DNA of 64,000 nucleotides, taken from the NCBI GenBank assembly GCA_033816765.1, contig CM066295.1:2604001-2668000 (forward strand), read 5' to 3'. Shown here one piece after another: positions 1 through 64,000 of the stretch. The translations under genes and the position numbers were made by a program. The notes beneath the pieces are model-generated. The model made no database searches, had not been told where the DNA came from, and saw only the letters and a list, made by a program, of their open reading frames with translations. The DNA comes from Nothopassalora personata. Its lineage: Eukaryota > Ascomycota > Dothideomycetes > Mycosphaerellales > Mycosphaerellaceae. Numbering within the stretch: position 1 is the first letter of the stretch; each line of letters opens with the position of its first letter.

Positions 1-2049
1 AAGTATTGCATAACTCCCTCCGGTCGCTTATTCCTAGGGAGCTAATCCTTTTCCCGAATAGTATGTAGTTCGCTATGCTTCGTGCCTAGAGGCTTCGGCT
101 AGAACCTATAGCCCGTTACCCTATGTCTACACTTATAGTCTATTACGTTCCTAGATCTTCTACGTTTCTAAGTAGAGTGCGCGTGCGTGCTACACTATGT
201 TACGTAATTCATTCGATATAAATGTTCCTAACGGTGTAAGATATCCGGTTCCCGTTATTCGGCTTCCTATCGGTAGTCGTTCTATAACGGTAGTTGCTAG
301 ATTCTCGGTTGTTTCTATAAGTGGGTATCCCTAGGCTATGCCTCGTAGGGTATCGAGTGTCTTATTAAACTTAATGGAATGTAGCCTCCTTCGTCTACCT
401 ATCTTAGGTAGGAATTCCTCGTGCCTTCTTTATAGGTAGATGATTATGTCGTACAGTTTCTTAGGTACGTCTACCGTAAAGGTGAGCTATTTGTTATCGT
501 CGTTAGTGTCGCTCTCTCCTCCTTCGGAGGAATCTTCTTCGCTTAATTCTTCCGGATCCTATTCTTCCTTAATAGTATTTAGCCCGGTAGTCTCTTAACT
601 TTCTTCTTGTGGTTTTAGTAACTATAATCCGTTCTATCCTAGGTCCTGATTTTCTTTGTCGCTTCTATCTTCGTTAAAGTAGGATTTATCGATGTCTACT
701 TCTCGGAGCGTGGCGTCTTGCCTATGCGTCGCTCCTAGGGTTCCTCGTAGTTGCTAAGGCTAATACCCTACGCCTAACTTCGCGGCGTAGTAGATTTAAC
801 ACGAGTCTTAGTAATAGAATCGCTAATAAAGGCTTCTATAACCATTTCGAGACTTAGGTTCGGTCTCGTAGTCGACTCTTCGTGTTATTATGTTAAACTG
901 TCGTAGTTAGTTCTTCGCATTAAATGGAATAACTACTATTTACTACCTATAGTATCCTCCTCGTCCTTCTAAGGGGTCTAGGAGAGGCGTCGTGCTTCTA
1001 TTACTAGCTCTCTCCCCTACTCTCCGAGTATAGTCGGTATCTCCCCGAGATCTAACGCTGCTCTTAGATTTACTAGTTCGGGGTTGCATTATATTAAATT
1101 GCTCGCGGCGCACTATATTTTTACCGCGGCAATCCCGCGCTATGTAGCCTTCTTTACTATAGGCATAGTATATAAGTTTTCCTTTTCCTTTAAAGGGCTT
1201 TCCGTAGCCCCTACTCTTATCGATCCTCCGTCCTCGTTGGGTAACGTCCAGTTCCATTAGCTGCGGTCTATAGTAGGGTTAGCTTTGTCGTAAGAATTCT
1301 CCCTTCGTAACGTATCCTCCTAAGGGTCTACGGTCCGGAGCGTATCCTACTATTCCTCCTACTTTAGAGTCATATTTCTTCTCCTAGTGTCGTTCCTAGA
1401 GCTAGTTATCGATGTTAATCGACGCCTTTATTAGCTCTTCGAGGTTAGTAATCTGTCCCCCGTGTCTTATTAACTCGTCCTTAACGGAGTCCTGAAGTCT
1501 ACGTCGGAACATAGTTATTAACGCCGTCTAGTCCCATCTAGTGATTTGTCCGTATTCTTTGAATTTGGCGGCATACTCTAAAGTAGACGTCTTCTACTTT
1601 AGGTGTTGAATGATTCGTATAGCCTATTAGACTTCGTTCGAGGTTCTAAAGATTAATTTCATCTTATCTTTAAAAAGGGTATAGCTCCTAAACATTCTAG
1701 TAGAGTCTAATCGTCCTATACCTTTAAGGTATTCCTTAAGGTAAGGTTTAATCTAGTTCTACGCACTTCTACGAAGGTACGTAATAGCGAAGATAGTTCT
1801 TTTATTAGCATCGACTAGGTTAAACATAAGGTACATATCTATCTAGTTAATCCAGTCGTCGAACTTAGCTCTATCTCTATAGAAGAGGTCTAGCTTAGCA
1901 GCCTTAACGTCGTTCTTCCTCGGAGTAGGCTCGTCGTTGTTATTAGACTTATCGTCCTTCGTAGTAGTCTATTATAGTAGCGTACGGCGGATGCTTCCTA
2001 CTTCGCTAGGGGCGGGTGTTGCCCTACTAGCTACTTAAGTAGCGCTCAT
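1..2049 (-). pseudogene. Gypsy family A gag region, RIP-degraded, cut by window edge
   Basis: This is the 5' (gag) part of an LTR retrotransposon read on the minus strand from an ATG at 2047-2049. It aligns base for base, with many transitions, to 43,900-45,850 of the complete family A element on the plus strand. The frame is broken by TAG/TAA at former Gln/Trp codons. The longest open piece, 943-1257, holds the nucleocapsid zinc knuckle near residues 30-45. The expected Cys-x2-Cys-x4-His-x4-Cys reads Tyr, Tyr, Tyr, Cys, as C-to-T or G-to-A changes on either strand would produce. An acidic Glu/Ser/Asp-rich stretch follows at about 480-600. The element continues past base 1, so its pol and 3' LTR are not visible. 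Gag would have formed the virus-like particle; this copy cannot. Confidence 0.85.
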
Positions 2050-2066
2050 CCTAAGGGCGTTTAAAG

Positions 2067-2427
2067 TGTTATTGTCTCGTTCTAGGGCTAGTCTTAAAAG
2101 AGAGATAAGTTAAGTTACGTAGCGGTATTCTTTAGAGAGGCTAAAGTAAGCTAAGCGAAGATAAATGATAGGAATAAGAGTTGTATTCTAATTAGTGAGA
2201 TAGTAACATATGTTAAACGCATTAGAACTATAAGGGTTTCTAGCGTTTCTAAATATAAAGGAGATTCGTAGATCTCGGTAATTAGTCTAATTAGTCTAAG
2301 CATGAGCAGTCTAATTAGTCTAAGCATAAGCAGTCTAATCGCTCCAAGTCTAAGCGCTTAGGTAGGATGAGTTACGTGTCCGTCTTGTTATTATGATTCT
2401 AGGGTCCCTAGAAATCATTCCGTAACA
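2067..2427 (-). repeat. LTR of family A type, 361 bp
   Basis: On the minus strand the segment starts TGTTACGG and ends AATAACA, giving TG...CA termini. The inner stretch around 2200-2290 matches the LTR of the complete element at 43,396-43,843, while the first third (U3) is different, so this is a divergent subfamily. Just inside the gag side is CTTTAAACGCCCT, shared with the complete element, which is the likely primer binding site. A short direct repeat (GTCTAATTAGTCTAAGCAT with variants) lies at 2284-2345. On the other side the B pol frame runs directly into the LTR with a purine-rich stretch, so the same LTR may serve both elements or may have been inserted there. Confidence 0.75.
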
Positions 2428-5400
2428 TCGCCCTACCCTTCTTCTTAACTTCCTATGCTTGCCTTAGTCTATCGTGCGTTATCGGGTTGCCGTGCTTTTT
2501 CTTAAAGTCGTCTACTGTAGCTATGTCCGCTAGATACTCTAATGGTTCCTACGTAGGCTTATAGTATCCGGTCCATTTTACTAGGACTTCGCGTGCTTTG
2601 CCCCTCCCTTTTGCCTTAGTTCTAGCGTAGAGAATCTCCTCTACATGCTATTCCTTATAAGATTCAATAAGGATGGGGTCCGGCTATTTATCGTCGATCT
2701 CCTACCTAGGTAACGTGTCTTAGCTTATAGGTCGTAACAAGTCTAGGTAAAAGACCGGGTAGATCCTATCGGGGATCCCTAATAATCGGATAGATAGCGG
2801 TAAGATGACCTCCGCTACCGTGTACTTTACGTACTTATAGTCGATACTCTTCTTCGGCCGGGTCGTAGTATAGTTCCTTAGATCTAGCTACACCTTATTA
2901 CCGACCCGATAAATCGGCGCTAGCTTCCGATCTTTATTAGCGCTCTCCTCTTACTTCTAGGCGGAGTCCGCTATGCTCGCTTAGTATAGGTCCGTAATCT
3001 ACTGCATCCTTTCTATAAAGAGCGTTACCCGTTTAGCGGTATCTAGTAACGAAGTCGTTAAGTCCGGCTACAACTAGACGGGGGATAGCGCTTCGTAACC
3101 GTAGACGGTAAAGAAGGGGCTTATGCCTAGGCCCGCATAGTGCCGTCCGTTTAGCGCTAGCTAGGCGGTAGAGAGCCACTTTTTCTAATCGGACTGCTCG
3201 TAGTTAATATAATTCCGAAGGTACGCCTATACTTCTTAGTTTAACCTCTCGGGCCCTCCGTCCGTTTATAGGTAGTAGGCGGAGCTAAGTCTCTACTTTA
3301 CGCCGGTTAAACGATAGAATGTCTTCTAGAATGTGCTTATCTAGTTCGTGCCTCTATCGCTCGTAATAGCCTTAGGAATCCCGTAGTATCTTACCTAGTA
3401 GTCTAGGAATCTCTCGGCGTAGTCCTCCGCTTTTATAGTAGATATCGCTTCTAAGACGACGGTCTTGCTTAGTCTATCCTTAATTACCTATAAGTAAGTG
3501 TTTCCCTACGACTCCGGCATGTCCGTTATGAAATCTATAGAGATCTCCTAGAAGAAACGATCGGGTACCGGTAAAGGCTAAAGGAGTCTATACTTTTACT
3601 CCCTCTATACCTTATTTCTCCTATAGTAATCGCAGTTCCTTAAGAACTGTCTCACGTGCCTTAACTATAGAGGCTAGTAAAAGTTACGGCTTAAGATAGA
3701 CGCTATAGAGTCCCTACCTAGATAGCCGTAGACCGGTAAATTATGAACGGACTAGATAAGCTTCGTCCGTAGGACATCGTTCTATAATATCTCCGCGCCC
3801 GCCTCCTTGTAGTCGGCTTCCGTCGTTACTAGGGCTCCCGGCACCTAGATTCTTCCGCGGTACCGTAGGTGTCCGTTATCGTCGATACTATAGTTACCGG
3901 CTTATACCTTAAGCTTTACTTCGCTCGGGAGTAAACGCGCCCCGGTTCTTACTACGTAGAGTACTACCTAAAACGTACTGTCTTTATCGGCGGTCTTCCC
4001 CTAGATCTCGTTCAATTCTAGATCTATAAAGGGGCCCGATAATGCGCCCGGTAAGTCCGACGTTTTCTCGGTAGAGTCGACTCCGAATTAGGTAGCTATA
4101 ATCTAGACCGGTGAAACTATCGTAGCGGATAAAGGTGCATCTACTACTACCTCGCCTTCCCCCCCTAGAGCCGGCTAATTGCGTATAGCATCCGGCCGTA
4201 AGAACCTACGAAAACGCGACAATTTATCGTCCTAGCCGAGCGTATCCTATTCCCTCCGTAATAATGCATCCGGTACAATTACCTCGGCGCCCGGCCTATA
4301 TACTAGGGTAAACTGAAATAACGCGATGTCCTCTACCTACCTAATCTGCCTCTTAGATAACTGCCTCTTTGTCATAAAGTACTTAAGGTTCTTATAGTCC
4401 GTCTAAATTGTAAAGGGACCACACGTTTTTAGCTCGGGGGCCTACTCTTTAAGGTAGGAGACTACTACGAGTATCTCTTTATTATAGATGTCGTAGTTAA
4501 TCTTAGCCTTATTTAGTTTCTTTAAGTAGAACCCTACCGGCTTTACTACCCCGTCCTTTTCTTATAGGAGAGCGCTACCTAGGGCAAATCTACTATAGTC
4601 CGTCTCTAAAAAGGTAGGAAGCTCCGGGTTCTAATAGGCTAGTATAGGAGCTTTATAGTACTTCCTCTTTAGGGCCTAAAAGGCGTCCTCCTAACGTTTC
4701 CCCTAGGAGAACGGCGTTTTCTTTCCCGTTAGCGACGTTAAGGGTTCGGCTAACTTCGAGTAGTTAGGGATGAACATTCTATAGTAATTCGCGAACCCGA
4801 GGAAACGACGCACTTCTTTCTAAGTAACGGGCGTCTTCTAGTCCCGTACGGCATCTACCTTTTCCGGGTCTAGTCCTACCCCCTTTCCGTCGGCGTAGAC
4901 GATAAACCCTAGGTACTTAATCTTCTTCTATGCGAACTCGCATTTACCTAGATCTAAGAATAGGCCTCCGTCCTAAAGCTTCTAGAGAACGATGCGAACC
5001 TTCTTAAAGTAGTCCTCCTTCGACCCATCGGAGTAGATTACTACGTTATTAGCGTATATAGAGGCGAAGTCGTCTAGGTGTTCCCGTAGTAAACTGTTAA
5101 TATACCGCTAGAAAGTTACCGGCGCCCCGGATAAACTAAACGGACACACTAACTACTCCTATAGGCTAAATCTCGTTCTAAACGCGGTCTTATACTCCTC
5201 GCCTCTTACTATCCGGAGATGGTGGAACGCGGTAACTACGTCCACCTTCGTAATTTATCTAGCTCCCGTTAGATTTCGGATAGTCTCCGGGATTAAAGGC
5301 AGCGGGTAGCGATCTTACTTCGTAATCGCGTTTAGCGCCCTATAATCGTAGTAAAAGCGTAGTCCTCCTCCGGGCTTCTTTATAAATAGGACGGGGGCCG

Positions 5401-6948
5401 CCACTTCTAAGGTAGAGGGACGGATGTATCCCTTACGATATAGCTCGGTTAGCGACTTACGTAGCACTAGTAGTTCGTCTTTCGATATGCTATATAACGG
5501 TCCCTAGGGTAGTAGCTCCTACGATCCGTCTAGTTTCGTCCGGATCTCGATCCTATAGTTAAGTTCCCTACGATAGGGCGCGAGCTTATCGGCTTCCCGC
5601 GTAGAAAAGAGTAGGATTATGTCCTAAAGTTCCGGAGGCAGCTTTATTTTAAGCTCCTCCCTCGTAGGCGGTTCCTTCTTACTTAGGGCTTTCTTAATGT
5701 CCTCTACGGTTGCCGCGGCGATCGTAGTAAAACGTTCGCCCGCCTCGCGTTCTTTATAGTTACGTCCTTCGGGTACCTATTTCTTTACTAAACTGTAGTA
5801 GTACCGGTGCTTTTCTAGCGTAGTCCGGATTTAATTATGCGCTTTCTAAGGGTTCCCTAGAATTATCGGGAAGTCTAAGTCGGGCACGACGTATGCGTAC
5901 ACGACCTAGTAGATGCCGGCGATTTCTATGTAGAAAGCGACTACTCCTTTAATCGAGTTTCGTATCGCTTTAGTAAACCCTATAGCCTTACGGCTCTCGT
6001 TACTAACATACGTAAGACCGAGTCCTTTCGCTAGGTCTCCGTTAACTATAGCATAGTACATGCATCCTTCATCGATAAGGGTAAACGTTCTATAACTTTC
6101 GTTTAGGAGTACGTCGGTATATATAAGGTTCCCGTTTATAGAACTCTTAGCTGCGTTCCACCCCTTTACTAGTGCTTCTTTATCTCCTAATGCTAGCTTT
6201 CGCCTAGGAGCTAGTCTTTTCCTACATCTTCGGGATCCGACTTAAAACCGTCGTCCTCTAGGATCGGCGTAACTAAGGCTACGTTAATCTTAGTAGGGTT
6301 AACTGCTACGGCGTACGGACATTCCTTCACTCGATGCCCGCTCGCTCCGTAACGGAAATAGAGCTGTTCTTAGCGCCTTCGATCTCTCTTAGCGGTGTTA
6401 ACCTATTTCGCTCTCTACCTCCCCTTGTCCTCCTTCCGGTCTCTACGACTTCTAGAGCGGCCTCCGCTCGTTTGGGTTGGTACTATAATAGTGTTACTAT
6501 TATAGTCTACCCGGGTAACGGTAGGTCCCGTAAAAGAACGAGTAGTGACCGTAGTAGTCGCACTAGAGTCCTTATTATTATCCTTCTACTTCTTATAGGC
6601 TATTCTAAACTAGTCTATGTCCTCGAGGTTAGTTATAATCTGCTTAACCTCCTCTACGAACTTATAGTAATCCTTCTTTTTCGGCATAGCTACCGTATAC
6701 ATTCTAGCGGGATTCGAGAAGGTGTTACGTAGGTAGCCGATCTTCGCGTTATTACTCTAGTTCTCTCCGCCGGCGCTTAATAGGAGTCCGTCGAATTTTA
6801 TCTAGTAATCGTGCTACGGTTGTCCGTTTACGTGTCTAATCTTAGTAAGTTATTCTAGAGCCTTAGCGCGTTCGTTACTATCGCTAAAGACCTTCTCGAG
6901 TTACGTAAAGAAAGCAACGGGGTCCTTCCTAAGTTTACCGTCTCCCTG
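2428..6948 (-). pseudogene. Gypsy family B gag C-terminus and pol, RIP-degraded
   Basis: Read on the minus strand this is a gag-pol of the Metaviridae (Gypsy) type. In order it shows the gag core (6948-6450), a zinc knuckle with Cys changed to Phe/Tyr (about 6372-6316), protease, reverse transcriptase (about 5700-4900), RNase H (about 4700-4300), integrase (about 3700-2900) and a chromodomain-like end (about 2600-2520, with KWTGY and EPLEYL). The RT box that should read Tyr-x-Asp-Asp reads Tyr-Ala-Asn-Asn at about 5060-5033, as G-to-A changes would give. Stops are TAG/TAA at former Gln/Trp codons. The family is distinct from A: both gag and pol differ. Its last codons run straight into the LTR at 2427. 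Confidence 0.85.
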
Positions 6949-7727
6949 TCGTCCTATAGAGAGCGCCTTCACGCGGCGGACGACGTAAGTATCTTCGTTA
7001 CGACGAAGAGAAACTAAGACTCTCTCTCTCGAAAAATACAAGCCTACTCGACTCGAAACAAGAAAAGACAGGTCGGACGAACCGAACGAACGAGATACGC
7101 TCAAAATCTACAAACAAGAACTCCGGAACTGCGAGAAGGGAAAGCGACGTACATAGCGTACACGTCGCTCGAACAACGAAGGCGCTGTCTACCTGTCGTC
7201 CCGGCAAACCACGTAAACTGCCGGCTGGAACCAAGAGAGGCGTTTAGGGGCGCAAACCACGTATACTGCACGGCTGGAACCAAGAGAGGCCGAGGGGGGG
7301 ACGACAGCGAGGCCACTGCGACCGAGGAGCTACACTCGAGACCGGAGAACGCGACTGGATTTGAAACAGAGGCAACGGGTGTTTCTTGGGATTTTGCTCG
7401 GTGCGTACGGGTACGGCCGGCTTGGCTTTTTAAAACAAGAACGAGACACGGGCGCAAAACTTGTCTCGCCCGGGGCAAGGCGACAAACCGCAATTCTCGA
7501 CAAGACACGACTACCGGGTACGCGCGTACTACGCCGCAATATATTCGATTTACGGTTCGAATAGCGAGCGTTGCTCGCATCTTTTAAGGAGTTTTTACGT
7601 CCGGGGTACGACGGGGCTTTTCTCCTTCTCTCAAATTTTGGTCTCGTTCTCGAGACCCGTGTTGCATAGTCTTTGACTCAAATAGCACGTTAATGGAATA
7701 ATCAATCAATCAATCTACGACTTCTAG
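6949..7727. other. 780-bp segment that escaped RIP, between duplicated gag pieces
   Basis: This piece keeps many CA and TG dinucleotides while both flanks have almost none. It sits between two direct copies of the same gag segment (about 6443-6948 and 7728-8217). It contains a 35-40 bp direct repeat (GCAAACCACGTAAACTGC and GCAAACCACGTATACTGC, 7204-7295) and a four-base repeat (ATCA/CAAT) at its right edge, 7704-7725. The short open frames on both strands look like chance. It could be an LTR or 5' leader of a younger B-type element (the left edge reads TGTCGTCC at 6947), but no clear terminal repeat or target duplication is visible. Confidence 0.5.
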
Positions 7728-8700
7728 AGCGGCCTCCGCTTATCCGGGTTAGTGCTATAATAGTGTTACTATCGGCATTAACCTAGCTACTAGCCGCTCT
7801 CGTAGTCGAATGGGTAGTAATTATAGCGGTTGTACTAGAGTCCTTATTATTGTCCTTCCACCTCTTATAGGCTATTTTAAACTGGTCCGTGTCCTCGAGG
7901 TTAGTTATAATCCGTTCGACCTCCCCCGTAAACTCGTAGTAGTCCTCCTTTTTTAGTATAGCCGCCGTATACATCCGAATAGGGTTCGAGAAGGTATTAC
8001 GTAAGTAACTAATCTTCGCGTCGTCGCTCTAGTTCTCTCCGCCGGCGCTTAGTAGGAGTCCGTCGAATTTTATCTAGTAATCGTACTAAGGTTAACCGTT
8101 TGTATGTTTAATCTTAGTAAGCTACTCTAGGGCCTTAGCGCGCTCGTTACTATTACCGAAGACTTTCTCGAGTTACGTAAAGAAAGCAACGGGATCCTTC
8201 CTAAGTTCGCCGTCTCCCTTATCCTAGAAGTGTCGCATCCTAGTACGTTCTCTCGCTAGTAAGGTGTCGTTAATCGCATCCTAGTAATACTCTATAGAGA
8301 GCGTCGGTTTTAGGGCGGATCGCACCCTAAAAGAGCTCTTTAACCTTAAGAAGTAATCGCGGAATGTCTCTACCTTACCGTCCTAGGAAGGGGGGTTCTA
8401 ACCTCTAGGACCCGACGGTTCTTCTCCGGTACGCGGCGAGGGCGCGGCGGCGTTTAGCGTCTATAGTAGCTATCTTATTAGGTTACTAGTAGTCGTCTTA
8501 TTATAAACTAGTAGCGAGACTATAGGTATTAACTAACGTCGAGCGTCTTCCGATTCTTTTAAAGCGGCGCGCGTTGCAATTAACTCGGCTTATATCTCTT
8601 CCTATCGCTAGTACAGTTACTAAAGCATAAGTTAGAAGTTTTCATTCGGGGCACTAGTCCCGGGGTTTTTGCTACCCGGCGACGTTATTACGTATCCCGT
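7728..8700 (-). pseudogene. Second partial gag of family B
   Basis: On the minus strand, 8700 to 7728 encodes the N-terminal and core part of a gag protein. The part 8217-7728 is a diverged direct copy of 6948-6443. The best open piece is 7783-7974, with a Lys/Asp/Glu-rich helix ending in Thr/Ser-rich residues. Stops are TAG/TAA of the RIP type. The fragment ends at the unmutated 780-bp segment, so two B elements, or one rearranged B element, are present. Confidence 0.7.
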
Positions 8701-9500
8701 CTCTTTAATAGTAGGTGCCTAGCTAATTCGAGGAGATCGAACTTAATGTTACGGGTGAACGACGTATATACTAAAGTTCTATAAAGTTTGTAATAAGTTC
8801 GATATAGAAGAAAGGGGAAGTTACACGCTATCCGAAGAAAAGGTATCGGAAAGCAATCCGAACGTATAGGCGTAGCCTATGCTAAGAAACAGGGGCCCGC
8901 CCCTTACACTCTACTAGTACTACCTTCTAGGGTAGTATATAAGCTAGTTACTCTCCTCCTATTATACGTAGTAGTCCTCTACGTAAGGGCTTCCTATCTC
9001 TAGCTCTATATTCTCCTAGTATAAGTACCTCTAGATATAGTTTTTAGATACTACCTACCTAGCTTATCCCTAGTAATATAGACTAGCGCCTAAGTATCCC
9101 TAGGGCTTCTAGTAATAGTTCTAGAACTGTCCTCCTTAAGGTTTGCCTCCTATTCTCTAACTTCCTCTCTTAGGATAAGGTTACTACCCTAATTCGTTAG
9201 TTCCTATAGCGTCTTAGTACTAATAACGACTTTTAGGAGGGTGCTATAATTAACTTAACTTCCTATAAGAGGGGTTCTAGAGGCTCTAGTAGTTCTAGTA
9301 GTAAGTAGTAGTCTAGAGGGTGTACTTATATTAGGTCTTAGCAAGGTTCTTAGGATCTAGTTAGGACTAAAGGATAAAATAGCCGTTATAAGTAAGGGCA
9401 TTCTACTTCTCTATTTCCTTTTGCTTTTGCCTTTAATACTATAGCTCCTAGAATTAGAGTCTAAATAATAAACTAGATCTTGCCTTAAAAGGTAGTTCTA
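8701..9500. other. RIP-mutated sequence, unclassified
   Basis: No frame of a known family is recognised here. A TGTTACGGG string at 8747 has the start shared by other LTRs in this window, so part of this stretch may be an LTR in plus orientation. From 8880 on, CTA/TAG and TATA content is very high. Confidence 0.4.
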
Positions 9501-11700
9501 AAGTAAGCCTCTCTATAGTCTAGTTATATAAGTATAGTAAGATATACGATATTATAAATAAATCTAGCCCTTAAGGCTAATAAATAAAAACTTTCCTCTA
9601 CTATCTCCTAACAAATGAAATATTGCTTAATAAACAAATAAAAGTGTAGTTAACTCCTAGAAACCTCCCTTAGAGAATGTAGTTTAGTAACCTTAGCTTT
9701 ATAAGCTAATCTATAAGCTGCTATATAGTAGGGATGTACTTAAATATAATTAAGCCTTCTTTATAAACCTGTCTATAAAAGTAGTTCCTAAGTCTAATAT
9801 ACTTAATTCTTTTATAGTTAGTATAATCTCTAACTAGCTTAATAGTAGACTAGTTATCTATAAAGATCTTTAAGGCTTAAGCCTTATAGTTAGTTATTTT
9901 CTAGATTTTATAGAGTAGATTTCTTAACTATATTACTTTCCTATAGCATTTAGTTAGAGCTATATACTCTACTTTAGTGCTTAATAGTACTATCTCCTTC
10001 TATAGGTTAGACTTCTAGATTATAGGACCTTTAGCTATTTTAACTAGGAGTCCTAAGGTTAATCTACCTATTAGATCTCTAGAGAAATTAGAGTCTATAG
10101 ATATCTCTAGCTTTAGGGATTATGTCTTTCTAAAGATTAGGCACTTATTAATTATTCTAGCAATATATCTCTAAATATGCTTTACTATAGCAATATACTC
10201 TACTAAAGGATTAGCTAAGAATTTAGCTAAGTAGTTTATTATATAGGAGATGTCTAGCCTCGTCTAGTTAGCTAGGTACTAGAGTTCCCTAATTAATATA
10301 TTAAACAGATTATAATCCTACATATTGCATTACTCTTTATAAGCTTTATATAGGCGGTTAAGAGGATACTTAACACTTTTAGCTAAGTCTAGGCTATGTT
10401 TCTAAAGTTTCTCTAAAGTATAGTACTTTTAAGAGATATAGAGATCTCTATTCTTTTTACTCTTTAGTTATATACCTAGGAAAAGGTTAGTATTAACAGT
10501 TTTAATAGAGTCCTTATTCTTTAGCCTAGTAATAAACTTATTAATCTTCTAATTACTATTGCTAAAGATTTAAAAGTTATCTATATATAGGAGAACTAAA
10601 AGATTGTTCCTCTAAAAGAGATATTTATTAGAATTAAGTCTCTTTAGGCCTAATTCTTCTAGAGCTTCCTTAGTATTATAGTACTAGAGGTTTATAGCTT
10701 ACTTTAGTCTATATAGTCCCTTCTTAATTTCTAGGACTTTATTAGATAGATCTTTCTTAATAAGCTCTACGCCTTCTAGTAGTTTAATATATAAAGGCCT
10801 ATTAATATTAGGGTTTATAAATGCTGTTTTAACATTGATCTATCTCCTCTTCTAGCTAAGAACTATATATAGGGCTAGGAAAATCCTGCTTATTAGTAGC
10901 CTTAGGATTAGAGTAAAGGTTTTAATATAGTCTATACCTTACTTTTAAGTAAATTTCTTAGCTACCTATCTAGCTCTACGCTTCTTAATAGACCTATTAG
11001 GAAGATACTTATAGTATAGGACCTATTTCCTATAAGCAGTTTTCTACCCTTAGGGACTTTCTATAATAAGATCTATACGATATATTCTATATCTTCTAAG
11101 GAGTTAAATTCCTTTCCAATTGCCCTAATCTATTTAGCTCTATTAGGTCTATTTAATGCTTTAGTTAGGATAGTAGGATCTATAAGCTTCCCTTTCTTTA
11201 TATTATCTATAGCTAATATAGCGAATAATTTCTTAAGTTTGCTATAATTATAATAGGATCTATTCTATCTTAAACTTCTCCTTATTAGCTTAGGATAGAC
11301 CTTAGCTCATTTAGTCTTTATAGGCTTATAGGTCCTATCTCTCTTTCTTTTACTAATATATAGTTAAGGTTAAAATAGTATTATAGCCTAATTAGGGTCC
11401 TCTTATATAGCTAGGGCTATGTCTTTATATTATAGCTCTTTAGACTAAGGAGAAGTCTAAGGCTTATACTCTATAGGAGATTGTTCCTAGAGCTAGGTAT
11501 ACTCTATAGGAGATTGTTCCTAAAGCTAGGTATACTCTATAGGAGATTGTTCCTAAAGCTAGGTATACTCTATAGGAGATTGTTCCTAGAGCTAGGTATA
11601 CTCTATAGGAGATTGTTCCTAGAGCTACGGGGATGTGTCTCTAAATAGTAGGTGTAAATCTTCTATTATATACTCCCCCTAAGACTAACCTTAGTTAGGG
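9500..11700 (-). pseudogene. Copia-type pol (RT and RNase H), RIP-degraded
   Basis: On the minus strand the translation shows the Copia-type reverse transcriptase order: the RLVAKGF-like block (about 10,990), the GLYRLK block (about 10,700), the Tyr-x-Asp-Asp box near 10,580 (now Tyr-Ile-Asp-Asn-Phe), then the DISYI and LAKF blocks and the RNase H motif STKVEYIAL (about 9,970). Codons are more A+T-rich than in the Gypsy families. No integrase is seen upstream; the frame ends in an 11-residue repeat and stops before the LTR that starts at 11,762. The Copia gag at 50,630-51,560, also on the minus strand, could be the other end of the same element. Confidence 0.8.
11468..11632 (-). repeat. Five tandem copies of a 33-bp unit
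   Basis: The unit starts ACTCTATAGGAGATTGTTCC and is repeated five times with one G/A difference between copies. It is a multiple of three and, on the minus strand, would add an 11-residue repeat to the Copia polyprotein between integrase and RT. Confidence 0.9.
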
Positions 11701-11995
11701 AAGTCTTATTATTACGAAGCCCTTTATGTTTTAGGCTAGTTGCTATACTATTATAGCTCCCTATTACGGACACGTTCATTCGCTACGAATAATAAGGGTT
11801 TATGTAGGCTACGAGGTAGTAGGACTAAGGCTAAATAACTTAGAATTAGGACTAAGGCTAAGTAACTTAGAATTAGAACTAAGGCTAAGCGACTTAGATT
11901 AGTTACGCTAAGACATAGCACTATATAGACGACGCTCTTTTATAAGTAGATAAGAGCCTCGTACTTAACTTATTTCAAGTATACACTATATACTA

Positions 11996-12365
11996 TTAAT
12001 GTCTACTAACTACCCTATGTAGGCCTGTCCGAGTTATAGTGGTGTAGAGCGGCGCTTATGTAAGTAGAGGTATTTACCGGTCCCGGGACCGTGAAATTAG
12101 GTCACGTAACGAGTAGCGTAGTAGCTAGATAAAATAAGAGGATTGGCGGACCTAAACCCCTATGCCCTCTACTCGAGAGGTATGAATTGAATTGTTACCT
12201 TAATGCTACGCTTACAATGCTCAACTACGTAGTATATATCTTAATAGCTATACTAGGTCCCGCTAGCTTACCTAAATGTCTAATTAAACCTAAATGAAAT
12301 TAGGGCAAGTTAGACCTAAGGGACCCCCTCTAAACCTAAGGTTAACATAACCTATTAGTCGTTAA
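11996..12365 (-). repeat. 3' LTR of F copy 1
   Basis: 370 bp, a direct repeat of 23,562-23,931 with many transitions. Near 12,073-12,092 it carries an imperfect version of the 26-bp palindrome (right arm GTGAAAT instead of GGTAAAT). The inside neighbour on the minus strand is a purine tract (about 12,366-12,380, AATAGGGGAGGATA on the minus strand), a likely polypurine tract. Confidence 0.8.
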
Positions 12366-12858
12366 TATATCCTCCCCTATTACGAACCTGTCCTTAGGTT
12401 CTAAAGTAGTAAGCCCGGGTATTATAGGTAGCTTAGTTAGTCGCTATAAGCTAAGGTAGTCTAGTAGTAGTATAGTAGCTCACCCTACTATTTAGCGTAA
12501 CATATAAGATGTTAGGTAATCCTAGGGCCTACTAGCGATAGTTTATAAAGGTCGAAAGGATCCTTCTAATAGAGACCGTAATAGCGTCTTTAATAACTAC
12601 GACTCGCATCCGTCGTACTGCATTAACGTATACTACGAAACTAGCGAGGGAATAGATAGCAATATTAGCATTAATCGAACGGGCTAGATAGTCGAATAAT
12701 GTAAACGCTATTTATAAGACAAGTGAGTATTAGTACTAGTAACCTAATAAATCTAAAGACGAGTCTATCGCGTAGCTAGAAAGTAAGTTAAGGGAAGATA
12801 AGTAACTATAAGAAACAAGTAAGATCTAAGGACTAGAAGTACCCGTACCCGAAGCATT

Positions 12859-12986
12859 AACTAGAATTAGAACTAGAATTAGAACTAGAATTAGAACTAG
12901 AATTAGAACTAGAATTAGAACTAGAATTAGAACTAGAATTAGAACTAGAATTAGAACTAGAATTAGAACTAGAATTATAACTAGAA
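12859..12986. repeat. 12-bp tandem array in F copy 1
   Basis: About eleven units of AACTAGAATTAG. In F copy 2 the same place (about 39,476-39,525) has a shorter, less regular 6-bp array (TCTAGT/TCTAAT/TCTAGC). Much of the 66-bp length difference between the two F copies comes from this array. Confidence 0.85.
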
Positions 12987-13060
12987 ACCTATAGGCTATA
13001 GCTATAGCCGGAAATTAACTAGAAACTAGGAGCCTATAAACCCGCACTAACTACTTAGTT

Positions 13061-16020
13061 CTACTCATTCTTACATAACTCCTTTGTCTAGACCTACTCG
13101 TTATCGTAGCTAACACTAGTCTTACTAGACGCGTCCCTAAGTAGCTAGCTAGTAAAGTTCCTATAGTAGTTACGGAAGAAGCTCTTATTACGCCCTTCGC
13201 TTATAAAGTATATCTACTCGAGAGTAGTAACTAAGCTAAGCTACTTATCTATTAATTTCATAGCTCGGACGCGCTAATTATACATCTTCTTATAGAAGAG
13301 CTCCGAGTCTAGGCGGACCGTAGCATTAAGCTACCTTCTAGTATTAAGGATGACTTCGTTATCGTTCTAAGATTTTAAACCCGCTAGGGCATCGGATAGA
13401 GGGCTAATGCTACTAAGGTGTACGGCCGTAGGAAAAGGATAGCCGGGTACTAGGCGTCGATACTTAAACCCTATAGCGCTCTTACTTAGCGTCTTAAAGT
13501 CACGATAGAGGTCTATTACCTAGTGTATGCTCTAGCTTCTCTAGAGTTTAAGATAGTTATCGTCGCGGATCTCGATAAAGTAAGGGTTAATCTAACGTAG
13601 CGTCCTCTTATATACGGCCTACCTTATTAGAACGCCTGTAGTAGTTACCCGCATTTACCTAGCGCTTAGATCCTCTCTAAACTAGCTAATGCTATTCTTA
13701 CTTAGGTAATTCTAAACCCTAACCAAGAAGAAACGCTTAAATCGGCCGTCTTCTATATAGTCGTTAGTCCGGTACTACTAGATAAACTCTCTAGCATTCT
13801 CTTACTTATAAAAACCGTATAAAAACTCCGGCCTACTAGTACCCTCTAAGTTAAGAGAGTACAGCATATTAAGCCGGTTACTAGTCTAGTAGTTTTTAAT
13901 TTCGAGGTTTAAGTCGACCCTAGTATACTATACTATAGTGTTCGCGTTACCCCCCTAATAAGCCCTATTAAAGCTAAAAATCGTAGGCCTAGGGAAGGAG
14001 ATGAACCGAGTATAGTACTAAGGGTATAGCGCTACTTATAAGAGCTATAGCCCGGGGTCTTGTCGTATAATCTATTAGCTTAGAGAATACTATATGTTCT
14101 AGTAGACGCCGCTGTTACTAACCTTATTCAATTCTCGTAGGTACTATCGGTATACGTCGAATTCTCGACTTATTATTTCTCTAACTGTTTTAACCCGCGG
14201 CGCTAGTTTAGCGTTATTATACTAGTATAGCATGTTACTATTATATAGGTACCGGTACTATTAAGATCGGCTTAGTTAGCTTTATTAATGCCGAATTTAT
14301 CGAGGATCTAGTTATAGTTAGTATACGTAACGATACTACTCGTAGTACCGACTTTACCTCGAACACTAAGGTAGCTAAGCGGGTTAATAGTCTTCTAACT
14401 ACGCTTATTAGGGCGAAACCACGACCTATTCTTTACCTTAATAGCTAAAAAACTCTTGCCTTTAAAGAGCTAGTCTTAGACCTTAAGCGTACGCTTACAT
14501 AGGGTATTAGCGGTAATACCGGGATTCGTAACGAAGTAGAGGGCCTTATAGTAGAAATCTCGAATATACTAATCGCACATTATAGCGCTAACCTTACTAT
14601 CCCTCTTAAGAACCTACGAGACAGCATATTCGAGTATCTTAAGGCCCGCCATCCGGTAGTTAGGTAGCTAGTTAATACTATCTATATTAATCGAGTTTCT
14701 AAACTTAATATTATAGTACCGCTTATTATAGGTATAGTTAGCGCGCTTAATCCGGAGGGCCTCGTCTTCTTATAGAATCTAATCCTTAAAGACTAATATA
14801 TCCCTAATTATAGCCGAAGGTAACATAGTAAGTATCGGATTACTATTCTTAGTTAGGGCCGGAGTAGATCGTAGGGTACTAACCGGTGTACCTAGCGGAC
14901 TGCCTTCGCGTATAGGTGCGCCGTCTAGCGTTTAGTTAGGCGAGGATTAAGTAGGCGTAGTTATGCCCTTACCTATACTCTCGCCTATACGGAGCTACTT
15001 AAGTCGACTCGACTTACGACCGCCTCTCGATAGAACTATAGGCTAGGTAGAGACTAGTAGAGTTAGCGTAGTACTCTTTACACGTCCTTTACCTTTACTA
15101 CCTAGTAGTAGCTAACGTAGCTAAGGCTATTACTAGCTAGATAGTCTAGGTTAATCTATACTGTCCTCTAGGGACGCGGACTTCTTAGTAAAAGTACCCT
15201 CTATAAAGTATAGAAGGCTATCCTTATAGACGGCTAGGCGGTGTCTTCTAATAATCTCCTTACTCTTAGCCGACTACGGATTAATACTACGTACTTTAGC
15301 CTCCCTATCGCACCGGGTAAGATTACTAGGCTCTAGAATTCGCTTACGATCTATGCCCTTACGGCCGATCCTTATACGCTAGATTAGTACCCTCTAAATT
15401 CTACTAATAGCCCTACTATAATCTAGGTACTTATTAATAAAGGCCGTAAACTAGCGGCGCCCGCTATTAGTACTACAAAGCTCGGAGATAACGCGTCGAT
15501 TAAGAATCTTATTGTCTATCTACTATAGCTAGTAGCGGGTAAGCGTAGCTCGAAGAGTCTTCTCTCGGTTACAAATCTCTAAACCGGTCTTACGAATCTT
15601 ACTAACGATAGGAAATAAGATATCGAGCTTCTTATTACTAAGGAATTCATCCTAGTAGCTCTTACCTATGCCGCTCTTAACTTCCTCAAAAAACAGGTTA
15701 ACCTAGACGGAGTAGTCTTCGAATACCTTCTCAAAGCCCTTATAGAAGTCCTTTAATACCTTAATCCGCTTCTAAGGATTAAGCTCCCGGAACATAACAT
15801 TAGCGGCGGACTTCGGCGTGTTCGTATTAGTAAGGACATGCTTAACGTTGTCCGGTAGGCGAAGAGACTCGAATAAGGTCTAAGGTAGGCGGGCAAGCCT
15901 AGTAATAGTGCTAGTAAGCGCTATACTCGAGCTATCCGGGCGTAACGATAGACTAGCTAAAGCTATAATAACTAGGATTCGCTACTAGTAAGATCGTAAG
16001 AGCTAGCTATCTCGTAGTAC
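13061..16020 (-). pseudogene. Third frame of F copy 1, unknown protein of about 980 codons
   Basis: The counterpart of 36,425-39,397 in copy 2, with the same reading frame broken by TAG/TAA. The final codons read Lys-Asn-Glu and then TAG where copy 2 has TGA. Since TGG could give either, the true end may lie beyond. No known domain is recognised (see the copy 2 entry). Copy 1 and copy 2 differ here by many transitions. Confidence 0.6.
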
Positions 16021-16415
16021 TACTCTAGAGTATTAGTAAGCTTTAAAAGCTTAGTGTCGGGGTAGGGGCTTTAAAGAAGGTTAAGGTCGTAAAGAGAGAG
16101 GCTAAAGAATCGTCTAATATGTGTAGTAGTAGTAGTAGTAGTAGATAGATGTGTTAGTAGCTCTAGTAATAGTGTTAGTATTTAAAGAAAAAAGAGGAAG
16201 TAGTAGGTAGAGAGTTGCGCTTAAGTATACCTCTTAATATATATCCCTATAACCGTTATAAGGTAGTAGCGCCGAGACCGGTCTTATAAGTAGTAAGAGT
16301 AGTACTATTAAGGTTATACTAAAGGTCTAATAACCTTGTATATAACTGAAAACCAGTGCTAGTAACTACCTAGGTAAGCATTTAGTAGGGGCATACTACG
16401 CTATTACGTAATCCA

Positions 16416-16441
16416 ATTTACCGGTCCCGGGACCGGTAAAT
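16416..16441. other. 26-bp perfect palindrome between pol and third frame (F copy 1)
   Basis: Starts ATTTACCGGTCCC and continues as its own reverse complement, containing ACCGGT, CCCGGG and ACCGGT. It has no CA or TG step, so RIP could not touch it. It lies between the pol and third frames of F. Confidence 0.9.
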
Positions 16442-16582
16442 GTAACTCTACTAACTAAGGTCTAACTAAGGTAAGAACACCCTATAAATTAAAGTCTAGA
16501 TAACCGAATCGGCTTAATAAACTAAAGGGCATATGTAACACATACCTAAGGGGAGTGAACTCCGTACGCTATTACTAACTAA

Positions 16583-19500
16583 TTAGTTCTTAGCCTCGAT
16601 CCTACTAAACTGTAAAATTTCGGCTATAGAAAGGTTATAAGGCCTAACCTATAGCTTCTTAGGTTCCGGTTTAGGATACGATCCCCTTTCGTTAACTCCT
16701 ATAGGTAGTACGTCTTCGCCGGCGATAGGCTCGATCTCGTTCGAATTACTACTGTCTTCGCTATTAGTAACTTCTCCCTCTCCTATTACGAGATCGGCCC
16801 TATTATCTAAGTTTAGTACTCCTATATTATCCGGGCGAAGCTCTAGAACTAGCTTAAGGTTTTCCCATGCCTAAACACCCTTTATTAGCGTGCTATTAAG
16901 TTCCTTAAGAATATAGGTGCTAAATTCCCTAGAGACACTAGACACCCGATATAGACCTTACTATCGGTAACCGATCTTACGTAAGAAGTTATCCTTATAT
17001 AGCTTATCGAATCTTATAATAAGGTCGCCCTTCTAGAAACTAATAAAGTTAACATTCCGGTAAGAATTAAAGTAGTCCTTACTAAGTTCTCGTAGTCGCT
17101 TCCTTCGCGTATATAGCTCTTCTAAACTAAGGTCTCGAGCCTAGAGTTAACGCGCACGTATAGTAAGTAGGTCCTTAGTCGTTCTTACCGATCCCTATTA
17201 ATAATTCGCCTACGTCGGGTACTTAACCTTAATTAGTAGAATCGTGCGATAGCTATATAGGACCTAAGCTAGCGTTATTCTAGTAGTACGACAGGTCGTA
17301 GTCCTATTAGCCTATAATATAGCGGGTACCTATTACTCCTATCCGCGGTATATGTTCCTTATAAGCTTTACTAACGCTATAAGAATCGGACGGTACCTAA
17401 CCTCGACCGGAGTATTAGACTACGGATAGTACGGTAATATTCAGATCCTTCGAACACTAAGTCCTATAAGTAACCGCTTAACCTCAGCCGTATAAACCGT
17501 AGCGTTATTAAGCACAATTTTAGCGTAGTAGCCGTGCCTATAGAAGACATCCTTATATAGAAACTTAGTAACCGTCTTAGAGCTAGGAGGTGCCCTTATT
17601 ACTCTAGCCTCGATCCAGTTACTAAGTGCTTCGCGCGCGACTAGGAGGTATCCATTTTTATGCACCTAGACGGGGTCCGAGTACTACTTCTTACTAATGA
17701 CCTAAGGGCTCGATAAGTGAAGCTTACTAGCGCGCTAGTTGCCTTCGCAAAACCTATAAGGAGTATAACTTCGAACCTACGTAGAGACATCGGCGAAGTA
17801 CCCGTCTTAGTAATACCGATCGGAAATAAGGTTATATACGACCTTATCGCTACGATAACCGTGTCTTTTATAGTACTCTATAACGATTTCCTTCTAAGCC
17901 TTATTATCGTTAATTACAAGTTATAACGGTACTCCTCGGCGCTTCTAGAAGAATAGCAATTAGTCTCGGATAAAGAAGTTAACGCTCTTCTTTACTAGCC
18001 GCCGGTACTTAGTACGGGTAATACTATCGGGTCGGGTCCTAGTTTCTATAACCTAAGTAAGCTATTAAGAGCCCTTAGAATATTAGTCCCCGAGATGTCG
18101 TGTTTTCTAGATTTTAACTAGATAGGTATCGACCGGCTCCGGGTACCCGAATAGCTTATTATTAATTATCTAGTCGACTTCGTCTTCGTTAGCTTCCCTA
18201 GGTTCCTAAGGTGTAGAGGGCCTACGAGATAGGGCATCTAGGCTAGTGTGTCTAGTCCCCGTAACGTACTTTACCTCGAACGTAAATAACCTAATCTATA
18301 CGACCTACCGGGCTATTACCGAGTTCGGTAGGTCCGAAGCCGGCCGGTTAAGCTACTATATAAGCGTCTTAGTATTAACCTTAAGGACAAAATTAACGCT
18401 AGTAATATATCTCTAGATCTTCTTAAGCCCCTTAAGGATCCTAAGGCATTCCCGCTTACTAGCATTATATCTAGATTCTAACGCGTTCTAGATTCTACTC
18501 TTATACCGTACCGGGTAATGCCGTCGAGTACTGTCTATTAATTCTTAAGAAACGATACATCCCTATCTAGTGCCGCTAGCATTAACTAAGATAAAGATAG
18601 ACCTAGCACTAGGTAAGTAGTAGAGGGTAACTAAGGCTAGAGCCTACATAAGATATCTAGTAACTTCTTCTTTCGAGAACTGCTTATTTTCTATCTAGGT
18701 AAACTCGGCGTCCTTCTTTAGTAGCTTATACATTAGTCGAGCGATAATAACGAACTAGGGGATCTATATCCGGAAGTACACATATAGCCCTATATAGGTG
18801 CGGACCTCCTTAATATAGGTAGACGTAGGCTAATCTAGGATCTTAGCTATAACCTTTAGGTTAGGATAGCGACTATCCGGGCTAGTAACGTACCTAACAA
18901 TCTTAAGCTTTTCGTATAACTATTAGAATTTACCTCTAGTAACTACCGTACTAGCTCTTTCTAGGTTAGTAAGAACTAGATCTAGGGAAACGATGTACTT
19001 AACGACCTATTTCCTTAACCTAGGCTCTACTTCGGCATTCCTATAGTCCTTAGTTAGTTCCTTAATACCGATGTTATTGAGAAACGGCTTCGCTCGATAC
19101 GAGATATAATTAAGTAGAATCTTTATTACCGTACGTACGAACTAAGTAACTAAATTAGTAGCTCCTTAAGGTAGAGTCGTGTTACGTACTAGGCTAAGAG
19201 GGGTTATAAAGGCTATTAAGTCCCGGTAGGACTTATCTAAAGTAATCTAATTATAACCTAAAAACAGGTCTATAAGTGAAGCGACTTAGTACCCGGCAAA
19301 ATCCTCTAAGAAGCTATCCGTGTCCGGTGGAATGTTAGTATCGCGTATAGTAACCTTATTTAGGAGCATAGCTAAGTTAATTAACCGATATAGCATATCG
19401 CTTCTAGAGGTATTAACCTTCTTTACGACTAGGAACTAGCTATTAGAATATGCCCCTTATAAGTATTCTAGGATGTTGTTCTTAATCCGGGCTCTAATTA

Positions 19501-19951
19501 TGCGCTTAATAATTGCCCTAAGACTTAAGTGTAACTGGATAGGGCGTACCTACTATAGCCTATAAGGGACCGTGTTAATCTTCTAAGGTAGCATAACGTC
19601 GTACCTAATTTGCCTTATATAACTAAAATCCTAAGCGAGGACTGCCTCCCGGTTATAGAGTATCTTATTGAATAAGGCCCTTTCCATTAGTAATAGCTTA
19701 ATACTAACCTTAACTAAGGTAAGTCGTTCTAGAGTAATCCGGCTACCTCGCTTAATACTTAAGAATTTCTTAGTTAAGTACTTCCTATCAAACGGACCTT
19801 ATCCTTTAGGTATCTTAGATTCTAGGTACAGTGCCCTACGCTTCTATTCTATATCTCCCTTAACTCGTGATTCTAGGCGTTCGTAAACGCTCGCGTCTAC
19901 TAGCTTCTTCTTATCTGCCTTACGCTTATATATTGTAAAGACCTACGGCAT
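16583..19951 (-). pseudogene. F copy 1 RT-RNase H-integrase frame
   Basis: Mirror image of 32,500-35,879 in copy 2; see that entry for domains. From about 16,965 upward no difference from copy 2 was found. Below that, about 20 transitions and a 12-bp indel occur in 400 bp. The start codon on the minus strand is at 19,951. Confidence 0.75.
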
Positions 19952-20254
19952 CCTAATGTTAGCTATATGTTAGCCTACTTATTACTTCCGTACCTAAGCA
20001 TTTAATGTAGATTGCCTTAGGATCTCGGAGGGCTAATCTCCTTAAACTAAATAAACGTTAGTAATAGAATCTCCCTTAAACGCGCCTATTCCAATTTCTA
20101 TAACTCGTTCCTTTACTCTAGCAGTCCTAAGCAATCCTAATAAGTAAGCTAAATAGTTACTAGGCGTTAGAGCCTTACCGGGTTCCTATAGATACGTCGT
20201 GCCGTCCTATAGATACGTCGTACCGTAGTCGTATCCGTTTTCCTTACTATAGCT

Positions 20255-20280
20255 ATTTACCGGTCCCGGGACCGGTAAAT
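20255..20280. other. 26-bp perfect palindrome between gag-PR and pol (F copy 1)
   Basis: The same sequence as at 16,416-16,441, placed at the boundary between the gag-protease and RT frames. Confidence 0.9.
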
Positions 20281-20410
20281 TAAAGTCCGAGGTTTCTCCG
20301 AGATAGTACGAGAACCTTACTAATTTTATTAAATCCGGCTTTAGTAAATCGGTAGGTTAAGCGCCGTAACTTAACCTACCCTTCTATTTCCCGACGCTTT
20401 TAATAGTTCT

Positions 20411-23282
20411 TAAAGGGTCTTGCACCTATCCGAGCTAACTAGGGCAGTAAACATAACACTTTTACCTTTGCGGCTAGTAATAGTCCCCTCCTATAAACTA
20501 TTATCGTAGTTACGGGTAGTAAGCCGCACCTTACGGGCCTACGGACGTCCTAGGATTGTTAGTAAGTTTAGATCCGAAGAGATAAACATGTCTACCTAGT
20601 AGTAAACCCTAAATACCTAAACATCTAAATTGCCTATAACACCTTTAAACTAGGCCCGCCCTCTAGCACCTCGAAAGGTAAGCTAAGTACTCGACATTAC
20701 TAGTAACCTAAACCTATAAGCATTCCTCTAGCCGATAATATTCACCTTAGAACCCTTATTAATTAGGCACCTAATCTAGTTCTTATTTATCCTAAACTCC
20801 GCTACTACCTAAGGACTAGGGACTATAGTAAAGTTGTTAAGGACACTAGAGAGCCCGATTTTCTTAACGTCCTTATATAGCTTAGTAGTAGGGACCGCAC
20901 CTTTAGAGTAAAGTATAGTTAAATATACTCCGACATACTAGGCCTAACTATCTTCGCGGAAGACCTCCTTATTATACTTAGGTTTATCTTTATAGGTAAC
21001 TACTTGTCTAGTACGAACCTTAGGGTCCTTTCCTATAAGGCGTCGCACTATAGCGAGCTTCTCCTAAAGAGCGGGGGTGTTAGTAACGCGACCGAAGAGG
21101 GTAGCCTCGAACTAGCGACTATATCAAAACTAATCCTAGGCATTTACATTAGGAAACGTTATCTAGAGGATCTAATTAATCTAGTAGATAATACCCTCTT
21201 CCTTTATAACCGGGCTATTACTAGCTAAACTATATTATCGGACGTAGTTATTAATCCTTATAGTCTTAGCATTCTATATACGCTTCCTTTATGTAAAGGG
21301 GGCGTTTACGGGACTAATAGGTATATCCTTAGGTAGTCCTTTACTAGTACCGTTCCCTAGTTTATTTACTTAGGTATTATTTCCCCTTCCTAGGGTTACC
21401 CCGGATTTAGCTAATAATTAAGTTTCGCTTATTTAAGTACTAACTTCGTTAATTATTTTAACCTCCTACTAGTTAATCTTAGCTTATCGGATCTCCTATT
21501 CTAATTGTAGGCGAACTTTCTTAGTAGCCTTAGCTCGGGCTCGTAGGTCCTAGGCTAAGGACCGGGTCCTCGGGTGCGGATTCTTTAGAATGCCTACGGG
21601 TATCTTCCCTTTTACTTTATTAGACTACATAGGGTAGGTAGATACCTCGTTAAGCTCGCCTAAGTCGATCGCCTACTCCGCTTTACTTTCTCCGAATAAG
21701 ACCTAATATGTCCTAGTAGCCTTCTCCGTTTAGCTAGACCGTACGTCCTAAGGGCTATATTCTATTAAATGCCTAAAGTTAGGAGGGGGCTTAGAATAAT
21801 TAGGAGGCGTAACCTTTATTACCCTAGTGTAGTCCCTACTTATCTATACTTACGTAGTACGGGAATTTTATACTAGTTATTAAACTCGATCGGCCTATAA
21901 TGTTCTTCGAGTAGAGGGAGTATATAGAGCAGTTTCGGTTTACTATAGTCCCTCCAAAAGTTAAACTTAGTAGGACGCGGATCGCCTTCTTTCCCTAGAT
22001 ACTACTAGTTATTCGGGGCGAGGTATACGTAGCCCCGGGATATTAAGGACCTTATCGCCCTATAATTACTAGCCTAGTACTTCGAACTACTACAGTTGTA
22101 GTAATAGCTATCTATCGCTTTAGACTGTTCGCGATTCTACGATAGGGGACGCTATATTACGTAAACCTACAGTTTAGTATCTAGGTCGTGCCTCTCCGGT
22201 TATATAGAGCGTTAATTCTCGCTCGGGTAGAAGGTACCCGCGTCCGCAACGCGACCGCACTAGTATACACGTATGCTCATTTTAGCTACCTTCTAGATTA
22301 GGTTATTATTAATAACAGTCCTAGAGGTAGCCTTCTTAAGCGTATTAATCTTAGGCTTAAGGCGCGGCATTTACTTTACGACTAAGCAATGTAGCTAAGG
22401 TAAAGTAAGAGGGAAATCTATATGTATAGCTTTCTATCCCTCCTTACTATCTACGATACTAGTAGCTTTATCGAGAATCCTCTAAAAGTCCCTAAACTTC
22501 TTAGATTACTTTAGGTAAAGCCCGCAAGCCTTATAGACCGCTTTCGCGACTACCTCTAGCAATCCCTAAAGGAGAAGGCGACTCCGGGAGCTATTATCTA
22601 AATCCTTAGGTTCAATTAGGTCACTTAAGGATATAAATAGGCGGATAAATTCCTTTATATCCTATTCTTCGGGCCTCTTACCTTACTACGCCCTAATAAT
22701 CTCCTTAAGATATTCCCGACTCCCTAATATCGAGTAGGCGTTAAACCTTAAGAACTCTAATAAGAACGCCCTCCTAAAACGCGCCTTATTAGTAAGCTAC
22801 CTAGGTAGCCTTATAACTACGCGCCGGATAGTAGTTTCGCAATTACGCTTAAACCTACCCTAGAAATTATCCTTCTTAATAGATACCCGAGGCGGATACT
22901 AGTCTATTAGGTCGCTAAACCGCTCCTAGAACTTAGTAGCATTAGTGCCATTAAAGAACGGATTCTTAGCACCTCCTAGAGGTAGAAAGCGAGGGCTAGC
23001 GTTTTCTATTACTACTGCTAATCGTCTAAAGAGGGTAGTTATAGTATCCATTCTAATTGTACTATTCGTTCCTATACCTATACCTAATTTAGCGGCGCTA
23101 GTTCCGCTTCTCCCTTCTTTACTAGATTTAGGTGTTTCCCCTTCCTCCGATTCCTCTATCCCCTTATAAGGGACAGAATCCCTATAGACCCCTTCTATTT
23201 TCGTAGGGTTTATAGGCTGTTCGTAGCCTCTACCTATGTCGGCAAAGGTGCTAAGTTTCTCTAGTAATGTAGCCGTATCTAT
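20411..23282 (-). pseudogene. F copy 1 gag-protease frame
   Basis: Mirror image of 29,169-32,040 in copy 2, with no difference found in the stretches compared. The open piece 22,945-23,169 is an antisense shadow. Stops are TAG/TAA of the RIP type. Confidence 0.7.
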
Positions 23283-23561
23283 TATTACGTAGTACTTACT
23301 TTAGAATGTACTAATACTAGTTGTTACTTAATAGGACCTTATAACCGTAATTGTTACTAAATACCTTAGACCTTAAGTGTTTTCGACCTTAGTCGACCTT
23401 AACCGTGAACCTTAACCGTGAACCTTAACCTTAAACCTTAACCTTAAGTAATAACCTTAACCGTAAACCTTAGACCTTAAACCGTAATTTTAACCTTATA
23501 AACTAGATACTAATACGCTACCGGGTATACACTTAATACCCCCCCTTATTAACTACTAAAA

Positions 23562-23931
23562 TAATGTCTACTAACTACCCTATGTAGGCCTATCCGAGTT
23601 GTAGTAGTGTAGAGCGGCGCTTATGTAAGTAGAGGTATTTACCGGTCCCGGGACCGTAAAATTAGGTTACGTAACGAGTAGCGTAGTAGCTAGATAAAAT
23701 AAGAGGATTAGCGGACCTAAACCCCTATACCCTCTACTCGAGAGGTATAAATTAAATTGTTGCCTTAATGCTACGCTTATAATGCTTAACTGCGTAGTAT
23801 ATATCTTAATAGCTATACTAGGTCCCGCTAGCTTACTTAAATGTCTAATTAAACCTAAATGAAATTAGGGTAAGTTGGACCTAAGGGACCTCCCTCTAAA
23901 CCTAAGGTTAACATAACCTATTAGTCGTTAA
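23562..23931 (-). repeat. 5' LTR of F copy 1
   Basis: A direct repeat of 11,996-12,365 and an inverted repeat of 28,517-28,889. No difference from the copy 2 5' LTR was seen up to about 23,855; four differences follow in the last 75 bp. It carries a 23,637-23,660 version of the palindrome with a shortened right arm. On the element's inner side (23,395-23,480) is a run of AACCTTAACC/CCGTGAACC short repeats. Confidence 0.8.
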
Positions 23932-24131
23932 TACTATTTAGAACTACTACCTTCTTAACGAGTTTAAGACATCTCTATAAAGATCTAAGCCCGGTTAGGA
24001 TAACGTATAGCGGTTCCTAATAACTTTAAGTACTACTACTAGGGCCTTTATATATATCTAGGAGAGACGCTACCCGGAGTCCGTTATAATAATAGCTATA
24101 GTTAACTAGTATTACCGAACGAATAAGTAAA

Positions 24132-24400
24132 ATGTCGATTATAGGAAGTAGTAAGAACAATAACACTCCTACGAGTATACTAAGCTTATAGGACTACTAC
24201 CGTGTACCTTAGGTATCTACGCCGGAGACGTTCGACGGGACTAAGGATAAACTAGAGGCTTTTTAACTATAGGTTTAGTTATACCTTTACTTTAACGTAC
24301 ACTAGTTTTAAGGCGAGGCTAGTAAGGTCTTATACGCCGTATCCTTCCTACGAGGAAAAGTAGCTAGAGGATTCCGACTATACCTTAAGGACTAGCTATA
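24132..24400 (+). pseudogene. Family D gag N-terminus, truncated
   Basis: An ATG at 24,132 follows the D LTR by about 110 bp. The translation shows a polar Asn/Ser-rich start and then a gag capsid opening with the TPETFDGT block, an aromatic-rich helix and FLRGKVARGF, broken by TAG. It is cut at 24,401, where the inverted-repeat segment begins. No later part of this gag is seen. Confidence 0.65.
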
Positions 24401-25215
24401 TGTTAGGACCGTAAGGCTATAAGGGGATGTCGTAATGTATAGTACGCCTACGATCTTCTAATCGTAGATAAACTAAAGTTTACTTTCTTCTATCGACGCT
24501 ATACGCGTCTCCTAGTGTACGTATGCGCGTTACGTGCGGTATACTAAGCCGAGTATAGCCGTATTATATATAAGGGTTAGCTATAGGCTACCCTTATAAC
24601 TACCTCCCCTTCTAGGCCGAGCTACCCTTAGCTCGCGGCTTTAGGAGGTTTCTATATAAGTAATCTATCTACTTCTCGTAGATTCCGTTACTATACGACC
24701 CGCCTACGGGTCTCGTACGTATTGTTATCGTAGTATAGGTAGGTATAAAGTTATAGTTACCGGGTTAACTAACTCGAGGGTTTAAGAAGCGTACCCTCTC
24801 CCTCCTTTTCCTTCTTTTTCCCTTACACTACGTTCTCGTAGCGTACTATACCCGTACTACTAGCAATCTACTAGCTCCTTACTAGCGATTACCTAGCGAC
24901 CCGCTAGTACTACTATAGCTTTAGAGGAAGCTATCTAAGACTAGCTCCGCTAGGAGGCCCTTATACGGGGCCTATTAGTACTACTAATACTATTACTAGT
25001 ACTACGAGTATAGATGTTATAAGGGTAGCCTATAGCTAACCCTTATATATAATGCGGCTATGCCCGGCTTAGTATACCGCACGTAACGCGTATACGTATA
25101 CTAGGAGACGCGTATAGTATCGATAGAAGAAAGTAAGCTTTAGTTTATCTACGATTAGAAGATCGTAGGCGTACTATATATTACGACATCCCCTTATAGC
25201 CTTACGGCCCTTATA
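24401..25215. repeat. Palindromic LTR/TIR-like segment, 815 bp, with 195-bp inverted ends
   Basis: 24,401-24,605 and 25,017-25,215 are inverted repeats of each other: CCGTAAGGCTATAAGGGG at the left, its complement at the right. 24,401-25,016 is also the reverse complement of 42,532-50,627 (with two later insertions removed), while 25,017-25,215 is a direct copy of its last 196 bp. The ends are TGTTAGG...CCCTTATA, consistent with mutated TG...CA. Since family C gag begins at 25,270, the direct piece is probably the end of the C 5' LTR and the inverted piece a second C LTR in reverse. A short TIR DNA element is the alternative. Confidence 0.6.
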
Positions 25216-25269
25216 GTTCTAAAGCTTCCCTTCGTTATAATCTATATACGCTATAGAGCCCGATCGCGA

Positions 25270-28200
25270 CGTATGTAACGGCGAGTCGCCTACGCCGCCC
25301 CTAAGCCCTAGAGTATAGTAGTAGGCGCGTCGTGTAGCCTTAGTTACGAGAAGAGAGGCCTTACGGGCTAAGATTAAAGAGTAAGAGATATAGCGGGAGA
25401 TCGAGCGGCTAGAGATCTTACGCGCTATAAGCGTACCGCCTCTAGAGTATATAGGAGGGAGGAGAGAAGATTACCTCCCTACTATAACCCCTACCTCTAT
25501 CTCTATAACTACTAACGATAATATTATAGTGCGAGGCGCGGCCGTAGCGTATACGACGCGACCGCGTCTAAAAGAGGCGACGCCTTTTAGAGGGGATTCG
25601 ATAAGGAAGGTAAGAGTATTCCTTCGGGAGCTCTTACTTATCTTCGCCCTCTTAGGCACTATATACGCGATAGACGAATTAAAGGTCCTATATAGGGTTA
25701 TGTACCTTAGCGGAGAGGTAAGCGAGTAATAGTATACTAACTATAGCGCCGTTAACCTTATAGGGTATATATACTAGGACTTTAAGGAGTTCTACCGAGA
25801 CGTATACGGCGATCCTATAAATCGCGTACTTAACGTTATATTAGAGTACGAGGTTACGAGATAGAAGGATAACTAGATAGCGCAACAGTTTACGACTAAG
25901 CTAGATATTATAGAGGACTAGTTAGGTAACTACTCGGAAGCGTAACGTATACGGCACCTACTAGCGAAGCTTACGCCTTGCTTACGGTCCGCTATCGTTA
26001 GCTACTATAATATCCCTACGACTAGAGAAGACCTAGTAGTCCTAGCCTCGCGTATCGAAAGTACCGAGCGCCGAGGTAGTAGCGGAGGGCACGACCGCGG
26101 GTAGTATATACGTCGTAAGCGTAAAGCTAAGGGTGTATATAAGCGGGCCGATCGCCTAAAGTAATAGAAGTAGAGTTAAGTACCGGGCGCCTCGGGTACG
26201 AGTTAGTAGCGAGACGCCGGTAGCTCGTCTTTAACTAGCTAGAAGTCGAAAGTAGAGTACTACGGCTACGGTAGGAAGGGTTACTATAAGACGGAGTACC
26301 GGAATAGATACCTATTGAAAGACCGCGACGCGTAAGCGGTTCGTAGGTTAGAAACTATCGAGGCTTTAACTAAGAAGGGCGAATAGGGAAAAGGTAGAGG
26401 ACTAGGTAAGGGTCGCTCCTAAGTCCGAGTTTCTATATAGACCCCTTAAGGTAAGTCGATACAAGTCTAGCGCGTTACTTACGAGGCGCCGTCGAGACGC
26501 GTAAGGGCTTTCGCGAGGCTACGTTTCTTCTAGATAACGGTATAGATTTAAGCTTAGTGTCGTACGAGTATATACTCCGATACTAGATATAGCCTATTAG
26601 TAGTATAAAGCTTCTAAATCTAGAGTCGTACGCGTAGGACTAGGGGCATTACTACGGCGCCTATACGGTTCGCGTACGACTAGCTAACGATATAGAAGTA
26701 GAGCGCGTAAGCGACGCTATCTACTATGTAGCGCCTATAGGTAGGCCGTTAGTCATTTTAGGTAGACCCTAGCGGTATCGTAATCGGATAGTAAAGGCCG
26801 ATAAGGATAACTAGTAGTACTACGGTATAGAGATGCCTACGATTTAGTAGCGTAATGTACGCGAGTTCCTTAAGGATCTCGAGAGCTTAAAGTAGGTTTA
26901 TACGATAAGTGTTCGGGCTATTACTATAGTAGTACCCGAAGGAGAGGGCCCCTCGTAGCCTAAAGAATTTATAGACTTCCGAGATGTATATGTACCTAAT
27001 AAGTAGGCGAAGCGTAAGATACCCGACGGGGTTAAGTATACAATTAATCTTATTAAAGGAAAGAAACCCCCTTTTAAGCCGCTATACTACTAGTCCTTAA
27101 CTAAGCTAGAGGCCTTAAAGGAGTACCTTACGTAAGTAATAGAGAAGGGGTAGATTAGGCGATCCGTAAGCGAGGCGGGTACGCCTATCCTATTCGTACT
27201 AAAGAAGTATAGCTTCTTCTAGGAGAATACCGAGTTCCTAGGATTTATCGTAAGTGTCGTAGGCGTATCGATAGATAGGAGTAGGGTAGCCGTAATCGAA
27301 GAATAGCCTACGCCTATAAGTTTTTATAAGGTTCAATCCTTCCTAGGATTCTATAACTTCTATAGGCGCTTTATCGAAGGGTACTCGAGGATTACGAGGC
27401 TATTAATAGACCTACTAAAGGGATGTAAGAATAGTAAGAAGTAAGGGCCTCTTATATAGTCCGCTTACGAGGAGTAAGCGTTCTAACGGCTAAAAGCTAG
27501 GTTCCTCGGAGCACCTATCCTAAGGCACTTCGATCCTTCGTTACGTACGAGGGTTAAGACGGATACCTTAGGTTTTGCAATTATAGGCATTATCTCTTAG
27601 CTATTTAGGACTAAGTAGCATCTAATTGCCTTCTATTCTCGTAAGATAATACCTACCGAGTGCAATTATAAGACCTATAACTAAGAGCTACTAGTAGTAG
27701 TAGAGGCATTTAAGCATTAGCGACCGTACCTCGAAGGCGTATCGTATACGGTTTAGGTACTAGTCGACTATACGAACCTATAGGGTTTTATAATAGTAAA
27801 GTAGCTAAACGGGAGGTAAGCTAGATAGGCGACGTTTCTATAATCTTTCGACTTCGTAGTAGAGCATAGGTCGGGGAAGAGTAACCTAGCCGATACGCTA
27901 TCGCGACGTAGTAACTACGTACGCGTAGCGTAGTAGACGTCGAACTTACTTCCTACGCTATAAAGTAAGCTATCTTTCTAGAAGGAATCCCTATTAAGAG
28001 AGGACGAGCCTATAGTAAGGCGCGTAACCGCTACCTACGAGAAGATGTAGGATAAGGCGACGATAATAGTAGTAGGAGCCTACGAGCCGTAGGGGACCCG
28101 ATCGCTACTAGTAAGAGTATACGCTATAATAATGTAGGGCGGCCTAGGTAGACTACTTATACTACTAATAAAAATCGTATAGGGGAGAGACGATAGGTGC

Positions 28201-28516
28201 GTCGTATACTTATCGTAGGCGCCTAGCGAAGGGGACGCTAAGGACTAGTATATAAAGGACGGGTTAGTCTATCGCGGGAACGCGATTATAGTACCTAAAG
28301 ACTATATAGTAAGAGCATAGCTACTCTATATATATTATAACGACCTACTAGTAGGGCACTTTAGTAAGGTAAAGACTAAAGAGCTACTACGACGTTATTA
28401 CTAGTAGGAATCACTTAGTAAGGATGTAAGGGAGTATATTAGAAACTATAGGGCTTATTAGACCTCGAAGGCGAGGCGCTATCGACCCTACGGCGAGCTA
28501 TAGCTACTACCTAGTA
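25270..28516 (+). pseudogene. Gypsy family C gag-pol, first part, RIP-degraded with RT deletion
   Basis: The plus-strand translation shows gag (25,270-26,400; the longest open piece 25,529-25,729 holds the capsid start TPFRGD), a zinc-knuckle remnant at about 26,260 (KVEYYGYGRKGYY, Cys to Tyr), protease at about 26,520-26,800, then RT. At about 27,210 the RT jumps from FVLKKYS straight to EFLGFIV, so the catalytic palm with Tyr-x-Asp-Asp (roughly 130 residues) is missing. RNase H (about 27,500-27,900, with ADTLSRR) and the integrase zinc-binding region (about 28,330-28,480) follow. The frame is interrupted at 28,516 by F copy 2 and resumes at 40,392. Confidence 0.8.
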
Positions 28517-28889
28517 TTAACGACTAACGGGTTATGTTAACCTTAGGTTTAGAGGGGGGGGGTCCCTTAGGTCTAACTTACCCTAATTTCATTTAGGTTT
28601 AATTAGACATTTAGGTAAGCTAGCGGGACCTAGTATAGCTATTAAGATATATACTACGCAGTTAAGCATTATAAGCGTAGCATTAAGGCAACAATTTAAT
28701 TTATACCTCTCGAGTAGAGGGTATAGGGGTTTAGGTCCGCTAATCCTCTTATTTTATCTAGCTACTACGCTACTCGTTACGTAACCTAATTTTACGGTCC
28801 CGGGACCGGTAAATACCTCTACTTACATAAGCGCCGCTCTACACTACTACAACTCGGATAGGCCTACATAGGGTAGTTAGTAGACATTA
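28517..28889 (+). repeat. 5' LTR of F copy 2
   Basis: 373 bp. It carries a palindrome variant at 28,791-28,814 (left arm TTTACGG rather than TTTACCGG). The leader after it (28,890-29,168) has a G run and many GGTTAAGG/GGTTCACGG short repeats. Confidence 0.8.
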
Positions 28890-29168
28890 TTTTAGTAGTT
28901 AATAAGGGGGGGTATTAAGTGTATACCCGGTAGCGTATTAGTATCTAGTTTATAAGGTTAAAATTACGGTTTAAGGTCTAAGGTTTACGGTTAAGGTTAT
29001 TACTTAAGGTTAAGGTTTAAGGTTAAGGTTCACGGTTAAGGTTCACGGTTAAGGTCGACTAAGGTCGAAAACACTTAAGGTCTAAGGTATTTAGTAACAA
29101 TTACGGTTATAAGGTCCTATTAAGTAACAACTAGTATTAGTACATTCTAAAGTAAGTACTACGTAATA

Positions 29169-32040
29169 ATAGATACGGCTACATTACTAGAGAAACTTAG
29201 CACCTTTGCCGACATAGGTAGAGGCTACGAACAGCCTATAAACCCTACGAAAATAGAAGGGGTCTATAGGGATTCTGTCCCTTATAAGGGGATAGAGGAA
29301 TCGGAGGAAGGGGAAACACCTAAATCTAGTAAAGAAGGGAGAAGCGGAACTAGCGCCGCTAAATTAGGTATAGGTATAGGAACGAATAGTACAATTAGAA
29401 TGGATACTATAACTACCCTCTTTAGACGATTAGCAGTAGTAATAGAAAACGCTAGCCCTCGCTTTCTACCTCTAGGAGGTGCTAAGAATCCGTTCTTTAA
29501 TGGCACTAATGCTACTAAGTTCTAGGAGCGGTTTAGCGACCTAATAGACTAGTATCCGCCTCGGGTATCTATTAAGAAGGATAATTTCTAGGGTAGGTTT
29601 AAGCGTAATTGCGAAACTACTATCCGGCGCGTAGTTATAAGGCTACCTAGGTAGCTTACTAATAAGGCGCGTTTTAGGAGGGCGTTCTTATTAGAGTTCT
29701 TAAGGTTTAACGCCTACTCGATATTAGGGAGTCGGGAATATCTTAAGGAGATTATTAGGGCGTAGTAAGGTAAGAGGCCCGAAGAATAGGATATAAAGGA
29801 ATTTATCCGCCTATTTATATCCTTAAGTGACCTAATTGAACCTAAGGATTTAGATAATAGCTCCCGGAGTCGCCTTCTCCTTTAGGGATTGCTAGAGGTA
29901 GTCGCGAAAGCGGTCTATAAGGCTTGCGGGCTTTACCTAAAGTAATCTAAGAAGTTTAGGGACTTTTAGAGGATTCTCGATAAAGCTACTAGTATCGTAG
30001 ATAGTAAGGAGGGATAGAAAGCTATACATATAGATTTCCCTCTTACTTTACCTTAGCTACATTGCTTAGTCGTAAAGTAAATGCCGCGCCTTAAGCCTAA
30101 GATTAATACGCTTAAGAAGGCTACCTCTAGGACTGTTATTAATAATAACCTAATCTAGAAGGTAGCTAAAATGAGCATACGTGTATACTAGTGCGGTCGC
30201 GTTGCGGACGCGGGTACCTTCTACCCGAGCGAGAATTAACGCTCTATATAACCGGAGAGGCACGACCTAGATACTAAACTGTAGGTTTACGTAATATAGC
30301 GTCCCCTATCGTAGAATCGCGAACAGTCTAAAGCGATAGATAGCTATTACTACAACTGTAGTAGTTCGAAGTACTAGGCTAGTAATTATAGGGCGATAAG
30401 GTCCTTAATATCCCGGGGCTACGTATACCTCGCCCCGAATAACTAGTAGTATCTAGGGAAAGAAGGCGATCCGCGTCCTACTAAGTTTAACTTTTGGAGG
30501 GACTATAGTAAACCGAAACTGCTCTATATACTCCCTCTACTCGAAGAACATTATAGGCCGATCGAGTTTAATAACTAGTATAAAATTCCCGTACTACGTA
30601 AGTATAGATAAGTAGGGACTACACTAGGGTAATAAAGGTTACGCCTCCTAATTATTCTAAGCCCCCTCCTAACTTTAGGCATTTAATAGAATATAGCCCT
30701 TAGGACGTACGGTCTAGCTAAACGGAGAAGGCTACTAGGACATATTAGGTCTTATTCGGAGAAAGTAAAGCGGAGTAGGCGATCGACTTAGGCGAGCTTA
30801 ACGAGGTATCTACCTACCCTATGTAGTCTAATAAAGTAAAAGGGAAGATACCCGTAGGCATTCTAAAGAATCCGCACCCGAGGACCCGGTCCTTAGCCTA
30901 GGACCTACGAGCCCGAGCTAAGGCTACTAAGAAAGTTCGCCTACAATTAGAATAGGAGATCCGATAAGCTAAGATTAACTAGTAGGAGGTTAAAATAATT
31001 AACGAAGTTAGTACTTAAATAAGCGAAACTTAATTATTAGCTAAATCCGGGGTAACCCTAGGAAGGGGAAATAATACCTAAGTAAATAAACTAGGGAACG
31101 GTACTAGTAAAGGACTACCTAAGGATATACCTATTAGTCCCGTAAACGCCCCCTTTACATAAAGGAAGCGTATATAGAATGCTAAGACTATAAGGATTAA
31201 TAACTACGTCCGATAATATAGTTTAGCTAGTAATAGCCCGGTTATAAAGGAAGAGGGTATTATCTACTAGATTAATTAGATCCTCTAGATAACGTTTCCT
31301 AATGTAAATGCCTAGGATTAGTTTTGATATAGTCGCTAGTTCGAGGCTACCCTCTTCGGTCGCGTTACTAACACCCCCGCTCTTTAGGAGAAGCTCGCTA
31401 TAGTGCGACGCCTTATAGGAAAGGACCCTAAGGTTCGTACTAGACAAGTAGTTACCTATAAAGATAAACCTAAGTATAATAAGGAGGTCTTCCGCGAAGA
31501 TAGTTAGGCCTAGTATGTCGGAGTATATTTAACTATACTTTACTCTAAAGGTGCGGTCCCTACTACTAAGCTATATAAGGACGTTAAGAAAATCGGGCTC
31601 TCTAGTGTCCTTAACAACTTTACTATAGTCCCTAGTCCTTAGGTAGTAGCGGAGTTTAGGATAAATAAGAACTAGATTAGGTGCCTAATTAATAAGGGTT
31701 CTAAGGTGAATATTATCGGCTAGAGGAATGCTTATAGGTTTAGGTTACTAGTAATGTCGAGTACTTAGCTTACCTTTCGAGGTGCTAGAGGGCGGGCCTA
31801 GTTTAAAGGTGTTATAGGCAATTTAGATGTTTAGGTATTTAGGGTTTACTACTAGGTAGACATGTTTATCTCTTCGGATCTAAACTTACTAACAATCCTA
31901 GGACGTCCGTAGGCCCGTAAGGTGCGGCTTACTACCCGTAACTACGATAATAGTTTATAGGAGGGGACTATTACTAGCCGCAAAGGTAAAAGTGTTATGT
32001 TTACTGCCCTAGTTAGCTCGGATAGGTGCAAGACCCTTTA
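29169..32040 (+). pseudogene. F copy 2 gag-protease frame
   Basis: The likely start is the ATA at 29,169, a mutated ATG. The gag core reads from about 29,480, with KNPFFNGTNATKF as the capsid opening and RFSDLID soon after. Downstream (about 31,680-31,960) is a retropepsin-like region: the active-site Asp-Ser/Thr-Gly appears as Asn-Lys-Gly before SKVNIIG, and ILGRP follows. Stops are TAG/TAA. The open pieces 29,282-29,506 and 31,223-31,447 (both minus) are antisense shadows. Confidence 0.7.
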
Positions 32041-32170
32041 AGAACTATTAAAAGCGTCGGGAAATAGAAGGGTAGGTTAAGTTACGGCGCTTAACCTACC
32101 GATTTACTAAAGCCGGATTTAATAAAATTAGTAAGGTTCTCGTACTATCTCGGAGAAACCTCGGACTTTA

Positions 32171-32196
32171 ATTTACCGGTCCCGGGACCGGTAAAT
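32171..32196. other. 26-bp perfect palindrome between gag-PR and pol (F copy 2)
   Basis: ATTTACCGGTCCC followed by its exact reverse complement, placed 304 bp before the pol ATG at 32,500. Confidence 0.9.
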
Positions 32197-32499
32197 AGCT
32201 ATAGTAAGGAAAACGGATACGACTACGGTACGACGTATCTATAGGACGGCACGACGTATCTATAGGAACCCGGTAAGGCTCTAACGCCTAGTAACTATTT
32301 AGCTTACTTATTAGGATTGCTTAGGACTGCTAGAGTAAAGGAACGAGTTATAGAAATTGGAATAGGCGCGTTTAAGGGAGATTCTATTACTAACGTTTAT
32401 TTAGTTTAAGGAGATTAGCCCTCCGAGATCCTAAGGCAATCTACATTAAATGCTTAGGTACGGAAGTAATAAGTAGGCTAACATATAGCTAACATTAGG

Positions 32500-35400
32500 A
32501 TGCCGTAGGTCTTTACAATATATAAGCGTAAGGCAGATAAGAAGAAGCTAGTAGACGCGAGCGTTTACGAACGCCTAGAATCACGAGTTAAGGGAGATAT
32601 AGAATAGAAGCGTAGGGCACTGTACCTAGAATCTAAGATACCTAAAGGATAAGGTCCGTTTGATAGGAAGTACTTAACTAAGAAATTCTTAAGTATTAAG
32701 CGAGGTAGCCGGATTACTCTAGAACGACTTACCTTAGTTAAGGTTAGTATTAAGCTATTACTAATGGAAAGGGCCTTATTCAATAAGATACTCTATAACC
32801 GGGAGGCAGTCCTCGCTTAGGATTTTAGTTATATAAGGCAAATTAGGTACGACGTTATGCTACCTTAGAAGATTAACACGGTCCCTTATAGGCTATAGTA
32901 GGTACGCCCTATCCAGTTACACTTAAGTCTTAGGGCAATTATTAAGCGCATAATTAGAGCCCGGATTAAGAACAACATCCTAGAATACTTATAAGGGGCA
33001 TATTCTAATAGCTAGTTCCTAGTCGTAAAGAAGGTTAATACCTCTAGAAGCGATATGCTATATCGGTTAATTAACTTAGCTATGCTCCTAAATAAGGTTA
33101 CTATACGCGATACTAACATTCCACCGGACACGGATAGCTTCTTAGAGGATTTTGCCGGGTACTAAGTCGCTTCACTTATAGACCTGTTTTTAGGTTATAA
33201 TTAGATTACTTTAGATAAGTCCTACCGGGACTTAATAGCCTTTATAACCCCTCTTAGCCTAGTACGTAACACGACTCTACCTTAAGGAGCTACTAATTTA
33301 GTTACTTAGTTCGTACGTACGGTAATAAAGATTCTACTTAATTATATCTCGTATCGAGCGAAGCCGTTTCTCAATAACATCGGTATTAAGGAACTAACTA
33401 AGGACTATAGGAATGCCGAAGTAGAGCCTAGGTTAAGGAAATAGGTCGTTAAGTACATCGTTTCCCTAGATCTAGTTCTTACTAACCTAGAAAGAGCTAG
33501 TACGGTAGTTACTAGAGGTAAATTCTAATAGTTATACGAAAAGCTTAAGATTGTTAGGTACGTTACTAGCCCGGATAGTCGCTATCCTAACCTAAAGGTT
33601 ATAGCTAAGATCCTAGATTAGCCTACGTCTACCTATATTAAGGAGGTCCGCACCTATATAGGGCTATATGTGTACTTCCGGATATAGATCCCCTAGTTCG
33701 TTATTATCGCTCGACTAATGTATAAGCTACTAAAGAAGGACGCCGAGTTTACCTAGATAGAAAATAAGCAGTTCTCGAAAGAAGAAGTTACTAGATATCT
33801 TATGTAGGCTCTAGCCTTAGTTACCCTCTACTACTTACCTAGTGCTAGGTCTATCTTTATCTTAGTTAATGCTAGCGGCACTAGATAGGGATGTATCGTT
33901 TCTTAAGAATTAATAGACAGTACTCGACGGCATTACCCGGTACGGTATAAGAGTAGAATCTAGAACGCGTTAGAATCTAGATATAATGCTAGTAAGCGGG
34001 AATGCCTTAGGATCCTTAAGGGGCTTAAGAAGATCTAGAGATATATTACTAGCGTTAATTTTGTCCTTAAGGTTAATACTAAGACGCTTATATAGTAGCT
34101 TAACCGGCCGGCTTCGGACCTACCGAACTCGGTAATAGCCCGGTAGGTCGTATAGATTAGGTTATTTACGTTCGAGGTAAAGTACGTTACGGGGACTAGA
34201 CACACTAGCCTAGATGCCCTATCTCGTAGGCCCTCTACACCTTAGGAACCTAGGGAAGCTAACGAAGACGAAGTCGACTAGATAATTAATAATAAGCTAT
34301 TCGGGTACCCGGAGCCGGTCGATACCTATCTAGTTAAAATCTAGAAAACACGACATCTCGGGGACTAATATTCTAAGGGCTCTTAATAGCTTACTTAGGT
34401 TATAGAAACTAGGACCCGACCCGATAGTATTACCCGTACTAAGTACCGGCGGCTAGTAAAGAAGAGCGTTAACTTCTTTATCCGAGACTAATTGCTATTC
34501 TTCTAGAAGCGCCGAGGAGTACCGTTATAACTTGTAATTAACGATAATAAGGCTTAGAAGGAAATCGTTATAGAGTACTATAAAAGACACGGTTATCGTA
34601 GCGATAAGGTCGTATATAACCTTATTTCCGATCGGTATTACTAAGACGGGTACTTCGCCGATGTCTCTACGTAGGTTCGAAGTTATACTCCTTATAGGTT
34701 TTGCGAAGGCAACTAGCGCGCTAGTAAGCTTCACTTATCGAGCCCTTAGGTCATTAGTAAGAAGTAGTACTCGGACCCCGTCTAGGTGCATAAAAATGGA
34801 TACCTCCTAGTCGCGCGCGAAGCACTTAGTAACTGGATCGAGGCTAGAGTAATAAGGGCACCTCCTAGCTCTAAGACGGTTACTAAGTTTCTATATAAGG
34901 ATGTCTTCTATAGGCACGGCTACTACGCTAAAATTGTGCTTAATAACGCTACGGTTTATACGGCTGAGGTTAAGCGGTTACTTATAGGACTTAGTGTTCG
35001 AAGGATCTGAATATTACCGTACTATCCGTAGTCTAATACTCCGGTCGAGGTTAGGTACCGTCCGATTCTTATAGCGTTAGTAAAGCTTATAAGGAACATA
35101 TACCGCGGATAGGAGTAATAGGTACCCGCTATATTATAGGCTAATAGGACTACGACCTGTCGTACTACTAGAATAACGCTAGCTTAGGTCCTATATAGCT
35201 ATCGCACGATTCTACTAATTAAGGTTAAGTACCCGACGTAGGCGAATTATTAATAGGGATCGGTAAGAACGACTAAGGACCTACTTACTATACGTGCGCG
35301 TTAACTCTAGGCTCGAGACCTTAGTTTAGAAGAGCTATATACGCGAAGGAAGCGACTACGAGAACTTAGTAAGGACTACTTTAATTCTTACCGGAATGTT

Positions 35401-35879
35401 AACTTTATTAGTTTCTAGAAGGGCGACCTTATTATAAGATTCGATAAGCTATATAAGGATAACTTCTTACGTAAGATCGGTTACCGATAGTAAGGTCCAT
35501 ATCGGGTGTCTAGTATCTCTAGGGAATTTAGTACCTATATTCTTAAGGAACTTAATAGTACGCTAATAAAGGGTGTTTAGGCACGGGAAAACCTTAAGCT
35601 AGTCCTAGAGCTTCGCCCGGATAATATAGGAGTACTAAACTTAGATAATGGGGCCGATCTCGTAATAGGGGAGGGAGAAGTCGCTGATAGCGTCGCTAAT
35701 AGCGAAGATAGTAGTAATTCGAACGAGATCGAGCCTATCGCCGACGAAGACGTGCTACCTATAGGAGTTAACGAAAGGGGATCGTATCCTAAACCGGAAT
35801 CTAAGAAGCTATAGGTTAGGCCTTATAACCTTTCTATAGCCAAAATTTCATAGTTTAGTAGGATCGAAGCTAAGAACTA
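32500..35879 (+). pseudogene. F copy 2 RT-RNase H-integrase frame
   Basis: An ATG at 32,500 opens one continuous frame of about 1,125 codons, ending in TAA near 35,879 and broken only by TAG/TAA of the RIP type. A Lys-rich start is followed by RT (about 32,820-33,600), then RNase H (about 33,800-34,230, ending DALSRRP) and integrase (about 34,480-35,350). The piece 34,786-35,010 is open and is true coding sequence, showing NWIEARVI and YRHGYYAKIVLNNATVY. An acidic tail follows. The usual RT Tyr-x-Asp-Asp box is not obvious; a divergent stretch stands there. Confidence 0.75.
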
Positions 35880-36021
35880 ATTAGTTAGTAATAGTGTACG
35901 GAGTTTACTTCCCTTAGGCATGTATTGCACATACCCTTCAGTTTATTAAGCCGATTCGGTTATCTAGACTTCACTTTACGGGGTGTTCTTACCTTAGTTA
36001 GACCTTAGTTAGTAGAGTTAT

Positions 36022-36047
36022 ATTTACCGGTCCCGGGACCGGTAAAT
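36022..36047. other. 26-bp perfect palindrome between pol and third frame (F copy 2)
   Basis: The same 26-bp palindrome, 143 bp after the pol stop and about 380 bp before the third frame. Confidence 0.9.
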
Positions 36048-36424
36048 CGGATTACGTAATAGCGTAGCATGCCCCTACCGAATGCTTACCTAGGTAGTTA
36101 CTAGTACTAGTTTTCGGTTACATATAGGGTTATCGGACCTTTAGTGTAACCTTAATAGTACTGCTCTTACTACTTATAAGACCGGTCTCGGCGCTACTAC
36201 CTTATAACGGTTATAGGGACATACGCTAAGAGGTATACTTAAGCGTAGCTCTCTACCTACTACTCCCTCTCTTTTTCTTTAAATACTAACACTATTACTA
36301 GAGCTACTAATACATCTATCTACTACTACTATATACATCGGACGGTTCTTTAGCCTCTCTCTCTTTACGACCTTAACCTTCTTTAAAGCCCCTACCCCGA
36401 TACTAAGCTTTTAAAGCTTACTAA

Positions 36425-39397
36425 CACTCTAGAGTAGTACTACGAGATAGCTAGCTCTTACGATCTTACTAGTAGCGAATCCTAGTTATTAAAGCTTTAG
36501 CTAGTCCTTCGTTACGCCCGGCTAGCTCAAGTATAGCGCTTACTAGCACTATTACTAGGCTTACCCGCCTACCTTAGACCTTATTCGAGTCTCTTTGCCT
36601 ACCGGACAACGTTAAGCATGTCCTTACTAATACGAACACGCCGAAGTCCGCCGCTAATGTTATGTTCCGGGAGCTTAATCCTTAGAAGCGGGTTAAGGTA
36701 TTAAAGGACTTCTATAAGGGCTTTGAGAAGGTATTCGAAGACTACTCCGTCTAGGTTAACCTGTTTTTCGAGGAAGTTAAGAGCGGCATAGGTAAGAGCT
36801 ACTAGGATGAATTCCTTAGTAATAAGAAGCTCGATATCTTGTTTCCTATCGTCGGTAAGATTCGTAAGACCGGTTTAGAGATTCGTAACCGAGAGAAGAC
36901 TCTTCGAGCTACGCTTACCCGCTACTAGCTATAGTAGATAGATAATAAGATTCTTAATCGACGCGTTATCTCCGAGCTTTATAGTACTAACAGCGGGCGC
37001 CGTTAGTTCACGGCCTTTATTAATAAGTACCTAGACTATAGTAGGGCTATTAGTAGAATTTAGAGGGTATTAATCTAGCGTATAAGGATCGGCCGTAAGG
37101 GCATAGATCGTAAGCGAATTCTAGAGCCTAGTAATCTTACCCGGTGCGATAGGGAGGCCAAAGCACGTAGCATTAATCCGCAGTCGGCTAAGAGTAGGGA
37201 GATTATTAGAAGACACCGCCTAGCCGTCTATAAGGATAGCCTTCTATACTTTATAGAGGGTACTATTACTAAGAAGTCCGCGTCCCTAGAGGACAGTATA
37301 GATTAACCTAGACTATCTAGCTAGTAATAGCCTTAGCTACGTTAGCTACTACCGGGTAGTAAAGGTAAAGGACGTGTAAAGAGTACTACGCTAACTCTAC
37401 TAGCCTCTACCTAGCCTATAGTCCTATCGAGAGGCGGTCGTAAGTCGAGTCGACTTAAGTAGCTCCGTATAGGCGAGAGCATAGGTAAGGGCATAACTAC
37501 GCCTACTTAATCCTCGCCTAACCGAACGCTAGACGGCATACCTATACGCGAAGGTAGTCCGCTAGGTATACCGGTTAGCACCCTACGATCTACTCCGGCC
37601 CTAACTAAGAATATTAATCTAATACTTACTATGTTACCTTCGGCTATAATTAGGGATGTATTAGTCTTTAAGGATTAGATCCTATAAGAAGACGAGGCCC
37701 TCCGGATTAAGCGCGCTAACTATACCTATAATAAGCGGTACTATAGCATTAAGTTTAGAAACTCGATTAATATAGATAGCATTAACTAGCTACCTAACTA
37801 CCGGATAGCGGGCCTTAAGATGCTTGAATATACTATCTCGTAGGTTCTTAAGAGGGATAGTAAGGTTAGCGCTATAATGTACGATTAGTATATTCGAGAT
37901 TTCTACTATAAGGCCCTCTACTTTGTTACGAATCCCGGTATTACCGCTAATACCCTATGTAAGCGTGCGCTTAAGGTCTAAGACTAGCTCTTTAAAGGCA
38001 AGAGTTTTTTAGCTATTAAGGTGAAGAATAGGTCGTGGTTTCGCCCTAATAAGCGTAGTTAGAAGACTATTAACCCGCTTAGCTATCTCCGTATTCGAGG
38101 TAAAGTCGGTACTACGAGTAGCATCGTTACGTATACTAACTATAACTAGATCCTCGATAAATTCGGCATTAATAAAGCTAACTAAGCCGATCTTAATAGT
38201 ACCGGTACCTACATTAATAGTAACATGCTATACTAGTATAATAACGCTAAACTAGCGCCGCGGGTTAAAACAGTTAGAGAAATAATAAGTCGAGAATTCG
38301 ACGTGTATCGATAGTACCTACGAGAATTAAATAAGGTTAGTAACGGCGGCGTCTACTAGAACATATAGTATTCTCTAAGCTAATAGATTATACGATAAGA
38401 CCCCGGGCTATAGCTCTTATAAGTAGCGCTACACCCTTAACACTACACTCGGTTTATCTCCTTCCCTAGGCCTACGATTTTTAGCTTTAATAGGGCTTAT
38501 TAGGGGGGTAACGCGAACACTATAGTACAGTATACTAGGGTTAACTTAAACCTCGAAATTAAAAACTACTAGACTAGTAACCGGCTTAATATGCTATACT
38601 CTCTTAACTTAGAGGGTACTAGTAGGCCGGAGTTTTTATACGGTTTGTATAAGTAAGGGAATGCTAGAGAGTTTATCTAGTAGTGCCGGATTAACGACTA
38701 TATAGAAGACGGCCAATTTAAGCGTTTCTTCTCGGTTAGGGTCTAGAATTACCTAAGTAAGAACAGCATTAGCTAGTTTAGAGAGTACCTAAGCGCTAGG
38801 TAAATGCGGGTAACTACTATAGGCATTCTAATAAGGTAGGCCGTATATAAGAGGACGCTACGTTAGATTAACCCTTACTTTATCGAGATCCGCGACGATA
38901 ACTATCTTAAACTCTAGAGAAGCTAGAGCATACACTAGGTAATAGATCTCTATCGTAACTTTAAGACGCTAAGTAAGAGCGCTATAGGGTTTAAGTATCG
39001 ACGCCTAGTACCCGGCTATCCTTTTCCTACGGCCGTACACCTTAGTAGTATTAGCCCTCTATCCGATGCCCTAGCGGGTTTAAAATCTTAGAACGATAAC
39101 GAAGTTATCCTTAATGCTAGAAGGTAGCTTAATGCTACGGTCCGCCTAGACTCGGAGCTCTTCTATAAGAAGATGTATAATTAGCGCGTCCGAGCTATAA
39201 AATTAATAAATAAGTAGCTTAGCTTAGTTACTACTCTCGAGTAGATATACTTTATAAGCGAGGGGCGTAATAAGAGCTTCTTCCGTAACTACTATAGGAA
39301 CTTCACTAGCTAGCTACTTAGGGACGCGTCTAGTAAGACTAGTGTTAGCTACGATAACGAGTAGGTCTAGATAAAGGAGTTATGTAAGAATGAGTGA
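36425..39397 (+). pseudogene. F copy 2 third frame, unknown protein of about 990 codons
   Basis: One continuous frame runs from about 36,425 to a TGA at 39,395-39,397. It is interrupted only by TAG/TAA, as expected from RIP of a Gln/Trp-containing protein. What can be seen: a helical, charged N-terminal region (about 36,660-37,260), a Ser/Thr/Pro-rich linker (about 37,300-37,600), and a long C-terminal region rich in Tyr, Asn and Arg with no transmembrane segment or signal peptide. I see no zinc-finger spacing, tyrosine-recombinase box or envelope-like features. It follows the integrase in the same direction, where LTR elements sometimes carry an extra gene. Function unknown. The real end could lie farther on, because copy 1 has TAG where copy 2 has TGA, as if both came from TGG. 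Confidence 0.65.
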
Positions 39398-40016
39398 AAC
39401 TAAGTAGTTAGTGCGGGTTTATAGGCTCCTAGTTTCTAGTTGATTTTCCGGCTATAGCTATAGCCTATAGGTTTCTAGTTCTAATTCTAATTCTAGTTCT
39501 AGTTCTAGCTCTAGCTCTAGTTAATACTTCGGGTACGGGTACTTCTAGTCCTTAGATCTTACTTACTTCTTATAGTTACTTATCTTCCCTTAACTCACTT
39601 TCTAGCTACGCGATAGACTCGTCTTTAGAGTTATTAGGTTACTAGTACTAACACTTACTTATCTTATAAATGGCGTTTACATTATCCGACTATCTAGCCC
39701 GTTCGATTAATACTAACATAGCTGTCCATTCCCTCGCTAGTTTCGTAGTATACGTTAACGTAGTGCGACGGGCGCTAGTCGCGGATTATTAACGTTACTA
39801 TTACAGTCTCTATTAGAGAAATCCTTTCGACCTTTATCAACTGTCGCTAGTAGACCCTAGGATTGCCTAACATCTTATATATTAAGCTAAATAGTAGGGT
39901 GAGCTACTATGCTACTATAAGACTACCTTAGCTTATAGCGACTAACTAAGCTACCTATAGTGCCCGGGTTTACTACTTTAGAACCTAAGGACAGGTTCGT
40001 AATAGGGGAGGATATA

Positions 40017-40386
40017 TTAACGACTAATAGGTTATGTTAACCTTAGGTTTAGAGGGGGTCCCTTAGGTCTAACTTGCCCTAATTTCATTTAGGTTTAATT
40101 AGACATTTAGGTAAGCTAGCGGGACCTAGTATAGCTATTAAGATATATACTACGTAGCTAAGCATTGTAAGCGTAGTATTAAGGTAACAATTCAATTTAT
40201 ACCTCTCGAGTAGAGGGTATAGGGGTTTAGGTCCGCTAATCCTCTTATTTTATCTAGCTACTACGCTACTCGTTACGTGACCTAATTTCACGGTCCCGGG
40301 ACCGGTAAATACCTCTACTTACATAAGCGCCGCTCTACACTACCATAACTCGGACAGGCCTACATAGGGTAGTTAGTAGACATTAA
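40017..40386 (+). repeat. 3' LTR of F copy 2
   Basis: 370 bp, a direct repeat of 28,517-28,889 with transitions. It contains the palindrome variant at 40,286-40,310. It abuts TAGTA, the target duplication. Confidence 0.8.
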
Positions 40387-40391
40387 TAGTA

Positions 40392-41345
40392 TACTAGCGG
40401 GCATAGTAAGTAACCGCGGGTTAGTATTTACGAGTAAGTTCTAGAGTAACTTCTACTTCGAGGCGTAGGTAAAGCGTAAGCTATCTATAGCTTTCTACCC
40501 TTAGACTAACGGCTAGACTAAGAGGGTAAACTAAACCTTAGAATAGTACCTTCGTTATTACTATAGCGAGAACTAGATAGAGTAGGCTAAGTAGCTAGCT
40601 ATTACTAAATTCGCATGTAATAATAGCGTCTACCCTACGCTACGTATAAGCCTATTCGAGATAGCGTATAGTTAGAGACCTAAGATTACCCTAGTACCTA
40701 TAGGATCTCGAGGCGAGATCCGGGAAGGGGAGGTACTAGTAGCGGTAGACTTAGTTAACCGTATACGAGAGATGCGCGCTACGCTTACGAAGCGTTAGGA
40801 AATCGTAGTAGCCGATTAGACTCGCTACTATAACAAGACTTATAAGGCTAAGAGCTATCGCGTAGGCGATATAGTCTTATTATCTACAAAGAACCTAAGG
40901 CTAGCATTACCGAAGAAGAAGATAGGTCCGAAGTTTATTAGACCGTACCGTATTATCGACGCTATCGGTTCGTAGGCGTACCGCCTAGTACTACTAGCCG
41001 ACTTAAGAATTTATAATATATTCTATGTATCCCTCCTCGAGCCGTACGCGGGTAGCGAGAAGGATAGAGGTACTATAGCCCTCGCTAATAAGGACGGGGA
41101 ATATAAAGTAGAGGTAGTACTAGGAAAGCGTAAGTATAAGGGCAAAGTACAGTACCTAGTACGATAGAAGGGCTAGCTAGAAGAGTATAATAGCTAGGAG
41201 CTAGTATAAGGACTCGCAAATACTACGCGTATAGTAGCTAAATATAAGGCGTTAGCGAAGACGGTATAAGCCGACGGAAGGATCCGCGAACGCTACGCGT
41301 ATAGTAGTCGAATAGGAGGTACCTACGAAGGTAGTATAAGGCGCT
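40392..41345 (+). pseudogene. Family C integrase C-terminus and chromodomain
   Basis: Continues the C frame after the F insertion. It shows the integrase core end (QTNGQTERVNQTLEQY-type block with RIP stops, about 40,490-40,560) and the basic C-terminal region (about 40,830-41,040, YRVGD). A chromodomain-like motif with GEYKVEVVL, KYKGKVQYLV and a Trp-rich end (now TAG) lies at about 41,095-41,215. A Lys/Arg-rich tail runs to about 41,345. Confidence 0.8.
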
Positions 41346-41549
41346 AAAATAAGGGCATAGGTTATGTATTTAGGCCTTAACCCTCCGGTAGCTAGATATA
41401 AGGACCTCTACCCCGATAGTAAACTTAGCTATAACTAGTATAGAAGACACTAACCTTTAGTATCTTCTATCGGACTAAAAGGCTCGCTTACTTAGTTAGG
41501 CGAATACCCCCGATAGTAATAACATTAGAGAGGGAGGTAAGGAGAGAGA

Positions 41550-42534
41550 AGAGTAGAGAGAAGAGTATTTATTTTAAAAATAAACTTTTATAGGCGTACT
41601 ACGGCGCTACGTAGATAGAAGATAGGCGCGTAGTAGGCGGCTAACATATACGGAGCGCGCGATTACTCGTTAACATCCTCCTTATTATCCTCCTTATTAT
41701 ACTCGCCCCGTAGGGCTAGTAGTAAGAAGCCCCTATTAGCCGTAGTAGTATCGATATTTCTAGCCTATAGGAACTATAACTACGGTTAGTATAGGACACG
41801 TATACGACACGTATGTTACTTACCGTACGGCCGAGCTCGAAGAGCCTATTAAGGGCCCTATTCTACTCTTACTATAGAACTACGGACGTAGTAGCGGCGG
41901 CGGAGGAGGGGGTAGTAGTAGTAGAGGCGCCGGCGAAGCGTACGCGGGTGTCCCCTATACGCTTATTCTTATAGGTAGAGAACTGCCTCTTAGCCTAGGA
42001 GGAGGTTAGCCGATTTATATAGGGAGCGATAGTATACCGTATACGGCGAGCGTAGGGAGCGCTAGCGAGGCGTAGTACTTACCTCTAGGATCTACTCGCC
42101 TAGCTAGGCGTAGAGCTCGTACTACTAGTCTAGAGCATCCTACTCTTATTTAGTAATAGGGTTACTAAGCCCCTAGATAAGCTTATCGCGCTAGGCGCGA
42201 GCGGCGCGTAGGCGAGCTACTAGCTACGCGATAGCGACGCTAGCGTTACTAACGTAGGGGTGCCTAATGTCTCTATAGCGCCTATACTTCTTAAGTAACT
42301 CGCCGGTAGTAATACTATTATACGTATCCTACTCGTCTACTATACTATTAGTAAGCGTATCGTAAGCGAAGAGCGTAGCAAATACTTACTAGCTACGAAG
42401 TACGGTAGATAACGTATATATATCTTAATGTCGGTACCTAGGCGCCTAGCTAGTAAGGACTTAGGGGTCTATAGCCCTAGTACGCTAAACTTACGCTTCG
42501 CTAGCGTATCTAGTACGCTAAGCGCGCTAGACAT
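41550..42534 (-). pseudogene. Possible antisense frame between C pol and its 3' repeat, unknown
   Basis: On the minus strand an ATG at 42,532-42,534 opens a readable frame of about 45 codons. A shift of one base then leads to a long Arg/Ala/Gln-rich, coiled-coil-like stretch (about 42,420-42,100) with only RIP-type stops. The convergent orientation relative to C pol resembles the antisense frame of family A. Coding is less clear than there because the frame shifts. On the plus strand the region shows nothing recognisable. Confidence 0.3.
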
Positions 42535-42980
42535 CTATGCTCGTAGTACTAGTAATAGTGTTAGTAGTACTAATAGGCTCCCTATAAGAGCCTCCTAGCG
42601 GAGCTAGTCTTAGATAGCTTCCTCTAAAGCTATAGTAGTACTAGCGGGTCGCTAGGTAGTCGCTAGCGAGGAGCTAGTAGATCGCTAGTAGTACGGGTGT
42701 AGTACGCTACGAGAACGTAGTATAAGGGAAAAGAAGGAAAAGGAGGGAGAGGGTACGCTTCTTAAACCCTCGAGTTAGTTAACCCGGTAACTATAACTTT
42801 ATACCTACCTATACTACGATAACGATACGTACGAGACCCGTAGGCGGGTCGTATAGTAACGGAATCTACGAGAAGTAGATAGATTACTTATATAGAAGCC
42901 TCCTAAAGCCGCGAGCTAAGGGTAGCTCGTCCTAGAAGGGGAGGCAGTTATAAGGGTAGCCTATAGCTAACCCTTATATA

Positions 42981-43328
42981 TGTTACGGAACAGTGTTATC
43001 GGTGCAAATGGTTGGACAACGGAGCAGGAAACCAGACGAAGCTGCAGACATGGATGCCTGGGGAGTCACGTGACAGAGCGATCAGGACTGATCGGTCCTG
43101 ATCACTCTTGATCAGTTGATCAGACTCGCTCAGGGCAGAGCAGGACAGATCACGCCAAGACATGGCACTATATAGACGACGCTTCTTTACGAGTAGATAG
43201 GAGCCTCGTGCTCAACTCATTTTAAGTATACACCATATACTGTTTGGAACCACTACCTTCATAACTGATTGAGACATCCCTGCAAAGATCCAAGCCCGAG
43301 TTGTGATAACGTACAGCGGTTCCTAACA
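42981..43328 (+). repeat. Solo LTR of family D that escaped RIP, with target duplication
   Basis: 348 bp starting TGTTACGGAACAG and ending GGTTCCTAACA, flanked by ATATA on both sides (42,976-42,980 and 43,329-43,333). CA and TG are at normal frequency, in sharp contrast to both flanks. It is the unmutated counterpart of the split LTR at 11,762-24,022. It contains a CACGTGAC motif and a cluster of GATCAG repeats (about 43,080-43,130). Confidence 0.92.
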
Positions 43329-43395
43329 ATATATAATGCGGCTATGCCCGGCTTAGTATACCGTACGTAACGCGTATACGTACACTAGGAGACGC

Positions 43396-43843
43396 TGTTA
43401 CGGTTCTAATCTAGGGCTAAAGGAAGCTAACTAATTAGACCTCTATAACTAGTAGGCGCTTCCGCCCGAGAAATGCTCTCTCGCCCGTAGGAACGAAACT
43501 AAGGAACTAAGAGAGTAACTAAAGTAATCTCCTTAACCTCGTTAATCTCTATAATCTCGAGAGAGTATAGAGAGCATAGAGAGTACGGAGAGTAAACGCT
43601 CTATCTCCTTTATATTTAGGAACGCTAAAAACCCTTATAGTTTCGACGCGTTTAACTCACTATTTAATATTACTATTTAGAATATACTATAACCTAACCT
43701 CTACCTTACTGCTACTTAGTCTTTATAAGATAAGACAGCTACTGCTTTATTATTCTCCCTTGACTTCCTATCGGCCCGAGAATAAACCCGATTAAGCTTA
43801 TCTTCTTAACTTATAATATCATTAGGTTATACTAAACCTAATA
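43396..43843 (+). repeat. 5' LTR of family A element
   Basis: 448 bp, matching 50,071-50,518 without indels. It contains a GAGAGTATAGAGAGCATAGAGAG repeat in the middle (about 43,561-43,595). Confidence 0.92.
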
Positions 43844-43943
43844 GCTTTAAACGCCCTCTACGATAGGAGACCGATAGAGTAAACGGGGAACACCCGCCCC
43901 TAGTAAAGTAAGTAGAGCCCGACGACCTTAGACCGCAAACGAT

Positions 43944-45905
43944 GCTATTAATACCTTAGCTACTTATATAGGTAACGACACTCTTAAGGTTAGTAAGCTA
44001 GAATACTACTATAGCGACCGAGACAAGTTCGACACTTAGGTCTCTTAGATAGATATGTACTTCTTATTTAACTCTATACCTAAGAACCTTAAGCCTATCT
44101 TTACTACTACCTTCTTAAGAGGACGAGTACAGTATTAGGTTAAACCATTCCTTAGGAAGTATCTAGATAGTAACGGAGAAGACAATACCGACGGAATCTT
44201 TAGGTTATATAACTATCTTAAGTATGCTATAAAGAGCGTCTTTAGTATCTCTAATAAGATTACTACTACCGTTCGTGTTATTTAGCATTTAATCTAGAAG
44301 ACATCTACTACCGAATATGCTACTAAGTTCTAGGAATACGCGTAACTTACCGATTAGGACGACGAAGCACTTTAAGTTATATACCGAAGAGGACTAAAGG
44401 AGTATGTTAAGGACGAGTTAATAAGGGACGGTCGGAAGATCGATAGCTTAGGCGACCTCGTTAGAGTTACGATTAATCTTAACGATAGGCTCTACGAGAG
44501 AGCTATAGAACGACGATACGACTCTAAGGTATCCGGAAAGGCTAGATACATACTAGGCTACGATAACCGTAATAGAGGCTTCTACGATAACTATAATAAT
44601 AATAAGCCTAGGGACAAATTATACTACGGACTATAGCTAATAGAGCTCGACGTCACCGAGAAAGGTCGTAAGATTAGGAATAGTAACGGGAATAGAGCAT
44701 CCCGGAGTTCGAAAGAAACACGAACTTACTACGGATGTAGTAAACCTAGCTACCTAGTAAGGAACTGCCGCGGTAAGAATATAGTACGCCGCGAACAGTT
44801 TAACATAATATAACCCCAAACTAGTAAATCTAAGAGTAGCGTTAGATCTCGAGGAGATACCGACTATACTCGGAGAGTAGGGGAGAGAGCTAGTAAGAGA
44901 AGTACGACGCCTCTCCTAGACACCTTAGAAGGACGAGGAGGATACTATAGGCAATAAATAGTAGTTATTCCATTTAATACGAGGAACTAACTACGACAGT
45001 TTAACATAATAATATAAAGAGTCGACTACGAGATCGAATCCGAATCTCGAAATAGTTATAGAAGCCTTTATTAGCGATTCTATTACTAAGACTCGTGTTA
45101 AGTTTACTACGCCGCGAAATTAGGCGTAGGGTATTAGCCTTAGTAACTAAGAGGAACCCTAGGAGCGACGTATAGGTAAAACGCTATGCTCCGAGAAGTA
45201 GACATCGACGAATCCTACTTTAACGACGATAGAAGCGATAAGGAAAACTAGGACCTAGGATAGAACGGATTATAGTTACCGGAACCATAGGAAGAAAGTT
45301 AAGAAACTACCGGGCTAGATACTATCGAGGAAGATTAGGATCCGGAAGAATTAAGCGAAGAAGATTCCTCCGAAGGAGAAGAGAGCGACACTAACGACGA
45401 TAACAAATAACTAACCTTCACGATTAATGCACCTAAGAAATTATATAACATAATCGTACACTTATAAAGAAGGCACGAAGAATTCCTACCTAAGATAGGC
45501 GGACGAAGAATGCTATACTCTATTAAGTTTAATAAGACACTCGACATACTACGAGGCATAGCCTAGGGATACCCACTTATAGAAACAACCGAGAATCTAG
45601 TAACCGCTATTATAGAACGACTACCGATAGGGAGCCAAATAATAGGAACCGGATATCTTATACCGTTAGGAACATTTATATCGAATGAATTACATAACGT
45701 AGTGTAACACGCACGCGTACTCTACTTAGAAACGTAGAAGATCTAGGAACTTTACCGAATATAGGTACGGATATAGAAAGGCTCGCGCTAGGTTTAAGCG
45801 GAGGCCTCGAGATACGAAGCACGACGTTCTATATACAAATAGGGAAAAGAATTAACTCCCTAGGAATAAGCGACCGAAGGGAGTTATATAACATAGAAAA
45901 GGCTT
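43944..45905 (+). pseudogene. Family A gag
   Basis: The plus-strand frame carries a capsid-like domain (about 44,000-44,500), a basic region and a zinc knuckle at about 44,725-44,775 whose second half SYLVRNCRGKN is preserved. An acidic Glu/Asp/Ser-rich tail at about 45,320-45,410 follows. TAG/TAA stops are at former Gln/Trp codons. The open piece 45,335-45,559 on the minus strand is a shadow. Confidence 0.8.
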
Positions 45906-45925
45906 AAGTATTACTAACGACAATA

Positions 45926-48900
45926 GTGTTTCGAACTAAGATTATCGTTAACGGGCATAAGATAGATGCTATAATAGATTCCGGAGTAAGCGGGAACTTT
46001 ACCTCCGAATCATTTATTATAAGACATAGGATCGCTACCTATAAGAAGAAAGAGGGTTATAAATTAATCGCGGTAGACGGATTATCCTTACCTAGTATAG
46101 AGCGCGAGACGATACCGCTACTACTTGCTATCTAACGGCACTACGAGGAGATTATCTTAGATATTACTAATATAGCTAGTTATAACATCGTACTAGGTAT
46201 GCCTTAGTTAAGAAAGCATAATCTAGTAATTAACTAGAGAAGAGGAGTACTTATATTTAGGTAATGCGATTACGTTATCGACATTTAGCCTACGTAGCGG
46301 TAGCGTTCGCTAGTAGATAAGGTAAAGAGACAGCTAAATAGGATATAGCTTACGCCGACTAGAAGAATAGAAGAACTACCTTCGACCGGGATAGACACTA
46401 GCGTAGGGCCGCTAGGTTACGAAGTTACTAGTAGTAATAGAAGTAATATACTATTAAAGAATACTAATATCTTAGAGTTAAGTATTCCTAAGGAGTATCG
46501 TAAGTAGTCGCGACTCTTTAAAGAGGAAAGAGGTAAGGATGCCTTACCTAAGTACTAACTATAGGATTATAAGATAAACATTTAGCTAGGGAAAGAGCCT
46601 CTATAGGGACCCCTATATTAAATGTCTAAGAAAGAGCTATAGACCCAACGAGAATAGCTAAAGGAGAAGCTAGCTAAAGGATAGATAAGAAGATCTACCT
46701 TAAGTATAGGAACTCTATATATGTTCGTTCTAAAAGCAAACGGGAAGTTACGACTCGTATAAGACTATAGGAAGTTAAACGAGATTACGATTAAGAACTA
46801 ATACCCGCTACCTAACATCGAAGAAGTATAAGATAGATTAACTGAATTAGACTAGTACACGAAGATTAACCTACGAGATGCCTTCTACGCTATACGAATA
46901 GCGGAAGGAGAAGAATAGAAAACCGCTTTTAGAATAAGATACGGACTTTACGAATTCTTAGTTATACTAATAGGATTAACTAACGCACCCGTATCCTATT
47001 AGGACCTTATTAACGAAACACTTAGAGACCTACTCGACGTATACGTTATCGCTTACATAGACGACATATTAGTCTACACGAAAGAATCCCTTTAGAATTA
47101 CATAAAACAAGTCTAGGACGTATTTGAACGACTTACACGTTTAGGATTTAAGACAGTACCCGAGAAATGCGAGTTCTATAAGAAAGAAGTTAAGTTCTTA
47201 GGCTTTATTATTAGTACTATAGGGATAGTAATCGACCCTACGAAAACATAGTTAATTAGAGAATACCTAGAACCGAAAACAGTTAAGGACGTACAATTAT
47301 TCCTTAGACTGGCGAACTACAACCGGAAATTCATTAAGGATTACGTAAAGATAGTAGTACTAATAACGATGCTTATAAGAAAAGACGTTACCTAGAAATA
47401 GGGAAAGGAATAGATTAAAGCGTTCGAGAAACTTAAGGAATAATACGCTTTAGCCCCTACGCTTCGACTATTCGATAGTAGTAAGGAAGTCTATATCGAG
47501 ACCGATGCGTCTAATATAGTAATAGGCGCGTGTCTAACATAGATACACGATAGGTAGAGACACCTAGTAGCCTATTACTCCCGGAAAATAACTATAGCGG
47601 AACAGAACTACGACATCTATAATAAAGAGCTTCTAGCTATTATTACTACTATATAACATTAGAGAGTATATATCGAGGGCCTACCGAAGTTAACGATTCT
47701 TTCTAACTATAAGAATCTTACGTACTTCACGACGATAAAAGAACTTACCCGAAGGTAAGCCCGCTAGTCGGAGCTACTAGGACAGTATAAGTTCGAAATT
47801 AAGTATACTCTAGGACGAGTGAATAGCCGCGCCGACGCGCTAAGCCGAAGAAGCGACTACATAGAAGGAAAAGAACTAGTGTAGCATAAAGTACTAAAGA
47901 CAAACCTCGACGGAAGTCTTAGCGCTAATATAAGAGAATTTAATAACATCGTACGGATATTAGGCGATAAGGACGAACAATTTCCTATATCGTAAGGAAA
48001 ATACTAAGTACCTAAGGATCGAGAAGAAGAGTGTATACGATAACATTACGACGGACTAATATATAGACACCCTAGAACTTCGAAAATAATGGACCTAATA
48101 TAGCGTAGCTTCTTATTCCTATAGATAAGACAAAAGGTGCTACGCTACATTAAGCAATACGTGCACTATTAACGAAACAAGGCTATAAGACATACAAAAT
48201 ACGGTCACCTATAGTTTAGGACACTACCGACGAAACTATAGGACGAAGTTATAATAGACTTTATTACGAAACTCCTACCGTTAAGGGATTAAGTTACGAA
48301 ATAACTATACGACATAATACTAGTTATAGTTAATAGACTTATAAAATACGCATACTTCATTCCTACATTAGAAACATATAATGTAGAGTAGCTCGGATAC
48401 CTCGTCCTAGATAGACTTATCCGATACTACGGATTCCCTTAAGCGTTTATAACGGACAGAGACAAGTTATTTACATCGAACTACTAGAAGACGCTTATAG
48501 GAACGATCGGAATTAAACATAAGCTGTTAATAGTATATTATCCGGAGATAGACGGACAAACCGAAAGGATAAATTAAACGCTAGAACAATACCTACGACA
48601 CTACATTAACTACGCGTAAGATAACTAGGTTTTATTACTGCTAATAGCGTAGATTGCACTAAACAACTATAAATTAGAGACAACTTTAACGACACTATTT
48701 TATGCAAACTTTAGAAAAGATCCTAACCTATTTAGAACACCTAGATCTTACCTATAAGCCGAAAGAGTAATCGTGACGACGAATACTCTTAAGGAAGTGT
48801 ATAAAGAAATACGTAAGGCGATCGAAGATGTATAATAAAAACTGTCTTAATAACGGTAGGACATAAGAAAAATAGCACCTCTACTAAAAGAGGGGGATAA

Positions 48901-49260
48901 GGTCTATCTCCTTATAAAAAACTTAAGAACAAGAAGATAGACTAAGAAACTAGATTACGTTAAGGTCGGACCATTTTTTATCGATAAAGTTATAGGACTA
49001 GTTAACTACCGCCTACGACTACTACTAGACGTAAAGATCCACCTAGTCTTCTACATCTCTAAGTTAGAACCCATAGACGCCGAAACACCCTACTAGGAAA
49101 GCTTCTATTTCGAGCTAGAAGTAGAAAACGAATTTAAAGTCGAAAAAATCCTAGATAAGAAAGGTTAGCGATACCTTATTAAGTGGAAAGGATACGACGA
49201 ATTAGAAAATACCTAGGAACTAAAACAGAACCTATAAAACTGTTAGTAAAAGATCCGATA
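45926..49260 (+). pseudogene. Family A pol: protease, RT, RNase H, integrase, chromodomain
   Basis: The open piece 45,926-46,135 is a retropepsin with the active site Asp-Ser-Gly (DSGVSGNF). It is followed by VLGMP at about 46,195. RT shows PLPNIEEV (about 46,815) and the intact catalytic box YIDDILVY (about 47,055). RNase H shows ETDASN (about 47,498) and ends in ADALSRR (47,833). The integrase core shows DFITK (48,258), TDRDKLF (48,450) and GQTERIN (48,555). The chromodomain (49,135-49,225) shows EKILDKKG and KWKGYDE. TAG/TAA codons break it throughout. On RNase H and chromodomain type this is a Tf1/sushi-like (chromovirus) Gypsy element. Confidence 0.9.
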
Positions 49261-49317
49261 ATACTAAAAACGGGTCCGCTAATATAACCGACGATAATCG
49301 ATCTCTTAGCCGACGAG

Positions 49318-49391
49318 CGACTAGGGTAGGAATCGAACCTACGACCTTAAGAGTATAGATAGCTTACGCTCTACTACTAAGCTACCTAGCC
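49318..49391 (-). other. tRNA-like sequence inside family A element
   Basis: On the minus strand, 74 nt fold as a tRNA. The acceptor stem GGCTAGG/CCTAGTC has seven pairs (one G-U). The D arm is GCTT/GAGC, and the T arm GTAGG-TTCGATT-CCTAC is perfect. The anticodon arm is poor (three pairs) and would show CTA in its loop. Two of its stem mismatches are not explained by RIP alone. Probably a captured or decayed tRNA gene, not functional. It lies 3' of the antisense frame on the same strand. Confidence 0.5.
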
Positions 49392-49439
49392 GATTAATAA
49401 GAATAGGGACACAACTTATAAATAAATATCCTTACGAAG

Positions 49440-49995
49440 AAGACGGTTAAGCTACCGACGGCACTGTCTCGCTAGAAGGAGAAAGCTAGAAGTCGTCCGG
49501 AAGACCTTCGATAGTACTCTAGGTCTAAGGAGACAAGGATAGATTAGGAGTACTAGGATCCGCGTCTACTACGGCGTACTCCTACGCCTCTAGATCCTCG
49601 TCTAGTAATAACTAATCTTCTAACGAACGACCCTCTATAACCTTCTAGTTAACCGTATCTAATTGCTTACGAACGCGCATTTCCTTCGTATACGCCTCTA
49701 TTAAGGCATCCTGCCTTTTACTAAGAATCCTCTTCGCGGTATCTAGTTCCCGTAACAATTTCTTCCGCTAAAGCGATAAGTGCTTCTACTCGCCCTCGGT
49801 TACCCTCGTATTATAACTCTTTAGATTCCGCTACTAGTACTTAGAACAGCGATCGGATAAGATATGCACCTTATATACACGGCCCTCCTTTTAATAAGAA
49901 TGACACGGACGTATTGCGGTATCGCCGTTACGGAAGATTTACTAGGCTTTCTTCTTACGGCGGGCAGTAGATTTAGATTAGGAGGAAGAAGACAT
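49440..49995 (-). pseudogene. Antisense frame between chromodomain and 3' LTR of family A
   Basis: An ATG at 49,993-49,995 on the minus strand opens about 185 codons broken only by TAG/TAA. The start is Ser-rich and basic (STARRKKKA). A cysteine/histidine cluster at about residues 30-55 has CHS and DRCSKY; likely Cys-to-Tyr changes hide a C-x2-C...C-x2-C metal site. A Lys/Glu/Leu helix likely to form a coiled coil (about residues 65-125) and an acidic Ser/Pro tail follow. This looks like a small nuclear, possibly metal-binding protein, function unknown. It is convergent with gag-pol. Confidence 0.6.
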
Positions 49996-50070
49996 CGTTA
50001 CGAGACACGAAGAGGAAGTATAATATAACTTATAAAGCTCTAGGATAGAGCTAGACTAAAAGGGGGATAG

Positions 50071-50518
50071 TGTTACGGTTCTAATCTAGGGCTAAAGGAA
50101 GCTAACTAATTAGACCTCTATAACTAGTAGGCGCTTCCGCCCGAGAAATGCTCTCTTGCCCGTAGGAACGAAACTAAGGAACTAAGAGAGTAACTAAAGT
50201 AATCTCCTTAACCTCGTTAATCTCTATAATCTCGAGAGAGTATAGAGAGTATAGAGAGTACGGAGAGTAAACGCTCTATCTCCTTTATATTTAGGAACGC
50301 TAAAAACCCTTATAGTTTCGACGCGTTTAACTTACTGTTCAATATCACTATTTAGAATACACTATAACCTAACCTCTACCTCACTGCTGCTTAGTCTTTA
50401 TAAGACAAGACAGCTACTGCTTTATTATTCTCCCTTGACTTCCTATCGGCCCGAGAACAAACCCGATTAAGCTTATCTTCTTAACTTGTAATATTATTAG
50501 GTTATACTAAACCTAATA
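50071..50518 (+). repeat. 3' LTR of family A element
   Basis: 448 bp, paired with 43,396-43,843 and followed by GACGC. It keeps more CA/TG than the 5' LTR at several sites (for example ACTGTTCAATATCAC). Confidence 0.92.
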
Positions 50519-50629
50519 GACGCGTATAGCGTTAATAGAAGAAAGTAAGCTTTAGTTTATCTACGATTAGAAGATCGTAGGCGTGCTATACATTACGACA
50601 TTCCCTTATAGCCTTACGGCCCTTACAAT

Positions 50630-51560
50630 ACTGCTTATTATTATTCTTACTTAAGAATACTCTAATAAAGCTATTACTAGGCTTATAGGTAGTAGGTACT
50701 TACTCCTTCCTAAGAGTTATAAATATTCTCTCTAGGGTAGTTAATTCTAGGTGATTATTATGTCTCTATGTCCTAAGCTATTAAATATAGTTTAGGCCTT
50801 TAATAAAGTATAGTCTATAGATACTATCTAGGAGGATAAATAAGGGTTTAAGTAGTAACTTATTATTAACTAGTGAGAATCTAATAAATTGCTCTATAGT
50901 AGTCTTATAGTTATATACCTAAGCTTAAAAGTCTTTATAGTACTTTAATATACTAGGTCTTATAGCATCTAACTTAATATACCTAACTACCTTTAGAGTA
51001 TTATATAGATTAATTATAATAACTAGCTTATATATTGCCTTAATTGAATTATATAATTCCTTAGCTAACTTGTCTATATCTCTAAAGTTTAGCCTTAATA
51101 TAGAGTCTAATCTAGCTATAATTATACTATAGGCTTATATATCCTCCTTCTTCTAGCGCTTATAGGCTACTATATATCCTATACTTCTAGTAATATCTTT
51201 AGGAGCCTTATTCTAGGATATAGGTATATCTATAGTTCCTATAGTAGATATAGACCTTGCTCTCTAGGTTTATATATAAGCTGCCCTATTAAGAGTATAC
51301 TTTAGATTAACCTAGTCTAGGTTATAGATAATATATCTAACTAGATCCTTCTCTCGTAGTACGCTAATTAGTATAGATTTCTATACCTAGAACTATACGC
51401 CTTTTCTAAGTACCTAATTATCCTTAGTAGACCTTACTAGGTTACTAGAGGTGTTGTTTCTAAACTCTATATCTAGTCTAGCTCTTTTAGATGCTATACT
51501 ACGGTAATAATACTTAGTACCGATATCCTATAGTAGTTCTTAAATTGATTAGATAGTTGT
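50630..51560 (-). pseudogene. Copia-type gag, RIP-degraded
   Basis: On the minus strand the translation shows a UBN2-like Copia gag. It has an aromatic-rich N-terminal part (51,560-51,200), then a long helical core (about 51,130-50,760), and ends in an Asn/Lys run before the C-family repeat at 50,627. TAG/TAA stops are of the RIP type. The frame and base composition fit the Copia pol at 9.5-11.7 kb, so the two may be halves of one element split by the nested cluster. Confidence 0.6.
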
Positions 51561-51780
51561 CCGTAGAACAAATATAGGGTCGGGTCTACTAGTAAGGTAA
51601 GCTAATCCTTAATAGAGCTTCGATAACAATTTAGGTTTTAAAATAAATAGACAGAGGAGCACTTAGGCTTATAACCTATTGTAGATAGGTATTTAACGAG
51701 TACAAGCTTCTAGATTAAAACGATAGGGTATATTAGTAATCCTTGTAAATTGCTATCGGGTATAAGACTATCTAGCTACA
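51561..51780. other. Edge of the RIP block
   Basis: No gene is seen. CA/TG rise to normal levels between about 51,640 and 51,790, marking the border between mutated repeat DNA and the remnant transporter gene. Confidence 0.6.
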
Positions 51781-52236
51781 GAAACAGTGTAATATAGTGT
51801 GTGTGTACCAAGTCCTGACTAACACACTTTTGGTCACCTGATTCACAACAATGTTCGGCGCAGCAACCATCAAGACGCTTGGCATGATTATGCCATGTCT
51901 CTGTGGCACGATAGCCTCGACTTTCGTTCCGTTGCCTATCACAATTGCCATTCCGTACATCTATCCAGACAGCACCTTCGAGTGGTCGGATCTGCTGTCC
52001 ATCCAGCGGGTCGAAGGTGAAGAGCACGGCAAAGTTTCGCAGTCCATACTATCGTGTGCAGAAGTCCGCGCCATGCTGCCGGCACAGGGTCCGAAGATAG
52101 CCCGTCCCGCGTTCCTCATAGTAAACACGCGTAGTATCTAGGAATAGCGATATATTGTCCTAATAGTCTTATATATTGTTGTGTCGTTGATATAACCTCG
52201 CCGTCGCTAGTCCTAGGTGTTGTTTACCTACTAGCA

Positions 52237-53870
52237 ATGCTACTAAAACGAGCCCGCAGCACGCCTACTAAGACGCGCTCTTAGCAGCCTTCGAAGCGCT
52301 CTCGCACCGCACCGTCGCGTCTATATAATAGCTAGCTCGAAGCTTAGGCCGAAGTGTCGTCCTTATCTCGTCGTAAAGCGAAGGCTCCGGCTAAGCGTAA
52401 TAAGGGTAAGGGTAAGTAGCGCCTCTCGACGGTAGTTAAAGAGCCGGAGGTAGATAAATAGGCGCGTCTCGATAACTAGCTTCTCGACTAATCTATAGGC
52501 CTAGCGCGGAGTGGTGTTAATAATAAGGAACAGTAGGAGGTAGAGGAGGCTAAAGAAGATAATGCCGCTTAAGATAAAGAGCCTAAAGAGCCTAACTAGT
52601 TAGCAACCTTTCGTATTGTCTATAGTAAGGAGGACCTTACCGTAAAGAGCTAGTCGGGTGTAGTAGAGTCGGATAATACCTATAACGAGTAGAAGCGCTT
52701 TCTTTACGCGTAGATAAAGACTTATAATCGCGAACGAGGTAGTGCGCTAAATAGCAATATCTACCGAGTAATTAGCTACCGCATTATCGCTCGATTCGAG
52801 CGCTGTAGTAACCTCCTTCACGTGTCGATTATAAACTACGATAAAGACGAAGCTCTTAATAATGTCGACCGCGCCTATAAGCAACTTACTCGGTAGTGGC
52901 ATAAGAATAGAAAGGGGCTCTATCTCGAGATTACTACAACGACGGTAGATCGTTCGGTACTATCGACACCGGCTCGAGGAGGTAGTATTAGAGCGTCTAG
53001 CTAGCGTAGAGCCGCGCGTAAGACTGCTACGCGTAAGTAGCTTCGTAAGTTACGTACCGGTTATTATAGTCGATCTTAACCCTCGTAAGGTAGTATTAAA
53101 GGTAAAGGTCGAATTAAAGGTAAAGAGCCTAAAGAGACACCTAACGCAAACTTCCTTAATTAGCTAAATACGCAGTAGCACTATAGCAACCGATATTATA
53201 AGAACTACGGCTACACCTGTTAGTATAGCGGTCTAGACAACGTAGAGGACTATTGCAAGGTATATTAAGAGATTACTCGTAGGTAGCACGCTACCTTCGT
53301 TACCTTAGAGCGTAATCTAATAGCACCGCGTGTCACAATTAAGGACCTAGGCTCTACGTTAGTAGCTAAGTTATAGAAGAATAGAGGGAAAGATAAGGTA
53401 AATCTATACGACGCTACCTTAACGAAGTAGGCTGCTATAGTCGTTAGACATACTCTAGTTATTAAGTAGTACTTTAGAGGTGTAGTAAGCGACTATTCAA
53501 GTCTATAACGTCGTCGCTCTCCGTTACCGCTAGAGCCGTTCAGTTCTTAAGGTGTTAATATAGAGACTAGCATTATCGTTAAGAACTGCTTTAACTAGAT
53601 AAAGGGCAGCACCGCTTTCTAAATAAATCGACACGACGACTTAGACGCGATGTATAACCTACTAGTTATATAGAAGGATCTTAATCTTTAGTAGATCTAC
53701 AATATTAAACTAATAGTGTAGGTAAAGGACTATAGGTTAAAGGAAGGACAGTAGTCTAAGATAAAGAGCAGTATTCGGAAATATCGACTTACTACGGTAT
53801 ACACATCCCGGCGTAACTTTATAGGAGACGAGTAGCTATATCGAGACTAAAAACTTTAGGCTAGGACGAA
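52237..53870 (+). pseudogene. Second frame of the Tc1/mariner-like element, about 540 codons, unknown
   Basis: An ATG at 52,237 opens a long frame broken only by TAG/TAA. The N-terminus is basic and Ser/Thr/Pro-rich (RARSTPTKTRS, SLSRRKAKAPAK), like a nuclear-localisation region. A folded-looking stretch (about 52,600-52,940, with YRVISYRIIARFERC) follows. A Cys/His/Tyr cluster at about 53,175-53,260 (YKNYGYTC, EDYCKVY) may be a mutated metal site. It converges on the transposase. Tc1/mariner elements normally encode only a transposase. Not recognised. Confidence 0.55.
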
Positions 53871-54299
53871 TTAACACTACATGTATATTTTTACACGGTT
53901 CTTTTTTAAGGGTGTAGTTAGATACCTATACTATCGATCTGCAGTCTATAAAGTGTATATATATTATAGTGTTGCACCTTACTGTCGTCGTCTAGATAGT
54001 AAGCTTTTAAGCCGCCCTCTAATAAGTAAATAAAGTTCCGCGGAGAGTCTTCCGATTAGGTCGGGAATAATCCTAGGACTTTTACGGCTGTGCTCGGAAG
54101 CTCGGCAGCGACATATAATCGAAGGGTCCGGAAAATAGATTGTATACATGCGATTAATAACCACGAGTCCGTTTCGCACGCGCTTTTTTTACGATATAGC
54201 GCACATATAGAACTACGAAGATATATAAAGAAGTGTAGAATGTGTTACGTTGCTATAAAACAATGTCGTGTAAAGCTTTAAGGCGCTCCTCTCGGCTTA

Positions 54300-55400
54300 T
54301 GTCCGGACCCTACTTAGCGGCATCGCGATGCTAGCGCGCGCTCGTAATGCCGCTACTAAGGAAGTTCCGCACTTCCTTATTCTTCGCTCTCTTATTACTA
54401 ACACTACCTTAGCGATAACTACACTTCTAGAACTACGTACGCGCTACACCCTCGTCGAACTCCGCGATCGCCTACTTTAAAAACCCGCCGTACGTATCGT
54501 ACACCTTAGCGATATAGGCGTGCCTCCGAATCTAAGCCTTTAGCACCCCGAAGGACAATTCGATAGGGTTGAAGTCTAGCGAATACGGTAGCAGTAGGCG
54601 GAGGTATATACTAGCCGCATTACATAGCTCTCGCACCCTCTTACCGCGATAAATCGATACGTTATCTATAACGAGAAACATCCCTCTTTCGAGCTGCGGC
54701 AGCACCGTGTGCTCTAACCAGGCCTCGAATAGCTCGGCGGTAATACTGCCTTAGAACACGAGGGTCCTATAGAGGTATCTATTCGTCGTTATAGTAGGTA
54801 GGACTAACTACCGCACCTCTCTTTTATAAGATCCTTCTTCGAAGCATAGCATACCTATAGGAGCCTACCCTCTCTTACGCTAACCGGTTCGTTTATTCGA
54901 AGCGCTCTTATTAATATAGTAGACTCGATCTATCGGTATATCCTCCTATAACATCTCGAACGCGTTACGAAGCTCTTGATTCCGTTCCCTAGCACGACGA
55001 ACAGCGACTCCGCGCTTCTAACCTCTCGCGGTTAATACGCGCGATATCGTCGATCTCGAGACTATTACATCCCACTCGTCGTATAGGTACTAGGCGACTT
55101 CGTCTTAATAAGAGGTAGGGCGATCGCTAAGGTATTCGAATATACGATCTCGAAAGATCTATATCAAGATTAGAGGTCTGCTATCGGGCCCTAGATCCAC
55201 ATACACCTGTCTATACAACCTAAAGTTGTTACGATATTTGTCCACAGCGCGCCTGCCTAGGTTGAGAAGGTTGGCAATAGCATTATTGCTATAGGAGGTA
55301 TCGAGAAACAGGCGCTCGATCTCGTGCTGCTGCTACAGCGGCAATCTACGCCCAACTATAGATATAACGAGGGCGCCAACAACACCTCAGATTGGCAACG
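54300..55400 (-). pseudogene. Tc1/mariner-type DDE transposase, RIP-degraded
   Basis: On the minus strand a helix-turn-helix region (about 55,350-55,260, NNAIANLLNLGRRAV) precedes a second HTH (about 55,110-55,020, STISRVLTARG). The DDE_3-type catalytic domain follows. The first Asp block reads NKSASNKRTG (about 54,910; Asp to Asn as RIP would give). The second reads VIDNVSIYRGK (about 54,670), then LLLPYSLDFNPIELSFGVLK (about 54,600-54,550). TAG/TAA stops occur where Trp/Gln are usual (for example RxGWAP). It would cut and paste the element at TA sites; this copy is dead. Confidence 0.85.
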
Positions 55401-55928
55401 AGGGCTATATATCAACAACACGACAGTGAGGTGCTATATGCAGTGACAAGTACTCGAATCCTAGCTGCTACACCTAATTACTATAAGAGATGCAGGGACG
55501 GCCTTACTCCGGACCGAGGTGCGCAGCATGGCGCGGACTTCTGCACACGGTAATAACCAGATTCGATGTGGAGAAAATTTGCACCTGACAGGCTAGTTCT
55601 AGCGCACATGAAACGCATGTCAAGCATTGCTTTCCGGGCTGGTATGCTGACTTTCCTCGCTCAGTGGGTTCTTTGGCCGCTTCCAATGTACGGAGCGAGG
55701 TTCATCTTCTCCAAACGATTGTTCACTGCCTGTATCGTCGTTGCGCTCATCTGCCTATGGTTGGCTTTGCTCATCGCGAGCTTCAACCCTTTGCTCGACG
55801 GGGGTTTCAAAGAAGATATTGTTGGTGTTCAGAGGCAAGAGACCGGTGGAAATGTGCAGCCTGAGAGCTTCGTCTTGGCTGCTAGCGCGTCGAGAGGCAA
55901 CGCGTCGGGCGGTGAGGAATTGAAATGA

Positions 55929-56446
55929 AGAATGCATATTCTAGAATGGAGGATCTTGCTGTTACGCCGCAAGTGGATCTCTCGTCATATGGTTTTGATA
56001 GATAGACTTGCTACACTGATGGAAAGACGTAGCAGTGCGGAGTAAATGTACATTATTCTCAGCCGAGTGCTTCAGACCAACACCCCTGGTTCGGGAATAG
56101 AATTAGTCTGAGTGTGTTGCGCCGTGTGAACTGCAGATTGCCACTTCCAAGCATTAAAGCCTCATGCACGACACACGTCCATACAAACTCATCTTGCTCA
56201 AGACACACCGATTGCAGCGTAACTGGTGCATTGTCTATGCAAGAATTCAGTCGCATCGATTTCCGGTGTTGCAAGTCCGTCAGTTGGACGTAATTACACA
56301 TCCTCTTCGCCCTCATCACTCTGCTTCACATGACTCAGCCCAAACTCGTCGAGGACTGTACAGAAGTATTGCTACCTATTCTCTCATCCTACAGGTCTTA
56401 GAGTCCCGATGACCCCTTCCTTCAGATAGACATTTCATCGAATCCC
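55929..56446. other. Intergenic, no gene recognised
   Basis: Normal base composition. Short open frames on both strands (56,059-56,319 minus, 56,164-56,412 plus) overlap each other and resemble no family known to me. It holds the 3' side of the CFEM gene. Confidence 0.5.
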
Positions 56447-57162
56447 CTAGAGCGCGAGTATAGCCATGCCTGCCACAGCCACGAGCGCTTCGACAACAGC
56501 GGTGGGCCTAGCTGCTGCTGCTGCTGCTGCGCTAGCAGCGGCCGAGGTTGACGCGGGCGAAGCAGACGCAGAGCGTGTGGCAGACGGAGTGACAGAGCTG
56601 GACCTGGCGGCTGTAGAGTGAGCGCTTCTGGTAGAAGAGGCGGTCGGAGTGGCGGATGAGCTGTGTGACTTTGTCGAAGACGAAAGCATCGACATCGAAG
56701 CCATCGAAGATGAAAGCATCGACATCGAAAGCATCGACGACGTAAGCGTCGAAGGCGGCATCGAAGATGCAGTCTGGCTAACAGTCTTGCAGATGTTCTC
56801 GCCCGCGGTAATGGCAGCTGCGCAAAGGAAACATATCAGATCAGCGTGGCAGGAATTAGAGCCCTACAGCAGACGTACCGGAGCTCTGCGCATTGCTTGT
56901 GCAGTTCTTGGCGAGACAGGCCCGGAGGATGGGCGAGATAATGGCTTGGTTGGCGTACTGGCAGGTGCAGTTGATGTCGACGGAGCAACTAGTTGCATTG
57001 GCGGCTTCAATACCACATGTTACCTGTTCGTACGATCTGTCAGAGGTGCTAACCACCTATCACGGGAATCTAGCGTACGCCACAAGGCGGCAATGAAGTA
57101 ATCTGGGCACCGACGATGGCGGCGCTAGCGAGGAGGAGCGTGGTGATGAAAGCCTTCATCAT
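56447..57162 (-). CDS. CFEM-domain protein, secreted, probably GPI-anchored
   Basis: Three exons on the minus strand: 57,162-57,079; 57,023-56,879; 56,817-56,447. The introns are 55 bp (GTACGC...CAG) and 61 bp (GTACGT...GCAG). The product is 199 residues. It has a signal peptide (MMKAFITTLLLASAAIVGAQ), then a CFEM domain with eight cysteines (PPC, TCG, TSC, NCTC, ACLAKNC, ICK). A Ser/Thr/Met-rich stretch with repeats of about six codons (SMLSMSML, SMASMSML), a poly-Ala run encoded by a CTG/CAG repeat and a hydrophobic C-terminus (AVVEALVAVAGMAILAL) fit a GPI signal. CFEM proteins sit in the fungal wall or plasma membrane, and some bind haem or act at the host interface. Either ATG of the pair at 57,162/57,159 could start it. 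Confidence 0.85.
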
Positions 57163-57837
57163 TGCGGCCGTTATTGGGGAACAATTGGAAGGTCCGAGAG
57201 ATGTGCAACGTGGAGAGCAAGCGACGACAACGGTCAAGACGGAGAAGTGCGAGTGCGCGAGGGGATCTGGATATTTGAGTAAGACAGAGCCGGGAAGATC
57301 TCAAGCATTGATCCAGCACACTCCTTGTATTCAGCCAACCTCCTCTCATTTACTCCCTTCATCTGCAACGCACGGGCCTCGTCGTTAGTTTCTTCAAGAC
57401 TGGAGCCGAAGGAAACTTTGGGAACGCTCCAGTGGCGCTCCACGTGGGTGCAACTGCACAAGGCCATCAAGATCGCCACCGCGCGTTCGATGGCATGCAC
57501 GCGAGCTCCATGCGACCTCCATCGAAACCCAAAAACGTCACTGCTGGAAAGCTTCGCTCATGCTGAGAAAGCTTGACCAAGCTTGACCCAGTAGGTCGCC
57601 TAGGGTCATGCCCGTGGAGAACGGCTGCTGCCGACAAGTTGGCAAATTCTGGTCCTGCACGGCTTCGGCCTGATGCCTCTCTATGAACAGCCAAGGAAGC
57701 TGGCGAACCCGGAAAGGACTTGATCCACCCATGCATCCGGACTCTTGCTTCGGACAACATGATACGAGTTCGACACTGACCTGGCGATGGGATGAGTGCT
57801 GCATCAGCCGCTCGGATATCAATCGAGTACCTGTTAC
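57163..57837. other. Promoter/intergenic stretch, no gene recognised
   Basis: Upstream region of the CFEM gene. Overlapping open frames on both strands up to 97 codons (such as 57,467-57,760 minus) have no recognisable content. A direct repeat AAGCTTGACCAAGCTTGACC lies at 57,570-57,590. Confidence 0.5.
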
Positions 57838-59009
57838 CTACCGACCTTCATCCCGCGCTCCATTCCAAACCTCCTCCCAATTGATCCGCACTCTATATAA
57901 GCACGCAGGTCCCTTCCTCTGCACAGCTTCATAAGGCTGCTCTTTTTCAAAAGTCGTCTCAATGGCCGATGTCGCCCCCTTCTTCAACCTCTCTACCTCC
58001 TTCTGCCCTAATCGAGGACACACAAGATCTCCCAAGTGCTTGGTGGCCCTGTCCGCATCACGAGTATCATATGCAGCTGCGTACCCAGGCAGCATGATCG
58101 CGTTATCTAACGCGAGGTCTGGTAGGAAATCCGTGCTGGGGCTAGTGAGGAATGCTTGAACGTCTTTGTCCTGTACATCTTGATCCGGAGGTTTGCAATC
58201 AGCAGTAGTTTCGTGGTTTGGGGCAAGGGCCATGAGGATGTGGGGAGATGGGCTGCGAAGGGAGTTTGAACACGCGGCGGAATGGGGCAGACAATTTGGC
58301 AACCATGCTGAAGGGGTTTGCCTCCCGTTCTTGCAGGCTGGGTAGAATCTATCCTCCCCTTCGTAGAGAAAGACGAAGCTCCCGAGCTGGTCTTTGATTA
58401 GGTCGAGAGCGATGACTTGGTAGACTTCTCCACTGATGGTGCCGAAGAGGAGGAAATTCACAACGCCACTGACCAATATGTGGATAAAGCCAGGATACTG
58501 CGAGAGTATTTACGACGACGTTCTTGAGCGAGAGCAATTTCGTGTCAAGAATGCAGATCTGAGTATCCTGAGTATCCTTGAGTTCTTCCAGGCGCTTCAA
58601 AGCTAAGCCGAGTACGAGTCCCAGCGCTTGCGACCAGGAGGAAAACACAATCGAACAGGTGGTCGGCAGCGCTGTGATTGAGTTCCGATTGCATCATGTC
58701 AAAGAGCAAATGGCTGCTTCTACCTTCCGCAGACGCACGAGGTCTCACCGCAGCCAGCGAGTTGTATTTTCCGGAAGTAGCGCCGCCAGAGGTACGATGC
58801 CAGGGTCGGAACAGAAAGCGCGGCGTCCCTTCCGTTGCAGCCAGGATGTGGTCTTGGTGGAAGTTGAATATGTTGGCCTGCTCATGCGTCGTGGCCAGAA
58901 TAGCGCCCGCGGCGAGGTGAAATTGGCCGTGGTTGTCGTCTACGTGCTGCTTGAGGTTTGGCTTGCTAACTGGGAGGCACATGGTGTCGGTTGCTTTGCG
59001 CTTTGACAT
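57838..59009 (-). CDS. Hypothetical protein(s), exon structure uncertain
   Basis: Two long minus-strand frames, 59,009-58,545 (from an ATG, 154 codons) and 58,476-57,838 (212 codons, ending TGA), are probably exons of one gene. A short bridging frame at 58,648-58,349 is in a third phase. The first frame has a basic start (MSKRKATD) and His/Gln-rich residues. The second starts with a hydrophobic run (VVNFLLFGTISGEVYQVIAL), then has an acidic middle and a Cys-poor C-terminus. I cannot place the splice sites confidently and recognise no domain. Confidence 0.4.
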
Positions 59010-59641
59010 ACTTGAGAATTTGGCACGATTTGGCGGATATTGGATAGCGACGTGGCAGGAGCGATAGATAGACGGTAATTGTGTTTAGCTGATGATATTA
59101 CGGTGCTGTTCTGGATGGCTTTTATGTGTAAAGGACACGCAGTCAATACATCCTAAGACATGATCTGTCAACGTGATCGACCGCTGAAGACACGTTCGAA
59201 TCTGAGAATCACGTCAGTACACCAGCGGCAAGAGACAGGTCGACACAGAATTAGGTTTTTGAAGAGGTCAGGGTGTTTGAGATTTTGTATGTGTTCCACA
59301 TTGTGATTCAGAACAGGTCTGTGAATAACAAGTGTTTCATCATGTGAATGGAGTGGATCATGCGAGGCTGACTTACCAGGTCTTGGTCACCTTGTGTGAC
59401 GACGGCAAAATCGTTGCCACCATCTGTGTGACCCATCGTTAGCTGGAACTCGATACTTGATGAGAACCAAAATGGTGTATTAAATTATGTAATCAGAAGG
59501 AAGGCAACTGGAAATATCCACATGGTTTTGCGCCATCGGAAACTATTGTTTTTCATCCAAGATATTTCTTCATCTAGCGTGTGGGGGGGGGGGGGTTGGA
59601 GTATGAGCGTACCTTGAGACTGCTGCAATTGCTACGCAGAA
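59010..59641. other. Intergenic, with a G homopolymer
   Basis: Lies upstream of 57,838-59,009 and downstream of 59,642-60,373. It contains a run of about 14 G at 59,582-59,596. No gene is seen. Confidence 0.6.
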
Positions 59642-60373
59642 TCAGATCATGTCGTCGAGTGCTGGTAAGTCGCGAAAGATAGCCCACCGCGAGGCGATGG
59701 CGCTAACCTTAACAGTTCGTCCGGAAGAGAGCTCGCCAAGGCGCTTGGTCGTGACGTTGAGTATCGACACGTCTTCATCCCATGGATGTAGTGTGGTGTT
59801 CGATGTTGTCGAGGCGAGCGTTTCATCATCGTCAGTGCTTGTGCTCAAATATGGAACCTCTGCCATGACCAGTCTGCTTCCAGTATGGTGCGCTGCTTCG
59901 ACCGCCACCGAGAAAGTGCGGTTCAAGCCCTGGGCTGAAAACGCCGAGGTGGATCTGTGCAGCTGAACTGGGTTGAGAATTGCCAATGTTGGTCGTACAT
60001 CGGGTTGTCTGAGAGCTGTGTCGGTGTTGTGAGTGCGGTGAAGGACTGAGGTGCTGTAAGTTGCTAGAAAAGCACGTAAGTGGGTGATATCCTGGCAGAA
60101 AGCCAGCTTCAAGGTGCGTGCTGTCGATAGCAAGCGCAAAGTGGGGATGTACAGCAATCGCTTTGCGAGAGCAGCTTCGTCCACTGTCGTCTCATTGTTG
60201 CGGCGGTCAGTAGGCGAACTTTCAGTCCTTGGCTCCACCTGCAGCGCCCGAAGAAATGCGTCCTTCGACGAGCACACTACCAGGGTGGACGGCGGCATGT
60301 GAGATGCCAGCACGTATCGAATGAAGTCCTGCATGCTCGAAGTCTCGACGACCACCGGACTGTGCGCTGCCAT
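59642..60373 (-). CDS. Unknown conserved-looking protein, 243 residues
   Basis: A single uninterrupted frame from an ATG at 60,373 to a TGA at 59,642. Alternating hydrophobic and polar blocks (SSMQDFIRYVLASHMPPSTLVVCSS; TLRLLSTARTLKLAFCQDITHLRAFL; VRPTLAILNPVQLH; SRLVMAEVPYL) suggest an alpha/beta fold, perhaps RecA-like as in small recombination-mediator proteins, but without Walker motifs. There is no signal peptide or membrane helix. It is divergent from the AP-3 gene with 328 bp between the start codons, so the two may share a promoter region. The function is not assigned. Confidence 0.7.
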   Translation of the reverse strand: MAAHSPVVVETSSMQDFIRYVLASHMPPSTLVVCSSKDAFLRALQVEPRTESSPTDRRNNETTVDEAALAKRLLYIPTLRLLSTARTLKLAFCQDITHLRAFLATYSTSVLHRTHNTDTALRQPDVRPTLAILNPVQLHRSTSAFSAQGLNRTFSVAVEAAHHTGSRLVMAEVPYLSTSTDDDETLASTTSNTTLHPWDEDVSILNVTTKRLGELSSGRTVKVSAIASRWAIFRDLPALDDMI

Positions 60374-60701
60374 TTCTGCTGCGTGTGGCTCAGCTGTATT
60401 GCCGAAGTGGGCCGGAGGACAAGCGCATCATGGCGCGCCAAGCAACGATGCAGCTTCGTGACAGCAGGCAGATGTGCTGTGCAGCCGTAGCAGAACGTTG
60501 ATGAACATGTCGAGTGGTGAAGGGAAGAATGATGAAGTTGCAGAAGAAGATTTCGCGTGGGAACAAAGCTCTTGGCGCGAATCCTTGTCATTGACAATCC
60601 CGCTGCTATGGTACGCCGTAACGCCGTTGGGGCCCCACTGTGCTATCTCTGTCACGATCTGAGCAAACAGGCACGCAAGCAGCACCAGACTGCGTGACAC
60701 G
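60374..60701. promoter_or_regulatory. Shared 5' region between two divergent genes
   Basis: 328 bp between the divergent ATGs at 60,373 (minus) and 60,702 (plus). No TATA-like element is obvious. A palindromic GGCGCGCCA-type run lies at 60,432-60,440. Confidence 0.4.
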
Positions 60702-63212
60702 ATGGAGTCGATATCGAGGATCAGCGGGCTGCTGGAGACGGGTGAGCGACCATTACCACCACCACGGACATGGAGAGCATCCGATGGGAACTAACCACCA
60801 CACCCACAGCACGCGATCTAACCCTCGAAGCTGCCCGCGATGCAGGACCACGCAGATCGACCCGAGCGCTGCCGACGGCGCAGATCAAGAAGATGCTGGA
60901 CAGTCGGCAGGAAAGAGATGTGCTCGACGGGCTCAGGAGGGTGGTTGCAGTATGTCATGTCATACACCAGAGACGCTATGTACTGTAGATATTGATCGGC
61001 TCGATAGATGCAATATGCCAACCCTCCCCAACCCACCTTGACCTTCTTCCCAGCTGTGCTGAAGACGTTGTCCAATCCATATCCCTCCACGCGGCCACTG
61101 GTCTACAACTATCTGATCCACCATGCCGAGGCCGACCCGGACACTGCATTGCTTGCGATCAACACAATACAGAAGTCATTGTCTGACACGAATCCACGGA
61201 TCAGAGCTATGGCGTTGAAGACTATGTCGGGTATCAAGGTACCGGTGATATCACAGATCGTGAGCTTGGCCATTAAAAAGGGTGTGAGCGATCTGTCGCC
61301 GTTGGTACGCAAAGCTGCAGCGTTGGCTTGCGTGAAGTGCATACAGCTGGACCCGAACACACAGCCGCAGGTGGAGGAGTACCTTGGCACACTGCTGGCA
61401 GACAAGCAGTACTACGTGGCTGGGGCGGCAGTGCAAGCATACATGGAAGTATGTCCGGACCGGCTGCATCTGATACACCCAGTATACCGCAGGCTGGTCA
61501 AGATGATCGTGGACATGGACGAGTGGGGACAGCTGGCTACCCTCAAACTGCTGACGACATACTCACGAATGTGCTTTCCGCGACGCACTCAGCGGGTCAA
61601 GCGAGCAGCCAACCAGGAACAACGAGCCAAGGACTTTTACGAAGACCTGGATGAGAAAGAAGAGAATGAAGACGACTTCGAGGAGGTCGATGCTGCAGAT
61701 CCGGACCTTGACTTGCTGTTGAAAGCAATTCAGCCACTGCTATCAAGCCGAAACTCGGCAGTCATCGTCTCAGTGGCTCGCGTCTACCTGTATCTTTCAC
61801 CTACGACATACTTGCATCAAGCAATTGGTCCGCTGATGGCGCTGTTACGGTCACCCAGCGACATCCAGCAGGTGGCGCTATACAACATCGTGCAGGTCTG
61901 TCTGATCAGTCCACAGCACTTTACGCCATACTTCCGCCATTTCTTGATCCGATCCAATGAGGGACCGCACATTTGGACACTGAAGCTGGAGATTTTGACA
62001 TTGATCTTCCCGTACACCGGCAAAGAAGTTCAAGGACTCATCTTGGCAGAACTTGATCACTTCTCGAAAGGCCACGATGTACAGCTTGTACGAGAAAGCG
62101 TCCGCGCCATAGGGAGGTGCGCACAGTCGTCGAGCGATGCCACGTCAAGACGATGTCTTAGTCTGCTGCTCAAGCAGATACGCAGCTCCGACCAGAACCT
62201 TGTTGGAGAGGCGATGGAGGTCATCCGACATTTGATTCAAAGATCACCCGATGACCATCGAAAGACTGTGATTCGACTGGCCAAGAACTTGGATACACTA
62301 ACATCACCGACTGCGAGGGCAAGCATCGTCTGGCTGGTCGGAGAATTCGCTGGTCATGACCCAGAGAACAATATTGCCGCAGACGTGCTCCGCATCCTCG
62401 TCAAAGGCTATCCAGACGAGAGTGACGAAGTACGAGCGCAGATTATCCTCCTCGGCGCAAAGGTCTACCTCCACCACCTCAACGCAAAGAACGCCAAGCA
62501 AAAAGCGATCGACGGCCTTAACTCAGCATCAACACAAGCAGAACATCCCTCCAGCACTGTCTTATCGCCTACAGAAGAAGAAGGTGGCTTCAACGAGAAC
62601 ACTTTCGGTGACAACAGCCACCATCAAAAATCTCATCCGGCCGAAGAAGAGAAACACATCATCGAACTGCTCTACGCCCACATCATGCTCCTGGCCCGCT
62701 ACACCCCATCCTACGACCTCCGCGACCGAGCGCGCCTCTTCCGCTCCCTCCTCTCCGTTCAATCATCTACAGACCTCGCCTCCTTACTCCTACTAGCTCC
62801 AACGCCGGTCCCACAGGCTCCATCACCTAGCGAAGCTCGCAAGAATTTCACGCTTGGCTCGGCATCGCTTGTAATTGGTGAAGGACGGCTGGCAGGGTAT
62901 GACGATGTCCCGGAGTGGGTGGAAGATGGCCATGAGCCTGATCCGGCGCTGAGGGATGACGGCAATGTGGAGAGAGAATACGTCCCGGAGAAAGATCGGG
63001 CGAAGATAGTTGCCGCGGGAGCGATGTTAGATCGAGCTCTGGAGGAGCAGGGAGTCAGGCCGAGTGGTGGGAGAGGTGAGAAATCTTTGGATGCGTGGCT
63101 CGACGAGGAGGAAGATGAAGAGAGTGAAGAAGAGGAAACGGATTCTGAAGCGGAAGAGACGAGTAGTGGGGAGGAGGAGACGGAAGAAGAAACGGACAGC
63201 GAAGGCGATTGA
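60702..63212 (+). CDS. APL6: AP-3 complex subunit beta (beta3-adaptin)
   Basis: Three exons: 60,702-60,741; 60,810-60,949; 61,008-63,212. Introns are GTGAGC...ACAG (68 bp) and GTATGT...ATAG (58 bp). The product is 794 residues. The first exons give MESISRISGLLET, RDLTLEAARDAG and QIKKMLDSRQERDVLDGLRR, typical of the adaptin N-terminus. The trunk (about residues 60-560) is built of HEAT/armadillo-type helical repeats, with HHAEADPDTALLAINTIQKS and RAMALKTMSGIKVPVI as diagnostic strings. The C-terminus is a long Glu/Asp/Ser run (from about residue 755). There is no separate ear domain, as is usual in fungi. AP-3 sorts cargo from the Golgi or endosomes to the vacuole by the alkaline-phosphatase pathway. 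The gene appears intact. Confidence 0.95.
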
Positions 63213-64000
63213 ATAGACGGCAATACAACCCACTTCCACTATTCGACACAGTCTACTTCTGCGCCCAGGCATTCTCCGCCACAGCCTTCGATGTCTTCGC
63301 ACCCACAATCCTCGGTAGCGACATATCCACACCAACTTTCCTTCTCAACCAAGCGCTGTTGCAGCACTTTCGCCGCGTCTGGTAACCGTCACAAGATCCG
63401 AGACTCCGCGAGACCTGCATAGCCGGCATGAGACAACCAGCAACGCTCCTTTTGTTCACGATGCTTTGCGCCATAGCCAACATGCAAGTCCTACAGAGAT
63501 TGAGCAAGACGTCAGACTCGAAGAAGGATGCGTATGAAGGGATTTCGATCAAGTCAAGTGCTCGAACGGTGTTCATAAGGCTTAGGAACAATACGCCGCC
63601 TAGTTTGGCGGAAATGTTTCTTTCCTTCGCCCGCAAGGACAGCACCACGTAGACTTCTTATACGAGGGCGAGAAAGGGGTATCGAATGAAGCGGGTTGGG
63701 TCCATCCTGCGGCTGTCATAGGCATCGCATAGAACTAATTGATGAGGGTTGCTGGACTGAGGCGAACCTCGTGGCATGTGGCAGACAGCTTCTTGGCGGC
63801 GGTGTTAGAAGCCAGATTGGTGCTCGGAAAATGGCAGGCGGGTTGTGTGAGTACTGTCTCGATTGGATGCTTTCATCAGGAGACCAAATTGGTGAGCAAA
63901 CAGAGCAACACCAAGAAGGGCATTGCGTGTCCGAAGAAGTGAGGTTCCGTTTCAGAGGCGCGTACAAGCGACACGAAACCGACACGAAACCGACACGCTC
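63213..64000. other. Downstream of AP-3, no gene assigned with confidence
   Basis: The minus-strand frame 63,648-63,253 (131 codons, cysteine-containing) could be an exon of a small gene converging on AP-3, but I do not recognise it. 63,716-63,985 (minus) and 63,739-63,942 (plus) are mutually overlapping. The window ends in three copies of about 12 bp (CCGACACGAAAC) at 63,968-63,998. Confidence 0.4.

What the first reader, a model, noticed from the sequence alone, without database searches (positions are those of the whole stretch)
28517..40386. Large Gypsy-like family (F) with a third, unknown gene after the integrase
Seen: two copies (11.9 kb each), each with LTRs, its own 5-bp target duplication, gag-PR, RT-RH-IN, and then a continuous about 990-codon frame in the same direction whose only stops are RIP-type TAG/TAA. 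Established: most fungal Gypsy elements are 5-8 kb with gag-pol only. Inference: the third frame is a real, element-borne gene. It shows no envelope features (no signal peptide or membrane helix) and no domain I know, so it may be a new accessory protein.
Basis: partly seen in the sequence, partly recalled or inferred. Interest (0 to 1): 0.85.

Follow-up and report, generated by a model that had tools for sequence, protein, structure and literature searches.

The report
Fungal Gypsy element with accessory gene
A 12-kb fungal jumping element carries, besides its usual replication genes, a real 967-amino-acid gene of unknown kind that seems to have its own promoter, and intact young copies of it still exist in the same genome.

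Summary
The 36.5-39.4 kb frame is a genuine element-borne gene, not a nested insertion. The window copy is RIP-saturated, but the genome also holds young un-RIPed copies, so no reconstruction was needed: 31 of 32 stop-free pol loci have ORF3 at the same distance, and 19 of 47 scored ORF3 loci are one stop-free 967-codon frame. At least 1,690 of 1,714 stops in 30 RIPed copies fall on CAG, CAA or TGG codons of an un-RIPed copy. Non-RIP polymorphism shows purifying selection in this frame (pN/pS 0.42-0.62; other forward frames above 1). ORF3 lies 0.6 kb behind the pol stop; that spacer holds a pyrimidine tract and a 26-bp palindrome plus CACGTG, matching the LTR in inverted orientation (34 of 39 bases). 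I infer an own promoter tied to the LTR; splicing is the main rival. ORF3 has no membrane helix and no match in Pfam, NCBIfam, PHROGs, PDB or the protein set searched; structure prediction failed. [quoted passage not shown] its biochemical role stays open.

The parts
28511..28514 (.). left target-site duplication, CTAG
   Evidence: by eye against three un-RIPed copies
28515..28889 (+). 5' LTR (RIPed)
   Evidence: self-alignment, 95.2% to the 3' LTR; ends from un-RIPed copies
28790..28813 (+). LTR version of the palindrome module (2 mismatches to the 24-mer); in un-RIPed LTRs it is preceded by TCACGTGA
29169..35880 (+). gag-pol: gag with CCHC-like knuckle, protease (by eye), RT, RNase H, integrase; RIPed here. 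In un-RIPed copies two overlapping frames (24 of 32) or one (5 of 32). End approximate, mapped from copies
   Evidence: start column ATA 11 / ATG 2; domains on un-RIPed pieces; frame lengths; pol stop
32171..32196 (+). perfect 26-bp palindrome inside the open pol frame, between protease and RT
35881..36490 (+). spacer between the pol stop and the ORF3 start (about 0.6 kb)
   Evidence: stops in all frames of un-RIPed copies; non-triplet indels up to 36389; no codon phase
36022..36047 (.). perfect 26-bp palindrome of the spacer; with the neighbouring CACGTG of un-RIPed copies it matches the LTR module in inverted orientation, 34 of 39 bases
36249..36280 (+). pyrimidine tract (29 of 32 in the un-RIPed copy), 200 nt before the ORF3 ATG there; candidate promoter element
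36491..39403 (+). ORF3, the accessory gene: 967 codons plus stop; RIPed here (about 60 in-frame stops), intact in 19 of 47 scored loci of the un-RIPed query
39404..40014 (+). 3' non-coding stretch with a short (TTCTAG)n array
   Evidence: non-triplet indels from 39444, about twice the polymorphism density, no codon phase
40015..40385 (+). 3' LTR (RIPed)
40386..40389 (.). right target-site duplication, ATAG (3 of 4 bases as on the left)
11997..23937 (-). second RIPed copy of the same element, inverted; also carries the ORF3 stretch

Best explanation
This is a Ty3/Gypsy retrotransposon with an accessory gene between pol and the 3' LTR. Shown: the gene is real, sense-oriented, 967 codons, part of the family, under purifying selection, and intact in young copies. 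Inferred: it is transcribed as a mRNA of its own from a promoter in the 0.6-kb spacer that carries the same control module (26-bp palindrome plus CACGTG) as the LTR, so gag-pol and ORF3 switch on together; its soluble product works inside the cell as a regulator of the element's own expression, RNA handling or silencing, not as an envelope. My estimates: real accessory gene 0.97; own promoter 0.6 (lowered from 0.65 after re-reading a splice-acceptor-like stretch before the ATG); regulatory role rather than cargo or structural role 0.35.
For: Gene: one 967-codon frame from ATG to TGA in an un-RIPed copy; 19 of 47 scored loci full-length without a stop; ORF3 at the same distance behind 31 of 32 stop-free pol pieces; among 30 RIPed copies the indels from 36390 to 39443 are all multiples of three, but not outside; third-position excess of non-RIP polymorphism from 36450 to 39150; pN/pS 0.62, 0.49, 0.42 at minor-allele counts of at least 1, 2, 3 of 30, other forward frames 1.10-2.04. 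Element: RT, RNase H and integrase zinc-domain profiles, best solved relative Ty3 Gag-Pol. Own mRNA: pol ends 0.6 kb upstream with stops in all frames between, so read-through or frameshift does not make ORF3; LTR and spacer share the module, score 29 against at most 16 in 200 shuffles; pyrimidine tract reached by 2 of 1,000 shuffles, and the first ATG after it is that of ORF3. Not envelope: highest 19-residue hydropathy 0.95, first 30 residues not hydrophobic.
Against: No transcript data. The module match rests mainly on the palindrome: with it masked, 4 of 200 shuffles reach the flank score; palindrome alone gives 20-24 in the other comparisons. The palindrome is no better conserved among copies than its neighbours (intact in 23 of 29 and, RIP-type changes allowed, 17 of 20), and one of its sites lies inside the open pol frame, which does not look like a promoter. 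The ATG-free leader is weak (1,818 of 10,000 shuffles also lack ATG). No domain, homologue or fold supports a regulatory role. Fixed non-RIP differences between un-RIPed and RIPed copies are too few to test selection (6 S, 14 N, ratio 0.67). A reverse frame sharing the third positions also scores below 1 (0.46-0.73). The 30 copies aligned were the best matches of a protein search, which favours in-frame ones.
Confidence: 0.58

Rival explanations
1. ORF3 is a genuine accessory gene, but its mRNA is made by splicing from the LTR promoter to an acceptor just before ORF3, as for Cer1 CERV.
For: Pol and ORF3 are separated and need a mRNA of their own; splicing is the precedent in Cer1 (PMC10309623, abstract). 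GTAAG occurs in the leader behind the LTR, and a CTGAT starts 22 nt before the ORF3 ATG with a TAG 12 nt behind it, which could serve as branch and acceptor.
Against: It is one of only two CTRAY sites in the spacer, and no splice score was computed; the spacer has a promoter-like tract and module.
Confidence: 0.23
2. ORF3 is a captured host gene carried as cargo, with its host promoter, and does nothing for the element.
For: Own spacer with promoter-like tract; third-position GC 0.665 against 0.552 in pol, 0.598 in gag and 0.609 in one host gene, too few genes to decide.
Against: Kept behind 31 of 32 stop-free pol pieces, under selection before RIP, control module shared with the LTR. A host paralogue could not be excluded: element copies fill the scored list.
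Confidence: 0.15
3. ORF3 is an envelope-like protein of an infectious Gypsy lineage.
For: Position between pol and the 3' LTR, sense orientation.
Against: No membrane helix or hydrophobic start by simple hydropathy.
Confidence: 0.03
4. The frame is a nested insertion or a chance open frame in RIPed DNA.
For: RIP removes and makes stops; the window copy alone cannot tell.
Against: Intact un-RIPed frame, constant place behind pol, stops explained.
Confidence: 0.01

Closest known systems
Sense additional ORFs (aORF-3S) of plant LTR retrotransposons, e.g. Bagy2 (review PMC7264820, abstract and passages read)
   Same: Extra gene between pol and 3' LTR, sense orientation
   Different: Plant ones are called env-like, some with transmembrane domains; ORF3 has none; no sequence comparison made
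Maize Grande gene23 (passage and cited title in PMC7264820)
   Same: Accessory gene behind pol transcribed from its own promoter; nuclear protein
   Different: Antisense; plant
Retand antisense ORFs with TRP28 domain (PMC11963269, abstract)
   Same: Long pol-3' LTR region with coding capacity, proposed regulators
   Different: Antisense; TRP28 domain; plant
Boty/BcGypsy1 brtn of Botrytis cinerea (Zhao 2011, title only, cited in PMC8365987 and PMC7264820; passages of PMC8365987 read)
   Same: Fungal Gypsy element with an additional gene; copies with high and low RIP in one strain
   Different: brtn is antisense by its title; sequence not compared
Fungal Gypsy elements with 'add. ORF' of unknown function or dUTPase (PMC2864245, passages and a figure legend)
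   Same: Extra ORF or domain in fungal Gypsy elements
   Different: That paper treats chromodomain elements; no chromodomain found in our pol end; ORFs not compared
Cer1 CERV of C. elegans (PMC10309623, abstract)
   Same: Novel protein of an LTR retrotransposon besides Gag and Pol; needed for genomic RNA export
   Different: Made from a spliced mRNA; nematode; no sequence comparison
Orchid Gypsy with AlkB-like RNA demethylase ORF (PMC9289625, abstract)
   Same: Large Gypsy lineage with an additional ORF
   Different: Known 2-ODD domain; ORF3 has no significant Pfam match

Membership tests
Ty3/Gypsy LTR retrotransposon | LTRs with short target duplication | tested here: met
   375/371-bp LTRs; 4-bp duplications in three un-RIPed copies, by eye
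Ty3/Gypsy LTR retrotransposon | RT - RNase H - integrase order and similarity to Ty3 | tested here: met
   PF00078, PF17917/PF17919, PF17921 above cut-off and in order; rve only E 0.12, below cut-off, in a piece that ends inside the domain; Ty3 Gag-Pol E 6.6e-35
Ty3/Gypsy LTR retrotransposon | Gag with zinc knuckle, aspartic protease, PBS and PPT | tested here: inconclusive
   zf-CCHC 10.4 bits, below the cut-off of 20.8; protease by eye only; PBS and PPT not tested
Chromovirus subgroup | chromodomain at the end of integrase | tested here: not met
   no Pfam match in the last 264 residues of pol
LTR retrotransposon with sense additional ORF (aORF-3S) | ORF between pol and 3' LTR, sense, in most copies | tested here: met
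   31 of 32 stop-free pol pieces
Env-carrying Gypsy | signal peptide or transmembrane helix in the third gene | tested here: not met
   maximum 19-residue hydropathy 0.95; simple hydropathy only
Antisense accessory gene (brtn, Grande gene23, Retand) | antisense orientation | tested here: not met
Antisense accessory gene (brtn, Grande gene23, Retand) | sequence homology to those proteins | not tested
   their sequences were not at hand

The most novel reading that the evidence does not exclude
ORF3 is an element-encoded anti-silencing factor that lets young copies escape RIP or related silencing. The genome shows heavy RIP of this family, yet 19 ORF3 copies, 99-100% alike and three of them in one 5.5-kb-spaced linked array (linked duplications being the classical target of RIP, recalled), are untouched. 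ORF3 and the LTR share a palindromic control module, so the factor would be made whenever the element is. The plain alternative, no sexual cycle since the last burst, is not excluded either.
Probability: 0.07. Interest if true: 0.92.

Novelty: new variant of a known kind. Interest (0 to 1): 0.52.

Why it matters
Accessory genes of retrotransposons reveal what the host does against them (export block, RNA methylation, silencing). Here a fungal Gypsy family with hundreds of candidate copies keeps a large gene without detected relatives, apparently with a promoter tied to the LTR, in a genome with strong RIP; RIPed and un-RIPed copies lie side by side, so a role in escape from silencing can be tested. 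It also shows that RIPed windows can be read without reconstruction when young copies exist.

Tried and rejected
Homology with the RIPed frame (X at stops): nothing in Pfam, the protein set (single copy and 20-copy alignment) or PDB. Homology with the intact frame: one sub-threshold Pfam match (influenza C NS1, E 0.055, 13.6 of 27 bits) and one PHROG (E 0.36), both judged chance; none in NCBIfam, PDB, the protein set or IMG/VR (RIPed alignment in IMG/VR). The protein search needs shared exact words, and how well it covers fungi was not tested. Structure prediction: pLDDT 26 and 31, not usable, no fold search run. From memory I suspected a dioxygenase-like motif in the C-terminal part and searched the genome for one recalled fungal motif: 0 matches; dropped. 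I first thought pol was a separate cistron with its own leader, since codon phase is weak at 32.05-32.35 kb; I now prefer a -1 shift from the protease frame, because the pol frame is open through that stretch and overlaps the protease end, phase appears at 32.35 kb before the first in-frame ATG of the piece read, and 5 of 32 copies have one fused frame; not proven. With it went the idea that a palindrome leads each of three genes. Special conservation of the palindrome: not supported. The first alignment of 30 copies mixed strands and was redone. In some searches the ORF3 set was L001-L038, in which some copies occur twice (L001 and L009 are one), so counts of 'at least 2' there are inflated; one search used 30 distinct loci.

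Full report
Observation. The element lies at 28515-40385 with a second, inverted copy at 11997-23937. The window is C9:2604001-2668000 of an unnamed 54.5-Mb genome with 40 contigs. A 3-kb probe over ORF3 gave 456 first-look candidates of which 40 were scored, all 40 covering 2,969 bases or more at 95-100% identity; a protein search gave 567 candidates, 47 scored, all covering at least 971 of 972 residues. These lists are the best matches only. The copies are RIP-saturated.

The gene. Among 30 RIPed copies (30 of the 47 scored, those whose DNA was given) all indels within 36390-39443 are 3, 6 or 9 bases; outside they are of any length. Non-RIP polymorphism is highest at third positions from 36450 to 39150 (no excess in the last 300-base bin), and its density about doubles behind 39450. 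pN/pS in the frame is 0.62/0.49/0.42 (172 S, 230 N; 76 S, 77 N; 46 S, 39 N for minor counts of at least 1, 2, 3), in the other two forward frames 1.10-2.04; one reverse frame that shares third positions gives 0.46-0.73. In 28 of the 67 columns where at least five copies have a stop, other copies show CAG, CAA or TGG. The column at 39401 is TAA in 28 and TGA in 2, which marked the true end, and 36491 was the start candidate.

Young copies. A short probe showed that un-RIPed versions exist. One un-RIPed locus has ORF3 as a single 967-codon frame, starting and ending where inferred; a second has one frame break (99.8% alike). With this protein as query, 564 candidates gave 47 scored loci (49 rows); 19 are full-length without stop, two more full-length with one TGA, the rest truncated, broken or RIPed (RIPed ones 75-77% identical). 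Pol: 32 full-length pieces without stop among 47 scored; 15 of the 19 ORF3 copies have such a pol at the expected distance, and 31 of the 32 pol pieces have un-RIPed ORF3 at a constant distance. LTR pairs of three un-RIPed copies: 378/378 and 372/372 identical, the third without mismatch but with one gap. The commonest base of the 30 RIPed copies differs from the un-RIPed ORF3 at 372 sites of RIP type in CpA context and 17 in other contexts; only 20 sites of other kinds are fixed in at least 80% of copies. So RIPed and un-RIPed copies are close relatives, and activity is recent. I name no copy as complete.

Class. Un-RIPed pol matches RT, RNase H and H2C2 integrase profiles and Ty3 Gag-Pol. 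The pol frame is 1,285 codons in 24 of 32 stop-free pieces and fused with gag-PR (2,230-2,232) in 5. No chromodomain was found.

How ORF3 is expressed. Between the pol stop and the ORF3 ATG lie 0.6 kb with stops in all frames. A 26-bp perfect palindrome sits there and again inside the open pol frame; its 24-bp core occurs exactly at 465 places of the genome, with nine pairs 3.8-3.9 kb apart among the places listed, as expected for this element. The LTR has a slightly different version. In un-RIPed DNA the LTR and the spacer share a 39-base stretch, GTCACGTGA..GATTT, palindrome, AAAT, 34 of 39 bases, in opposite orientation. A 32-base pyrimidine tract (29 of 32) lies 200 nt before the ATG; that such tracts mark transcription starts in filamentous fungi is recalled, not tested. 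I take this as an own promoter. Against it: the palindrome inside pol, its ordinary conservation, and a branch/acceptor-like CTGAT...TAG just before the ATG, which leaves splicing open.

What ORF3 does. Unknown. It is soluble by hydropathy, charge-balanced (126 K+R, 120 D+E), with a Cys/His-rich stretch at residues 408-474 (CTCNERYC, CDQH, CHKALH) that may bind zinc (inference). In the unusable model of the RIPed copies the first 260 residues are mostly helical, followed by a stretch without structure. By analogy with CERV, gene23 and retroviral accessory proteins I favour a regulator of the element.

Literature. Searches (no paper), 78, 79, 80, 98 and 102 led to additional ORFs in plant elements, brtn and other ORFs in Botrytis, and an 'add. 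ORF' in a figure legend on fungal Gypsy elements; in the abstracts and passages I saw, none describes this protein, but it could not be compared with theirs by sequence, and most subscription papers are not held.

Noticed in passing
window 29012-35011 against the second copy (11997-23937, minus): The two inverted RIPed copies are identical over twelve 500-base bins and 2.6-9% different from 35.5 kb on: gene conversion or recombination after RIP.
   Followed up: partly
G000 contig C3, L077: Three ORF3 copies spaced 5,456 bp; the gap read between two of them is 3' region, LTR, then directly the integrase end and spacer: an internal-deletion derivative that keeps ORF3 but not gag or RT, un-RIPed; the third has a full pol.
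   Followed up: partly
whole genome: RIP-saturated and un-RIPed copies of one family coexist; fixed non-RIP differences are only 20 in 2.9 kb of ORF3, so RIP seems recent and has spared the youngest copies.
   Followed up: partly
window 28515-28521, 40379-40385: LTR ends are TATTGAC...GACATTA in three un-RIPed copies, not TG...CA, with 4-bp target duplications containing TA.
   Followed up: partly
G000 gag-pol: Un-RIPed copies come in two forms: pol frame separate (24 of 32) or fused with gag-PR in one frame (5 of 32).
   Followed up: no
window 43396-43844 and 50071-50519: A second direct-repeat pair (449 bp, 97%) 6.7 kb apart: probably another, shorter LTR element with A-rich strand bias.
   Followed up: no
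window 12859-12986 and 11465-11627: Short tandem arrays, one inside the second F copy, one just outside it.
   Followed up: no
G000 contig C23: One ORF3 locus at 86% identity has 6 TGA and 2 TAA, unlike the TAG-rich RIP pattern; and one stop-free pol on this contig has no ORF3 found behind it.
   Followed up: no
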